Positions 1 to 64,000 of a stretch of 64,000 nt of DNA are shown one piece after another (position 1 is the first letter of the stretch; the number at the start of each line of letters is the position of its first letter). A program made the position numbers and the translations under genes. A model generated the notes under the pieces. The model was not told where the DNA came from and ran no database searches. It saw only the letters and a program-made list of their open reading frames with translations. The stretch is from Colletotrichum lupini (Eukaryota > Ascomycota > Sordariomycetes > Glomerellales > Glomerellaceae): the NCBI RefSeq assembly GCF_023278565.1, contig NC_064678.1:744001-808000 (forward strand). Reading direction: 5' to 3'.

Positions 1-1
1 C

Positions 2-1018
2 GCGAAAGACATTACCGATATCGAGACGGGAAACGAGGTGCCTCTCGACTACCTATTGGACCGCGAGGCATTTATAACACGCCTGACAGAGGGGTGTCCG
101 GGGATGATCGTGTACGAAAAGGCGACGGACTTTCCCTTCTACGAACACCGTTTAGGGGAGCCTTTGTCTCTGGTGGGAGACCATTTCGAGCCAGACCATC
201 CACGGGAGGGGCTGAGACATCCGCGAAAATGGCGATACTTCTTCGACAACTGGCTCGAAGAGCAGGGAGTTCGAGAACATATGGGTCCAGAAGCTCCAGT
301 ACACATCAAGATGGAGCAGTCCTTCCTCGAGTATCCCGTGCGCGACGACGGTGACGCCTTCGTACACGAGTTCGGCAAAATCCTGTCCTTCAGGAATGAC
401 ACTCGCGCTCTTGCGGCAAAGACTCTCTACCTGCTCAAGGAGAAATTCGCGCTTCCTTTCGATCCGAGAAAAGCCATCAACCCCAATGCTTATTTTGGGG
501 CGCATCTACGACTGGAGAAGGATGCCACTTCTGCCTGGGGGCCTGACGAGTGGCGGTTCTCGCGGATGGATGACCAATTCGAAGAACAATTCCGTTATCT
601 CGAGCGCACGGGGTTGAACGTTGTCTACGTGGCATCTGGAAACCAGACTGTGGTCGACATTTTTGCGGAAAGGCTCAACAAGTATCTCTCAATAGAGACT
701 GGTACACCAAGGAGGAATATTACGGTGGTGACCAAAAACGACCTGCTTCTCGGGGCCGATCGCGAGCAACTTGATGCCCTTACATTTGACCAGCATGCCC
801 TAGTGGATTTTCTGGTCATGTTCAGAGCGAGCGCATTCATGGGCGTCGCTCATTCCAGTTTCCCGTGGACCATTGCCCTGCGGCGGCACGAGCTGAGTAA
901 ATATTCGAAATTCGGCAACGAAGGCTCAGATCTACTGAGAGACGAGTACAGCATCATTATGGGCATGGAGGCCGACTACCCATATGTCGACCCCTTTGTT
1001 TATGGCCTGTGGCCATAA
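2..1018 (+). CDS. O-fucosyltransferase-like protein, 5' end outside window
   Basis: The frame is open from the first bases of the window to the TAA stop, and the first in-frame ATG lies far inside conserved-looking sequence. The gene must therefore begin upstream; the GTG at 38 is not a credible fungal start. About 338 codons are visible. The motif AHLRLEKDA near the middle resembles the conserved HxRxE/D strand of the GDP-fucose protein O-fucosyltransferase fold. The surrounding layout (VPLDYLLDRE near the start, VVYVASGNQ, then a late HSSFPWTIALRR segment) is that of the fungal O-fucosyltransferase-like family. No membrane segment is visible in this part. Substrate and acceptor cannot be told from sequence. 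It converges with the NRPS, with about 225 bp between the stops, and need not belong to the cluster. The family call is from memory of the motif layout. Confidence 0.65.
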   Translation, partial: AKDITDIETGNEVPLDYLLDREAFITRLTEGCPGMIVYEKATDFPFYEHRLGEPLSLVGDHFEPDHPREGLRHPRKWRYFFDNWLEEQGVREHMGPEAPVHIKMEQSFLEYPVRDDGDAFVHEFGKILSFRNDTRALAAKTLYLLKEKFALPFDPRKAINPNAYFGAHLRLEKDATSAWGPDEWRFSRMDDQFEEQFRYLERTGLNVVYVASGNQTVVDIFAERLNKYLSIETGTPRRNITVVTKNDLLLGADREQLDALTFDQHALVDFLVMFRASAFMGVAHSSFPWTIALRRHELSKYSKFGNEGSDLLRDEYSIIMGMEADYPYVDPFVYGLWP

Positions 1019-1243
1019 GGCCATTTCGGCTTCCCGGAAAGAATTGGGACAGCGACATCGTATGGATGGATAATGAAAGCATAGATACCAGCATGTGTAT
1101 AAGTTTTGACAGGCATCAAAATACATGTAGAAAGACTCTAGCATTATCAAAGTAGAAAAGCAAAAGCAAGAGCACGTCTAATACCACAAAACGAAATTCA
1201 ACTCCGAGTTCCAAGTTCCCTGCAACGTGGTTGGCGAATCGCA

Positions 1244-4200
1244 CTAGGAAGTGAGCCTTATTTTGATGTCGCCCACCGTCTGGCTGTGCTGATCAATCAA
1301 CAGATCAAGTAGCCGTCGATATGTCTGCGTCAAGGTCTTCATGGTAGTCTCAGAAAACAGGGACTCGTAATAGGCAAGCGTAGCGTCAAGTCGGGATGGT
1401 CCTTCGTTGAATGCCAGTACCAGGAGTTGCTGCCAATTTGCCGGATTAGTTCATGCACTCTTGTTCAAGAGCATGGCTTTTGACTTGCCTCGTGGGGATC
1501 CTGCTTCCAGATTGATCGGAACCCAATCTCGATATCATCATCCGAGTACTTGACCTTTCGGTGGTTGACTAGCGTATTGAAAAGTCCAGTACCTTCGCAC
1601 CCTAGCTGACGCTCGACTTCGGTCAAGTCAAAGGTCTTGTGGTTCAGGCTGCGGATGTTCTCATCTTGGAAGGCCTGCAGGGCCTGAATAATCATCGTCG
1701 AATCGTCAAAGCTAGCACAGGCTATCATCATTGATAGCATTGGTCCGACAACCTCATCCGCGTGCGGCAAGTTAATATCTCGATCAGAGACTAGATGCCC
1801 AAAACAAACGGTAGAATGACCAGTGTAAACATGGAGGAGCATAGCCCATGCGAATTGAAGAACGTTCGAAAGAGTCACCCCGACCTCGCAGAGAAACTGC
1901 TTCATCTCGACTGTGATATCAACTACGAAGTTGATGGAACCCATGGTATGAGGGTCTGGGCCGCTTCTCACCATAGTCTCGATTGGGACCATGTATGGCT
2001 TTACGCCCTGTAGCTTGTCGATCCAGTATTCACTGCTTGCGTGGACATCTCGCTGAGAGTTGATGTGCTCGATGTAATCATGAAAACCCGTCAGAGGCTT
2101 TGCCCCTGGGCTCTGACCACAATAGAGCGTGACAAAGTCGCAGAAGACGTGTGCTAAGCTCACATGATCAATCAAGATGTGTCCCATGACGAAGTGGACG
2201 AATATCTCTCCATAAGAACTAACAAAAAGGCGCACCGAAACTGGAGGTGAGTCGTCCTTGAATAAATTCGAGCGAACGGTGTCGAGATGGAGCCCAGCTC
2301 CTTTCGTGGCTTCTTCCACTGAGCTGACTTTTAGGACGGCGATGTCAGCCTTGTGCTCTTTGAGCACCCTCTGGAAGATAGCTCCCGAGGCAAGGTCGCG
2401 GATAAAGACAGTCCTCAGTATCGCATGCCGAATGATGGTTTGTTGCCACGCCCCCAGAAGCGCGCCGGTGTCGACAGACGGAGAACCTTGAATGGCATTC
2501 AACAAAACAAGACTGTTGAATAAGTATGGTCTCTGAGGCTTGCTAAGGAACGCTTGATACATCCTGTTCTGGAACGGCGAGCAGGGTGACACGGTCTCGA
2601 CATTGTCGTGAGCTAGGACAGAGTGCGGTACAGGGGCAGAATTGCTTGTTACCCTAGGCAGGGCGTGGTCCATTTCGGGCCTGGTGGCTCGCTTCGTAAC
2701 TTTGCATGCCAAAAGCCTGATTGTTGGGTTCGCGAGAACATCCTGTGTTGTCACCTCGAAGCCAACTGCTTTGCAGAGTCTCATTGCTTGCATCGCTAGA
2801 AGATAAAACAACATCAGCCACTTGCCAATGATTCAGAGAAGCGATTGGATTCTCTGCAGATACTCACCGTAGATAGAATCTCCTCCAAGTCTGAAGAACG
2901 ACTGCTCAAGGCCAATTCGATCTGGAAATGGAAAGTCAGGTGTGTCTCACGTTGCCGATTGCCGGTTGAGGAGCTTCTTCACTTACGAGGTTCAAGCCCA
3001 AGGATTTCCGCCCATATGTCCCTCAAAGTTTCTTCCGTGGAAGAGCCACTTTTATGATCTGAGTCACCATCTTGATGAAGATCAAGTGCGGCCGAAAGGG
3101 TTCGATGGTCAATCTGTCCTACCCAGCTCATGACTCGTTGCCGATCTAGCTTGAGTGATAGCTGGACTGGGAGGCTCTTGACAATGAGCCATGTTTCCGG
3201 GATCATGTACTGAGGCAACTCCCTCTCAAGCGCCGAAGTCATTGTATTCAGCGCATCTGTCAGCTTCTGGCGCATCTCCTGACTGAGATTCTCTTTTTCG
3301 ACGATGGCAATGTCCTGGTTGTAAGCGCGTGTTTCGAGATCCGATGATAAAGCTGTCAGGCTCACGACAGCCACAAGGCGTTCTTTGAGTTTACCCAATT
3401 CCGGCACCAGGACCATACTGTGCACAATGATTCCAGAGAGATTGTTGAGATGATATTGAATTTCTCCAAGCTCAACTCGCTGGCCACGAATTTTGACTTG
3501 CGAGTGATCTTTCCTGCGTTGGATGAAGAGGCTTCCATCTTCGGCATACCTCACCAAATCACCCGTCTTATACAATCTTCGAGTGCCTCTATTACCTTTT
3601 AGTGAGAATCTCTTGTTAGATGCCCATGCAGGAGGCTCAATAAACGCGGTCGCGGTTTTGGTCTCGTCGTTGAGGTAGCCTTTGCCCACAATGGGCCCGT
3701 CAAGAAGTAGTTCGCCAACAGCCCCAACGGGCATCAAGATGTGGTGGTTCTCCGGATGTACAACCCAAGCGCGACACCCAACCGGCCAACCGATGTTCGT
3801 AGCGACTGTGTCTACCTTGAACGGAGCTCCAATGGTGCTGGTCACCGAGCACTCCGTCGGCCCGTAGCTAGGCCTCATGTGGATCTTCCCAGCCCAACGA
3901 GCCACAAGATCCTGGCCCATCGGCTCCGCATGGACGGTGATGAACTTGACGGATTCCAAATCATCGGGATCAAGAGTACGGAGGAAAGATGGCGTGAAAG
4001 CAGCCCAATTCACCCACTTACGCGCGACAAATCCGGGGATGTCGGACATGCGCTCTTCCTCGGACGGAATGCAGATGCAACCACCCGCGGCAAGAACGGT
4101 GAAAATCTCTTCGAGAGAGGCGTCGAAACAGAAGTTTGTGAACTGTAAGACGCGGGACTCGGGCTTGATTTGCAGCCAGGAGGTGTTGTATGCCACGGCT

Positions 4201-7200
4201 GAGCAAAATGACTTGTGCTGGATCACCACTCCCTTTGGTGTGCCTGTTGTTCCTGAGGTGAAGATGACGTAAAGTGTGTTGAGAGGAGTAACAGAATGGG
4301 TAAGCGAAATCGCAAAGTTTGAAGAATTCTCCATGGAAGTCTTGTCGACGACAACAAGTGTTTCCACGAGACTTGTCAGCTTGTTGTATTGTTCTGACGA
4401 AGACAGCCCAATCCTGGCCCCAGTCTGCTCGACCACAGACTTATTCCTCTTAGCAGCACCATTTGGATCAATGTGTACGAATGCCGCCCCGGACTTTGCC
4501 ACCGCAAGCATTGACACCACTGCCCACAATGACTTTTCGAAACAAAGAACGACGATATCTTCTGGCACAACTCCCATAGCCTGGAGTCGCGACGCGAGAT
4601 TAGTGGATAGGGAGTCCACTTCGGCGTAGGACAAATCGCCGTCCCAGGCACAGATGGCTGGCCTCGAGGGTTGTCTGTTGACTGTCTCTGAGATCATGTC
4701 GTGGACACAACGCCCATTGATCTCGAGCTGAGATGAGTTCCATTCCTGCATCTGCTTCTCATCCAGTGCGCTGGTGAGGCATATCTTCGAGATCTGAGCC
4801 TCTGGGTCGTCGATTATAGCTTGCACGGCGTTCAAGTAGACAGCTAGAATGCGCTCCGCTTGAAGTTCAGACATGAAGTATGTTGCAGTCTCAATGGACA
4901 CATGAAACTGCCCTGGATCTTCGGTGATACACAAGGCGATGTCGAACTATTCAAGGCGAGTTAGCATTCTCTTGGTTCATGATGCCACAACTGCAGAAAA
5001 TTGAGACTGGAGACAGCGAATTACCTCGCTTGTGTCATGCACAAATAGTAGCTCCGATTTGATCCTCTCCGATTCTGGCGTTGCGGTCGTCTTTTGGAAG
5101 TTGAAAATCGTGTTGAATAAGGCATCTCCACTGCGTCGGGCTGCATGTTGGATCCGGGCCAAAGAAACTGCCTGTTTGGTGAGATGATCAATATTATCCT
5201 CTTGCAATCTAGTCAAGATCTTCGAGATCGTCGTCCTCGGACTTAGTTGTACTCTGACGGGCACGACATTGGCCATCGGGCCCACGATCTCTGACGCCCC
5301 CTGAATCGGGATGTCTCTACCGTGGCCGAGGAGACCAAAGACTACGTCGTCTGAGTTTAAATATGTGGACAAAACCATTGACCACGCGGCCTGGAATATG
5401 ATGGAAATTGTGAGATCTAACTTTCGACATGCTGAGCTTAAATCGCGCTTGGGGAAAGTGGAAGATGTGCGGGTAAACTCGAGAGTTTGAGCTGATGACG
5501 ATCGATGTTGACGTAGTACTGGAAACAGACATGACGGTGCCCCATCCAAGTAGCGGCACCAATATTGTGCGATCTCATAGGTATCTTGCTTCTCGACATA
5601 GTCGATGTAATTGGAATACGGGTAGGTCTCGTGTTGCGGGCAATTGTTCAAAATAGCCAGGAAATTTCGAATCAAGAGGCGAGAAGTCGTTCCGTCAGTG
5701 ATGATATGCTTTTTGTCCAAAAGACAGTATACAGAATCGTCATCTGCGGTGTACAACTGAAGCTCATGGAGTATCTTGCCGCTCAAAGGTTTAGTTGCGA
5801 CCGAGGAAGACTGCTCCGCCCACAGGGTTGGCAAATCGCTCTCGCTCCGAAGCCTGTGGACCTGAATTTCGATGTCGACAGCCTTCAACACGAGCTGAAG
5901 AAACCTCCCAAACGCATCTTCAATGAAGACAGTTCTCAATATTTGATGCGTCGCAATAATTTGCTTCCAGGCTGCTATGAGGTCATTAGGATTGAGTGGC
6001 ATTGACCCAGACAGCTTGAAAAGGAAGTGCTGGCTGTACTGATTGCTTGTACCCTTCAGCTGCGACAGTATGAGGCTAACTTGAATTGGAGAGCAAGGAA
6101 GGACTGATTCTATCTCGGTACGCGTGATGCCGAGACGGGATTGAGCGAGATTGAGGACGGCGTTGAGGTCCTTGCGTTGAAGTCCAACTGAGGTAACCAG
6201 AGGCTCCGAAGGGGATGGAGGCAAGCGCTGGTGTTCGTCCGCGAGGCCGCTAGCAAATGTCCTCAGACTTTGTTCAAATTGATGGAGCCAACCTACCAAT
6301 AGATCTTGGTGGTGCATCCGAGAGTTCCACTCAACCTGCAGAGACAGCTGATTATCTTTGATGGATGCCAAGATTGAAATCAGGGCATATCTCGATGACC
6401 CTGCACGTTGCTGGTTTCTGAGGCCCGAGATCCTCTCCTGGATCTCGTCGCTACATCTCTTGAACAAAGAGCCGTCTTTCTCGAATTGCTGGAAAACCCC
6501 GAGATAGTTGAGAGTTACCTCCATGGGATGATGGTGCTCGAACGCCTCCTTGCCAGCTGTGCTCAGGAAACGTGATGCGAAGTAGGCTAAGCCATTGAGT
6601 GAAACATTGTTACGGAACTCGCTGACATCGTTGAGAATGTTGCCGTGGCCGTTTGCGATGATGGGAGAGAAAGTTGTGAACCAGCCAACAGTGGTAGACG
6701 GGTCCACCTCAGGGACGAAGATTTCTCGTCCATGACGCTCAATGAACAAACCAGGGGAGCGATCGAAAATCTCAACAAACGAGTCAATAACAGAGGCCAA
6801 CAACAAATCATGAGCTCCCCGTGCAGGCACTCCCTGCGCTGAAACCAGTTGTTCAGAGATATATGAGTCGAGAGTGATGGTATGAGAAACACAGTCCCCG
6901 AAACAGTTCCTCTCATCTGCCATGCCCCAGAATGACAAATCAGTGGCAAGTGCATGAGCCGACGGAGGCAAAACGCTGTGTGGTAGTAAGTTCGATGAGA
7001 AGCGATGTTGCTCTAATGTCCAATGTTGGAATGATGTTGCTTCGTCTGCGATCGGCGTCTCGAAGAGGAGGTATGACTCCAACTCGCGCAAGAGTATCCG
7101 CCACGACACTGCATCTACGACAAGGTGATGGATTGTCATAGATAGGAGGGTCCGACCCTGAGACTCAAATAAGTCCACGGCCACGAGAGGACCGTTGGAG

Positions 7201-7766
7201 AGATGGATTGACCTCTTGGCCTCGCTGATGCACTCGACAACGTAGTTGAGCTGTTTCCGACTGTGGAACCTTATGCGACAGTAGTCAACGACGCTAATGG
7301 CAGATCCAACAGGTAGATATTGCGTCCATTCGCCATCGCGACACTTGAACTGCGCGCAGAGCATTGGATGAGCCTTGAAGAGGGATTCCAGGGCCGCCAG
7401 CAGTTCTTGCTGGTCTACGGCCTGGGTGACTTCAACGACCATGGTCTGCTGATCAAGATTGTCTCCCTTGGGCGACGTATGGAAGTGAAGTTTCTGAATG
7501 GGAGAAAGGACAAAAGCTTGCGGTCCTGCTGGATCCATAGACGTGGTAATCTGAGCTTGAACTGGCGAGGCAGCTGCTCCAATTGATATGGCTAGGCGCT
7601 CAATTGACCGGTACCGAAGGATATCTGCAGCCGATATGTTCATCCCAGTCTGTCTCGCCATACTGCTAATGGTCATGGCCGAGATGGAATCTCCACCTGG
7701 ATTGTTTGGTGAGCCTCGTGAGAAACGCGCGATATTGATACTGACAAACTCACCGAGGTGGTAAAA
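1244..7766 (-). CDS. NRPS C-terminal part: end of T2, E, C, A, T, terminal C
   Basis: The frame resumes at the other side of the insertion and enters HLGGDSISAM, the second carrier motif, across a 57-bp intron (7697-7753). An epimerisation domain follows, with VLSPIQKLHF, IHHLVVDAVSWRIL and VGWFTTFSPI, so the first activated residue should be turned to the D-form. Next is a condensation domain (VLPCSPIQVSLI; KHIITDG), then an adenylation domain (YVIFTSGTTGTPKG, YGPTECS, LYKTGDLVRY, GQRVELGEI). The third carrier domain is spread over three exons (RLGGDSIYAM). The terminal condensation-like domain (VSPCSPFQNRMY; GHILIDHVS) ends after a final 59-bp GC-AG intron. Without the upstream half it has no start codon or promoter of its own, so expression is doubtful. 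Confidence 0.88.
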
Positions 7767-8110
7767 TGTCACGAGATATGGATGTGGTTAATGCTGCCCA
7801 CATTAAGTAGGCCCGCTTTTTATAACAGTTATAAGCCCAGCTCCTATCCGCTATTACTATAATAGTTAAGTACCGCATTATTTATAAGTTATATATTTAA
7901 AAAGCGAGAAGCGGCCGTTCGAGTCTTTATATAAGTAGAGGTTTTTTTAATTAGTTTATTACTTATAGGGCTAAGGCTATTATTTATAAAGCTAAGGCGT
8001 AATATAAATATTTATTATATAAATAACGGCTCTAGGTATCTGGGGGGTATATTATGAGATATAGATATAGTTAATACTACTTATATTAAGTAGGCCCGCT
8101 TTTTATAATA
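7767..8110 (+). repeat. 344-bp unit 1 of the dimeric element
   Basis: 61-bp repeat, 222-bp core, 61-bp repeat. The core holds GCGGCCGTTCGAGTCT around 7911-7926, which resembles a tRNA/Pol III B box. It is followed about 20 bp later by a run of seven T (from about 7945), a possible Pol III terminator. About 55 bp upstream is TAGTTAAGTACC, weakly like an A box. I could not fold a convincing tRNA, so the Pol III reading is tentative. Confidence 0.75.
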
Positions 8111-8454
8111 TATTACGAGATATGGATATAGTTAATACTACCCACATTGAGTGGGCCCGCTTTTTATAATAGTTATAAGCCTAGCTCCTATCCGCTATTA
8201 TTATAATAGTTAAGTACCATATTATTTATAAGTCGTATACTTAAAAAGTGAGAGGCGGCCGTTCAAGTCTCTATATAAATAAAGGTTTTTTTAACTAGTC
8301 TATTATTTATAGGGCTAAGGCTATTATTTATAAGGCTAAGGCGTAGTATAGACGCTTATTATATAAATAATAGCTCTAGGCATCTAGGGGGTATATTACG
8401 AGATATAGATGTGGTTAATGCTGCCCACATTGAGTGGGCCCGCTTTTTGTGACA
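8111..8454 (+). repeat. 344-bp unit 2 of the dimeric element
   Basis: Same layout and the same length as unit 1, directly abutting it with no spacer. The B-box-like stretch reads GCGGCCGTTCAAGTCT here and is again followed by a T7 run. Differences from unit 1 are mainly transitions. The last repeat ends GTGACA at 8454, whereas the inner repeats end TATAATA. Confidence 0.75.
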
Positions 8455-11400
8455 TAAAATGAGGTGTTCCAGCGAATTTCGTCCTCGCTGACATTCAGAG
8501 CCTCACTCCAGATGCTCCTTAACCTCGTCTCAAGCTCCGTACCATCTCTTTTAGTGCTGTCGTCGTCCATACGTGGCAACAAGCCGGCGAACTCATCTGG
8601 AGTAAGTCTTTCAAGATACTGAATCACCCCCTTTCGATCGAGTTTCCCCGAAGAATTCCTTGGCAGGGATTCTAGAATGAACCATAGCTCTGGGTTCATA
8701 TAGGGCGGTAGCTTGTCAAGAAGAAACCCTCTCATGCAGTTGATATGCTCAAGCCAAGGTGCGTTCAGGATCTTGATAGGTGATGCAGACATGCTTGAGG
8801 GCGGCGCTACAATTGAGCCATTGAGCATGACGACGGCCACCAATCTCTTCGCACAAGGCCCAGACTTCGGAACAACGGCGAGACAATGCTGCACTCTGGG
8901 CTCAAGGATCAACTGTCGCTCAATTTCTCCCAGTTCAATTCTCTGACCCCTGAGCTTGACCTGCCCATCTCTTCGCCCGACAAAATGAAGTTGACCAGCA
9001 GAGTCGTATTTGACTAGATCGCCGGTCTTGTAAAGTCTTCTACCAAGTGCCCAATCAAGGCCCTCAACGAACGAGGTTGATGTTTGTGCAGGATCGCCCA
9101 GGTAACCCCTTGCAAGAATTGGACCTTCCACCAGGAGCTCACCTACTGCACCGATAGCTTGAAGGATGCTTGAGTCATTAGGCCTAGCAACATATGCTGC
9201 GCACCCGGGAACGGCGAACCCAATGGCAGTAGGGCTGATGTCTTTTGTGAATGGCGGACTGATTGTGCTAGTCACGCTGCACTCCGATGGGCCGTAAACC
9301 TGGATGAGTTCTGTGTGTGGTCGACAGGCCCAGCTCTGAATGTTCTTCGCAGTCATTGCCTCTCCACCAAGAACCATGGTTCTCATCGTCGGTAGTGTAA
9401 CCGGCGTGAACATCTCGGCGAATGAAGGCGTGAGATGTGCCCAATTTGCCCCTGACGCTGATGCAAACCTGGCTAAGTCTGGGCAGCTCAACCGGTCGTT
9501 CTCACGTGGAACACAAAGACAGGCACCGACGGCGAAAGTTGTCAGATGATCTTCCATACTCGTGTCAAACCCATAGGAAGCAAACTGAAGGACTCTCGAA
9601 GTGGAATTGATGTGTATTCCATCGCTATGAGCTTGAGCCGCATATGCATATGCTCGATGTTCCACAACGACCCCCTTTGGCTTGCCCGTAGAACCGGAGG
9701 TGAAGATGACGTAGGCTGGACTGTCGGGAGAAATAGATGGTAGCGGAATAGTGTGGTCTTTCTTCGGAGTGGCCTGGTCTAGATCCAATTGAAGGACCTG
9801 ACCGACCAAATGCTTGATTGATGGCGCTTGTTGCTTCGAGCAGATGGCAAGTCCAGTTTCTGTGGAGATTGCCAACTGCTGCAGGATCTCCTGTCGCCGA
9901 TTTTCGGGATTCGAGATGTCAACAGGCGCGAAGGCATTACCACTCTTCAAGACGCCGAGAAGGGCGACGGAATACCATTTTGACTTCTCGAAGCAAAGCG
10001 CGATAAAAGCTCCAGGTCCAATACCCCGCTGCAAAATCTCTTGAGCGACAATGGAAGCAGCTTCATTGAGCTCTTTATAGGTCATGTGTCCATCCCACGC
10101 GTGGACTGCCTGCGCATCAGGCTGAAGCCGCACTTGATTCTCGATCAGGCGATGAATGCAGGTCAATCGAGGACCAGGCAGCGGAGCATGCATACGTGAG
10201 TTCCACGTTGCGACTTGCTGCATGTCCCACCTGCTAATCGCGGTTGTTGTAGCGATGGTAGCTTGCCCATCGTCCATGTCAATCAACCTTGATAAGACGC
10301 TTGAAAACGTATGCGATACGTTGCTTGCCATTGCCGACGATAACGTGGCGGTCGAATAAGCGAGTCGCACTTGAATCTCCGAGTCCGAGTAGACAACCTT
10401 TAGCACAATATCGAAATCGGAGGCATTATGGGACGAGAGTAGCCTGAAAAACGTGCTGCCGGTGGCGTGGGACATGGAAGGCGAGTAATACGAGGTTACG
10501 ATGGTGTTGAATAGCTTGGTTTCGTTGGTTCCGAGTATCCGCTGCACCTTGCCAATAGAGAAGCATTGGTGTGGTAGCGCGTTTAAAAAGTCTTCTCTGA
10601 TAGTATGGAGAAGACCTTGGAGCGACATGTTGTCGATTCCGCCGACGCGGCAGACTAGCAAGTTCATCATCGGCCCAACGATTTGAGATACTCCAGGAAT
10701 CGGTAGACTTCGCCCGGAAGAGAGGTAACCGAAGCAGATATCCGGGTCGCCCGTATAAGCGTGAAGAACAAGAGCCCAGACAGCTTGCAGCACATTCGAT
10801 ATGGTCACATTATGCTTTTGGCAGAAGACGCGAATGTCGTCTAGACCAACAGCAAGAGGCATCTCCGAGACGTGGAAAGAACCGGCACCGCCTGCTTGGT
10901 TGTCGTTCATAACAGGGAAAGAACATGGCTCTGTCCCGTCCAGATAGTCAACCCAGTAGTCGAGCGCGCCGTCTTCATCCGTCTGGGTCTGTAAGTAGTC
11001 GATGTATCTCTCGTATCCAGGTGCTTGGCTAAGAAGCCGAGAGCCTTGCAACCCTTTGACCAACTCACCTACGATTATCATCAAGGAGCTACCGTCAACG
11101 GTCAAATGGTTTAAGTCCATCTGAAATAAAACTCGACCTGGATTTTGGATATCGACGTAAGCGATGATTTGGTGCTGATGTCTCTCTTCATCTGCATTGA
11201 CTGTCCCAAGATCCCCGTTTGCGAATTGACGTCGTATCTCCTCCAGATCCTTCACATGGTTGATGACCAAAGGTTCCGGTTTAGACTTGAGAACAACTGC
11301 ATCTAAGAGACGGCCAGATGTGGTATCCGAGGTTTCGACGTAGACAGTTCGGAGAGTTTGGTGACGGTGAATAATGTCGTTCCAACAGGTTTGGAAGTGA

Positions 11401-11967
11401 TCCAGATCAAACTCAGCCTCAGTCTCAAAGAGCCCAAGCGTCCGGTACAGTCGCTTAGAGACCATCTTCTGACCAATATACATGCTCTCTTGCATTGGGC
11501 TGCAAGGATAAACGTCTTCGACAGCATCATCGCTCACGTTGTGTTTCTCTCGCAACTCGTGAAAAATCCTGGCAAAATCATAGTCGGGAGGCATCTGCGG
11601 GAATATACCATCTCCCTGCCTCAGTTGTTCGGTCGAAGAACACCCTGCTTGATTGCTGAAAGCTAGCGAGGCGACTTCTTTCAGGGACCTGTGGAGTAGA
11701 TCTTGGAACCGGACGCCCAGGCCTTGCTCAGCGCATTTTTGGTACAGGTGAACTGCTTTGAACGAGTCTCCTAGAAAAGGATGAGCACCTCCATGAGGAT
11801 AGAATTGAGAAAATCTTGCGGGGCTCACCTCCAAGGGTAACAAATGAAGACGTATCTTCAATATTTTCAACCGGAATCGTCAAAATGTTGGAAATAAAAG
11901 TTCTGAGCTGACTGAAGACGACTTGCGTCGTGCCTTCCGGAACGGCGGTGGCAGCCATGACGGGCAA
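8455..11967 (-). CDS. NRPS N-terminal part: T-C-A and first half of T2
   Basis: Start ATG is at 11967 (a second in-frame ATG lies at 11958). A carrier domain is completed across a 58-bp intron and reads LGGDSFKAVHLY around the phosphopantetheine serine. A condensation domain follows (VYPCSPMQESMY; NHLTVDG in place of HHxxxDG). The adenylation domain has YVIFTSGSTGKPKG, YGPSECS, KTGDLVKYD and a GQRIELGEIE tail, so it should activate an amino acid as the aminoacyl adenylate. I cannot predict the residue reliably; the A4 region reads FDTSMED. The second carrier domain starts (RLRSIWSEALNV) and stops at WNTSFY, where the inserted element begins. Beyond that the frame reads a dozen element-derived codons and terminates. 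Its next module is the adjacent fragment at 1244-7766. Confidence 0.88.
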
Positions 11968-13282
11968 ACGTGAGATCTCGATCTGGATTGTAACGCAACA
12001 GACTTAGCTGAGGTTGAGTACTTGCACTTCACTGGTACAGTACCTCTAGTCAAGTACTGAGTCACTCGTCAAATACAATCGCAGCTAGAATGATCTATAT
12101 CAGACTATCCAAGGTTAACACTATAGCTAGAAACGATGAAATGCCCTAAAAGCTTCGAAGAGCTGACTGTCCAGTGTCTACCTAGTATGCATGGCTCTAT
12201 GCTGAAATGCCGCTCGCAAACTTCGAGTCGTTCTCAGCATCCACCTGGCCTGCCACGCCGGACTGGCGTGAACATGTTTCGGTCCGAACCCCAACTCTAT
12301 TCCGAAGCAGCTTTAAACGCCAACTACATGTAACTGGCTCACAGCAAAGGATCCTCCATAAAAGTGTGAAGCAAGCACCACAAACATCGGCTGTTGGCTG
12401 GCCTGAGAGATTCTGAGAGCCGATAAAGTACGTGCAGTGAGGTGTGGAGAGCCCAGCGGTGATGTTTCTCACCACTATTTCCTGGCGTAGACAAGGCGAT
12501 TCGGAGCATCTTGGGTGACCACAGTGTGCGCACCGACATAATTGACAGAATCAAATTGTGAACTGAAGGACTCTCCTTGTGACTCGAATTAGTGGCAGCG
12601 ATCGGCACTTGGGCTAGACGTGCATGCTTCTGTAACGCGACAACCCCAGATTTGACCACACGCAACCATGCTTGACTGCTTCTTGGACTGAAGCTCATAC
12701 TCGATACTTCGCAATAAAGTGAGTTGACCGGCAGCCGACGCTTTACTACCAAGACTTCAAGGATGAAAAGCTCCGGTTCTTAAACCACGCATCGCATCAG
12801 CGCACAGCGACGTCACCCAAGCACATCTGATGCTAGCAGGGGGTCAAGGCAATCAAGAACGACAAGCAAATAAGGGCGCTTCATCCTCGATATCGTTTGC
12901 GCTTCTTATCTCTAGTGTCTTGAAACTGCCAGGGTGCCACGAGATAAACCTGCTTGCCCACGCGTCCACCCACAGACACTGACATTCTGCGGCTCGCGTT
13001 TTGACGTATGACGAAATGACTTTGATTTCATATTAATAGCGAGTACACTCTTGACTTCCCACGATGGCATTTGTAGTCTTTCGTACATCAATTGTTTTTC
13101 ATCCGACGACTGGAGCCTCACTAAACCCTTTAACTGCCTAAGTGGTGATATTGCCGTCAATTACAGCAATCCGAAGGCCACAGGTTAAGGTGCGACAATA
13201 CTAATAAAGTCGGTAATATGGGCGATCTAGGTAACTTGTAACGTACTTCATACGTCTCAACTGCCCACTGACGACTCCTCAG
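11968..13282. other. Intergenic, upstream of both NRPS and amylase
   Basis: About 1.3 kb between two divergent genes, so it should hold both promoters. I see only short, unsupported reading frames on either strand and no repeat. A CCTCAG at 13277-13282 looks like a splice acceptor, so a first amylase exon may lie in the last few hundred bases. Confidence 0.5.
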
Positions 13283-14802
13283 GACATGAACAGCAGGCGA
13301 CTCGCGAAAATGACATCATGTTCCAGGCTTTCGAATGGAATATTCCAGCAGATCAACAGCACTGGAAACGCCTGAAAGAGGCAGTACCGAAGCTCAAGGC
13401 CATCGGAGTCGACAACATTTGGCTTCCGCCGGGTTGCAAAGCACAGTCAGCGGAGGGCAACGGATATGATATTTACGATCTTTACGATCTGGGCGAGTTC
13501 GACCAAAAAGGCGGCAAGTCGACGAAATGGGGACCAAAAGAGGACTTGATTGAGCTTTGCAAGGCGGCCAAAGAGAACGGAATCGGGGTCTACTGGGACG
13601 CAGTACTGAACCACAAGGCTGGAGCTGACAAGACGGAGCGGTGCCGCGTTGTCGAGGTTGACGAGAACGATCGCAACAAAGAGACATCCGAGCCCTACGA
13701 GATCGAAGGATAGTTGGGTTTTGACTTTCCGGGTCGAGGAGACAGATACTCCAGCATGAAGTGGCACTGGGAGCACTTTGGTGGCACCGATTGGAACCAG
13801 GAGAATGAGCGCAAGTCCATCTATAAGATTATGGGTGACCACAAAGAATGGTCTCGGTCTGTTGGCGACGAGCAGGGTAATGCCGACTACATGATGTTTG
13901 CCGACATTGACTACTCACACCCTGAGGTCCAACACGACGTCAAGAACTGGGGGACATGGATCACCAAGGAATTGGGTCTCAAGGGCTTCCGTCTCGACGC
14001 TGTGCAACACTTCAGTCAGCGGTTCACGAACGAGTGGATCGATAACTTGCGAGATGAGTACGGCAAAGACATGTTCATCGTCGGCGAGTTCTGGACCGCG
14101 GAGACCGAGCCGATGAAGGAGTGGCTGGAAACGATGGACCACAAATTCTCCCTTTACGACGCGCCTCTCGTCTACAACTTCAGTCAAATCAGCACCAGCG
14201 AAGGCGGTGATTTGAGAAAAGTCTTCGATGGCAGTCTTGTACAAGAGAAGCCCATCAATGCGGTCACTGTGGTAATGAACCACGACACACAACCAGGTCA
14301 AACCATGGACACGAAGATTGAAGGCTTCTTCAAACCCCTCGCGTACTCTCTCATCTTGCTCCGTCAGGAGGGCTATCCCTGTCCCTTTTATGGGGATCTA
14401 TACGGGATGAAGAAGGACGCGGAGCCGCCATCCTGCGGGGGAAAACTTGCTGACTTGATGCTTGCTCGTAAGCTTTATGCATACGGTTCTCAGGAGGATT
14501 ACTGGGATGATGCGAATTGTATTGGTTTCGTGAGGCGTGCAACCTGGGATAAACCTGACGGGCTTGCCTGTGTGATGAGCAATAAGGGCCCTGGCGAGAT
14601 TCGCATGGCGGTTGGCCAGGAACACATCGGTGAGAGATGGACCGATTTGCTAGGCTGGGAGGCCGGCGAGGTGGTCATTGACGATGAGGGATTTGGCATC
14701 TTCAAGTGTCCAGGCATCTCGGTATCTGTATGGGTTAACAAAGATGCTCAAGGTCGTGCAAGGTTTCCTACCAACTTTGATTCGAACATCTATCAGGAAT
14801 AG
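13283..14802 (+). pseudogene. GH13 alpha-amylase (intracellular type) with one in-frame stop
   Basis: The reading frame continues from about 13283 through ATG 13318 to the stop at 14802, broken only by TAG at 13711-13713. From ATG 13318 it would be 494 residues, normal for a GH13 alpha-amylase that hydrolyses internal alpha-1,4 glucan bonds. Visible GH13 landmarks are MFQAFEWN and GNGYDIYDLYDLGEFDQKG at the N-terminus. The catalytic triad follows: the nucleophile Asp in GFRLDAVQH, the acid/base Glu in FIVGEFW and the third Asp in NHDTQPGQ. There is no signal peptide, so it is the cytoplasmic type. The stop sits between EIEG and LGFDFPGRG, where relatives have Trp. TGG to TAG equals a CpA-to-TpA change on the other strand, the RIP signature. 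Codons before ATG 13318 (ATRENDI) look coding, so the true start may be in an upstream exon. A sequencing error is the alternative to a real nonsense change. Confidence 0.85.
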
Positions 14803-17800
14803 ATGGACGAATCGTAGTTGTATAGGTAAGGTATTTACTGAAGCAGTCAGATGTTAGAAAGATGTTCCAGTTTCGATGACAGCAAACTCCCTTTAAACAG
14901 CTTCATTAATAAAATCTTCAGACTCCTGTTAAATTCATGCTTCATATGTGAGCCTGTGAAGTCAGCTATTGCATATGGAGTAAGTCTTCATGCGACGCGA
15001 AGACATCTATGATGCGAGAACAACATCTCATAAACTTGGGTGGAATAGTAGGAGCTCGCAAGCGTGAGTTCACAGAACGGGTTGGCTCCGGGTGTAGTCC
15101 CTCTCAACAATGTCCATCTGCGTGACATCTCAAAATATATTGAGGCACTTGGTCATGACCACTCACCTAACCACCTAACTCATCAACTTTCCTTCACAGT
15201 GGAGAAAATACAACGTTGCGGCTTCACCAGATTCTGCATTCGGACTCGGAGGCCGCGCACATTTTTGGCCCACGCGTCGCTCGCGAGGGAAACTCATCCC
15301 GGATTCCGTTAACAACCACCGCCTTAGATCACGCCACCACAGGCACCCTGATGAATTCTCATCTTGGTTCGGATTGGTCAAACTTTCCGTGACATCGTAT
15401 TTCGGCAAGTAAAGGTTAAGAGGTAAATCCGCCGGACACAATCCGAGCCCGCAGGCCATTCTGGCCTCCATCCCCCAAGCTGTGTGGAGGCCGGAATACA
15501 CTCCGTCAGTTGACGTTCAAGCCTCTCTGGAATCCAGCATAGTTTGAGTTGGTCAGTAGATCCCGTTCCTTACTTTGATTCCTAAATCTGTGACTAAACT
15601 CTGACATACTTTTCGGCTTGCTACATGTGGTAATGCGAAGAGCGACGGACAGTCCGACAAACAGCGGAAGATCAACGTGATGTCATTCGGGCCCGGCTTC
15701 TGGGACGTTCGACAGCCACCGCCTCAACCGAGGCGCCGCTTGCATCAGTCTTGACACTCATGGGGATTAAAGCGACTGACTCCGAGCCGAATTCTTTGCC
15801 TAATTGGTGTTGAAGGTCTTGGTCCTTTCCAGATTCAGTGTTGGTGAGGTCGGTTGTGCTGGCTTATGCCCAGACCGGCGTAGCCCAGCGTGGGGCTCGT
15901 CTTAGGTCTAGATGTTGGAGGCAATTGTGCTGGAGAAACGCCAATCAAGTTGGCCATGTGTCAAGGCTAAACTACACAAATGCCTAGCTCAAGATTTTGC
16001 CAGGAACCAGCATCACCGAATCGAGATCAAGTGTGGCTAGAAAGTACCTGGACGCTTCTAAGGTGGCAGGATAATTCAGGCGAAAGTTGTCAAGAAATTC
16101 AACTTTTACCACATCGCAAGCTTTGGAGGAATCATGGGTGAAACATGAGTCGAATCACGACCAATAACCCCCAATTCATTTACAGCGTAAGGAAGCTGAG
16201 CCCTGGCCAATTATTGCCGAAAAATATATCCGATTCGGGCGATCGTAAAAGACATAAGCATCTAAGATCCTTTCTCAGCCTCCTGCTCAAGAAGCTTGAC
16301 CCTGACTGGAGGGACGGGAGCATGGGGAGGCTGCCGGCAGTGCGCCATGACAAACACAAAATGTCAAAAAATAGCACATCAGAGTGACCAGACAGCGCCA
16401 GCAAGGCACCCAGATGGAAGCCTGCGCGCCCCCCTGTTAGTCGTAAGCCAAGCCACCATGGTTGATGGGGAGCCTAAAGCGGTCTAGGGCACTGACATCC
16501 CCGTGAAAAACCCGACGATGGCGCCCTCGAGAGAGCTTCGTTGTTGTTCAATTTTGATGAGCTGTTTGGGAGTGTGGGGATACGGCTTTGCCCTATGAGG
16601 CCCTGTGTGCGAGGATCTTGCTGTTGATCCAATGTTGCTACCGAAGTTCAGGTTTTCCCTGCAGCCGGATCTCTGAATCTCCGGTTCTGACACCCGCACC
16701 GGCGCGTGTTCATCTTTCGCGACAGATGGCCTACTTAGCCTTTGAGGATTATCTAGACGTCGGCTGCGAAAGAGACCATGATGTCACTTCAAGTTACGTG
16801 ATCTTCATTGTGCCTCCCTACCTTAACAGCCATGAAGCTCTTGGTCAGTAAAATGAGGCCCTAGTCCTGCCACTGACTCGAGTACCTTATTCAACCACAG
16901 GTAATCGTAATATCGACTGTCTACACCATCGGGATGAAATCCCTTCAACTTCTGTGTACGCCGACTGGCTGTTTAGCTCTCGATGTTTGGACGGAAATAA
17001 GCATTGGGCGGCAATCTACCTCGGACGAAACCAACAGTACTTTAGCATCAGTTTTGAGCCGACTAACCACAGACCTGGACTTTCAATGATGAATTCTCAC
17101 ATCCTTTGAGCCAATTCCACAGTCATTCAATTTCTGGGAAATTGGCATGACTGGAGTTCTTCGTGGTGGACAAATCAACGATGACTTTGCTATGGACCCC
17201 ATACTGTTGACGGTGGGACGCCTTTGCTTGCTGATGCTTGTTCAGCTAATGCCGTTGCGGCGATCCTGGAGGATTATGGCTCCACGTGTTAGCGCACCGC
17301 GCTTCGGTACCCCAACGCGTCTGTTGCATTCCTTCTATGTTTACCCTGTGTACTCCGTACGGCTGGCGCAATGGCGAAGCGAAGATTCGGTTAGGAGCTC
17401 GCACGCAGACGTTTGCGGCGCATCTTCTACGGGCACTGCGAGCAATTCATCTGAAGAAAGAATCATTTCTCTGTAATTCGATGGCTTCTGTCCACAAGTA
17501 TCCGTACTTACCGTAAGAACGATACCCGCATCATTCAGTGATTAAAGCACACAGTCACCGTGGTTCCTTAAGTCTCGGGACCTTATGATTTAACCACCAT
17601 GGCCCCGTCGGGATACATGGAGTGAAGCGTCGTCCGCCGAAGGATTCAATGAAGTATCATCCATCAAAGAAGCCGTTCAACCACTATCGCTATTCCAGGA
17701 AACCGAAGAACAAGGTGACCGGGTTGGGGGGGCTGTGAGGAACGCCGCGCCGGCGCCAGCATGCAGGCTAGTCTTCTTAGCTCAGACCCCGGCAAGCCCT

Positions 17801-18108
17801 GTTTTCTTACTCCAAAGCTGAGCCCGTCCCGTCGTGCCTAACACACAGCCTCACCTCGCCTGTTTAGGCTACTAGTTATTCCATTATGAATCCCCGAACA
17901 CGCTTGTCTGATGTCGAGGCTGGGGAAAGGAGGAGACCTAGCTGTCGCTCAAATCGACGGTCATCATGGCGACCGGGGGTTTGATATAAGACCCGGCGCT
18001 TCTTCCAGACTTTATTCCAAGCCAGCGAGAATCTGAATAGCATCTACAGCGTCCCGGATTATCATCCTACTTACTTGTTCGTAAAACTATTTGTTACCGG
18101 TTGTCGAG
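14803..18108. other. Long intergenic region, no supported gene
   Basis: About 3.3 kb of moderate base composition with scattered stops. Only short frames below about 110 codons are present, none with recognisable motifs, splice structure or a signal peptide. I see no internal repeat. The right end holds the promoter of the S41-type gene. Confidence 0.5.
17985..17990 (+). promoter_or_regulatory. Possible TATA box of the S41-type peptidase gene
   Basis: TATAAG within TTGATATAAGACCC lies about 120 bp upstream of the ATG at 18109. Spacing and sequence fit a fungal core promoter; no experimental support. Confidence 0.3.
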
Positions 18109-20526
18109 ATGCGATCATCGTTCACCTGGGCACTAGCCCTCGCAGGAGCTGCTTCCGCAAAGCCTACGCAGACAACCTCGCAGGCAACACATACCGGACA
18201 CCATGCGACTTCAACACCCGCAAACGCATGTGCCGTTGCACAAGCAGCCGCAGAGTCGTTCCTCTCATCCAGACCCAGCGCAACAGCAGCTGCGATAAAG
18301 CCTTCAATCGCGTACGAGTGTCTTAAGTCAATCCCTGTTGATAAGCAGAATGACCTGGATCTTCTCAACTACATCGAGCCATACATCGACTTCCAAAGCA
18401 CCTTGGAGCCCCTGGCGAATCCTCCGAAAGGCTATCTGTTCCCGGTGTGGATGTTATTGAGGGACTCGGCCAGATCCGAGCCCGTGTGATGAAAGACAAG
18501 TACAAGAGCCAGATCGAGTTTGCGCTCGATATCAAGCGGCTGGTAGGTCTTGATCGTCATGAAATCCGCAGTCTTGGCTGCCTTTTCAACAAGCTCTGAC
18601 ATTCACTAGTTTACCCAAGCTTCTGATGGCCACTTCAACTACAACCCGGCCCTTCTCAACCTCTTCACGTTCCGCAGTCTGAACAACCTTGTTTCCGTTT
18701 CTGATGACGGTCTCAGCGTTCCGAGAGTGTATCTCATCAGTGACTTCCTCAAGTCTTATGTCAATGACACTGATGTCTATGATATCAAGAGCATCGATGA
18801 TGTCCCAATCACTGAGTGGCTTGAGGCGCAGTCTGCCCGAGTCCTCACCCAGGATCCTGACGCCAAATACAACTCCCTCTTCAACACCAACCCTGCCACG
18901 GAGTTCCAAGGTGTTGGCAACGAATTTGTTTTACGCTTCCCTGGGCATTGCCCGGACAAGCAGGTGATCAAGTTCACCAACGGCACCGAGTACGTTGATC
19001 AGCTCGTAGCCATTGTCGGTGAATCGTTGGTCGAGTATCTCAGCAGTGCCGAGGCCATTCACTCCAAGGTGGAGCTGCCCCCAACCAGCACCAGCTCTGT
19101 TGCGTCCTCCTCGTCCGCTACGTCCTCATCCACCTCCAGCGCAACACCTACCACGACCCAGATCCCGGGATACCCGTTGCCAGTGTCCAAGCACGCCAGT
19201 GACTGGATCTCTACGTACTTCCTCAACGGTTCCTATGGGGACACCGCCGTCCTAGCCGTGTCTTCTTTCGCTCCGTCCGATATCGACACTGCAAACAGTA
19301 CCTTTGAAATTGCTGAGGCTAGACGTGTTGTTGATGTCTTCCTAAAGAAGGCTAAGGAGGCAGGCAAGAAGAAGCTCGTCATCGACCTCCAGGCCAATGG
19401 TGGTGGATTCATTGCCGCGGGTTTCCAGCTCTACAACCAGCTTTTCCCTAAGACCACAGATATCTGGGATGGAAACCGTATTCGTGCTCACGAGGCCTTT
19501 GACGCTATTGGACTGACCGCCCAAGAAGCTTCTCCCGATACTCTGGCAGACTTGGTTTCGAACGTACTCAACGATAAGCTTGAGCCCTTCAATACTTGGG
19601 AAGACCTCTACGGCCCGGAAGTGATTGCCGGACAGAATGTCACAAATCTATTGCGCTACAACCAGACTCGCATTGGGTACCCCAAGAGCACCGGGGACCA
19701 GGTCTTCCTGCCAGAAAACATTGTTGTCATCACCGACGGCATCTGCGCCTCTACTTGCACCATCTTCACGGGTCTCTTGGTTAGAGAACAGGGCGTCCGA
19801 ACGATTGCCTTGGGAGGTCGCCCATCGGAGGCTCCGATGCAAGCCATCGGCGGTGTCGAGGGTTCAGAAGTCCTCGACTGGCCGTCTTTGCAGGCTGCTA
19901 TCATGCAGGTTGCCAGCGACGCCATTGCTGCTAACGAGACCGATATTCTCGAGGCAGCATTTGATGTCCTCCCTGACCTGGGCGACCCTCCTCTGCTTCC
20001 CACTCTCGCCAAGTCAGGTGGCAGTTTTAACTACCGTAACGCTTACGCTCGTAAGCGTCCGGATGGGTTCCCAGAGCAGTTCATTTATGAGGCTGCCAAC
20101 TGTCGTTTGTTCTACACTTCGGATATGCTTACCAACATTACCGAGATCTGGACCCGCTCCGCCGACTCTGCATGGAACAAGGCCAAGTGCGTCGCCGGAT
20201 CGACTGTCAGCAATGACGGTATCATCAGCAACGACATTCTGCCTTACAGTGACAAGGTAATTGGCATGAACTTGGAGTACAAGGGACCTGGTAGCCTGTC
20301 GTACAAGGGCCCCTACGAGCCTCCTTCTCCTTATGTCCAGAAACACACCAACAGCAAGCGTTCCATTGTCGAGCAGCTCAATGTTCCCGAGAACTTTGTC
20401 TATGAACCCACCAAGCACAAGATTGGTGATCTGAAGGAGTATCTTGCTCAGAACATGCCGGAAGACTTCAAATACGAGCAGAAGGATAAGATTGCGATCA
20501 GCCACACTCACCTTGACCGGGCATAA
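18109..20526 (+). pseudogene. Secreted S41-family peptidase with one frameshift
   Basis: The ATG at 18109 begins a signal peptide (MRSSFTWALALAGAASA). One intron is at 18543-18609. The frame breaks once near 18443: after GYLFP the sequence continues in another frame as VDVIEGLGQIRARV. One missing base there would join both frames and give 784 codons including the stop. Downstream are a conserved SDGHFNYNP segment, a Ser/Thr-rich linker near 19.08-19.16 kb, LVIDLQANGGG and ITDGICASTCTIF. The last contains the Ser expected as nucleophile in S41 (tail-specific) peptidases. The protein should be secreted or wall-associated. Peptidases of this S41 type occur widely in fungal secretomes and also in ustiloxin and phomopsin clusters (UstP, PhomP1). 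That resemblance is the only link to the precursor gene at 62.6 kb. The single-base break could be an assembly error. Confidence 0.78.
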
Positions 20527-22178
20527 TTGAGTCGAGGGTTTGGAGGGAAATGATTATGAATGAATGCTGCAGGAGGATGGTCGTCAATCCGCTACTTTTG
20601 TACCTATTTAGCCACTCGTTGATACCCAATGGATTGAACGTCCCGTTGAGATCAGAGTCCCCTGATCAATGTGCCAGAGACTTTAACCCGTGAAATCATT
20701 GCAAATCCTGCGAGACGAATCTATGAACCGCGTGTCCGAAGATACTCCGGATTCGAAGTTCCATAAAAGTTTGCCCAGGCGCTGAACCCAAATCAACGCA
20801 AACATTCTCACAGAATTATCGCCGTTCCTGCATTTGGCTTGTTTGAGGGTAGTCGAAGCTCTAGAGTCCAACGTTGCCGAAAATGTCTACCGAGTCGCAG
20901 TGCTGAATAAGAGCTTTCAATAGCCCAACATGGCATGAGTTCAGCGAAAAGCAGCTTAAGTCACATATCTACACATGCTCTGTTCAAGTATGCCGCTAAG
21001 GACTAGTCAAAACTTACAATGGCATAGTCCATATTCGTATCATGTGCGACATGTAGAAACACTGCTCGGGCAGCGAGCCAGTTCCACGGCTCGGGGTCTA
21101 ATTGTCGACAGCTTCAATTGTGATACAACTAAGTAAGCTCTTAGTCGGATCAAGTTCCCTCTCAAATCTTTGTCGTTATCTTTCTGAGTTACGCACCTTA
21201 CCGGCGTGAGCGACCTAGGAATGGATTCACTTTCGACGAAGCCATCGCTCTCGGTCTTCGACTAACTATCTGATGTGAATTGAGGTACGCGTATCTCGAC
21301 AAACTTTTACTCTGTAAAACTACAAGATCGTAATGAAACCCATAAAAATCTTGGCCTGTCACGCGGCTTTCTCTTGCTGCTCATTCCTAACTTTGCGTTC
21401 TTAAAGTTCCATCATATATAACTCATTGCACCGTGGGGTCTCATTGCAAGTATGGTGTCCATCTTACCACTGATGTCCAGGTCAAGGACTGGCATGATCT
21501 CTACAATTCCCATGGAGCTCTACGTATCTCGGCAAAGTCCAAATCGGGCTGTGACTTCTGTGTTAAGGAATCCCCGCCGGGCTCAAGAACGCGACTCATG
21601 CTAACCTCTCGTAACCTGACACGACGAGGTCTTTTTCGAGCGAACATAATGGCTCGGGCTGTGGAACTGCAATTAAGCTTTTCGAGCCTCGGCACACACA
21701 ACCGACTAAGAAAGTGACATCCTTACTTGAGAGAGATCCCGGCCATACAGTGAGTACACTTTCTCTGCTTGACATCGAACTGGCTTCACGTGTTTCGTCT
21801 CATTGAGCAAGTTTGACGATTTTGCTCCAATGCGAGTTCACAACATTTGACCTTATTTGGTAGCAGTACGTGTTGAGCGTCCGATCCTGAGAACGTTAAA
21901 AAAGCTTAATGTGAATACAGCCTGAACTTCTGCCCATGTCCTTGGGACGTTACGTTGACAGAGACTCCCACCAACCAAAACAGCCACGTGTAAGTGCGGA
22001 ACAACGAAACTTTGTATCAACATGCGCAGTTGAACCGAGTTTATTTGGCCCAAGTAAAGCTCAATATTTATGTCTCTATTTTGCGAAAATGTCGCTGCTT
22101 CATCACGCCTGGGCTTGATGCCAGGAACTCTTGTCACACAACACTATGCTGACACGACTCTTTGCCACTAAGTTAGGT
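20527..22178. other. Intergenic, no supported gene
   Basis: About 1.65 kb with only short unconvincing frames (largest about 95 codons, no motifs). It contains the 3' ends of two converging genes and nothing else I can name. Confidence 0.5.
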
Positions 22179-23159
22179 CTAGTTACCCGGAGCCTCATCC
22201 CTTTTCCGAGCGAGTATCATGTGAACCTGCCATTTGAGTTCCAACGGCCCGTTTCCAATCTCCTCTGTAATCTCTTGCCATTTGGGCGACTTCCATGAAG
22301 CTTCAGTAAAACCAAAATGCATAGACTCGAGCGATTGCTTCAGCCACTCGACCGAGGCTGAGATCCTCCAGTCCTCGCTATCATCTATGGCAACACGCTC
22401 AGATACACCCAGATGACCCACCGGATCTGCTGTCCCATCGAGAGGCTGGTAGTCTTTGGCATACCATTCATCCCCACAGTTGATCTCAATGCGCTTGACA
22501 TCCTTCCAAACTTCGTCTCTAAGCGGCACACAGTCCATGCCGTGAAACATTTGGCGAGCAGCTCGCTTCCAATTCTCGGTCATCCACTCTTGCTTCAAGA
22601 GGTGGGCGGCATGCTCGCCAATGAAAGCTTTGAATGCTGTGTTTGCACTCGTGTTGTTGGTGATTCCCGGGAAAGGGCCGTAAATGACGGCCGCAAAGGT
22701 TCCGTTTCCCCGCAGACTCTTTGCGACATTGTCAAGCGTGGGTTCCAGGATAGTCCAGTGCAGTGACTCGCAAGCCATTACGAAGTCAACGCGGTCTCCA
22801 TCCACCAGGGCTTCCCAGGGGTCTTCCCCGCGACAGTTCCGGTATGAGAAATCGGTCCCAGTGAACCGGTCCCTGAAGCGTGCGCGGCAGTCTTCGATGT
22901 TCTTGGCTTGCGGTTCAGTCAGGACGACATGCTTGGGAGCCGAGGGTACGTGCATCAATAGGCCTTCGGCGGCATTGCCGCTGCCGGAGCCGATATCGTG
23001 AATGGCATCCAGAGGGCCTTCATGGTAGTTTGTCCAGAGTTTCCACATAGACCTTGGATAGGGAGGCCGGTGATCGACGTAGTGTTTTGCTTCCTTGGCG
23101 ATGGCCACATTGGGTCGATGGCCGGCATCTAGCTGAGGGGCAGTGGAGGGGGGACTCAT
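22179..23159 (-). CDS. Class I SAM-dependent methyltransferase
   Basis: An intact single-exon frame of 326 residues starting MSPPSTAPQLD. The Rossmann-fold SAM site is visible: motif I is IHDIGSGSGNAAEGLL, followed by an acidic residue in VVLTEPQ. A VDFVMACESLHW stretch corresponds to the post-motif region of trans-aconitate-methyltransferase-like enzymes. There is no signal peptide or membrane segment, so it is probably cytosolic. The methyl acceptor cannot be inferred. It stands alone between long spacers, converges with the S41-type gene and diverges from the regulator at 24.66 kb. That position is compatible with a tailoring role in the cluster but does not prove it. Confidence 0.85.
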   Translation of the reverse strand: MSPPSTAPQLDAGHRPNVAIAKEAKHYVDHRPPYPRSMWKLWTNYHEGPLDAIHDIGSGSGNAAEGLLMHVPSAPKHVVLTEPQAKNIEDCRARFRDRFTGTDFSYRNCRGEDPWEALVDGDRVDFVMACESLHWTILEPTLDNVAKSLRGNGTFAAVIYGPFPGITNNTSANTAFKAFIGEHAAHLLKQEWMTENWKRAARQMFHGMDCVPLRDEVWKDVKRIEINCGDEWYAKDYQPLDGTADPVGHLGVSERVAIDDSEDWRISASVEWLKQSLESMHFGFTEASWKSPKWQEITEEIGNGPLELKWQVHMILARKRDEAPGN

Positions 23160-24663
23160 TTTCGACAGGGTTCAAACGGGCGCTGTTCTGTTTCTCTGTT
23201 GATGGGTCTCCTTATAATGGCCACCCGAGAATGATACGATATGAAGGCCAAATGGTCGATCCGCGTACAATTCTGGGCCCACCGCTTTTTCTTATCCTTG
23301 ACAATGGTGGTTGGCCTTGTAGTCCTGATTTTCGGACTTGAACGTGGTACCGAGAGAATCCCATCGGACTGGCTGGGCAGAAAGGGAGCAATTCTTGGGT
23401 TTGCATGGTCTGTGGTTCTTTCCGTAACCGACGGGTTGCGACGGTACTTCGTAGAGCTAAACACTTTCTGGTCCGAGTCGGATGGGGATGATGGGGTGCA
23501 GGCGACTGACTCAATCCACGGTTGCATTGCTTAAACTTTGACATTTCTGATAACTAGGTGGTAGTAGATAGGCGCGTCTATCGAGTCTTTCAAAGCTTCT
23601 TGGCTCTTAAACAAACAGCCACGCACTACTTGAAATAAGTTTTGACAACACTGGAATTAGCGGAAGTTAGTCTCTGATCATGTTTTCAACCCCTGCCTTA
23701 CCAACGGCACTGCCTGCAAGATTGACAGATGGTTCATAGAAAAACACTGATTTATAGCGGAAGCGTGATTAGGTTCCTGTGGCCTGGAAGCTCTTGGAAG
23801 CTGGCTGAAGAGGCTGTAGCCTCCGCCTCAAAACAAGGCTCATCTACTTGTAGACATGCACCTCAGCTTGCAAGGTGTGAGCGGAAACTCGCGAAGTAAG
23901 TGGACTCGGGGCACGCGGATCAAGATGCCCCGGGCACGATTTCACACCATCTTTGATGGAGCTTCATGTACCAGCTGCAAGAGGGGTCAAGCCCATCATT
24001 CTGGTTTGATTACCCTTGCCATCTCTCCCAAGACGGGGCGAGTCATCCACAAAGCCTAAGCCCGTCTGATGTGATGAACACATCCCACCCAGAGCAAATG
24101 GTGCAACATTGCCTGTGGGTTACGTGGCGAGGGGAAAGGAAAGTCAAACAAAGTAGTCGCATTGACAACTCTGATTGGCTGACTCCTCAGAATAAGCAAG
24201 CATCCCATGCTGTTTTCTATTATGTTTTTCATGTTGTGAGACTTTGATAGAGCTGGTTCCTTGACGAAACAGTCTTATTCTTTAGGATCTGCTGTCAAGC
24301 TAGAGAATCTTGGGAAGTCTGAATCTTTTAACTTGGGATGCGCTGGGTCACAGTCATTTCTAACAGAGCTTCAGACCAGGGAGCTGTAACATTCTTGACT
24401 GGCGTATTCCACGAGGTACTTATTGGGGAAACCTTGCTCATTTAGCCAAAACCCTGTGTGAGTGTTTGGATTCGTCCGTTGGTGATATCGCAACACTACT
24501 TACTTAGACCAAGCTTATCTTGCATTCAGCTCGCCATTCTCTTTACAACAAGTGCCGACGCTTTTCTCAACTTGGAACACTGCCGTCCGGTGTTCTTTCT
24601 AGAATACTTCGAAGCTTGAGTGCACATTTCTCACGCGAAACCTAAGTAACTCAAGCTATCAAC
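23160..24663. other. Intergenic between methyltransferase and regulator
   Basis: About 1.5 kb between divergent starts, so it should contain both promoters. A frame at 23241-23534 has a hydrophobic start (RFFLSLTMVVGLVVLIFG) but no other support. I annotate nothing here. Confidence 0.45.
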
Positions 24664-26915
24664 ATGCGTCGAATCACACGTCGAAGAGGAGCTTGTCAGG
24701 CTTGCAGGTCCAGGAAAGTCCGCTGTGAGTATCCAGACTGGTCAGAATGTTGAACTCGTCATGACAGTTTTCAGGCGACGGGGCCGACCCGTGCCTCAAT
24801 TGTGAGGTAAGAGTAGATTTCCCAGAATGTCCAACTCAGGCCTACGCTAATGATTATTAGCGAAACGGGCAGGCTTGTTACTATCCGCCATTAGCTCCTC
24901 GACCAAGAAGAACAAGCGCACCGGGAGCGAACAATCGAACTGCCCCCAACATCCGAAGATTGGGAATCAACACCGACCAGAACTGCCCCGTATACGATGC
25001 TTGGCAACAAATGCCCTGTGATACAACCCTTTTGACACCGAACTCAACCGAGGGAACTACGACCAATGGCGGTAAGGTCGATGGTGAAGACTTTACCTGT
25101 ATGCTCCAGCTATCGCTCTCGGAGGCTTACCCGGACTTGGGGCATGATGGCTCGTTGGACTTACTCGATCTACCATTGCCGGGTGAAGACGAGCTTATGG
25201 AGCTACTGGAAACGACGCCATCTGATTGTAATTCCGGTGGTGGATTCAACTTTGACTTTACGACTTCGAACACAGAGCAGTTTCCGCAGTCGCCAACCGC
25301 TGCACCGTCATTGCCGAATGATAGCCAGCCTCGCACCAGGCCGGAAACGACAAGCCCTCCAGACTATAATACGGTAAGTGAGATTGGGCACGCTTACTAG
25401 AAGAACGTTAATGACTCGGACACCGCACAGTTATTTGACTTTGACGAAGCAACGGATGTTCCGCCGCCTGCTTTCAACCCGAAAGAGAAATTACCGATTT
25501 CGAATAATGGTACAGTCCACGTCGACTTTTCTGCCGCAAATGTCTATGGCCTCCCTGAGTTCATCTCTCAGGGAGTTAGAGATAGCCCAAGACATGAGAC
25601 GATCAAGATTGTGAACGGTCTACGGCGAGTTCTGTGCGAGAGTACAGTGGCGTCTGGCGAAGATGGACCACTTGACAGGACGAAAAAGTTTCCTGGAACC
25701 GACAGTACTCTTTCAAGATACTGCGATGGTAAGCATTGTTCCACTATTGACCCAACCAAGTCGAGGTAGCTGACATTCTCCACTCAGCATGCTTTGAAGA
25801 TTGCTGCCCGTAAGTGATTAATATGACACGGGGAAGACGAGCAGAATCGCACGACACTGACATCATCTTCACACGAATAGTATTGGTGACTTTATGACGA
25901 AATCTGCAGTCGAGAGTATCATCAGGTAGTCCAGAGAACCTGAGCCCGACAGATTAGTTCTAGTTTTTGCTGAAGCCATCGTAGCCGTGGGCTTTCACAC
26001 AGCTTGCCTACGAGATCGGCAAACCCGAAGCGTTGGAGAGTCCCACGAAGCACAGAAGCGCCTTGCATCAGCCTTGTGGAGCTACAAAGACATCCAAAAC
26101 TGCCCGAGCACGCTACTGAAATTTCAGGTCACTCTGATCATGGTAATTATGATCCGAATTGCGACATATTCGTCATAAATATGGCTGTAGACCCTAACTT
26201 GAAGAGCAGGCAGTGATTGCATACGTATGCGAAGAGTCCTTGATTTGGGAGAAAATCACTGCGGCAGTATGTTGTGCGCGTGACCTTCGTCTCGTTCACG
26301 CGGCAAGAGGTCAGCAAACCAGCATGAGCGATCAAGATCAAGAGCTGGCTCAACGGGGAGTTTGGTTTCTCTACAGCCTCGAGACAGACTACGCTATCCA
26401 TCATGGGATGCTCCCAGTGAGTCCACCAATTGGGTCATTTCGGTCAAGGCAACTAACGGCTAGTTAGATACTAGATCTGGGTTGGGGGATCCAGTTTCCG
26501 TCGTTCGACAAAGGAGACGACATGATTGCCGTGTCATACACCTTCTCCGAGCTTCTACACTCGGTACTCAAATTTCAGTATAGTCCGAGAGCTCTGAACA
26601 AGTCTGCATCGGCATATGATCGTCGCGATCGGCTGCAGGCCAGCTGCCATGTCCTCAATGAATGGCTTAGTGGCCTGCCGACACCTCTCAATGAGGCGAA
26701 CGATGCCGGGGTTCTCCAAAGTGTAAAGGACGACCGGCAGCTACGGAAGGCATTCCGTGTCTTCTGCATGTATCATCGGGCTGTGTTTTTTATCCATTGC
26801 CCATGGATAACACCCATCGCCACAGATGACGCGGATGTGTACGGTGTTGCCGGGCAGACCAGGGAGAGGTGTGTTGAGCGCTGTGTCGAGTCGGCATTTA
26901 CAGTTGTTAAGCTCG

Positions 26916-26920
26916 CAAAC
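26916..26920 (+). repeat. Target-site duplication CAAAC, left copy
   Basis: CAAAC directly before the 5' LTR; its partner is at 34343-34347. Confidence 0.9.
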
Positions 26921-27125
26921 TGTCGGATTAGAAGTCCAATTTGACCGCGGCATATAGCCGACTGCGCAGGGGCCAATTAGGGGCCCTATTTACGATTATC
27001 GTAGCTAGCCTAACCTATAGTTAGAACCTCCTTTTTATACTTACTACGTAAATATTTATATAGTTTAATTAATCTCTTTATTAATTACGGTTCGAACTAA
27101 CTACTTTATAATAGGAATACTAATA
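26921..27125 (+). repeat. 5' LTR of Copia copy 1
   Basis: 205 bp, from TGTCGGATTAGAAGTC to a RIP-altered end (GGAATACTAATA, against GGGATACCAACA in the 3' LTR). Just inside, TAGTAGTTAAA could be a mutated TGG-type primer site. Confidence 0.88.
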
Positions 27126-30100
27126 CTAATTAGTAGTTAAATTTTATTATTGTAAATCGGTAAAATATCTTATTACGTAAAAAAGACGACCTCTTAATAC
27201 CGCACGGGATAAGAGATTTATATTAATTAACTTTATAAAAATAGATAAAAAAAGAAGCGATTTTTAAATACTATATAGAATTAAATAATTATAGCCCTTT
27301 ACTACTTATAAGAAGTTAATGTTTATTACGTTAAACTACGTTAATTAACGGAACTACTTAAGTAACTAGCTTTTTATTATTACCCCGAGTAGCTTTTTTA
27401 TTAAACGACTTTTTTATAACCGGCCCGTAATTAAAAATTAACTAGTTAAATTAGTAAAAAAAAATACTTACGTAACGACTACTTACTTAATTAATTAGTA
27501 TAACGAACGAGCTTAATAATATAATATAAAAAAGTACTATATAATTAAAAAAGGGGATTTTTAAATATAAATATTTTTACTTAGTAGCGAAGGTAACCTT
27601 ATAAGAGTTATTAAGCTAAGAGATTTATAGTATATAAAAAAGTTTATTATTACGAAGATCTTATAAGTACGACCTTAAGCCCGTAATTTAAATAACCTCT
27701 TTATAGCTCCCTTAACTACCCCCCGGGTATTATTTAAAAATAAAATATAAGGGACGGTTTAACGAGGGAGGAGGGGATTTAAAAGTTTTAATAATATCGA
27801 GTTAAAAATATTACAAATCTTAGAAATTAACTTAAAAAAAAGGTAGCTATTTTAAAATAGTCTTATAACCTCTTATTAAAGCTATTATTAACTTAAAAAA
27901 AGGCTAAAAAAATAAGGATCTAAAGGGAAAAAAAAAAGAATCTTCTAAAGGGCTACTTAAAGGCTTCTTTTTATACTAACTCTTAGTATAAGATTACTAA
28001 TTTTAAAAAATTAACTAAGTAATAAAAAGGATTATTAATAAGTAATAATTACTTAACTATAATTAAGCTATAAAAAAGACTACTCAAAAAATATAAAATA
28101 GGGTATTAAGAGGCTATAAAAAATAAAATCTCTAAAATATTTAACCCTACCGCGTATAAGTAATAAATAAGCATTTTTAATAAGTCCTTAAAATTTACGA
28201 TTTTATAAAAAAGAGGGCTTAACTTTATTAACTATACTTAATAACTTATATAGTTCTTAATAGCTTATATAGCTCTTTTACGAGCTATACGGCATCTATT
28301 TTTAACTATTTTTATAAAATACTACTCTAAAAGAAGTAAGTTAAGAAAAGAAGCTATTTAGAGATTATAAAGAGTACGAGGCTTAAGAAGTTAGAAATAT
28401 ACGGGATAGCGGAAATTAGTAACTAATAAAGATCTTAAGACTAATTATTATATCTTCTTATAGTAATATAAACGTTTATTATTATTATTATTAAAAAGAA
28501 TTACTAAAACCTACCCTTTTATATTAAATAAAAAAGAGGATTTTAGTAAGTATTATAGCTAGCGATTTAAAAGGGTAATAGTAATTATTAAAAATAATAA
28601 AAACGAGAGTAGTAGCGAGATAGTAAGAGGAAATAAGAATCTCCTAAATCTTAATAAATTCGTTAAATAGTAAAAGCACGGATTTATTATAACTAGTGCG
28701 CGGATTAAATATATCCTTATTAAAATTAAATACGCTAATAACTACTAATATAAGTATAAGCTAGAGCACGACCCTTAGTAAGTTAGGGTAAGGAAAAAGA
28801 GGATAAAACCCAATTTTAAATAGAATCCTAATCTTTTATAAATAGGTAAATATTAACCCGGATTATTAGGGGACATAAATATATAAAATCGCGGATTAGC
28901 TTAATAGTAAGTAAATTAATATAATATTAATCTATTTAACTAAGGTCTATAAAAAAAAGGGGCTATAGGAGTAACCCCTATTTTACGAGATTATAAACGA
29001 CCTTAGTTACTAACTAAATAAATAGTTTATAAATATAAGCCTAAGAATTATAAAAATAATTAATAAATTCCTCTATAAGTAAGGAGTATTACTAACGTAA
29101 TTATAATTATAAGAGTTATATAAAATACTAATAATAATAATTATAAAAGAGGAATTCGTACTATAGAACTAAGTATAGGTCGATAGAGCGTATAATTATT
29201 TTAATAAATTTAAAAAAAAGGTAAACGACCTAGATTTCCTCTTTATAATTATTAATAAAAATCTATTGTTATAAAAGGATATACCGGGGCAAAATATAGT
29301 ACTAAAAGTACGATAATCGATAATTTTACTTATTTTAATTTATAACTTATTACCGCTACTAACGCAAAATTCAGCGCTAATTAGTTAATAAAAAGAAAAG
29401 TAAACGACCTAAAGTTATTAATAATACGTAGTAACGTAAGGATTATATATAAATACTAAAAATTTAGTAATAAATATAAAGTAATTTATAAACCTTGAAA
29501 AGATCTTCCTAAAAAAGAAATTATATTCTAGGGGGAAGTATAAGGTCTTATAAAAAACCCTAATGATATTTTATAATTATTATAAAAAAGTCGGAATTAA
29601 GGAATATTAGTACTATTTAGTAATTAATATCGTACTCATAAGTAAAGCCTCTAATTACTATTACGAAGCAGTACGTAATCTCGATTAAAACGACTTTTTT
29701 AATATAATTAACGTAATCTAAAGCCGCTTTAAGACTTATAATAAAAACCTAGAGCTCTTATCTAAGCTACGAGCGATTTCTTTTATATTTATAACTAAGA
29801 TAATAAAAAGTAAATTGCGAGTAAAAATCCTTAAAAAGCTTATTAATCGAATTAATAAGCTAATAAAAACCTAGCTAAATAAGGGGATAAATAAACAGAA
29901 AGTCGGATATTTCTATACTATAATTTAGCGTATATTAAAAATAAAAATAACCCTATACTAAGTACCCGAAGACTACGAGACGCTGTACTTAAAGCTAAGA
30001 TCTAGTTTTAATATTAAAATAAGAATACCGTACTAAACCTATTTCTAAATATACGACGGCCCTTATTAATAATATTAAGTCGATCGAACGTATAATAAAA

Positions 30101-33100
30101 AAAAAAAAAAGCTAAATACGATAATCGCTAGTAAAGAGGCCTAGATTTATTAAATAAGTAGAGATTTAACTTATAAATAGGGTAATAAAAGAGGTAATAT
30201 TATATTTATAAAAAGGATAGATATTAGTTAAGTAACTAATTTAAAAAAGAGCGTACTAAATTATATAAATAATATAAAAAGTCGAGGGTAATAAACGGCA
30301 AAACTAGCCCTCGTTAGTTTAACTAATTCCTTATTATATATAAGGGAAGATCTAGGGGTATAAAACTTAGTAATAGTAGCTAAAATAGTAGCTTAAAGTA
30401 TATACCCCTTATAAGAGATTTAGAAAATAAGGAAGATCTTACCCCCTATATTAATAAATTAGATTATAATAAAATCGACGATATTAACTACTCTTTTTTT
30501 ACCCCGTTAGCTTTTAAAAAATATATGAGGCTAAATAAATAGAGGGTAGTAAAAGCTTTTAATAAGTAGGCTTTTATTTATAAATAATAAAGGAAGGTCC
30601 CTTAGATAACGGATATAAAGGCGGCCGAAAAGGCGAATTTAATAGGGCTAAAGCCTATTTTCTTAATAATTAAAAAAAAGACGCTATCTCTCTTAATATT
30701 TAAGAAAAAAGAATATAATACTAAGCATATCTAAGGGTAGCTAGAGGGGTCCTTTTTATATTACTTAGATCCCTCGAATACTAAGCTCGTATAAGTATTC
30801 TATATAAGTAAAAAATACGGCCTAGACAATTTCTATAAGATTATTTTAAATACTAGGGTATTATAATAGTTAATTAAAAAAAAAGGGCAATTCTAAGTAT
30901 TATAAAAGATTGCGTTAGTAATACTTAATACGTCGATAGTAAGTATTATAAAGATTAGTTTCGGCCTAAGTAAGGAAATCGTCGCCCTAAGTATAATAAA
31001 AATAGAGACGTACTTTAAAACAATAACTTTTTATATTTTACTTATTAATACCCTATTTCTCTTATATCTAAAAAATATAGATTAACTAGGTATTATATTT
31101 AATAATACGAGGAATAAAATCTTTAGTAATAAGTACTTCGAGATAGTCGAATAACGATAGGGGTATATATTTATAAAGCTTATTAATAATACGAAATCGA
31201 TTAATTACTTAACGGAAAATAAGCTTAAAAAACTATACTAAAGATTCGGGTACCCGTTAGTTACGAAGCTATATAACCTCTTAAAGTAATTAGGTAATAA
31301 TAATATCGAAATAGGGGCGCTAAAATAATTAATAAAAGTATATTATTAATACTAAATAAATACGCAGAGCCCACGCAAATTTAAGTTTAAATTGCGTAAT
31401 AAGCTTAACTTTAACTAAGAAATTATTATTAATATCTTTTATTTAAATAGTCAGCTAGTACTATATATAATTAATATAGTTATATCCTTCTAAATAGGGT
31501 AATTCCTCCGGGATTTATAAATAAAAATAGTATAAATAGCCCTATAAAAAAGCTAAATTAATATATACTAAGGACCGCTAAATAGTATTAAAACCGATAC
31601 TAGTACTAGCTTTAAGTTAGTAGAATTTAGGGATAATACGACGGCCTATAGTATATAGTTAAAAGTCGTACCCGTTAAAGCGTACTATAATATTAAAAAA
31701 GTAAAGAGGGTATACTAGTAGTTAAAAAGGGCGTTTAGAATTATTAAAAAAGAAAATCCGGATTTTACTAACGACGAATACCTCTAAATAGTACTTAAAT
31801 ACTATAACGATATTATAGGGCCTAACGGACTTATACTAACGCTATTAATATTTAAAATATATTTAAAAACGACCTTAGCCTCGCTACCGTTACTAAGTAT
31901 AAACTAACGAGCCCGAGTAATTAAAAAAGTAATATAAGTACTACGCGAAGTAAGTATAAAAAAATAAGTTAATAAGGTAATTATTATGCATAATAGACCC
32001 GATATAAGAAATAATTTAAATATATTACTAAATTCGGATATATAAGTATAATACGAAATTACTTAATAATAGGCTAGGCTATATAAGTTAATTTTTATTA
32101 ATAAGCGCTCTTATATAGTTATGAGAAATTATAACTAGCTACTCGAAGTATTAATTACGGTAATTAAACCGTATTATATAAATCTTAACGAGGTAATTTC
32201 CAACTTATAAAAAAAGAAGAGCTAGGGGAAACTATATAACCCGTAGTAAAGGTATAAAAAATTATCCTTAATAAAATCGTTATAATAATATTAATAAATA
32301 ACGAGGAAAAGGAAATTATTAAAAGGGTACTAATATTACTAGCGAGACGTTATAAAAAACTACGATAGTAAGCCCTAATGTAGTAATTTATTATTAGTAA
32401 CGAGGTAATTAATACTTTTTATATAATAAAAAAGAAAGCCGATTTCGAGCTAGTAGTTAAACTACGTAAAGAAAGCGTAATTATAACTATTAAAAAACTA
32501 TATAAAGGATTAGATCTTATTAAAATAAACACTTTTCGTAATCGAGGGGTCTATCGATTTATTTTATATAACTTAGAAAAATATTTAAACCTCTCTATAT
32601 TTAAATTACGAATAGTTCGTAAGATTAAAGGGAAAGGAATACCCTAGCCGTACGAGAAGTTTAAATACGTAATTTAGGGGTATAGTAACGTTAAAAAGGT
32701 AACGCTACTTATATAATTACTTATTATATAGCGCTATAGCTAACGATTAATAATAGTACTAATAGCATTACTACGGAAGAAGGGATACGAGATTTAGAGC
32801 TATAATATTACCTAGGCCTATACTTAATTAGCTATAGGGCTTATAAGGAAAATCCTAGCCTATTTACTAAAGGAAATAGCTAGTAAGTACCTAGAAAGTA
32901 CAATTATTAAAGTACTTAAGCTACTATATAGGCTTATAAAATTAGGTACTTATTAGTAAGCTACTTATTACGATTTTTATATTAATTAACTATTAATAGT
33001 TATTTTTATATACGACCCGTACTTATTAGTTACGGAGTACGAAGGCGACTAATTTAGGATTATTAAAATATAGACTAACGATATATTAGGCCTATCTGAT

Positions 33101-34137
33101 ATTAACTTCATAAAAAAAGAGGATAAAGAGCTTTAAAAAGCGGGCTTTATAATAAAGCTAAAAAAGGTCCTTATAATAAATACCCCCTTAGTATTTAACG
33201 GCGGGATTCTTATAATTAAAGGGGAAACTATTATTTTTTAATAAAAGGGGTAAGGCGAAAAAATTAACCTCGTCGATCCGAACGTAATTAACGTTAAGAA
33301 GTAGTATAAAGCTAAGCTCGTATAAGAGATATATATTATAAGTATTTATTAGCCTAAAATAACTTTTAACTACGCTAAGGTAGTATAGGCTATAAATCTA
33401 ACTAAATAAAATATTAAAATACTTAATAAGTAGCTTAAGTAGTAGTAAATAAATTTTAATTAAAGTCTTGTTTATTACCTAATTAACTTTATAATTAATA
33501 AGCTTTATATTTTTATTAATAAGTTATTTATAAATAATAACGACCTTATTTTATAATTAGGGTATATTATTATCTTAGTTAATAAGAGTATAAGTAAGAG
33601 CGAATTTATTATATACGGTAATATAATTTACTACTTATTAACTAAAAATAAGTAAATAATAAGAAGTATACTAATATCGGAGGTATATAATATAATTAAC
33701 GGCGTTAACTTTTCTTATGCAATTTTAATAACGCTAAAGAAAATTACTAATTAAATTAGCCTTTTACTTATTTTAACGGTTATTTATACCGATTCTTACT
33801 CGTTATATAAATACCTTATTAAATTAAGAACGATAAAAGAAAAAAAGCTTATAATCGATATTATAGCCTTTAAGTAATTATATAAAAGGCGCGAGATACT
33901 TAAGATCCGTTAGATTAATAATAAAAATAACCTTATAAACGCTTTTATAAAAATAATATTAAATAAGAGATTAGAGTAATTTATAAGTAGTAAAAAAGCT
34001 ACTATATAAATAAAAAGATAGGTTATATAAAAAGAATAAAAAAAAGAGGGAAAGGGAGACGACTTAGTAAACGGGCCCGAGGTCGAATTATACTTTTAAT
34101 TATAGTAATTAAATTGATAAAAAAAAGAGAAAGTTAG

Positions 34138-34342
34138 TATTAAATTAGAAATCTAATTTAACCGCGGTATATAGCCGACTGCGCAGGGGCTAATTAGGGG
34201 CCCTATTTACGATTATTATAGCTAGCCTAACCTATAGTTAGAACCTCCTTTTTATACCTACTACGCAGATATTTATATAGTTTAATTAATCTCTTCGTTA
34301 ACTACGGTTCGAACTAACTACCCTGTAATAGGGATACCAACA
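34138..34342 (+). repeat. 3' LTR of Copia copy 1
   Basis: 205 bp, the same length as the 5' LTR. It begins TATTAAATTAGAAATC, which matches the 5' LTR start after G-to-A and C-to-T changes, and ends GGGATACCAACA. Confidence 0.88.
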
Positions 34343-34347
34343 CAAAC
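34343..34347 (+). repeat. Target-site duplication CAAAC, right copy
   Basis: CAAAC directly after the 3' LTR. The regulator's frame continues from 34348. Confidence 0.9.
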
Positions 34348-34662
34348 AGTGGACTGTTTTGGGAAAAGGGACTTGAAAGGTACGTTGTGCGACCGTGAAT
34401 TGAGATATAGTTGTTAACGTTGCATGTGTAAAGGGACATAGGATCGTCAAGCATGAAATGGGGCAATATGGGACAGCTTCTCCTAGTATCACTTTGCTTC
34501 ATTGTTTACTACCTCATTAACGGTGAGAAGGCGAATCGCAAGACAGCAATGCCTTACTTGGCCATTTGTGGAGGCTTGTTTGGAAGATTGAGCCTGGATA
34601 GTGATGAGGGTTCTTTGATGGATCATTACCTAGAGCTCATTCAAGTAGTGCGGGCAAGTTGA

Positions 34663-35223
34663 CATATTTCGAAGGACTCATAGCGAGAGCAAGGAAGACT
34701 TCAGACCCATGACGTCTTCCAGAATAGCGCCTTAACCGAAAATGACAAATCTTCAGGCTGGAAATACGTACATAATCAAGTGTAAATCAAGGTTCAGGAG
34801 CGGCCCGCTCAGCTAACCGATTGGTAACCTGTGGGCTGTCAAGACAATCTTGGCTCTTGGCACGAACTAGATACCCAGCTGTAGGAAAGGGAACATCGGC
34901 AGGGCCTAGCGGCAAATAAGTGTCCTGGTCAGTTGTATTTTACCCGCTTGGGAATGGCATTTGCCTGAATACGGGGAATATGATCACGAATTGACGCCGG
35001 CGGGCGGAAATCAAACAAAGTTCATTGATGGCTATGTTTCGCAACATGAGTTGATATAGACTTTCAAGTTACCAAAGTATGATTGCCGTCGCTGTGGAGC
35101 CGGCGGGTCGGGTAATCCTTGTAACTCTTCATCGAAGCTCCATTCTAACTAGAACTGTTCGGGCCATTGTGGATACTAAAGTAGATATCAGGGATAGATA
35201 ATATGGATGGCAGGGCCTCTGTC
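34663..35223. other. Intergenic, converging genes
   Basis: About 560 bp between the regulator's stop and the P450 stop. Nothing recognised. Confidence 0.5.
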
Positions 35224-37084
35224 TTAGAAGTTCACCTCCTCCTTTCTCCGCCTGACAAGGACCTTGGTGGTGGGGTTTGCAAGCATGGAAAACCCAAACT
35301 CTAGAGGACTGATATTTGTGTTTTCCGCCAGCTTGATATCGTACTTGAGCAAGAGGTGGCACATGACCAGCTTCACAGTATTGGCGCCGAAGAAGCGGCC
35401 AGGACAGGCGTGAATGCCGAGGCCGAAACCTAGATGTTCGGGCGAAGTGCTGACTAGCTGGGACGTCTTTTCGCCTTGCTCAGAAGCTTCCCGCAGTCTC
35501 AAAAAACGGTATCCATCATAGGCTCGCGGGTTCTTATAGATCTCCGGGTCCCACATCTTTTCCGCATTAATAGCGATGCCAGAATCTTGGGGAAGAACTG
35601 TGCCATCCTTGAGGCGGACATCTTCCATGACTCTGCGGCCTAGACCCACTGTAAAGCACGTTAGTTGAGCCTGCCAAAAGTGGCAAAAAGTGCCTGAGTG
35701 ATGTACAGTAGAATAGTTGATAAAAGAATGGAACAAACGCACCAGCTGCAACGGGCTTAAGGCGCAGAGTTTCCTTGAGAACACTGTCGAGGAGCTTCGT
35801 GTTGTAAAGACTCGTAGGTTTCCATTGCCCGTCCCCGAGAACAGACCGGATTTCGTTCCTGAGTGGCTCGAACATCTCTGGGTTCTTGCAAAGATCCATG
35901 ATGCTCTGGGACATAAGATCGTTACTGGTCAGAATTGCAGAGATGCTGAGGGCCAGCTGCTGATCGGCAGGATCATACTCAACGCCCATTCTTTTCGCTG
36001 CCGTCTCATACCAGTCCAGAGCGTCATGATACTCGAGGCTTGGATCTGCTGCCTTCTCTACACGGCGCTTCTCTAGAATAGGCGCGATGATTTGCCGCGC
36101 TTCAATTAGCATCGTACGAACTTCTCGGCATTCTGTAAGAAACCAATGAATAGTGCGATAGAGAATCACTGGCCAACGCCTTAAGACTTTGGCAGCATTT
36201 GTTGCTTTGTTGGTGTAATTCACTGTGATTTTCAGCCAGTCGGGATTTCGGCACAGCTCTGGGCCAAGAAAAATGACGGAGGACACCCGGGCAACAATTC
36301 GAATGATGACGTCGCCAAGAAGAACCTCATGCCATTCTGAAGAGAGGGTAGGGGCTGTCAGAATTCGATGCTGTCGTGCGGGGTTTGTGTTAATGACTGA
36401 CCTTCGTTATCGGTCAAGATATCACTAAGAGCAGCGTTTGCCTCATCAGACAATGGCTTGTTCAGCTTGGCTAGAATCATGATTAGATCAGTAAACGAAA
36501 ATTGACTATCACCGAGTCCCCAAGACGACATACCAATACCAGCAGGCGTGAGATTCCATTTGATGACATTGTGTAGTATCTCAGTTCCAAGAGCAATGTA
36601 AGGCTCGAACCCAGGGATGCCAGCTTGCCAGTACTACAAGAACAGCGCAAAAGTCAACAACCGAGCTCTAATAACGAATTTCATTTAGAGCTTGCCATAC
36701 CTGGAGCAGAAACTTCGTTGAGTCAAAACGGGCATCATTTCGAACCTCTGGCATGACGCTGTGGTCGAGAATGATGACACCACCGCCAAGACCGGTATTG
36801 ACTCTGAAAGGCTTCCCACCAAATTCTTTCAAACCCCGGGCCAACATCGCCCTTCCACTCATGAGATACTCATTTTTCGAGGCATTAATCACCGGGAATG
36901 CAGACAACTTATTCTTACGCAGCGAAACGGTCATCACTGAGGCTATCAATATGATAGCCATCAGAAAGGGCACATAGCCGCTGGTCTCCATCGAGCTTGG
37001 AAGCCCGAAGTTGGTTAAGTCGACCCATGATGGCCGGGGAGGACTAAGTGTGGTTTGTGTGTTGGTGTTGAGGTAACTGGCCAT
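35224..37084 (-). CDS. Cytochrome P450 monooxygenase
   Basis: Four exons separated by introns 36634-36700, 36337-36401 and 35649-35742 give 1635 nt, a 544-residue protein with consistent phases. I chose ATG 37084; an in-frame ATG also lies at 37114. An N-terminal membrane anchor ([17 protein letters not shown]) predicts attachment to the ER. P450 landmarks are the ExxR helix in KETLRLKP and the haem loop [13 protein letters not shown] with its cysteine ligand. The I-helix reads [11 protein letters not shown], where many relatives have a Thr-rich AIHTT-type stretch. [19 protein letters not shown] is typical of fungal P450s related to ent-kaurene oxidase-like families. It should oxidise a small hydrophobic intermediate, plausibly the product of the neighbouring PKS or NRPS. 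The gene is undamaged although flanked by two retrotransposon insertions. Confidence 0.9.
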
Positions 37085-37691
37085 CGTTGATTGATTGAAG
37101 AGCCACTTTCTCACTGTGAAGCTCTAAGAGGCATACGTGGGTGATTGGTTTCAGACTTTGTTAAACTAGCGTGAGCTCTACGCGGGTGGGACGATGAGGA
37201 CCTAACGACCCCTTCAGCATTCAGCTCACCACATACTTCCACCCATGGCGATTCGCATCTTGGGAACCCAACGCGCTACCTTTCGTGTTCGGCTCCGAGC
37301 TACCGGCGCCTTGCCGTCCCTCCGTTTCCCACCGGATCGAGAGGTAAAGTTGACTGGGGTAGTTCGGTCCGAGCGGGCGGAGCCGGGTGTAGCGAGAGGG
37401 AGTTCGCGAGTCAACGCACGGTGCTGACAGCCCAGGGATAGCGTCGCGCCGATGTCCCGTTTAGGGTTTCATAAAGCAGTTTCCGAAACCTTGTGCCACT
37501 TGATGCCACCAACCCCTTTGTTCCAGACTTTCCGGGGTTGTTTCCATCTGCCTTTTCGGAGCAGGAAGAACAAGGAACCCTTTGAGTTACGGTAAGCAAG
37601 TCTGTGGGAAAAGCCTTCTGGCTAGACGTTGCGAGGCAGGTGAAATGTTTCTACGAACCACAATCTGCTATTCTCACTCAGGCTTCGCGAG
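37085..37691. other. Divergent promoter region, P450 and transporter
   Basis: About 600 bp between two divergent ATGs, GC-richer than the surroundings. Probably a shared promoter; no site I can name with confidence. Confidence 0.5.
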
Positions 37692-38936
37692 ATGGACAAA
37701 GGCCTGAGTCACTCATTCTTGGACCGGCACAGGCCGTCGATGCTGGTGCTGGCATCCCAACTCTCTGCCGCGGCACTAAACGGCTTTGCCAAGTTTTTCG
37801 AGACGGGCGAAGACCCAGTACACCCATTCCAAGTTCTATTCGTCCGGTTCCTTATCACGGGTACGGCATGCACCGTCTACCTCTGGTTCACGAAAGCTCC
37901 AAATTTCCCGTTAGGATCACCAGAATTGAGATGGCTACTAGCTCTGAGGGCAGCGGCCGGTGTTTTTGGAGCCTTTGGTTTCTATTGTAAGATGAATATC
38001 GCGTCGTGACATGAGGTTTTGGTGAATTGACCTTGTTAACACGTTATCTACTAGTTTCTATCATGTACCTTAAGCTTAGTGAAGCAACGGCCTTGAATTT
38101 CCTTGGGCCGCTCACTGCCATGATCTTGATTCGGTACCTAGATTATGGAACCTTCGAGGTTATTGATCGGATCGGGGCCTTTGTCGCGCTGGTTGGTGTG
38201 ATCCTCGTCGTCCAGCCAGACGCGCTATTTGGCTCTAATCCAACACTTGCAACCGCTGCTCAGTCAATTAACGATGGGACCCCGAAAGGCAGAATGATGG
38301 GTTTCGGATTCGGGTTGATTAGTGTGTGTGGTGGAGCGGTAAGTCAACGATGAGTCACTGGTGACAACCTTTACTGAATATATCTAAAGGTGGCGCTTAC
38401 GGCGATTCGCTCCATCGGTACACGCGAGCACCCTTTGATGAGTATCATGTACTTTGCTTGGACAATTGTCATTGTATCTACTGTGGCATTCCTTCTCATA
38501 GACAGCGTTCATCTCACAACAACAGTTCTGTCGTGGATAAAGTTGATACCCCTTGGCATCTTCGGCTTTGTAATGGTTAGTATTCGACCTGTCCGGTATA
38601 CTATTCCACGTCCTCGACTAACACCACATGCTCTTCTAGGAATTTCTTCTCACTGCAGGAATAGCCAACGATGTCTCATCAGCTGCTACGATCATGATTT
38701 ATTCTCAGGTCGGATGGGCGTTGCTACTGGATTGGATTGTGTTCCAGTCTCAAGTTAATCTCTTGACGCTGGTCGGCATAGGCGGTGTTGTAACTAGCTT
38801 GGTCGTTGTTTCTTCAGCCAAGGAGTGGAAATGGCTGCGGAAAGGTCGATATGAAGTGGTGGAACAAGATTCCCTTAATGAAAGAGAGCCAGACGAAGAG
38901 AGAGTAGAGATGAGACCAAACAGCTCAGTGGCATGA
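37692..38936 (+). CDS. EamA/DMT-family membrane transporter
   Basis: Four exons (introns 37987-38054, 38339-38389, 38576-38639) join in phase to 353 residues. The protein is mostly hydrophobic, with about ten predicted helices in two related halves, the drug/metabolite transporter (EamA) layout. LSEATALNFLGPLTAMIL in the first half and SSAATIMIYSQVGWALLLDW in the second are the characteristic helix pairs. The C-terminus is charged and cytosolic (SAKEWKWLRKGRYE onward). Such proteins move small metabolites or act at internal membranes; the substrate cannot be predicted. It is divergent from the P450 and convergent with the PKS, so it may have served export of the cluster product. No damage is seen. 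Confidence 0.83.
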
Positions 38937-39292
38937 TGCGTACTTGTAGACTTCAGGAATAGCGATTTAGAAACATTATACATATTATATCTCAGGATGC
39001 GGGCTCACCTTGGTGCAAGTAAACTAGCAACTTGTGTGAGATACTGAGCCCTTTACAAACGTGAAGGTGACAGCTTCTACCTTTGATGAGATTCGGGCTG
39101 CGGACATGATAGAAAGCCTTAGTAAAGTGGAAAGATTGTACTTTCACAGCCATTGCAAATTTCTAATTGAAAACAAGCCAAACATTCTCCGAAATTTCTT
39201 ATGACCTATGCCACTAGCCTGATGAAAATAATAACGTTGCTACCCTTGAGAATCGCACAGTTACACAGAGTTCAGATGACAATTTTAGCTAA
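38937..39292. other. Intergenic between converging transporter and PKS
   Basis: About 356 bp, AT-rich, only 3' flanks; nothing recognised. Confidence 0.5.
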
Positions 39293-39982
39293 TCACACGG
39301 ATGCAATGACTTCTTCGATGATCTTCTCAGCGAGATGGATCAGAGAAGTACACTGAGTGACTTCCATAGAGGTTAAACCAATGTGGAACTGTTGATGAAT
39401 CCAGTCCACCAACTCAATCGAAATGATGGAGTCCAAACCAATCGAGGTCAAATTCTCAGTAAGGGGAAAATCCTCAATTGGCCTCAGCATAAGATGACTG
39501 AGATTGGCACTGATGAAGCGAGCGAGGCTGGCGGCTGTCGCGCTGTCTCGGAGAGTAGCGGGATCGGATCTGGCAAGCGAGATGAATGTCTCGGCCTCAT
39601 CATTCTCCTTGGTCTCCCCAGAGCCTGCGGCGTTCATTTTGTGGAAATAGTGAGACTGAGCGAAACGAACATCTCTCTTCCAGTTGACACGATTAGATGG
39701 ATCAGAAAGAGGCTTCTCAGAGAGACCTCCAAGGCAGAAGCTGCTGAACGGCCCTCCAGAGGAGTTGGCCACAGCAATGGCCGCAGAGTCGAGAACATCC
39801 TGCTCCTTCAGAAAGAAGAAGCCACCGTTCTTAAAGCCCTCGTAGAGATCATCCCGCTCGAGAAGGTATCCGACGTCACCAACCACCCCAAGGTCGATAA
39901 TAGAGGCAGGAAGACCGAGGTGATGGCGATACTTAACAAAAGCATCGAGGTAGGTGTTTGCCGCACTGTAGTTGGCTTGGCC
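39293..39982 (-). CDS. PKS C-terminal part: end of KR and ACP
   Basis: Begins at the far side of the retrotransposon with QANYSAANTYLDAF, which contains the KR catalytic Tyr. It continues to the acyl carrier domain, where TSIGLDSIISIELVDWIHQQF carries the serine for the phosphopantetheine arm, and ends at 39293. The fragment has no start codon or promoter of its own. Its first 5 bp are one copy of the target duplication. Confidence 0.87.
   Translation of the reverse strand, partial: GQANYSAANTYLDAFVKYRHHLGLPASIIDLGVVGDVGYLLERDDLYEGFKNGGFFFLKEQDVLDSAAIAVANSSGGPFSSFCLGGLSEKPLSDPSNRVNWKRDVRFAQSHYFHKMNAAGSGETKENDEAETFISLARSDPATLRDSATAASLARFISANLSHLMLRPIEDFPLTENLTSIGLDSIISIELVDWIHQQFHIGLTSMEVTQCTSLIHLAEKIIEEVIASV
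39978..39982 (+). repeat. Target-site duplication TGGCC, left copy
   Basis: TGGCC directly before the 5' LTR; partner at 46953-46957. Confidence 0.9.
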
Positions 39983-40184
39983 TGTCGGATTGGAAGTCTA
40001 ATTCGACCGCGGCATACAGCCGACTGCGCAGGGGCTAATTAGGGGCCCTATTTACGATTATCGTAGCTAGCCTAACCTATAATTAGAACCTCCTTTTTAT
40101 ACTTACGCAGATATTTAAATAGTTTAATTAATCTCTTTGTTAACTACGGTTCGAACTAACTACCTTATAATAGGGATACTAATA
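39983..40184 (+). repeat. 5' LTR of Copia copy 2
   Basis: 202 bp, TGTCGGATTGGAAGTC to GGGATACTAATA. It matches the copy 1 LTRs along its length with mainly transitions. Confidence 0.88.
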
Positions 40185-43100
40185 CTAATTAGTAGTTAAA
40201 TTTTATTATTATAGATCGGTAAGGTATCTTGCTACGTAAAAGAGACGACCTCTTAATACCGTACGGGATAGGAGATTCGTACTAATTAACCTTACGGAAG
40301 TAGATAAAAAAGGAGGCGATTCTTAAATACCGTATAGAATTAAGTAATCGTAGCTTTTTATTACTTACGAGAGGTCGACGTTTATTATATTAAACTACGC
40401 TAGTTAATAAAACTACTTAGGTAATTAGTATTTCGCCGTCGCTTTAAGTAGCTTTTTTTATTAAATAACTTCCCCGCGGCCGGCCCGCGATTAGAAATTA
40501 ACTAGCTAAATTAGTAAAAGGAATTCCCTATACGACGACTACTTACCTAATTAATTAGCGCGACGAACGGGCTTAATAATATAGTATAAAAGAGCACTAC
40601 GTAATTAAAAAAGGGAATTTCTAAACGTAGACATTCTTATTTAGCGACGAAAGTAACCCTATAGGAGTTATTAAGCTAAGAGATCTATAGTATACGGAAA
40701 AGTCTATTATTATAGGGATCTTATAGGTATACCCTTAAGCCCGCGATCTAAACGACCTCTTCGTAGCTCCCTTAACTACCCCCCGGGTATTACTTAGGAA
40801 TATAGTATAGGGGACGGTTTAACGAGGGAGGAGGGGATTTAGAGGTCCTAATAATATCGAGTTAAGAGTATTACGGATCTCGGAGATTAACTTAAAAAAA
40901 AAGTAGCTACCCTAAAGTAGTCCTACGACCTCCCACTAGAGTTACTATTAACTTAAAAAAAGGCTAAAAAAACGAGGATCTAAGGAAAAAGAAAAGAATC
41001 CTTTAGAGGGCCGCTAAAGGGCTTTTTTTTATACTAGCTTACGGCGTAAAATTACTAATTTCGAGAAATCGGTAACTAGTAAAGATCCCGAGACTAATTA
41101 CTATATCTTATTACGGTAATATAAACGTCTACTGCTACTATTATTAAAAGGAACTACTAGAACCTACCTTTTTATATTAGATAAAAAGGAGGATCTTAGT
41201 AAGTACAATAGCTAGCGATTTAGAAAGGTAGTAGTAATTACTAGAAATAGTAAAAACGAGAGTAGTAGCGAGACGGCGAGAAGAAGCGGGAATTTCCTAG
41301 ACCCCGATAAATTCGTTAGGTAGTAAAAGCACGGATTTACTATAACTAGCGCGCGGATTAGATATATCCCTATTAAAATTAAATACGTTAATAACCGCTA
41401 ATATAAGTATAAGCTAGAGTACGACCCTTAGCGAGTTAGGGTAAAGAAGAAGAGGACGAAACCCGATCTTAAATAGAATCCTAATCCTTTATAAGTAAGT
41501 AAATATTAACCCGGACTATTAGGGGACGTGGATATATAGAATCGTAGATTAGCCTAACGGCAAGTAAATTAACGCGGCATTAATCTATTTAACTAAGGTC
41601 TATGAGAAAAAGGGGCTATAGGGGTAACCCCTATTTTATAAGATCGTAAACGACCTTAGCTATTAGCTAGATAAATAGTTCGCAAGCGTAAGCTTAGGAA
41701 TCGCAAAAGCGGTTAATAAATTCTTTTATAAGCGAGGGGTACTATTAGCGTAATTATAATTACGAGAACCTTACGAAATCCTAGTAGCGACGATTATAGA
41801 GGAGGAATTCGTAATATAGACCTAGGCATAAGTCGATAGGGCGTACAATTACTTTAACAAATTTAGAAAAAGGGTAAACGACCCAGATTTCCTTCCTATA
41901 ATTACTAACGGCAATCTATCGTTATAAAAGGATATATAGAGGTAAAATATAGTACTAGAAGTACGATAATCGATAATTCTGCCTATTTCGATCTATAGCT
42001 CGTCGCCGCTACTAATACGAAATTCGGTACTAATCGGTTAGTAAGAAAGGAGGTAGACTACCCGAAGTTACTAATAGTACGTAGCAACGCAAGGATCGTA
42101 TATAAATACTAAAAATCTAGTAATAAATACGAGGTAGTTTATAGACTTTAAAAAGATCTTCCTAAAAAAGAAATTATACTCTGGGGGGAAGTATAAGGTC
42201 TTATAAGAAACCCTAACGATATTTTATAATTATTACGAAAAAGTCGGAATTAGGGAATACTAGTACTATTCGGTAGTTAATATCGTACTCGTAGGCAAAG
42301 CCTCTAATTACTACTACGAAGCGGTGCGTAATCTCGATCGAAACGACTTTCTTAGTATAATTAACGTAATCCGAAGCCGCTTTAAGACTTATAATAAGAA
42401 CCTAGAGCTCCTATCTAAGCTACGAGCGATTTCTTTTATATTTATAGCTAGGATAATAGAAGGTAAATCGTAAGTAGAAATCCTCGAAGAGCTTATTAAT
42501 CGAATTAATAAGCTAGCGAAAACCTAGCTAAATAAGGGGACTAACGAGCGGAAAGTCGGATATTTTTATACCGTAGTTTAGCGCGTTTTAGAGGCGAAAA
42601 TAACTCTATACTAAGTACCTAAAGACTACGAGACGCTCTGCTCGAGGCTAAGATTTAGCTTTAATATTAAGGTAAGAATACCGTGCTAAACCTATTTCTA
42701 AGCGTATAACGGCCCTTATTAATAGTATTAGGTCGACTGAACGTATAATAAAAAAGGAAAGGAAGCTAGGTACGGTAATCGTTAGTAGGGAATCCTAAAT
42801 TCGTTAAATAGGTAGAGATTTAACTCGCGAGCAGGGTAATAAAAGAAGTAGTATTTTATTTATAAAAAGGATAGATATTAGTTAAGTAACTACTCTAAAG
42901 AAGAGCGTGCTAAATCGTACGAATAATATAGAAAATCGAGGGTAGTAGATAGTAAAACTAGCCCTTATCGATTTAACTAATTCCTCGTTATATATAAAGG
43001 CAGATCCGGGGGTACGGAACTTAGCGAAAGTAGCTAATTTAGCGGCCTAAAGCACCCGCACCCTATAGGAGATTCGGAAGATAAGGAAGATCTTACCCCC

Positions 43101-46100
43101 TATACCGACGAATTAGATTACGACGAAGTCGACGATATTAACTACTCTTTCTTCGCCCTGTTAGCCTCGGGAGGATATACGAGGCTAAATAAATAAAAAG
43201 TAGTAGAAGCCCTTAATAAATAGGCTTTTATCTATAGATAGTAAGGGAAGGTCCCTTAGATAACGGATATGGAGGTAGGTAAAAGGACGAATTTAATAGC
43301 GCAGAATTTTACTTTTTTAATATCTAAAGAAAAGAGATAGGGTGCTAAGTAATTCTAGGGGTAGCTAGAGGGGTCCTTTTTATACTACTTAGATTACTTA
43401 AATACTAAGCTCGTATAGGCATTCTACGCGAACGAAAGGTACGGCCTAGATAATTTTTATAGGATTATCCTAGATACTAGGGTATTATAATAGTTAATAA
43501 GAAGAAAAGGGTAATTCTAGGCGCTATAGAAAATCGTATTAGTAACGCTTAATACGTTAATAGTAGGTATTACGAGGATTAGCTTCGGCCTAGGTAAGGA
43601 AATCGTCGCCCTAGGTACGGTAGAAATAGAGACGCACTTCGGAACGATAACTTTCTATATCCTACTCGTTAATACCCTATTTCTCTTATATTTAAAAAAT
43701 ATAGATCGACTAAGTATTATATTCGATAATACGAGGAATAGAATCTCTAGCCATAAGTACTTTAAAATAGTTAAACGACGATGGGGGTACGCGTTTATAA
43801 GGCTTACTAACGACACAAAGTCGATTAATTACTTAACGGAAAGTGAGCTTAGATAACTATACTAAAGATTTAGCTATTCGTTAGTCGCGAGGCTATATAA
43901 CCTCCTAAAGTATTTAGGTAATAATAATATCGAAATAGGGGCGCTAGAGTAGTTAACGAAAGTATATTACTAATACTAAATAAATACGCAGAGCCTACGT
44001 AGATTTAAATTTAAATTGCGTAATAAGCTTAACTTTAATTAGGAGATCGTTATCGATATCTTCTACTTAAATAGTCGACCGGTCCTATATATAATCGACG
44101 AGGCTATATTATTCTAAGTAGGGCAATTCCTACGGGACTTATAAGCAAAAATAGTATAGGTAGCTCTACGAAAAAGCTAGATCGATATATACTAAGGACC
44201 GCTAGACGGTATTAGAACCGACGCTAGCACTAGTTTTAAATTAGTAAAATTTAAGGAAAATGCGACGGCCTACGGTATATAGTTAAAAGTCGTGCCCGTC
44301 GAAGCGTATTATAGTATTAGAAAGGTAGAAAGGGCGTACTAGTAATTAAAAAGAGCGTTTAAAATTATTAAAAAGGAAAATCCCGATTCTAACGACGACG
44401 AATGCCTCTAGACGGTACTTAAATATTATAACGATATTATGGGGCCTAACGGGCTTATATTAACGCTTTTAGTATTTAGAGCATATTTAAGAACGACCTT
44501 AGCCTCGCTACCGTCGCTAGACATAAGCTAGCGAGCTTAAGTAGTTAAAAAAATAATACGAATACTACGCAAAGTAAGCGTAAGAAAGTAAGTTAATAAG
44601 GTAATTACTACGCGCAATAGGCCCGATATAGGGGTTAATTTAGATATACCCCTAAATTTAAATATACGAGTATAGCGCGAAATTACTTAATAATAGGCTA
44701 GGCTATATAAATTAATTTCCGTCGACGAGCGTTCTTATATAGTTGCGAGAGATCGCGACTAGCTACTCGAGGTATTAATTATAGTAGTTAGACTATATTA
44801 TATAGATCCTATCGAAGTGATTTCTAGCCTATAAGAAGAAGAAGAGCTAGGGGAAGCTATATAACCCGTAGTAGAGGTATAGGAAATTATTTTTAACGAA
44901 ATCGTTATAGTAGTATTAATAGACGACGAGGAAGAGGAAATTGCTAAAAGAGTACTAATATGTCGCGGGAGATTATAATAGTAAGCACTAACGCGGCAAT
45001 TTATTACTAGCGACGAGGTAATTAATACTTTTTATATAATAAAAGAGAAAGCCGATTTTGAGCTAGTAATTAAACTACGCAAGGAAGGCGTAATTATAAT
45101 TATTAAAAAGCCGTATAAGGGATTAGATCTTATTAAAGTAGATACTCTGCGCGATCGAGGGGTCTATCGATTTATCCTCTACGATTTAGAAAAGTATATA
45201 AACCTTTACATATTTAAATTGCGAATAGTTCGTAAAATTAAAAAAAAAGGAATACCCTAACCGTACGAGAAGTCTAGATACGTAATTTAGGGGTACGGTA
45301 ATATTAAAAAGGCGACGCTACTTATATAATCGCCTACTATATAGCGCTATAGCTAACGATTAATAATAGTACTAATAGTATCGTTACGGAAGAAGGGATA
45401 CGAGATTTAGAGCCGTGATATTACCTAGGTATATACCCAATCGGCCACAGGGCTCATAAGGAAAATCCTAGCCCATTTACCGAAGGAAATGGCTAGTAAG
45501 TACCTAGAAAGTACGATTATTAAAGTGCTTAAGCTACTATATAGGCTCGTAGAATCGGGTACTTATTAGTAGGCTACCTATTACGATTTTTATATTAATT
45601 AATTATTAATAATTACCTCTACGTACGACCCGTGCTTACTAGTTACGGAGCACGAAGGCGACTAATTTAGGATCGTTAGAATACAGACCGACGATATATT
45701 AGGCCTATCCGATATTAACTTTATAAAAAAAGAGGATAAGGAGCTCTAAAAAGCGGGCTTCGTAACGAAGCTAAAAGAGGTCCTTATAATAAATACCCCC
45801 CTAGTATTTAACGGCGGGATTCTTATAATTAAAAAGGAAACCGTCGTTTTTTAGTAAAAGGGGTAGGGCGAGAAGATTAACCTCGTCGACCCGAACGTAA
45901 CTAATATTAAAAAGCGGTATAAGGCTAAGCTTATACGAGGGGTATATATTACGAGTATTTATTAGCCCGAGGTAATTTTTAACTACGCTAGGGTAGCATA
46001 AGCTATAGATCTAACCGAACGAGACGTTAAGGTACTTAATAAGCGGCTTAAGTAGTAATAAACGAATCTCGATCGAGGTCTCGTTTATTACCTAATCGAC

Positions 46101-46750
46101 CTTATAATTAGTAAGCTCTACGTCTTTATCAATAGGTTATTTACGAATAATAACGACCTTATTTCGTAATTAGGGTATATTATTATCCTAGCTAACGAGA
46201 GTATAAGCGAGAGCGAATTTACTATATATAGTAATATAATCTATTACTCGTTAATTAAAAATAAGTGGGTAACGAGAAGTATATTAGTATTAAAGGTCTA
46301 TAATATAGTTAACGGCGTTAACCTCTCCTACGCGATTTTAATAACGCTAAGGAAGATTACTAATCGAATTAGCCTTCTACTTATTCTAACGGTTATTTAT
46401 ACTAATTCCTACTCGCTATATAAATACCTCGTTAAATTAGGAACGACGAAGGAAAAGAGGCTTATGATCGATATTATAGCCCTTAGGTAATCGTACGAAA
46501 GGCGCAAAATACTTAAGATCCGTTAGATTAATAATAAAAATAACTTCGTAGACGCTTTTATAAAAGTAGTACTAAATAAGGGATTAGAGTAATTCGTAAG
46601 TAGTAAAAAAGTTACTATACGAATAGAGGGATAGGTTATATAAAAAGAATAGAAAAAAGGGGGAAAAGGAGACGACTTAGTAAACGGGCCCGAGGTCGAA
46701 TTATACCTCTAACCGTAGCGGTTAAATTGATAAAAAAAAGAGAAAGTTAG

Positions 46751-46952
46751 TATTAGATTAGAAGTCTAATTCGACCGCGGCATATAGCCGACTGCGCAGG
46801 GGCTAATTAGGGGCCCTATTTACGATTATCGTAGCTAGCCTAACCTACGGTTAGAACCTCCTTTTTATACCTACGCAGATATCCAGATAGTTCAATTAAT
46901 CTCTTCGTCAACTACGGTTCGAACTAACTACCCTATAATAGGGATACCAACA
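46751..46952 (+). repeat. 3' LTR of Copia copy 2
   Basis: 202 bp, TATTAGATTAGAAGTC to GGGATACCAACA; same length as the 5' LTR. Confidence 0.88.
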
Positions 46953-46957
46953 TGGCC
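46953..46957 (+). repeat. Target-site duplication TGGCC, right copy
   Basis: TGGCC directly after the 3' LTR, inside the PKS KR domain. Confidence 0.9.
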
Positions 46958-49900
46958 ATAGTAACCTGTGTGCCCACCACCAGAGCCGAATATGACGAAG
47001 AAGTCCAACGGAACATTCGCGTCTAGAAGTGCTTGATGGACGTTCCAAGTCCCACGGACCCTAGGATCAACCACTCCACTCCACTCCTCCCAAGTCATCT
47101 CAGCAGTAGAATTATCCTTGAGCACGAGGGACAGTTGCATCACACCAGCGACGGGCTCGGGAGCTTCGTTGATTGCCTTGAGTACGTCACCGGGATTGCT
47201 AACGTCTCCGGAGATCGTCTTGATGACGGATCCAGGATAGCTTTCGAGCTCCTTCACGAAAGGCTCATTATCGGCACTTCCAGCGGATCTCGACAGGAAC
47301 ACAAGGTTACGGGCTCCATGCTCGAGCAACCAAGTGGCCACAGATCGACCAAGGCCGCCGAAACCGCCAATGAGAAGGTATGAGGCATCGTTTCGGAACA
47401 TGGAAGCTTCCTTAGTTGATGGAATAGCCTGACTGACTTCGGGCTCAGAGAAGCCGAACCAGGACATGCGAGGTATTTGAACCTTGCCATCCACGATGGC
47501 GTAATCGAAGTCCGCGTCCAACTCTCCGCCTTTGCGACGGTTTGGAAGACTCTGTACAATATTCAATAGAGCTTTGGACATACCGTTGCTAGATATTGAG
47601 ATGTCATCGACATCGACAAGAGTAATGTCTGCCTTGTTCTCCATCCGAACGGTTCTAGCAGTACCCTGAATCATGGCTGGCTTGGCATCCTTGCAAGCGC
47701 CATGAACGGCGGGGATGACCCAAATGAGTGAATCACTCAAGTTGCATAGGCTGTCGATGAACGGCCGGAAAGTCTCAGAGCTAAGGTCGTAGATTGTGTT
47801 TCCAGTAAGGTCCAGAAGTGAGATGACCACAGACCCATCAGAAGGAACTGTGTTCTGGTGGGATACTCGTGTAGTGAACCCCTTAGACTCACATTGAGAC
47901 CTGACGCCACTAGCAAGCTCAAGTCCTTCCTTCGAATTGTGTGCTAGAATGGTGATAATTGTGCTCTTGTCCATCTCGGTAACCTTCATTGGCTCAGCGA
48001 GTATCAAGCCAGTCGGTGTCTGTGAATGAAAGACGAAGCCAAGGCATTTCAGTCTCTGGCTAATCTTTTCACAATCAGAAGCACCACCGGTTGCAATACC
48101 GTCATCGTGAACGATCAGTCGGCTTCCAGCAGTCTGAAGTGACTTCAATTCCGTCAAATCATCAAGTAGGTGGCGATCATCCGACAACAAGGTCGAAATC
48201 GACAAGAGGATAATGTCAGTCGTGTTGCACATGCAAAGCTGCTCGAGATCAACGACCGAGACGCTTTCGCGATCCAGACTTGCAACTGCCTCGGTGACTT
48301 GGTCAACCTGTTCCCCAGAGGTGCATACATAGGTGTACTCAGAGTAAAGGCGCTTATGTTGGGTAGGCTGCAGAGCATCTAGAGCAAGTCGAGTAATGTC
48401 GGTTGATCCTGATCCAATCTCCAATACTTTCGAGTCAGGAGACTTGAAGCCGAGGAGAGAAATTACTTCGGTAGTGTCCTTGACAAGATCCGAGTTGGCA
48501 GTCCCGACTTCGGCAAGGGAGTCCAGCATAGTGATATCGTCTCTCCATTCAAAGGTGCTTCCGAGGAGAACTTCTTCACGCTTGGCGACAGGTAGCTCAG
48601 AGTAAGAGAGACCTTCCAGATACACCGTAGGACGACCTTCATCTGTGTAGATGGAAGCGTTTGCGGTCATGCCTTTAGCATCTTCCTGGATACTGCCGTA
48701 AGCTCTCATACATAAGTCCTGGTTCCCGAGGACACCCAGTCGCGAGATGAAGGTGGGAAGCAGGATGCTGTCTAGACGCCGCTTCTGGCCATGTGTTTGC
48801 GCCACGAGGTTAATCTGAAGCATTTGATCCAAAAGTGTCGGATGAGCAGCGTAGTGCGTCGTGTCTTCAAAGTCATAAACTGTCGCTGTGGCCTCCCTCT
48901 TGACTGTGTTCGCGGTGATCTGCTCAAGGCCTTGGAAAGCGGTCTGCCAGTCAATGCCAACGGCCTTGACAGCTTTGTACCAGCCTTCAGCGTCGATCTC
49001 GCGAGCAAATTCTTGCTCAGCCTGAGCGCTTGCGATTGAGGTCTTCTCTGCCTCAGCTCCTGAGCGGATGTAACCAGAGCAGTGCGTGACCCATGCGTGT
49101 CCATCGTAGGACATGATTTTGAAGTTGTACCATTGGCCTTCGTCACTAAGCTTGTCTTCCGGAATCATGCGCGTGTATAGTTCCATCTTCTTCTCCTTGG
49201 GGATTGTCATGCCGGTGATGATTGACATATCCCTAATGGTGTACGCATCTGAGCCGTTGGCTACCTGACGCATGGCCTCTCCAGCCATGGCCATGTAGCC
49301 GGCTCCAGGGAATACGATCTGACCGTTGACGATGTGGTCCATCAACCAAGGAACTTCCTTGAGATCAAGCATGTTTCGCCAGGCAGGCTCAATATCATTG
49401 CCCTCAAGAACCCTAGCGCCGAGAAGCACATGTCTGGTATGCTTTCTTTGCTTGTAACGGGAAGGATTGCGAGGTTCATCCATATAGGTTACATCGTGTA
49501 GCCAAGGGTAGGTCGGCAGATCGGTCAAAACTCTGCCCTTGGGGATGATGGTGGCCATGTCGGCCGGGGCTCCTTGTACGAAGAGCTCACCAGCCAGACG
49601 GAGCATGGATAGGTTGGTATCTTCAGCACGGCGGAGGGTAGTGATGTACTCGCAGGAAGAGTCAGGCACGCTCCGAAGGATCTCACTGATGGGACGTTGG
49701 AGAGCCGGATGGGGGCCGACCTCCACGAAGAGATTGTTGTTATTGCTCTTCAAGATCGCTCTCATCGCCGTATTGAATAGCACAGGCTGGACGAAGTTTC
49801 GGCGCCAGTAGTTGGCTCCAAAGTCAGCTTCGGTCATCTCAAGACCAGTGACGCTCGAGAAGTGAGGCACGGTCGGAGCCTTAGCATTGACAAGGTATGG

Positions 49901-52374
49901 CTTCAGGAGCTCCTCGTATGGCCCACCCAAAGGCTCGATCCAGGGAGAGTGGAAAGATGTCTCCAAGTTCAAAACCTTAGCCTTGACATCAGGATGGCGA
50001 CGCATGATCTGGTCAATGCAGTGTTGGATGCAGACGGGATCGCCTGACAAGGTGGAGTTGAGATGACTGTTCTCACAGCCAATGACGACACCTGGAATCA
50101 AGAAGGGCTCAACCTCCTTCGGGCCAAGACTGACAGCAGCCATAGTACCAGGCGGGACAGTGCCGTTGACCAAGAGCCAGCCGCGGAAGTAGGCAACAGC
50201 CATGGCGGCTTCGGCGGTGACACTACCGGCAGCGTACGCAGCAGCAGCCTCTCCTCCAGAGTGGCCAGTAACAGCATCAGGACGAACGCCAAGGCTAGCG
50301 AGAACATCGACCAACGCGATCTGAACAGCTGTTGCGCATGGGTGAGAGTATCCCCGCTGGCCAACCCTGCTAGAGTCATCGTCGATAGACAGCTCCTTCT
50401 CCAAGGACCAGGTTGGCCTGTGTTCTTCGGGAAGCGACTGGAGCCATACGTCCAGCTTCTTGATGGAGTCTCGGAACACCTCGTTGGTTTCGATCAGTGA
50501 CTTGCCCATCCCGGCCCAGTGCACACCCTGTCCAGTAAAGGTCAGAATGAGTCGCCGGGAGGTGGTTGGCTTGCGCTTGAAGCTGCTCAGGTCAAAGACA
50601 CCCTCCTCGTTGGCAATAGCATAGGCTCTGCAGCTGAGGTGATCGCGATGATGACCCAGAGTGTAAGCAAGATCATCAAGATCAGCGCTCTTAGTCTCAA
50701 TGTACTGCTTGTGTTGGTCCACTTGCTTTTCGAGAGAAGTCAAGTGCGCAGCGGAGAACAACAAGAGTCGCTGTCCAGGAGAGCGAACGCTGACGCCTGA
50801 GTCTGAGCTGATAGAGCTAGCATCATCTTGCAGCTTTTGCCAACCATCATAAGACTCAAGAATGACCTTCAAATTATTAGCGGGGAGCTTTCGTCAGGAT
50901 AAGGGCAGAGTTCTTACATGAGCATTGGAGCCAGCCACACCAAAGGAATTGACACTGATGCGCTCATCTCTGTCTGCAGGCCAGAAAGTTGGCTCCGTCG
51001 GGACCGAAAGCTTGGCCTCATCCCATGGAACTGTGCTGATGTTAGTATCTGACAATCAGGTTACTTACGATGAACTCACTCCTTGGATTGGGGTTTTCCA
51101 TGTAGATGTTCGGCGGAATAACTCGATTTTCTAATGCGAGGACTGCCTTAATGACACTTGTCAGGCCTGCCGCACCTTCTGAGTGACCGACGTTAGGTTT
51201 AACCTGAGTACTCATGTTAGAAAACCTCAACCTTGCATTGAAAACATGGTGAACTTACAGCGCCAATCATCACGCCATCATGATCCTTCCAGATTCGAGC
51301 AACTGCCGCCACCTCAAGTGGATCGCCAGTCGGAGTACCAGTGCCATGGCACTCGAAGAAGGCCGTCTTATTGAACGGAAGACCAGCCTTCTCGTAGGTC
51401 TTTCGAATCAAGGCCTCCTGCAAGTAAGTGTTTGGACTCATGATGCCGTTAGACCGACCATCGTTGTTGGTGCCGCTTGCTCGAAGAATGGCTCTGACTG
51501 GGTTACCGTCTCTGAGAGCATCGCTTAATCTCTTGACATAGACAGCGTTGACAGCTTCACCGCGGCCGTAACCATCGGCAAGCAGATCAAAGGTTTTACA
51601 TTTGCCGCTTGGAGACAAGACACCGGTTTCTGTGAAGACAATGGATGTGATGACTGATGTGATGAGGTTGCATCCCAGAGCCATTGCCGACTTGCATGTA
51701 CCATTTTGAACAGCTTCAGCAGCCAGGTGTAAAGCAACCATGGATGAAGAGCATCCAGTCTTGACAAGCATACTTGAAGGATGTTAGTCACTGCGAATCG
51801 TCACTCACACAGGCTGCGCCACTTACCTCGGGCCAGTCCAGCCGTACTCATATGATACACGGTTAGGCTGTAAGAAGTCGAGGTAGCCAGATCCTCGGTA
51901 TAGTCCAGAAGCGTGCGGGTCCATTGACAAGTCATCTTGCCAATCTGACGAGAAGTTGCCAACATAACAGCCGATCTCTTGGCCGCGCCAGCTGACCTCG
52001 CCGGCATTGTCAAGACATTCTCGCGCAATCTCCAGCAATTGCCTTTGCATGGGGTCCATGCGCTCGATTTCCTTCTCACCACATGTGAAGTAAGAGGCGT
52101 CAAATTTGGTAAGGTCATTATCGGCTTGGGTGAACATGTATGCCTCCTTGTTCTGAACCGTTCCCCACTTTGCAACGGGACTGTAGAAGCCTTCGCTATT
52201 CCATCTCTCTTTAGGGATGGGGATCAGACCGCTTTGCTTATTCATCATCAGGTTCCAGAAGTCTTCCGTGTTCTTCACGCCACCGGGAAGCCTCACGGCC
52301 ATTCCCACGATGGCGATGGGGTCAGAGGTGCCCATCTCGGATGAAGGCGTGGCGGCGCCCGACTTTGATGACAT
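46953..52374 (-). CDS. PKS N-terminal part: KS-AT-DH-MT-KR (truncated)
   Basis: KS: the active-site cysteine lies in [15 protein letters not shown] (the usual form is VDTACSSS), with the two histidines in [13 protein letters not shown] and [25 protein letters not shown], nucleophile Ser in [14 protein letters not shown], and [10 protein letters not shown]: the catalytic His in [15 protein letters not shown] and the Asp in [10 protein letters not shown]. The methyltransferase-like region is short for an active cMT. KR: the NADPH site is in [22 protein letters not shown]. The frame then runs to the retrotransposon border, reads about eight LTR-derived codons and stops. KS, AT and DH appear catalytically complete, but without the KR end and ACP the chain has no carrier. 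Confidence 0.88.
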
Positions 52375-52977
52375 TGTCTAAAGCGTGGTACAAAAGATGG
52401 TAAAAGCCCGCAAACGCCTGCTGAGTGAGAGTCAAATGCCAGCCTAGCAAAGGATATCGTGTAGTTTTGGCTGTGTATTATGGTTTGGGTTAAAAAGCCA
52501 ACGAGATTACTTCGACACTAATGTAGAGCTTCTTAACAAGAGATGAACAATGTTGCAACGGAGTTGATCTCGGTATTCCAGAAGACATCCCCTATGTTGG
52601 CAGAATAGGTGAGTCCGAGTTTTGCGAAAGTCTATTGCTCGAATTCCGAGAGCCATATTTTTTCCGTCTAATGTGATTGGCTGCGAGAATCGACTTGCGA
52701 ACACCTCATGATGACCCGGTCCCTGCACAGCTTGCGGTCCGAGATGTGTCACAACATGAAGTTCAACACTCCGAAAGACACCAGCCAATGGACCAGGCAA
52801 GTAACTTGGATGGACGAAATTTAATTTCACATCAGGAGTGCACGTGGTGTCATGTAACGGTCGTGTCAACAAAGAAATTCTACTGAACGACTTGAGAGAT
52901 ATTCCGTCTACAGCTCTACTACAGCACTGCTGCGGCTGGCGATTGGCATCACTCATCAGCTTGGTTCTTATACAATT
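52375..52977. other. Divergent promoter region, PKS and enoyl reductase
   Basis: About 600 bp between divergent ATGs, which suggests shared control of the PKS and its presumed trans-ER. Short frames inside carry no motifs. Confidence 0.55.
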
Positions 52978-54167
52978 ATGGCTTCTACTCTGCCCAACAC
53001 TATGAAGGCTGTCATCATTGAAGGTCGCGGTAAAGCGGCAATAGCCACATCGCCCATTCCTAAGTTACGTGATGGATATATCCTCGTGAAAACGACTGCC
53101 GTCGCTATCAATCCTTCTGACTGGAAGCACATTGACTTCATGTGGGTGGGTAACCCCACTGGTACGCGACCAGGTCTCGAGTACTCGGGCGTTGTTCTCG
53201 AGGTCGGCAATGGAGTGGATAAGCACTTCAAAGTTGGCGACAGAGTCTTCGGGATTGTGAATGGCTCGTAAGTGACACGATCTCTCCAGATTACAGAATG
53301 ACTCTAATCATATTTGCACAGAAATGTGAGACAGAAGGAAGATGGGGCCTTTGCAGAGTATCTCATCGCAAAGGCGAGCCTACAGATGAAGATACCTGAC
53401 CACGTTGATGACACTGAGGCGGCGGCAATCACGTCTGGCCTAGTAGCGGTGGTTGGTGCTTCATTCACACTTGCTCCTAACAGATCATCGCTAAAAATCA
53501 GATCTAGGGTCAAGGACTCTACCAGTCTCTGGCACTTCCACTTCCCACTAAGCCGTCACCAGAGCCGATTCCCCTTCTGATTTACGGCGGAAGCACGGCG
53601 TCAGGAATCATGGGCATTCAGTTCGCCAAAATGTCCAATTGCACGGTCATCGTAACCTGTTCGCCCAAGAACTTCGACTACATGAAGGCCTTGGGAGCTG
53701 ATTTCTGCGTTGACTACAAAGCAGAGGACTGTTCAGAGCAAGTCAAGGCTTTCACAAAGGGAAGATTGAGGCACGCTTGGGATTGCATTGCGACAGCCCA
53801 GTCTGCACGGATATGCGCCGCGGCGATGTCGATAAGAGGCGGGCACTACAGCAGCCTCTTGTACTTGGTTCCCTCCATTGTCAAGAAGATCAATCCAAAG
53901 ATCGAGTGCTCTACAACCTTGGGTTACACGATTCTAGGAGAGACGATAGAGAAGGAGACGGTCATTGAACCTAGACTTGACGACTACGAGTTTGGGAAGA
54001 TGTTCTGGGATGTGAGTGAGAAGCTACTGCAGGAGGACAAGTTTCGGCCTGCCAGGCAAATTGTAAATGAAGGCGGCGATGGCTTGGAAGGTGTTCTTCA
54101 TGGCATACAGTACCTGAAGCAAGCGAACGTGAGTGCTGCAAAGCTCGTCTACACGATTGCTTCATAA
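52978..54167 (+). CDS. Stand-alone enoyl reductase, probable trans-ER of the PKS
   Basis: Three exons (introns 53268-53321 and about 53452-53507) join to 1080 nt, 359 residues, with consistent phases. The second intron uses a weak GTTGGT donor but restores a family-typical GQGLYQSLALPLP. The protein is a medium-chain zinc-independent dehydrogenase. The N-terminal GroES-like part contains AINPSDWKH, GLEYSGVVLEVG and KVGDRVFG. The NADPH-binding part has LLIYGGSTASGIMGIQFAK. This is the LovC/ApdC-like family of trans-acting enoyl reductases. They reduce the alpha-beta double bond on ACP-bound chains of PKSs lacking an ER domain, exactly what the divergent PKS lacks. A plain toxin-biosynthesis-type oxidoreductase is the alternative. 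The gene is intact although its presumed partner is broken. Confidence 0.85.
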
Positions 54168-55303
54168 AGTAGATACACGTAGCTTCAATTTCAGACTTCG
54201 TTATGGCCAATCATGTAATATCATGAGAAAGATGCATCGATCTTAGAAGGCAAGTTTCCGACACGGAGTATCCCAAGTCTGGACATTTTGGTGGCCTTCA
54301 TTGTCCCTGGGTTCAACAGGTCTCTGAGGCATGAGCTGCGCGAGAGTTAGTGGTCGAACAGGGCGGCGATGGATGACTCGCGCATTAAACCACCTGAAGT
54401 AACTTTCACTGAGTCCTGGCACAGGCCTGCCAAAATCCGACCCCGTGCGGTCCGTCAACTCGGCAACGATGAAGCCACTCACATATCAGTGTTACTCCGG
54501 ATTCGGGAGTCTCTAAGGAATAGGGCAAGGCTCAAATAATCCGAAATGAAGTAGCGAGCCTGAAATGTATGGGAGATTCAAGACAGCGGCCCCGAGCGAC
54601 TCGCATCTTGATGGTGAGCCTAATCCAGGCCTCGACACAGAATCATAGTGCAACAGGCCGTGGCTTTGTCCCCCTCCGTTTAGATGAAGGCGTGAACAAC
54701 AGAGTAGAAAGCTTACATTTCAGTATCAATAGTGTTCATGTTCAAATGAATCAAACAAACATCCTCTTAATCTCGTAAGGTATTCCATTGAATGAAGGAA
54801 ATTAGCGGGAATAATCCTCAAAATAGAAGTCGTCGTGGGAGGGTTGATACCAGAAAACTACGATGCACGGATTAGCTACAGTTGTACTAACTCATTAACG
54901 CCATAATTACTTGATCAAAATCCGTCACTATGTTACTCCTTACATTCGACATTTATGAGATTCCCAAGATATTGAAACAGAACCGTACTAATGGAGATTG
55001 CGCGAAATGTATTTCACTAATGAGTTGGTTTAGTGATGAAATTGCGACTCGTTCATCGCTGTCCGAGGCACATAGAAGGGGTTCCGCGCGATTAAGTGAC
55101 CTCCGCGCCGGACCGATGGTCCCCCCCTCTCCACATGAGCGACGGATTGACAGCTCCGGTACTGTAGAATCGTCGGGCTTATGGTTAAAGTACTCATGCA
55201 CTACGTGTAGTTGCCTCAGTTGTGACATCAAGGACGCCATAGTATAATCTGCCGCATCAAAGACGTAGTCATAATTCAGAGTCGACCAGCATCAGATGGC
55301 AGA
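54168..55303. other. Intergenic, no supported gene
   Basis: About 1.1 kb; only short frames without motifs. It contains the promoter of the methyltransferase at 55304. Confidence 0.5.
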
Positions 55304-56419
55304 ATGGCGGCCGTGGAAGCCTTCAACGAAACGAGAGACAGTACGGACAGGATTGTCACCGATTGTGGATTTGCGGGCTACTATGAAAACGTCCACTCAC
55401 GACAGAAATTGCTCATCGTTCAGCTGATCATGAAATCGTTCCAAAAATTGCGATGCGATATTGCGCGTACAAAACCGGGCCAGAAGCTGAGACCGATCAA
55501 ATGCACCGCCAACCTACGGAAACAGCTCGACTTCTGCTATGAAATGCTTTCAGATGCAGGACTTGTGCGCCAAGAAGGAGATTCGTTCATCAGGACAGAC
55601 ACACCCACACCACCTGGAAATCCAAAAGATGCTCTTCAACATATTCTCAACGACTTTCCGACATACACATCTCTGAACAAGCTTGTGGCTCACGCGGGTA
55701 ACAACCTCGCCGAAATTTATGTGGGACGTACCGATGGCGTCCGATCGATTTTCGGGTCCCCAGAAGGGCGCGAGTATCTGGAAGATATCTATGGCGCAGC
55801 GCATCCGAGCAAGGCCTTTCACAAGCTCATGGAAGACTTCATGACCCGCTTCACAAAGAGCGTCACCATCCCTCACGGTTCTCAACTCAAGATCCTGGAG
55901 CTTGGCGCTGGAACAGGGGGCACAGCCAAATGGCTTGCCCCGTTGCTCGCTAAATCGGGAGTCCCTGTCGAGTACACCTTCACCGATCTGGCACACGGCT
56001 TCATTGCTCAGGCTGCGCGGAAGTTCCAAGACTACCCCTTTATGAACTATCGAACACAGGACATCGAGAAGCCACCACCTGTAGATCTCGCGCACGCCCA
56101 GGACATAGTCATTGCTGTAAACGCAGTTCACGCCACCCCCGACATGGTAAAATCACTTACCAATACGCGCCAATTCTTACGACCTGGCGGGTTTGCACTG
56201 GTGATGGAGGTGCAGGAGCGTTTGTGCTGGGCTGACTTTGTGTTTGGGCTGTTTGAGGGATGGTGGTTGTTCAGCGACGGGAGAAAGCATGCGACGGCTG
56301 ACGAGACGGTATGGCGGGATGCTTTCAAGGCATCTGGGTTCGATCATATTGATTGGACTAAAGGGAAATTGAGGGATTCCGGCCTGCAGAGAGTTTTCCT
56401 GGCGACGGTGGCCGAATAG
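55304..56419 (+). CDS. Stand-alone methyltransferase resembling a PKS C-methyltransferase domain
   Basis: An intact single-exon frame of 371 residues. The first ~110 residues (FAGYYENVHSRQKLLIVQLI and LDFCYEMLSDAGLVRQEG) resemble the helical region in front of C-methyltransferase domains of fungal PKSs. Then come GAAHPSKAFHKLMEDF, SAM motif I LKILELGAGTGGTAKWLAPL, VEYTFTDLAHGFIAQA, and FGLFEGWWLFSDGRKHATA near the end. All are hallmarks of that CMeT family, here as a free protein. It should transfer a methyl group from SAM, likely to a polyketide-type carbon, though homologues may act on other substrates. It follows the enoyl reductase on the same strand after a 1.1-kb gap. It could belong to the PKS cluster or to the adjacent exporter and precursor locus. 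Confidence 0.83.
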   Translation: MAAVEAFNETRDSTDRIVTDCGFAGYYENVHSRQKLLIVQLIMKSFQKLRCDIARTKPGQKLRPIKCTANLRKQLDFCYEMLSDAGLVRQEGDSFIRTDTPTPPGNPKDALQHILNDFPTYTSLNKLVAHAGNNLAEIYVGRTDGVRSIFGSPEGREYLEDIYGAAHPSKAFHKLMEDFMTRFTKSVTIPHGSQLKILELGAGTGGTAKWLAPLLAKSGVPVEYTFTDLAHGFIAQAARKFQDYPFMNYRTQDIEKPPPVDLAHAQDIVIAVNAVHATPDMVKSLTNTRQFLRPGGFALVMEVQERLCWADFVFGLFEGWWLFSDGRKHATADETVWRDAFKASGFDHIDWTKGKLRDSGLQRVFLATVAE

Positions 56420-57385
56420 GGTAGCTCGTGGTTGTAGTTGTTGGTACAGTGCCCGTAACTTCGGTTTCAGTTGCACATGACGAATCTTCCTCTTCATGTA
56501 TGGTACACCAAATCTGATGAGATCAGATCACGCCACTTGATAGCCGACCTAACCGCGGATACTGTTGCTTCTTCCTTGTGATATTGTATAGACACATAGG
56601 TGATCAAACCGAATCCTCGGAACTAGATTTCCATATCTGCTAGATAGCATAGCTAAAATCGAGGCGGATCCCCGGTGAAACGTCCGCAATGAGGTTTCGA
56701 GGCTACCTGTAACCTAAAGCGAGGCTGGAATGGTAGGCACTCGACTATACGGCTAATTGGCAACTTGTAGGCAGAAATTATCCACGTGGTTTGTTTATCA
56801 TTCGGTACAGATGTTTCTGTTTAGGAGTTTGGTAACGAGTCTTCTTTTGCCTAACTGCACCTCTGAGGGGATACTTTCCTGCAGGCTGCCCCGAGAACAC
56901 TCAAAGTCTACTCCAAATGGGGCGCGTAAGCACGTCTTTACAAGACTTACACAGTAGACTTGTAGCAGCGGAAAAAAGGCAACTCTATCTGGGTGGCGGC
57001 ACGACCCTTGCCGCTGGCTCGTACCAATCTTACGTCTGTTGGTCGAGATGAAGCAAGACGGGGAAAGGACTTCTAAGATGAGCTGAAGTATCGCGAGTCA
57101 AGATGTGGGGGGCTTCGTCGCAACTTCGGGTGAGAAGGAAAGTTTCGGGGTACTTTTCCTGTTCCCCGACGATGCTGCACTTGGGATAAGGCTTCAGGGT
57201 TCTCGATAGTTCGAACCTACATGGTACCCCAAGTTAGTTGACAATACGCGGGATCTCTAAGTTGAATTCTGAGTAAGTATGTAGCTACGGAACTTTTCCC
57301 TACACTTGGCTGGCCAAGAATTCGTACCTATGCGTGCGCTCAGTTGACGCTGAGAACAATTGCTGGCAATATCGCAAATTCTAGT
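56420..57385. other. Intergenic, promoter side of MFS gene
   Basis: About 970 bp; no supported gene, no repeat recognised. Confidence 0.5.
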
Positions 57386-59131
57386 ATGGCTACTGAGAAG
57401 CAGGTTGAGATTGGCGCCGAGCGGCAGGATGAGGATGGTGACATCGTTGTGGACTGGAATGGGGAAGACGACGAGAGTAAGCCCCTGAACTGGTCAACTA
57501 CTCGAAAGTGCATCAACGTTGGACTTGTCAGCGCCTTAACTTTCATTGCGTAAGTCATCCTGCGTCCCAATACGACACGAGAGCGAAGCTGGAATAGCTG
57601 ACTGACTACGAATGATGTGGCTCTATAGGTCCATCGCCTCCGCCATGTGTGCACCTGGAGTCCCAGACATGATGGCGGAATTCCATAGCGAGAGCAAAGT
57701 CCTCTCATCCTTCATCGTCTCTATTTTTGTCTTAGGATATGCAATTGGTCCAATGTAAGTTCTGTTCGCCTCAAGGTAATGAAGCCTCAAGTAATAATCA
57801 ACTTATGCTCGTCAGCTTCTTTGCTCCTTTATCCGAGCTGTATGGGAGACTGCCCATTTACCACAGCTCAAACATCCTCTTCACTCTGTTCAGCATTTTG
57901 AGCGCTGTATCACCAAACCTGCCGGCCATCATTATCTTCCGTTTCCTCTCTGGCGCCTCGGGTGCAGCCCCCCTAGCCATCGGCGGTGGCACCATAGCTG
58001 ATCTCATCCGACCCGAGCGACGAGGCTTGGTGGTGAGCGTCTACTTCGTTGGTCCCATCCTTGGACCAGCACTGGGACCGGTCGCGGCCGGCTATATTTC
58101 ACAGGATCTAGGCTGGCGATGGATTTTTTGGGTCACTGCAATCCCTGTGAGTGCTTGTCGGGTACAGTGGTCTGATTCCCATTGCTGATCAAGAGCCACA
58201 GTCCGGTGCCTTCACGTTGATTTGCTTCCTCTGTCTGCGGGAGACATATCCTCCAAGACTGCTGCACCAGCGTGCAGTGGCTTTACGGAAAGCTCATCCC
58301 GAAAGCACTTTCGTAGCGCCGGGTGAAAAGTCGGCGTTGAGTCCAAGTACGCTCCTTCTCAATGCACTGGTTCGGCCAGTCAAGATGTTTTTCTTGAGCC
58401 CAATTGTGCTTGTTCTCTCAACAATACTTGCTTTAGCATACGGGTATATGGTAAGCCCCACGAGGTTTCTACACAATGTGGCGTGAGGCTGATAGCAAGC
58501 AGTACATACTATTGACGACATTCACTCCGGTCTTCACCTCGGAGTACGGCTTTTCGTTGGGCACAGTCGGTTTAGTCTACCTTGGCCTGGGCGTAGGTTT
58601 CAGCGTGGGAGCAATTTGCAATGCGATCTTCAACGACCGCATGGCCAATCGACGAACTGCACGCAACGATGGACATCGTGAGCCTGAGTTTCGACTGCCT
58701 ATCATGGCCAGGTCGATCTTGCTTACACCCTTGGGACTATTATTCTACGGCTGGACCGCGCAGTACCACTTGCACTGGATACTCCCAATCATTGGCTCAG
58801 CCCTTCTCGGAGCCGGACTAATCCTTATCATGGTGGGTGCTCTAACATCTTCATACATTCCAGATACTAATCAAGCGACCAGATGCCGTTGCACACATAC
58901 CTCATCGACGCGTTTACGAAGTACGCTGCTTCTGCGATAGCGGCATCTACCATCTTCCGCTGCATCGTTGGTGCATTTCTGCCACTCGCAGGGGAGTCAT
59001 TGTTCAATCGGCTAGGGCTCGGCTGGGGAAGTAGTCTTTTAGGATTTGTCTCACTTTTGCTCTGTCCGGTTCCGTGGCTACTTCAAAAATATGGCCAGGC
59101 AGCTAGAGAGAGGTTTGCTGTCACATTCTAA
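57386..59131 (+). CDS. MFS exporter, DHA1-type multidrug/metabolite
   Basis: ATG 57386. Six exons (introns 57550-57628, 57755-57815, 58147-58201, 58451-58502, 58833-58882) join to 1449 nt, 482 residues, all in phase. A hydrophilic N-terminus ends in DDESKPLNWS, the start typical of fungal DHA1 transporters. Twelve hydrophobic segments follow. The loop 2-3 signature reads APLSELYGRLPIYH, and ADLIRPERRGLVVS and GPILGPALGPVAAGYI correspond to the antiporter region. The C-terminal half has MPLHTYLIDAFTKYAASAIAA. It should be a plasma-membrane proton antiporter exporting a small metabolite. It lies between the methyltransferase and the UstYa-like pair, where RiPP clusters of the ustiloxin/phomopsin type also carry an MFS gene. 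Substrate is unknown. Confidence 0.88.
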
Positions 59132-59446
59132 ATCACTCCATGACACACGTAATTACCATAGTTCACAGACCGATCACCAGGGAGTAGAAGGGCGATGGTT
59201 TCTATTCAAGAATATGTCTTATCTAGCTACTAAGAATCGTTTTGCTATTGTTGGTGGCGGATTACAGGTTTAAACTCTTATTCTGAGCCATAAAGACATT
59301 AATATGGATTATGAATCCATTTTCTGGATTGAACATGTTTCTTCCGTGATTAATATCTGGCTTGACCAAATTCACACTAAAGATTTGCGGCCTTACAGTG
59401 ATCATAACCTTGACTTAGTAATAGAGATGCCTGTGTCACGAAATTC
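59132..59446. other. Intergenic between converging MFS and UstYa-like gene
   Basis: About 315 bp, AT-rich 3' flanks; nothing recognised. Confidence 0.5.
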
Positions 59447-60208
59447 TCACCACTCTCTTGCCCTTCCTAGTGATCTGTCCTCTGCCAGAGTCACACATGG
59501 TGTGTACTCAATGTCGAGATGTGAGTTGATAGCGAACGGGTCTTCGACGTGCATATTTATCAACACATGATCGGCACAGTGTGTTGAGTGATTCCAGTTG
59601 ATAGCATAAGCCGGAACTGTCGTTTTCCATCGTGCGGCGCTGCTGAGAATTTTCCATGTTGCAACACAATGCCAACGATGAAGATCCATAGACACCCATT
59701 TTATGTCTTGCGTGCCCTTCATAACTTGGGGTAGAGTGATGGCCTTTGTCGCATTTTGGTCCTCAAAGAACTCCCACGGCCATACGTGCTCAAATTCGTC
59801 AATGAGTTCGGGAGAAGAGCATTGTGTCGGCATCCAGTGGAGCAGAACGTCATCGTAGATGCAACCTGCTGCGCGGGCTTCGTTGGGCGTATTCCCGCAT
59901 GCTGAGGACGGCTCCCAGGCGCGAAAGGTCTGTCCACCGTCTACGACACTCCATTCTGGGACGATGGTAGACATTTTCGTGGGTGAGTCTACGAAGTATG
60001 CTGCCAAAGCAAATGAAAAGACCAAGATGGCTCCGGATGTGGAGTAGCCAATGCCTTGAAAGATCTTCCTCCAAGGGAATCGTCTTGGATAATGATTCAA
60101 CACCTGCTTCGACGCAATTTCCTCCAGTATGTCGTCGTCATAGCTGCTGGACTGAGAGGATAAGAGCCTCTCTTCCGCTTCGTTGCTATGGTCTGTGGTA
60201 GTTGACAT
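59447..60208 (-). CDS. UstYa-like single-pass membrane protein with two HxxHC motifs
   Basis: Intact single-exon frame, 253 residues. A cytosolic tail rich in Ser and acidic residues is followed by one membrane helix (about 55-73, SGAILVFSFALAAYF) and a lumenal domain. That domain carries the order seen in a fungal family related to UstYa (DUF3328): CGNTPNEARAAGC (104-116), LHWMPTQCSSPELIDEF and WPWEFFEDQNAT. Two HxxHC motifs follow, H177-R-W-H180-C181 and H207-S-T-H210-C211. Paired HxxHC motifs mark UstYa-type oxidases that cyclise or hydroxylate core peptides of dikaritin RiPPs in the secretory pathway. The N-linked site in NAT (152-154) fits a lumenal location. It is divergent from a paralogue at 60954 and 2.4 kb from a kexin-repeat precursor, so precursor modification is the natural hypothesis. 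Assignment is by motif order, not by a search. Confidence 0.75.
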   Translation of the reverse strand: MSTTTDHSNEAEERLLSSQSSSYDDDILEEIASKQVLNHYPRRFPWRKIFQGIGYSTSGAILVFSFALAAYFVDSPTKMSTIVPEWSVVDGGQTFRAWEPSSACGNTPNEARAAGCIYDDVLLHWMPTQCSSPELIDEFEHVWPWEFFEDQNATKAITLPQVMKGTQDIKWVSMDLHRWHCVATWKILSSAARWKTTVPAYAINWNHSTHCADHVLINMHVEDPFAINSHLDIEYTPCVTLAEDRSLGRAREW

Positions 60209-60953
60209 TATTTGCTACTGACTTAGGCAGAAAAGTTGCGTAAAAACAGTAGGGTAGTGTAAAAAAAAGTTGCTTTACATGTATCCGCTGTACGACAAGA
60301 CCGTGGCATCCTCTATTCCATGTTTGAGTAGGACTACAACCTGCCCAGGTGGCTACAGAATATGTGAGGCGGACTTGCTTGAGTGAGAGTTCTGCCTCGG
60401 ATTTTTACGACAACTACCCGACAAAATGCACTAACAAGACAAGGTACTCAAGGTTCAGTTGTAAAGCATGAGTGCGGAACCCGAGAAATTCTCCAAGCTC
60501 CCGCTAGGACCCTTATGAAGTGTGTCACAATTCAAAGCTTAAACACAAAGTCGAGAACATCCACAGGACTAACCGAGCACAGAACGTAAACGAAGAGCTT
60601 GTCCCTTCTTACCGGGATCCTCTCGAGAAAACAAGTGGAACCACCTACTGTAAACGGTACTATGACTGCACTAACGATATATGGACGTCAGTTTCGGAAG
60701 TTAATCGACTTGAAGGAGGAGCTGGGCAGACGACACGGAGACTTTCTTCTTGATCGCCCAGCTCTTACTATAAGCGACCGTCATATCCTAGCTACAAGCT
60801 GACTCGGAGATGATGACGCGGAAGATATCATCCCCGCATGGTTGGCCTAGGCAGAAACAAATGTCATGTAGTGCCGACATATGTTATCTATCGCCCTCTC
60901 AACAAGACTGCCTATCACGTACTTCCAGTCACCACCGCTGTCACCGTGCAATC
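60209..60953. other. Divergent promoter region of the UstYa-like pair
   Basis: About 745 bp shared by two divergent starts; only short shadow frames. Suggests co-regulation of the pair. Confidence 0.5.
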
Positions 60954-61712
60954 ATGGCAAACCACCGCGAAAAGGTCACAAGATTCGAGAAAAATATGGA
61001 CAATAGCCTTTCACCTTGTCTACGACTTCTTTTCTTTCTTCTAGGCGCATCAATATGCACCCTTTTCACTCTTCTGGTTCCCTTCTCTCCATTTTACGGA
61101 ACTGATCACGGGAATCACGGTCACTCTGATACCAACCTCGGGCTCATCACCGGCCTGCTCAAGGACAAATTCCCTTGCGGCAGAGATACTCCCACTGCAT
61201 TGTCACGTGGGTGCAAGTTTGAGTCATACACGGCGACATGGCAACCTCCGCAATGTTTTGACTCGGCTCTAGATGCCGAGTTCCGCCAGACTCGCCCATG
61301 GAAGTTCTTTACGTCTCGGAATTCAACCACCGAGTTATCCTGGTCTGACGTGGAGAAGATCAAACCAGGACAGGCGTGGACGACATGGGAGTTCCATCTC
61401 TACTCTTGCGCGTTTCTGTGGAAGAAAGAGGTCAAGATCGCGCACGGATTGGTCTCTGGTACCATCGACTACCACCAGTGCCTAGACCATGCGTTGATGC
61501 ACGACTACGCGAGGCCCAAGGACCATGTGAGTATCCCTTACTGGCCTCGCTTTACTTCTTGTCGACCGCCTAGCGACATATCCGTTCACCAATTCGATTT
61601 GAAACCTGGTGTGGAAAAGGGGCTTGGTATTGATGGACAACTGGCTGAAGTGCATGGCCATTCTCATATTCACGGGGCGAATAAGGAATTTGATCACAAG
61701 CCAAGGGAATAG
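60954..61712 (+). CDS. UstYa-like paralogue with degenerate HxxHC motifs
   Basis: Intact, 252 residues from ATG 60954; the frame is open further upstream, but this ATG directly precedes a charged tail and a membrane helix (about 24-44, RLLFFLLGASICTLFTLLVPF). The lumenal part mirrors the neighbour at 59447: PCGRDTPTALSRGCKFE (75-90) and WQPPQCFDSALDAEF, then RPWKFFTSRNST. At the first motif position it has H148-L-Y-S-C152 (HxxSC). At the second it has D172-Y-H-Q-C176, where both expected histidines are replaced. It is therefore either a partner subunit without its own metal site or an oxidase with altered chemistry. A His-rich stretch lies at the C-terminus (HGHSHIHG). It is transcribed toward the precursor gene on the same strand. 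Confidence 0.72.
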   Translation: MANHREKVTRFEKNMDNSLSPCLRLLFFLLGASICTLFTLLVPFSPFYGTDHGNHGHSDTNLGLITGLLKDKFPCGRDTPTALSRGCKFESYTATWQPPQCFDSALDAEFRQTRPWKFFTSRNSTTELSWSDVEKIKPGQAWTTWEFHLYSCAFLWKKEVKIAHGLVSGTIDYHQCLDHALMHDYARPKDHVSIPYWPRFTSCRPPSDISVHQFDLKPGVEKGLGIDGQLAEVHGHSHIHGANKEFDHKPRE

Positions 61713-62614
61713 ACCATTTTCGTCACTGGAGGCAAATGTTGTAGCAGACTGATTAGCCAATGTCTTCGTTCTCGGGCTCGCCATGCAATAGTATAGTCAC
61801 CATTCCTACCATAAATCCCACATATCGTGACGATTAACGTAAAGTCCTCTGATCCTCATACGTGGGTAACCAAGTTCGTTTCAAGTCAAGGTTCAATACC
61901 CTGAACATGGTGGAAATCACAGTCTAGACTACCGGGAACTGATCCATCATTGGGCAGACAAAGTAAGCTACACACTATTGTCGATAACCGAGAGAGACAG
62001 TGTCTTCAGAATTTCACCTTACGACTAGGTTCACAATAAGGATCAGGGTTTTTTAGTAAAAACAAAGCAGGGCAACTACTTGTTCTCGAAAGTATCCCAC
62101 TTTCCGCCGTTTAAGCTTCCGTCATCCCACCCAGCAAGCTCAAGGTTGGAAGCCTTTTGTGTGCGTGCCCAAACTATCAACTTGGCCTTGCCAAAGCTGC
62201 ATAAGGGGACTCAAACGCGCCGGGGATCCTCTTTGGGGTCATTGGAGCAAGAAAGTAACGCGAATCGACTAGGAAACCTTTCCAAATTGAGTCATTGTTG
62301 CTAGCTATGCTCTTGGTGATACACGGTTCCGCGGATGTACGGCTCGAGCCGGAACATTAATCATTATTCTATAAGCTAGTATATGCAAATGGAGATATTC
62401 CAACAAACCTTGAGGTAATCAACTACCGCAGATAACGTGACTAGGTCTGCTCGTCTGCCACGAGGGTGTCGGAAGACAAGCTGTAAAAGGGAGTAGGAAC
62501 GCCATATATGACCACGTTACATCCCACGCTGTCTACCTTGGTGTTCGAGCATCTAACAAATCAGACAACTACAATACACCAACTATATCTGTTATCATTA
62601 TCCAACAACTCACA
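61713..62614. other. Intergenic upstream of the repeat precursor
   Basis: About 900 bp without a supported gene. The last 110 bp hold a possible TATA element and a CA-rich leader before the precursor ATG. Confidence 0.5.
62503..62510 (+). promoter_or_regulatory. Possible TATA box of the precursor gene
   Basis: CATATATG about 105 bp before ATG 62615, followed by a CA-rich leader (ACAACTACAATACACC). Position fits; otherwise unsupported. Confidence 0.3.
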
Positions 62615-63413
62615 ATGAGATTCACCGCCCTTACTTCCGTTGCAATCCTTGCAGCCACTGCTCTTGCGGCACCGACCATCCAGAGAGAGGAGAAACGGGC
62701 TTTCGTCACTGACGAGCTTGGTACGTGTTTGAAGCACTTAAGATTCCGTAGACAATTGAGTGGTCTAACTGACGAGTAAAGATCCTCGCGCGTTTGTCAC
62801 CGAAGACAAACGCGAGTTTGTGACTGAGCCAGAGAGACGCTCCTTTGTTACAGAGGACAAGCGAGGATTTGTCACTGAGGAGAAGCGTGGTTTCGTCACC
62901 GAAGATGAAATGGGGAAGAGAGGTTTCGTCACCGAGCCCGATATGAGCAAGCGTGGCTTCGTGACGGAGCCAGAGAAGAGATCTTTTGTCACTGAGGACA
63001 AGCGCAGCTTCGTGACCGAACCCGAGAAGCGCGCCTTCGTCACTGAGGGTAAGCGCAGCTTCGTGACCGAACCCGAGAAGCGCGCCTTCGTCACTGAGGA
63101 CAAGAGAAGCTTTGTCACGGAGCCCGAGAAGCGCGGTTTCGTCACTGAAGAGAAGAGGGGCTTCGTCACTGAGCCTGAGAAGAGATCCTTCATTACAGAG
63201 AAGCGTGGCTTTGTCACCGAGGACAAGCGTAGCTTTGTTACGGAGCCTGAGAAGAGATCTTTCGTCACTGAAGACAAGCGCGGCTTTGTTACCGAGCCTG
63301 AGAAGCGTGGATTTGTCACTGAGGAGAAGCGCTCTTTCATCACTGAGCCCCACAAGAGAGGCTTTGTCACCGAGGACAAGCGTGCCTTCGTTACTGACGA
63401 GGACATGGAGTAA
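62615..63413 (+). CDS. Secreted kexin-repeat peptide precursor, candidate RiPP (dikaritin-like)
   Basis: ATG 62615, one 61-bp intron (62721-62781), stop at 63413; 245 residues. Residues 1-19 form a clear signal peptide (MRFTALTSVAILAATALAA), followed by a short leader ending in EEKR. The rest is 25 tandem units of the form (A/G/S/E)-F-(V/I)-T-(E/D) plus an acidic tail. Nearly all end in Lys-Arg (one RR, one DPR); typical units are SFVTEDKR and GFVTEPEKR. KR is the Kex2 cleavage site in the Golgi, so processing would free many copies of acidic 5-9-residue peptides. Signal peptide plus KR-separated repeats is the architecture of ustiloxin- and phomopsin-type RiPP precursors and of other fungal kexin-processed repeat proteins. 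Two UstYa-like genes and an MFS exporter lie within 5.3 kb upstream. The core has Phe but no Tyr, Cys or Trp. A wall-active or signalling peptide is the main alternative. Confidence 0.85.
62699..63410 (+). repeat. Tandem coding repeat, 25 units of mostly 24 or 27 bp
   Basis: Each unit encodes xFVT(E/D) plus a tail and Lys-Arg. Two lengths dominate: 8 codons (ending EDKR, EEKR or EGKR) and 9 codons (ending EPEKR). They often alternate, giving a higher-order period near 51 bp. Units 6 and 7 have 11 codons (DEMGKR, PDMSKR); unit 17 has 7 (SFITEKR). An intron interrupts unit 1. Silent codon differences between units show the array is not a recent identical expansion throughout. Confidence 0.88.
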
Positions 63414-64000
63414 AACTCATATGATCTTCGGTACTTTGAGAATAATGGAGACGATGGAACAGACAAGTGGTGGTAAATGGTACAGATTGTCCTCTCGGGA
63501 GGCGGTACTTGCTGTAGTTTTTCTTGATTACGTTAGACAAGGTAGCTTCAACAGCAGACTGGTCACTGAAATCAAAAATCTTGTCTCTCGCTTTACATTG
63601 GTTCTACTGCGATGACGGAAAGACTGTGTGTCAACGGTGTGTCATCAATGGAACTGATAAGCTAGGGATTAACAATATATTGAACGAAGGAGGAATTGAA
63701 AGCTATGAAGCTTGTATGGCATTGAGAGCTATTCCACTGACAAAAGCTACAAGGGGTGTTGTTTAACGAGGCCATTTTCTTTCTGCACGTTGCATGTATT
63801 TGATTGAGGCATTGCTGCCAATCAACCGAAAGCTAAAGCAACCCTAGATTCTGCCCTACTCAGTGTCACCAGTCAGCCAGATTTCGTGGCCGTTTCCTTC
63901 ATTTACGATGCGGCTATTCAGACACCCTAAGACTGCAACACCACTTGCAATCCACCAGACCAAGCCTGTGATGTTATGGGACGACCCGTAGCTATACACG
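63414..64000. other. 3' flank of the precursor gene, end of window
   Basis: About 590 bp; short frames only, no motif recognised. Other members of the precursor cluster could lie beyond the window. Confidence 0.5.

Follow-up and report, generated by a model that had tools for sequence, protein, structure and literature searches.

Dikaritins such as ustiloxin, phomopsin and asperipin derive from a secreted, Kex2-bounded, multi-core precursor that is encoded adjacent to membrane proteins of the UstYa family, according to PMC9233826 and PMC7329392, and the locus described here has the same organization. Kex2-processed repeat proteins (KEPs) also share the architecture of its precursor. Victorin, which is grouped with the dikaritins, is described as cyclised between the side chain of Phe and Leu (PMC9233826), and among repeats near DUF3328 genes in one survey, 65.6% contain Tyr (PMC7329392). 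The description of DUF3328 as a family of copper enzymes dates from 2025; CctR works in the lumen as a dimer and uses a binuclear copper site to hydroxylate an unactivated C-H bond, its authors extended their findings to DUF3328, and they hypothesised an accessory protein that supplies the enzyme with electrons or Cu(I) (PMC12435403).

The locus lies on contig C5 of the Colletotrichum lupini genome (63,443,975 bases in 12 contigs). The window, i.e., the whole stretch of DNA that was analysed, comprised 64,000 nucleotides (C5:744001-808000), and positions refer to it unless a contig is named; the downstream stretches L010 and L011 (C5:808001-828000) continue past its end. A first-pass annotation had proposed a Kex2-type repeat precursor beside two UstYa-family proteins (P1 and P2), and this was supported. 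Unlike the dikaritins, however, the FVTE core lacked Tyr, the adjacent UstYa-like proteins fell below Pfam detection, P2 had no double HxxHC motif, and neither a tyrosinase nor a methyltransferase was assigned to the locus.

The repeat precursor

The precursor gene ran on the forward strand from an ATG at 62615 to a stop codon at 63413, with one intron. Exon 1 (62615..62720) encoded the N-terminus and a first AFVTD unit; after a 61-base intron with GT..AG borders (62721..62781), exon 2 (62782..63413) encoded 24 more xF(V/I)T(E/D) units, nearly all with dibasic borders. As had been claimed, the 245 aa protein begins with what looks like a signal peptide, judging by eye and by hydrophobicity (peak 1.68). 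The count of 25 xF[VI]T[ED] units was confirmed (10 GFVTE, 7 SFVTE, 3 AFVTE, 2 AFVTD, 2 SFITE and 1 EFVTE), where 10,000 shuffles of the protein produced two at most. The earlier description of the units as KR-bounded holds for nearly all of them; KR preceded 23, RR one and PR another, such that 24 of 25 followed a dibasic site of the kind found in secreted multi-core precursors. In most cases the core was separated from the next KR by D, E or PE. The protein contained no Tyr, no Trp and a single His, and therefore had no Tyr in the core for an ether cross-link of the ustiloxin/phomopsin type.

Differences between units in the FVTE codons were almost all silent (pN = 0.034, pS = 0.780, pN/pS = 0.044), which showed that the core is under strong constraint. 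The residue before the core, x, was nearly free to vary (pN/pS = 0.83), while the dibasic site was intermediate (pN/pS = 0.216, first unit omitted). Repeat units can become homogeneous through conversion; the high silent divergence among these units argues against recent copying. The antisense frame of the repeat was also open (255 aa), and was rejected as a gene because the sense frame has the signal-like N-terminus, the intron and the mostly silent variation in the core. Pfam matches to the precursor (MFD_D3, 33.2 bits against a cut-off of 21.8; DUF3991; NosL; and others) were dismissed as artefacts of composition.

When the genome was searched with exon 2, the matches were the precursor locus and its own antisense frame, and nothing else. 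In a protein collection, no orthologue of the whole protein was found at E 0.001 among the top 8000 word-sharing candidates that were scored, nor any for residues 1-56 at E 10 among 33 candidates, although this is weak evidence of absence, since the scoring is suspected to penalise such repeats. None of the titles and abstract openings listed by literature searches named this locus, and the passages covered in PMC7329392 and PMC6339444 contained no FVTE repeats.

Two divergent membrane proteins and their link to UstYa

Immediately upstream of the precursor lay P2 and then P1, both without introns. P1 (59447..60208, reverse strand) is a 253 aa, divergent UstYa-like (DUF3328-type) membrane protein encoded 2.4 kb upstream of the precursor; P2 (60954..61712, forward strand; 252 aa) is its paralogue (28% identity, E = 9.3e-10) and ends in a His-rich C-terminal tail. 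Both had been described as single-pass membrane proteins with motifs in UstYa-type order. The single hydrophobic segment was clear for P2 (peak 2.31 at residue 25); for P1 the peak of 1.58 lay just under 1.6, the usual cut-off, but its predicted model contained a helix at residues 46-73. The motif order was exact for P1, with HRWHC177 and HSTHC207, but approximate for P2, where HLYSC148 and HQC174 are degenerate forms (HxxxC and HxC) that retain His and Cys at each site with the second His shifted by one residue. P1 is thus a protein of DUF3328/UstY type with two HxxHC motifs beside the precursor, as in dikaritin loci.

Neither protein matched any Pfam family (P1 at E up to 1, P2 at E up to 10). 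Both HxxHC motifs were kept in P1 and in 10 of the 10 homologues found, while only 1 of 20,000 shuffles of P1 contained two. The comparison with fungal proteins that the first-pass annotation had called for was productive for P1, with homologues in Colletotrichum, Pyricularia and Paraphoma (the nearest in C. phormii, 90% identical; that of C. asianum, 69%), but not for the precursor. In the P1 model, which was of middling confidence (pTM = 0.54), the two motifs lay on helices 174-194 and 205-216; the P2 model had the same pTM (0.54). A fold search of the P1 model against the PDB returned no match at E 0.001 (best E = 1.9), and matches to CueO, spanning 16 columns, were ignored. The predicted anatomy of P1 resembles that of CctR, i.e., a cytosolic N-terminal tail, one membrane helix and a luminal domain, with HxxHC(x)nHxxHC on two helices; CctR, however, is a homodimer acting on a non-ribosomal peptide (PMC12435403), whereas P1 stands beside a paralogue whose motifs are degenerate.

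Counterparts of P1 and P2 were also found together in C. somersetense. In its protein P0005 (313 aa), one half resembled P2 (43% over an alignment of 223 residues) and carried HLWQC and HQC, while the other resembled P1 (61% over 140 residues). P0005 could be a true fusion, or two genes could have been joined in its gene model; either way, P1-like and P2-like genes would be neighbours in C. somersetense, and the altered motifs of P2 are common to both species.

A genome-wide search with PF11807 produced 32 matches, 31 of them over the cut-off, from which P1 and P2 were absent. Genome searches at E up to 1 gave 15 matches for P1 and 13 for P2, themselves included, and placed ten loci of the divergent family, two of which were weak matches (C2:5789876, E = 0.01; C9:1037 kb, E = 0.02 to 0.05). 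Of 10 members scanned with Pfam, one exceeded the PF11807 cut-off. P1 did not reach that cut-off but possessed HxxHC(x)nHxxHC, and was connected to accepted DUF3328/UstYa members through a paralogue and through the family profile. The paralogue, at C2:4178-4531, was 32% identical to P1 (E = 2.3e-18) and scored 28 bits with PF11807 against a cut-off of 25. Among 13 aligned sequences (12 from this genome, plus P0010), 12 had two HxxHC motifs, P2 being the sole exception.

Comparison of the family profile with canonical UstYa gave a probability of 95.1 (E = 3.3e-8) and covered both motifs; a second run gave 89.1 (E = 2.2e-6), against a maximum of 2.1 for 100 column shuffles and 0.08 for the reversed profile. 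When P2 led the alignment, the full family scored 50.8 (E = 1.6e-4), and ten of the paralogues alone scored 89.8. There was no match to the canonical UstYa profile for the close family of P1 alone (1.1), nor for P1, P2 and P0010 alone (0.65), and so the link passes through the paralogues. The family profile matched no solved structure; two solved structures matched the profile of canonical UstYa weakly (E = 0.31 and 0.87) and were ignored. Kinship of the divergent family with UstYa rests on the C2:4178-4531 paralogue, the profile comparison, the shared motifs and the helices of the P1 model.

Gene neighbourhood and other loci of the family

The locus had been thought a self-contained group of three genes. 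This was not upheld; the gene group extends beyond the end of the window, in the order MFS, P1, P2, precursor, MFS-like, UstYa, thioesterase, UstYa-like, UstYa, polyketide synthase, with no further gene recognised between those of this row. The 16 kb past the precursor held two canonical UstYa genes and a third divergent one, together with a polyketide synthase that appeared intact, a thioesterase and a transporter-like gene. The transporter-like gene (reverse strand, ending 0.7 kb from the precursor in L010; 464 aa in the splice model) was labelled MFS-like by eye because its two exon stretches had no Pfam match at 0.001. The canonical UstYa genes, from L010 2270 (PF11807, 42.3 bits) and from L010 7099 on the reverse strand (52 bits), had exons at C5:810916 and C5:814139, about 3 and 7 kb beyond the precursor. 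Also in L010 were a thioesterase-like protein on the reverse strand (257 aa; one exon scored 26.4 bits with PF00975, a value equal to the cut-off) and the third divergent gene of UstYa-like type, with its end at 5588, which matched P1 weakly (E = 1.5e-4) and had both HxxHC motifs. The polyketide synthase (L010 7680 to L011 5498; domains KS, AT, DH, MT, ER, KR and ACP) could be read without a stop for 2492 aa when modelled with six introns. The ORF that follows it was read by eye as an NAD kinase.

On the other side, the MFS transporter gene (57386..59131, forward strand; 482 aa) had a splice model without stops, its five introns (57550-57628, 57755-57815, 58147-58201, 58451-58502 and 58833-58882) being chosen by script to stay open; the stretch 57736-58188 matched MFS_1 (E = 9.1e-23). 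An MFS gene near the precursor is usual for dikaritins, and one lies near here. The identification as an MFS gene stood, but its proposed role as peptide exporter was not accepted, because the mature peptide would be expected in the lumen by then and because genes of another pathway adjoin it, namely an upstream methyltransferase ORF (55226-56419) and a split polyketide synthase. It is uncertain whether this transporter belongs to the peptide pathway; it may serve either neighbouring pathway. Among the subset of proteins scanned near the precursor there was no S41 peptidase or tyrosinase; an S41-type peptidase lay 42 kb away (18610-20526).

AT-rich blocks with a GC of about 0.25 and 0.36 occupied 27-34 kb and 40-47 kb of the window, respectively, and the upstream polyketide synthase was split across the second, its KR domain stopping at 46928 and resuming at 39997. 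This fits the earlier statement that a neighbouring cluster was disrupted. No damage was found in the precursor, P1, P2 or MFS genes, in agreement with the earlier description.

That the membrane-protein family co-occurs with repeat precursors, on which the first-pass annotation had made its proposal depend, was borne out within this one genome. A scan for repeat ORFs covered nine loci (all but C2:5789876), 6 to 10 kb or more each, and found repeat precursors beside the divergent family at three; since the stretches were short, this is a lower bound. At C4:1622001-1631000, AEAEAIPFYPKR repeats (IPFYP-KR) lay between one divergent and one canonical UstYa gene. At C5:1943001-1953000, four 20-residue GIVPVKEEDIISLGD repeats, ending in a single Arg without a dibasic site, lay beside four divergent members. 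The three precursors were unrelated to each other, and two had no Tyr in the repeat. The same scan of the rest of the window and of L012, as a control, found no other repeat precursor. On C2, a QDDAKAYKRG precursor adjoined a canonical UstYa gene.

Proposed mechanism and alternatives

The observations were best explained by a RiPP locus of dikaritin-like type whose core contains Phe but no Tyr and is modified by divergent DUF3328-type copper oxidases, with P2 as a non-canonical partner, and we consider this explanation probable. The precursor would enter the secretory path, where Kex2 would cleave after KR in the Golgi and a Kex1-type carboxypeptidase would remove the KR, releasing peptides such as GFVTED and SFVTEPE. 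P1 would be a lumen-facing, binuclear copper oxidase like CctR that attacks an unactivated C-H bond, and would hydroxylate or cross-link the core, likely at the Phe side chain or the beta-carbon of Val or Thr. P2 would be no oxidase in its own right but a dedicated partner that forms a heterodimer, holds the substrate or donates copper, and both canonical UstYa proteins encoded a short way downstream may participate. The Phe side chain, as the cross-link site proposed here, is reminiscent of victorin (PMC9233826); chlorination was not indicated here. Several points weigh against this explanation: the precursor lacks Tyr and Trp and has a single His, P1 and P2 are below Pfam detection, their profile link to UstYa needs the paralogues, the P1 model is of middling confidence and has no PDB match, the GIVPVKEEDIISLGD repeats on C5 lack a dibasic site, and no precursor orthologue was found in the searches above. 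Furthermore, the adjoining polyketide gene group could own the UstYa-family genes.

The latter would be the case if the FVTE peptides were linear, unmodified signals or effectors secreted from a Kex2-processed precursor, with the UstYa-family genes serving the polyketide pathway. Only 22% of such precursors have a DUF3328 gene within 15 genes (PMC7329392), the core has no Tyr, Trp or di-His, and the apparently intact polyketide synthase and thioesterase are less than 16 kb away; nevertheless, the position of P2 and P1 immediately upstream of the precursor, and the two unrelated repeat precursors that adjoin the divergent family elsewhere in the genome, make linear peptides a rather unlikely outcome. 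The unbroken gene order from MFS to polyketide synthase could instead reflect a joint pathway, in which an oxidised FVTE peptide is acylated by the chain of a highly reducing polyketide synthase and the thioesterase transfers or releases the product; this was thought very improbable, for its support is adjacency, separate clusters can abut, and non-ribosomal pathways also use UstYa-family proteins (CctR, PMC12435403). A degenerating or silent locus without product, bordering disrupted clusters, as the AT-rich blocks and the split KR domain might suggest, is very unlikely given four undamaged genes, a core conserved despite high silent divergence, and the 90% and 69% identity of P1 to its C. 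phormii and C. asianum homologues.

The dikaritin-like explanation can be taken further, to a version that is speculative and quite unlikely in its entirety. P1 and P2 would then represent a distinct DUF3328 branch for Tyr-free cores, as a fixed pair of catalytic and motif-degenerate subunits, in which P2 holds the substrate or delivers copper via its remaining His and Cys and its His-rich tail; the product would be an FVTE peptide that is oxidised or cross-linked through Phe, and it might also be joined to the product of the adjoining polyketide synthase.

The locus is of a known kind and is unusual in three respects: its core is free of Tyr, its oxidases belong to a branch mostly below Pfam detection, and their motif-degenerate partner is shared with another species. 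The neighbour P2, whose degenerate motifs are conserved, offers a specific candidate for a DUF3328 helper protein of the kind that the CctR authors hypothesised. The family is mostly under the PF11807 cut-off, yet stands beside three repeat precursors, so searches that rely on PF11807 only may miss such loci.

Repeat precursors beside UstYa-like genes elsewhere in the genome

On C4, a repeat precursor with AEAEAIPFYPKR units (about 5938–6390 of C4:1622001-1631000, minus strand) was flanked by one divergent UstYa-like gene, of the family of P1 and P2, and one canonical UstYa gene (i.e., matching PF11807). Its AEAE stretches resemble the STE13 sites of yeast alpha-factor. Another precursor, at about 7300–7649 of C5:1943001-1953000 (plus strand), had a signal-like N-terminus and four repeats, VKAGIVPVKEEDIISLGDR, each of 20 residues and lacking Tyr; four divergent UstYa-like genes adjoined it. 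Single Arg residues would serve as its cut sites.

QDDAKAYKRG repeats on C2 (1–291 of C2:1106157-1109510, minus strand) adjoined a canonical UstYa gene; the end of that stretch truncates the array. A further divergent UstYa-like gene lay 1.7 kb upstream of the window start (L032 3699–4427, at C5:741.7 kb, minus strand); no repeat precursor was found around it in this 6 kb stretch. On C8, a small, secreted-looking ORF beginning MFFARVFLPIAAI (about 6220–6420 of C8:4408001-4418000, plus strand) had no repeats, with a divergent UstYa-like gene on one side and a canonical UstYa exon on the other; it is possibly a single-core precursor.

Biosynthetic and peptidase genes in the window

An S41-type peptidase with a CPAF-like PDZ domain (18610–20526, plus strand) was situated 42 kb from the FVTE precursor; PMC11943440 mentions an S41A peptidase in connection with clusters of the phomopsin type. 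The polyketide synthase at 39293–52377 (minus strand) was split within its KR domain, the two parts lying on either side of some 7 kb of AT-rich sequence. At 4977–11879 (minus strand), a stretch containing tandem repeats near 7771–8448 lay between two ORFs for non-ribosomal peptide synthetases (Condensation, AMP-binding).

The C-terminus of P2

P2 had a His-rich tail, HGHSHIH (61653–61673), which may be a metal site.
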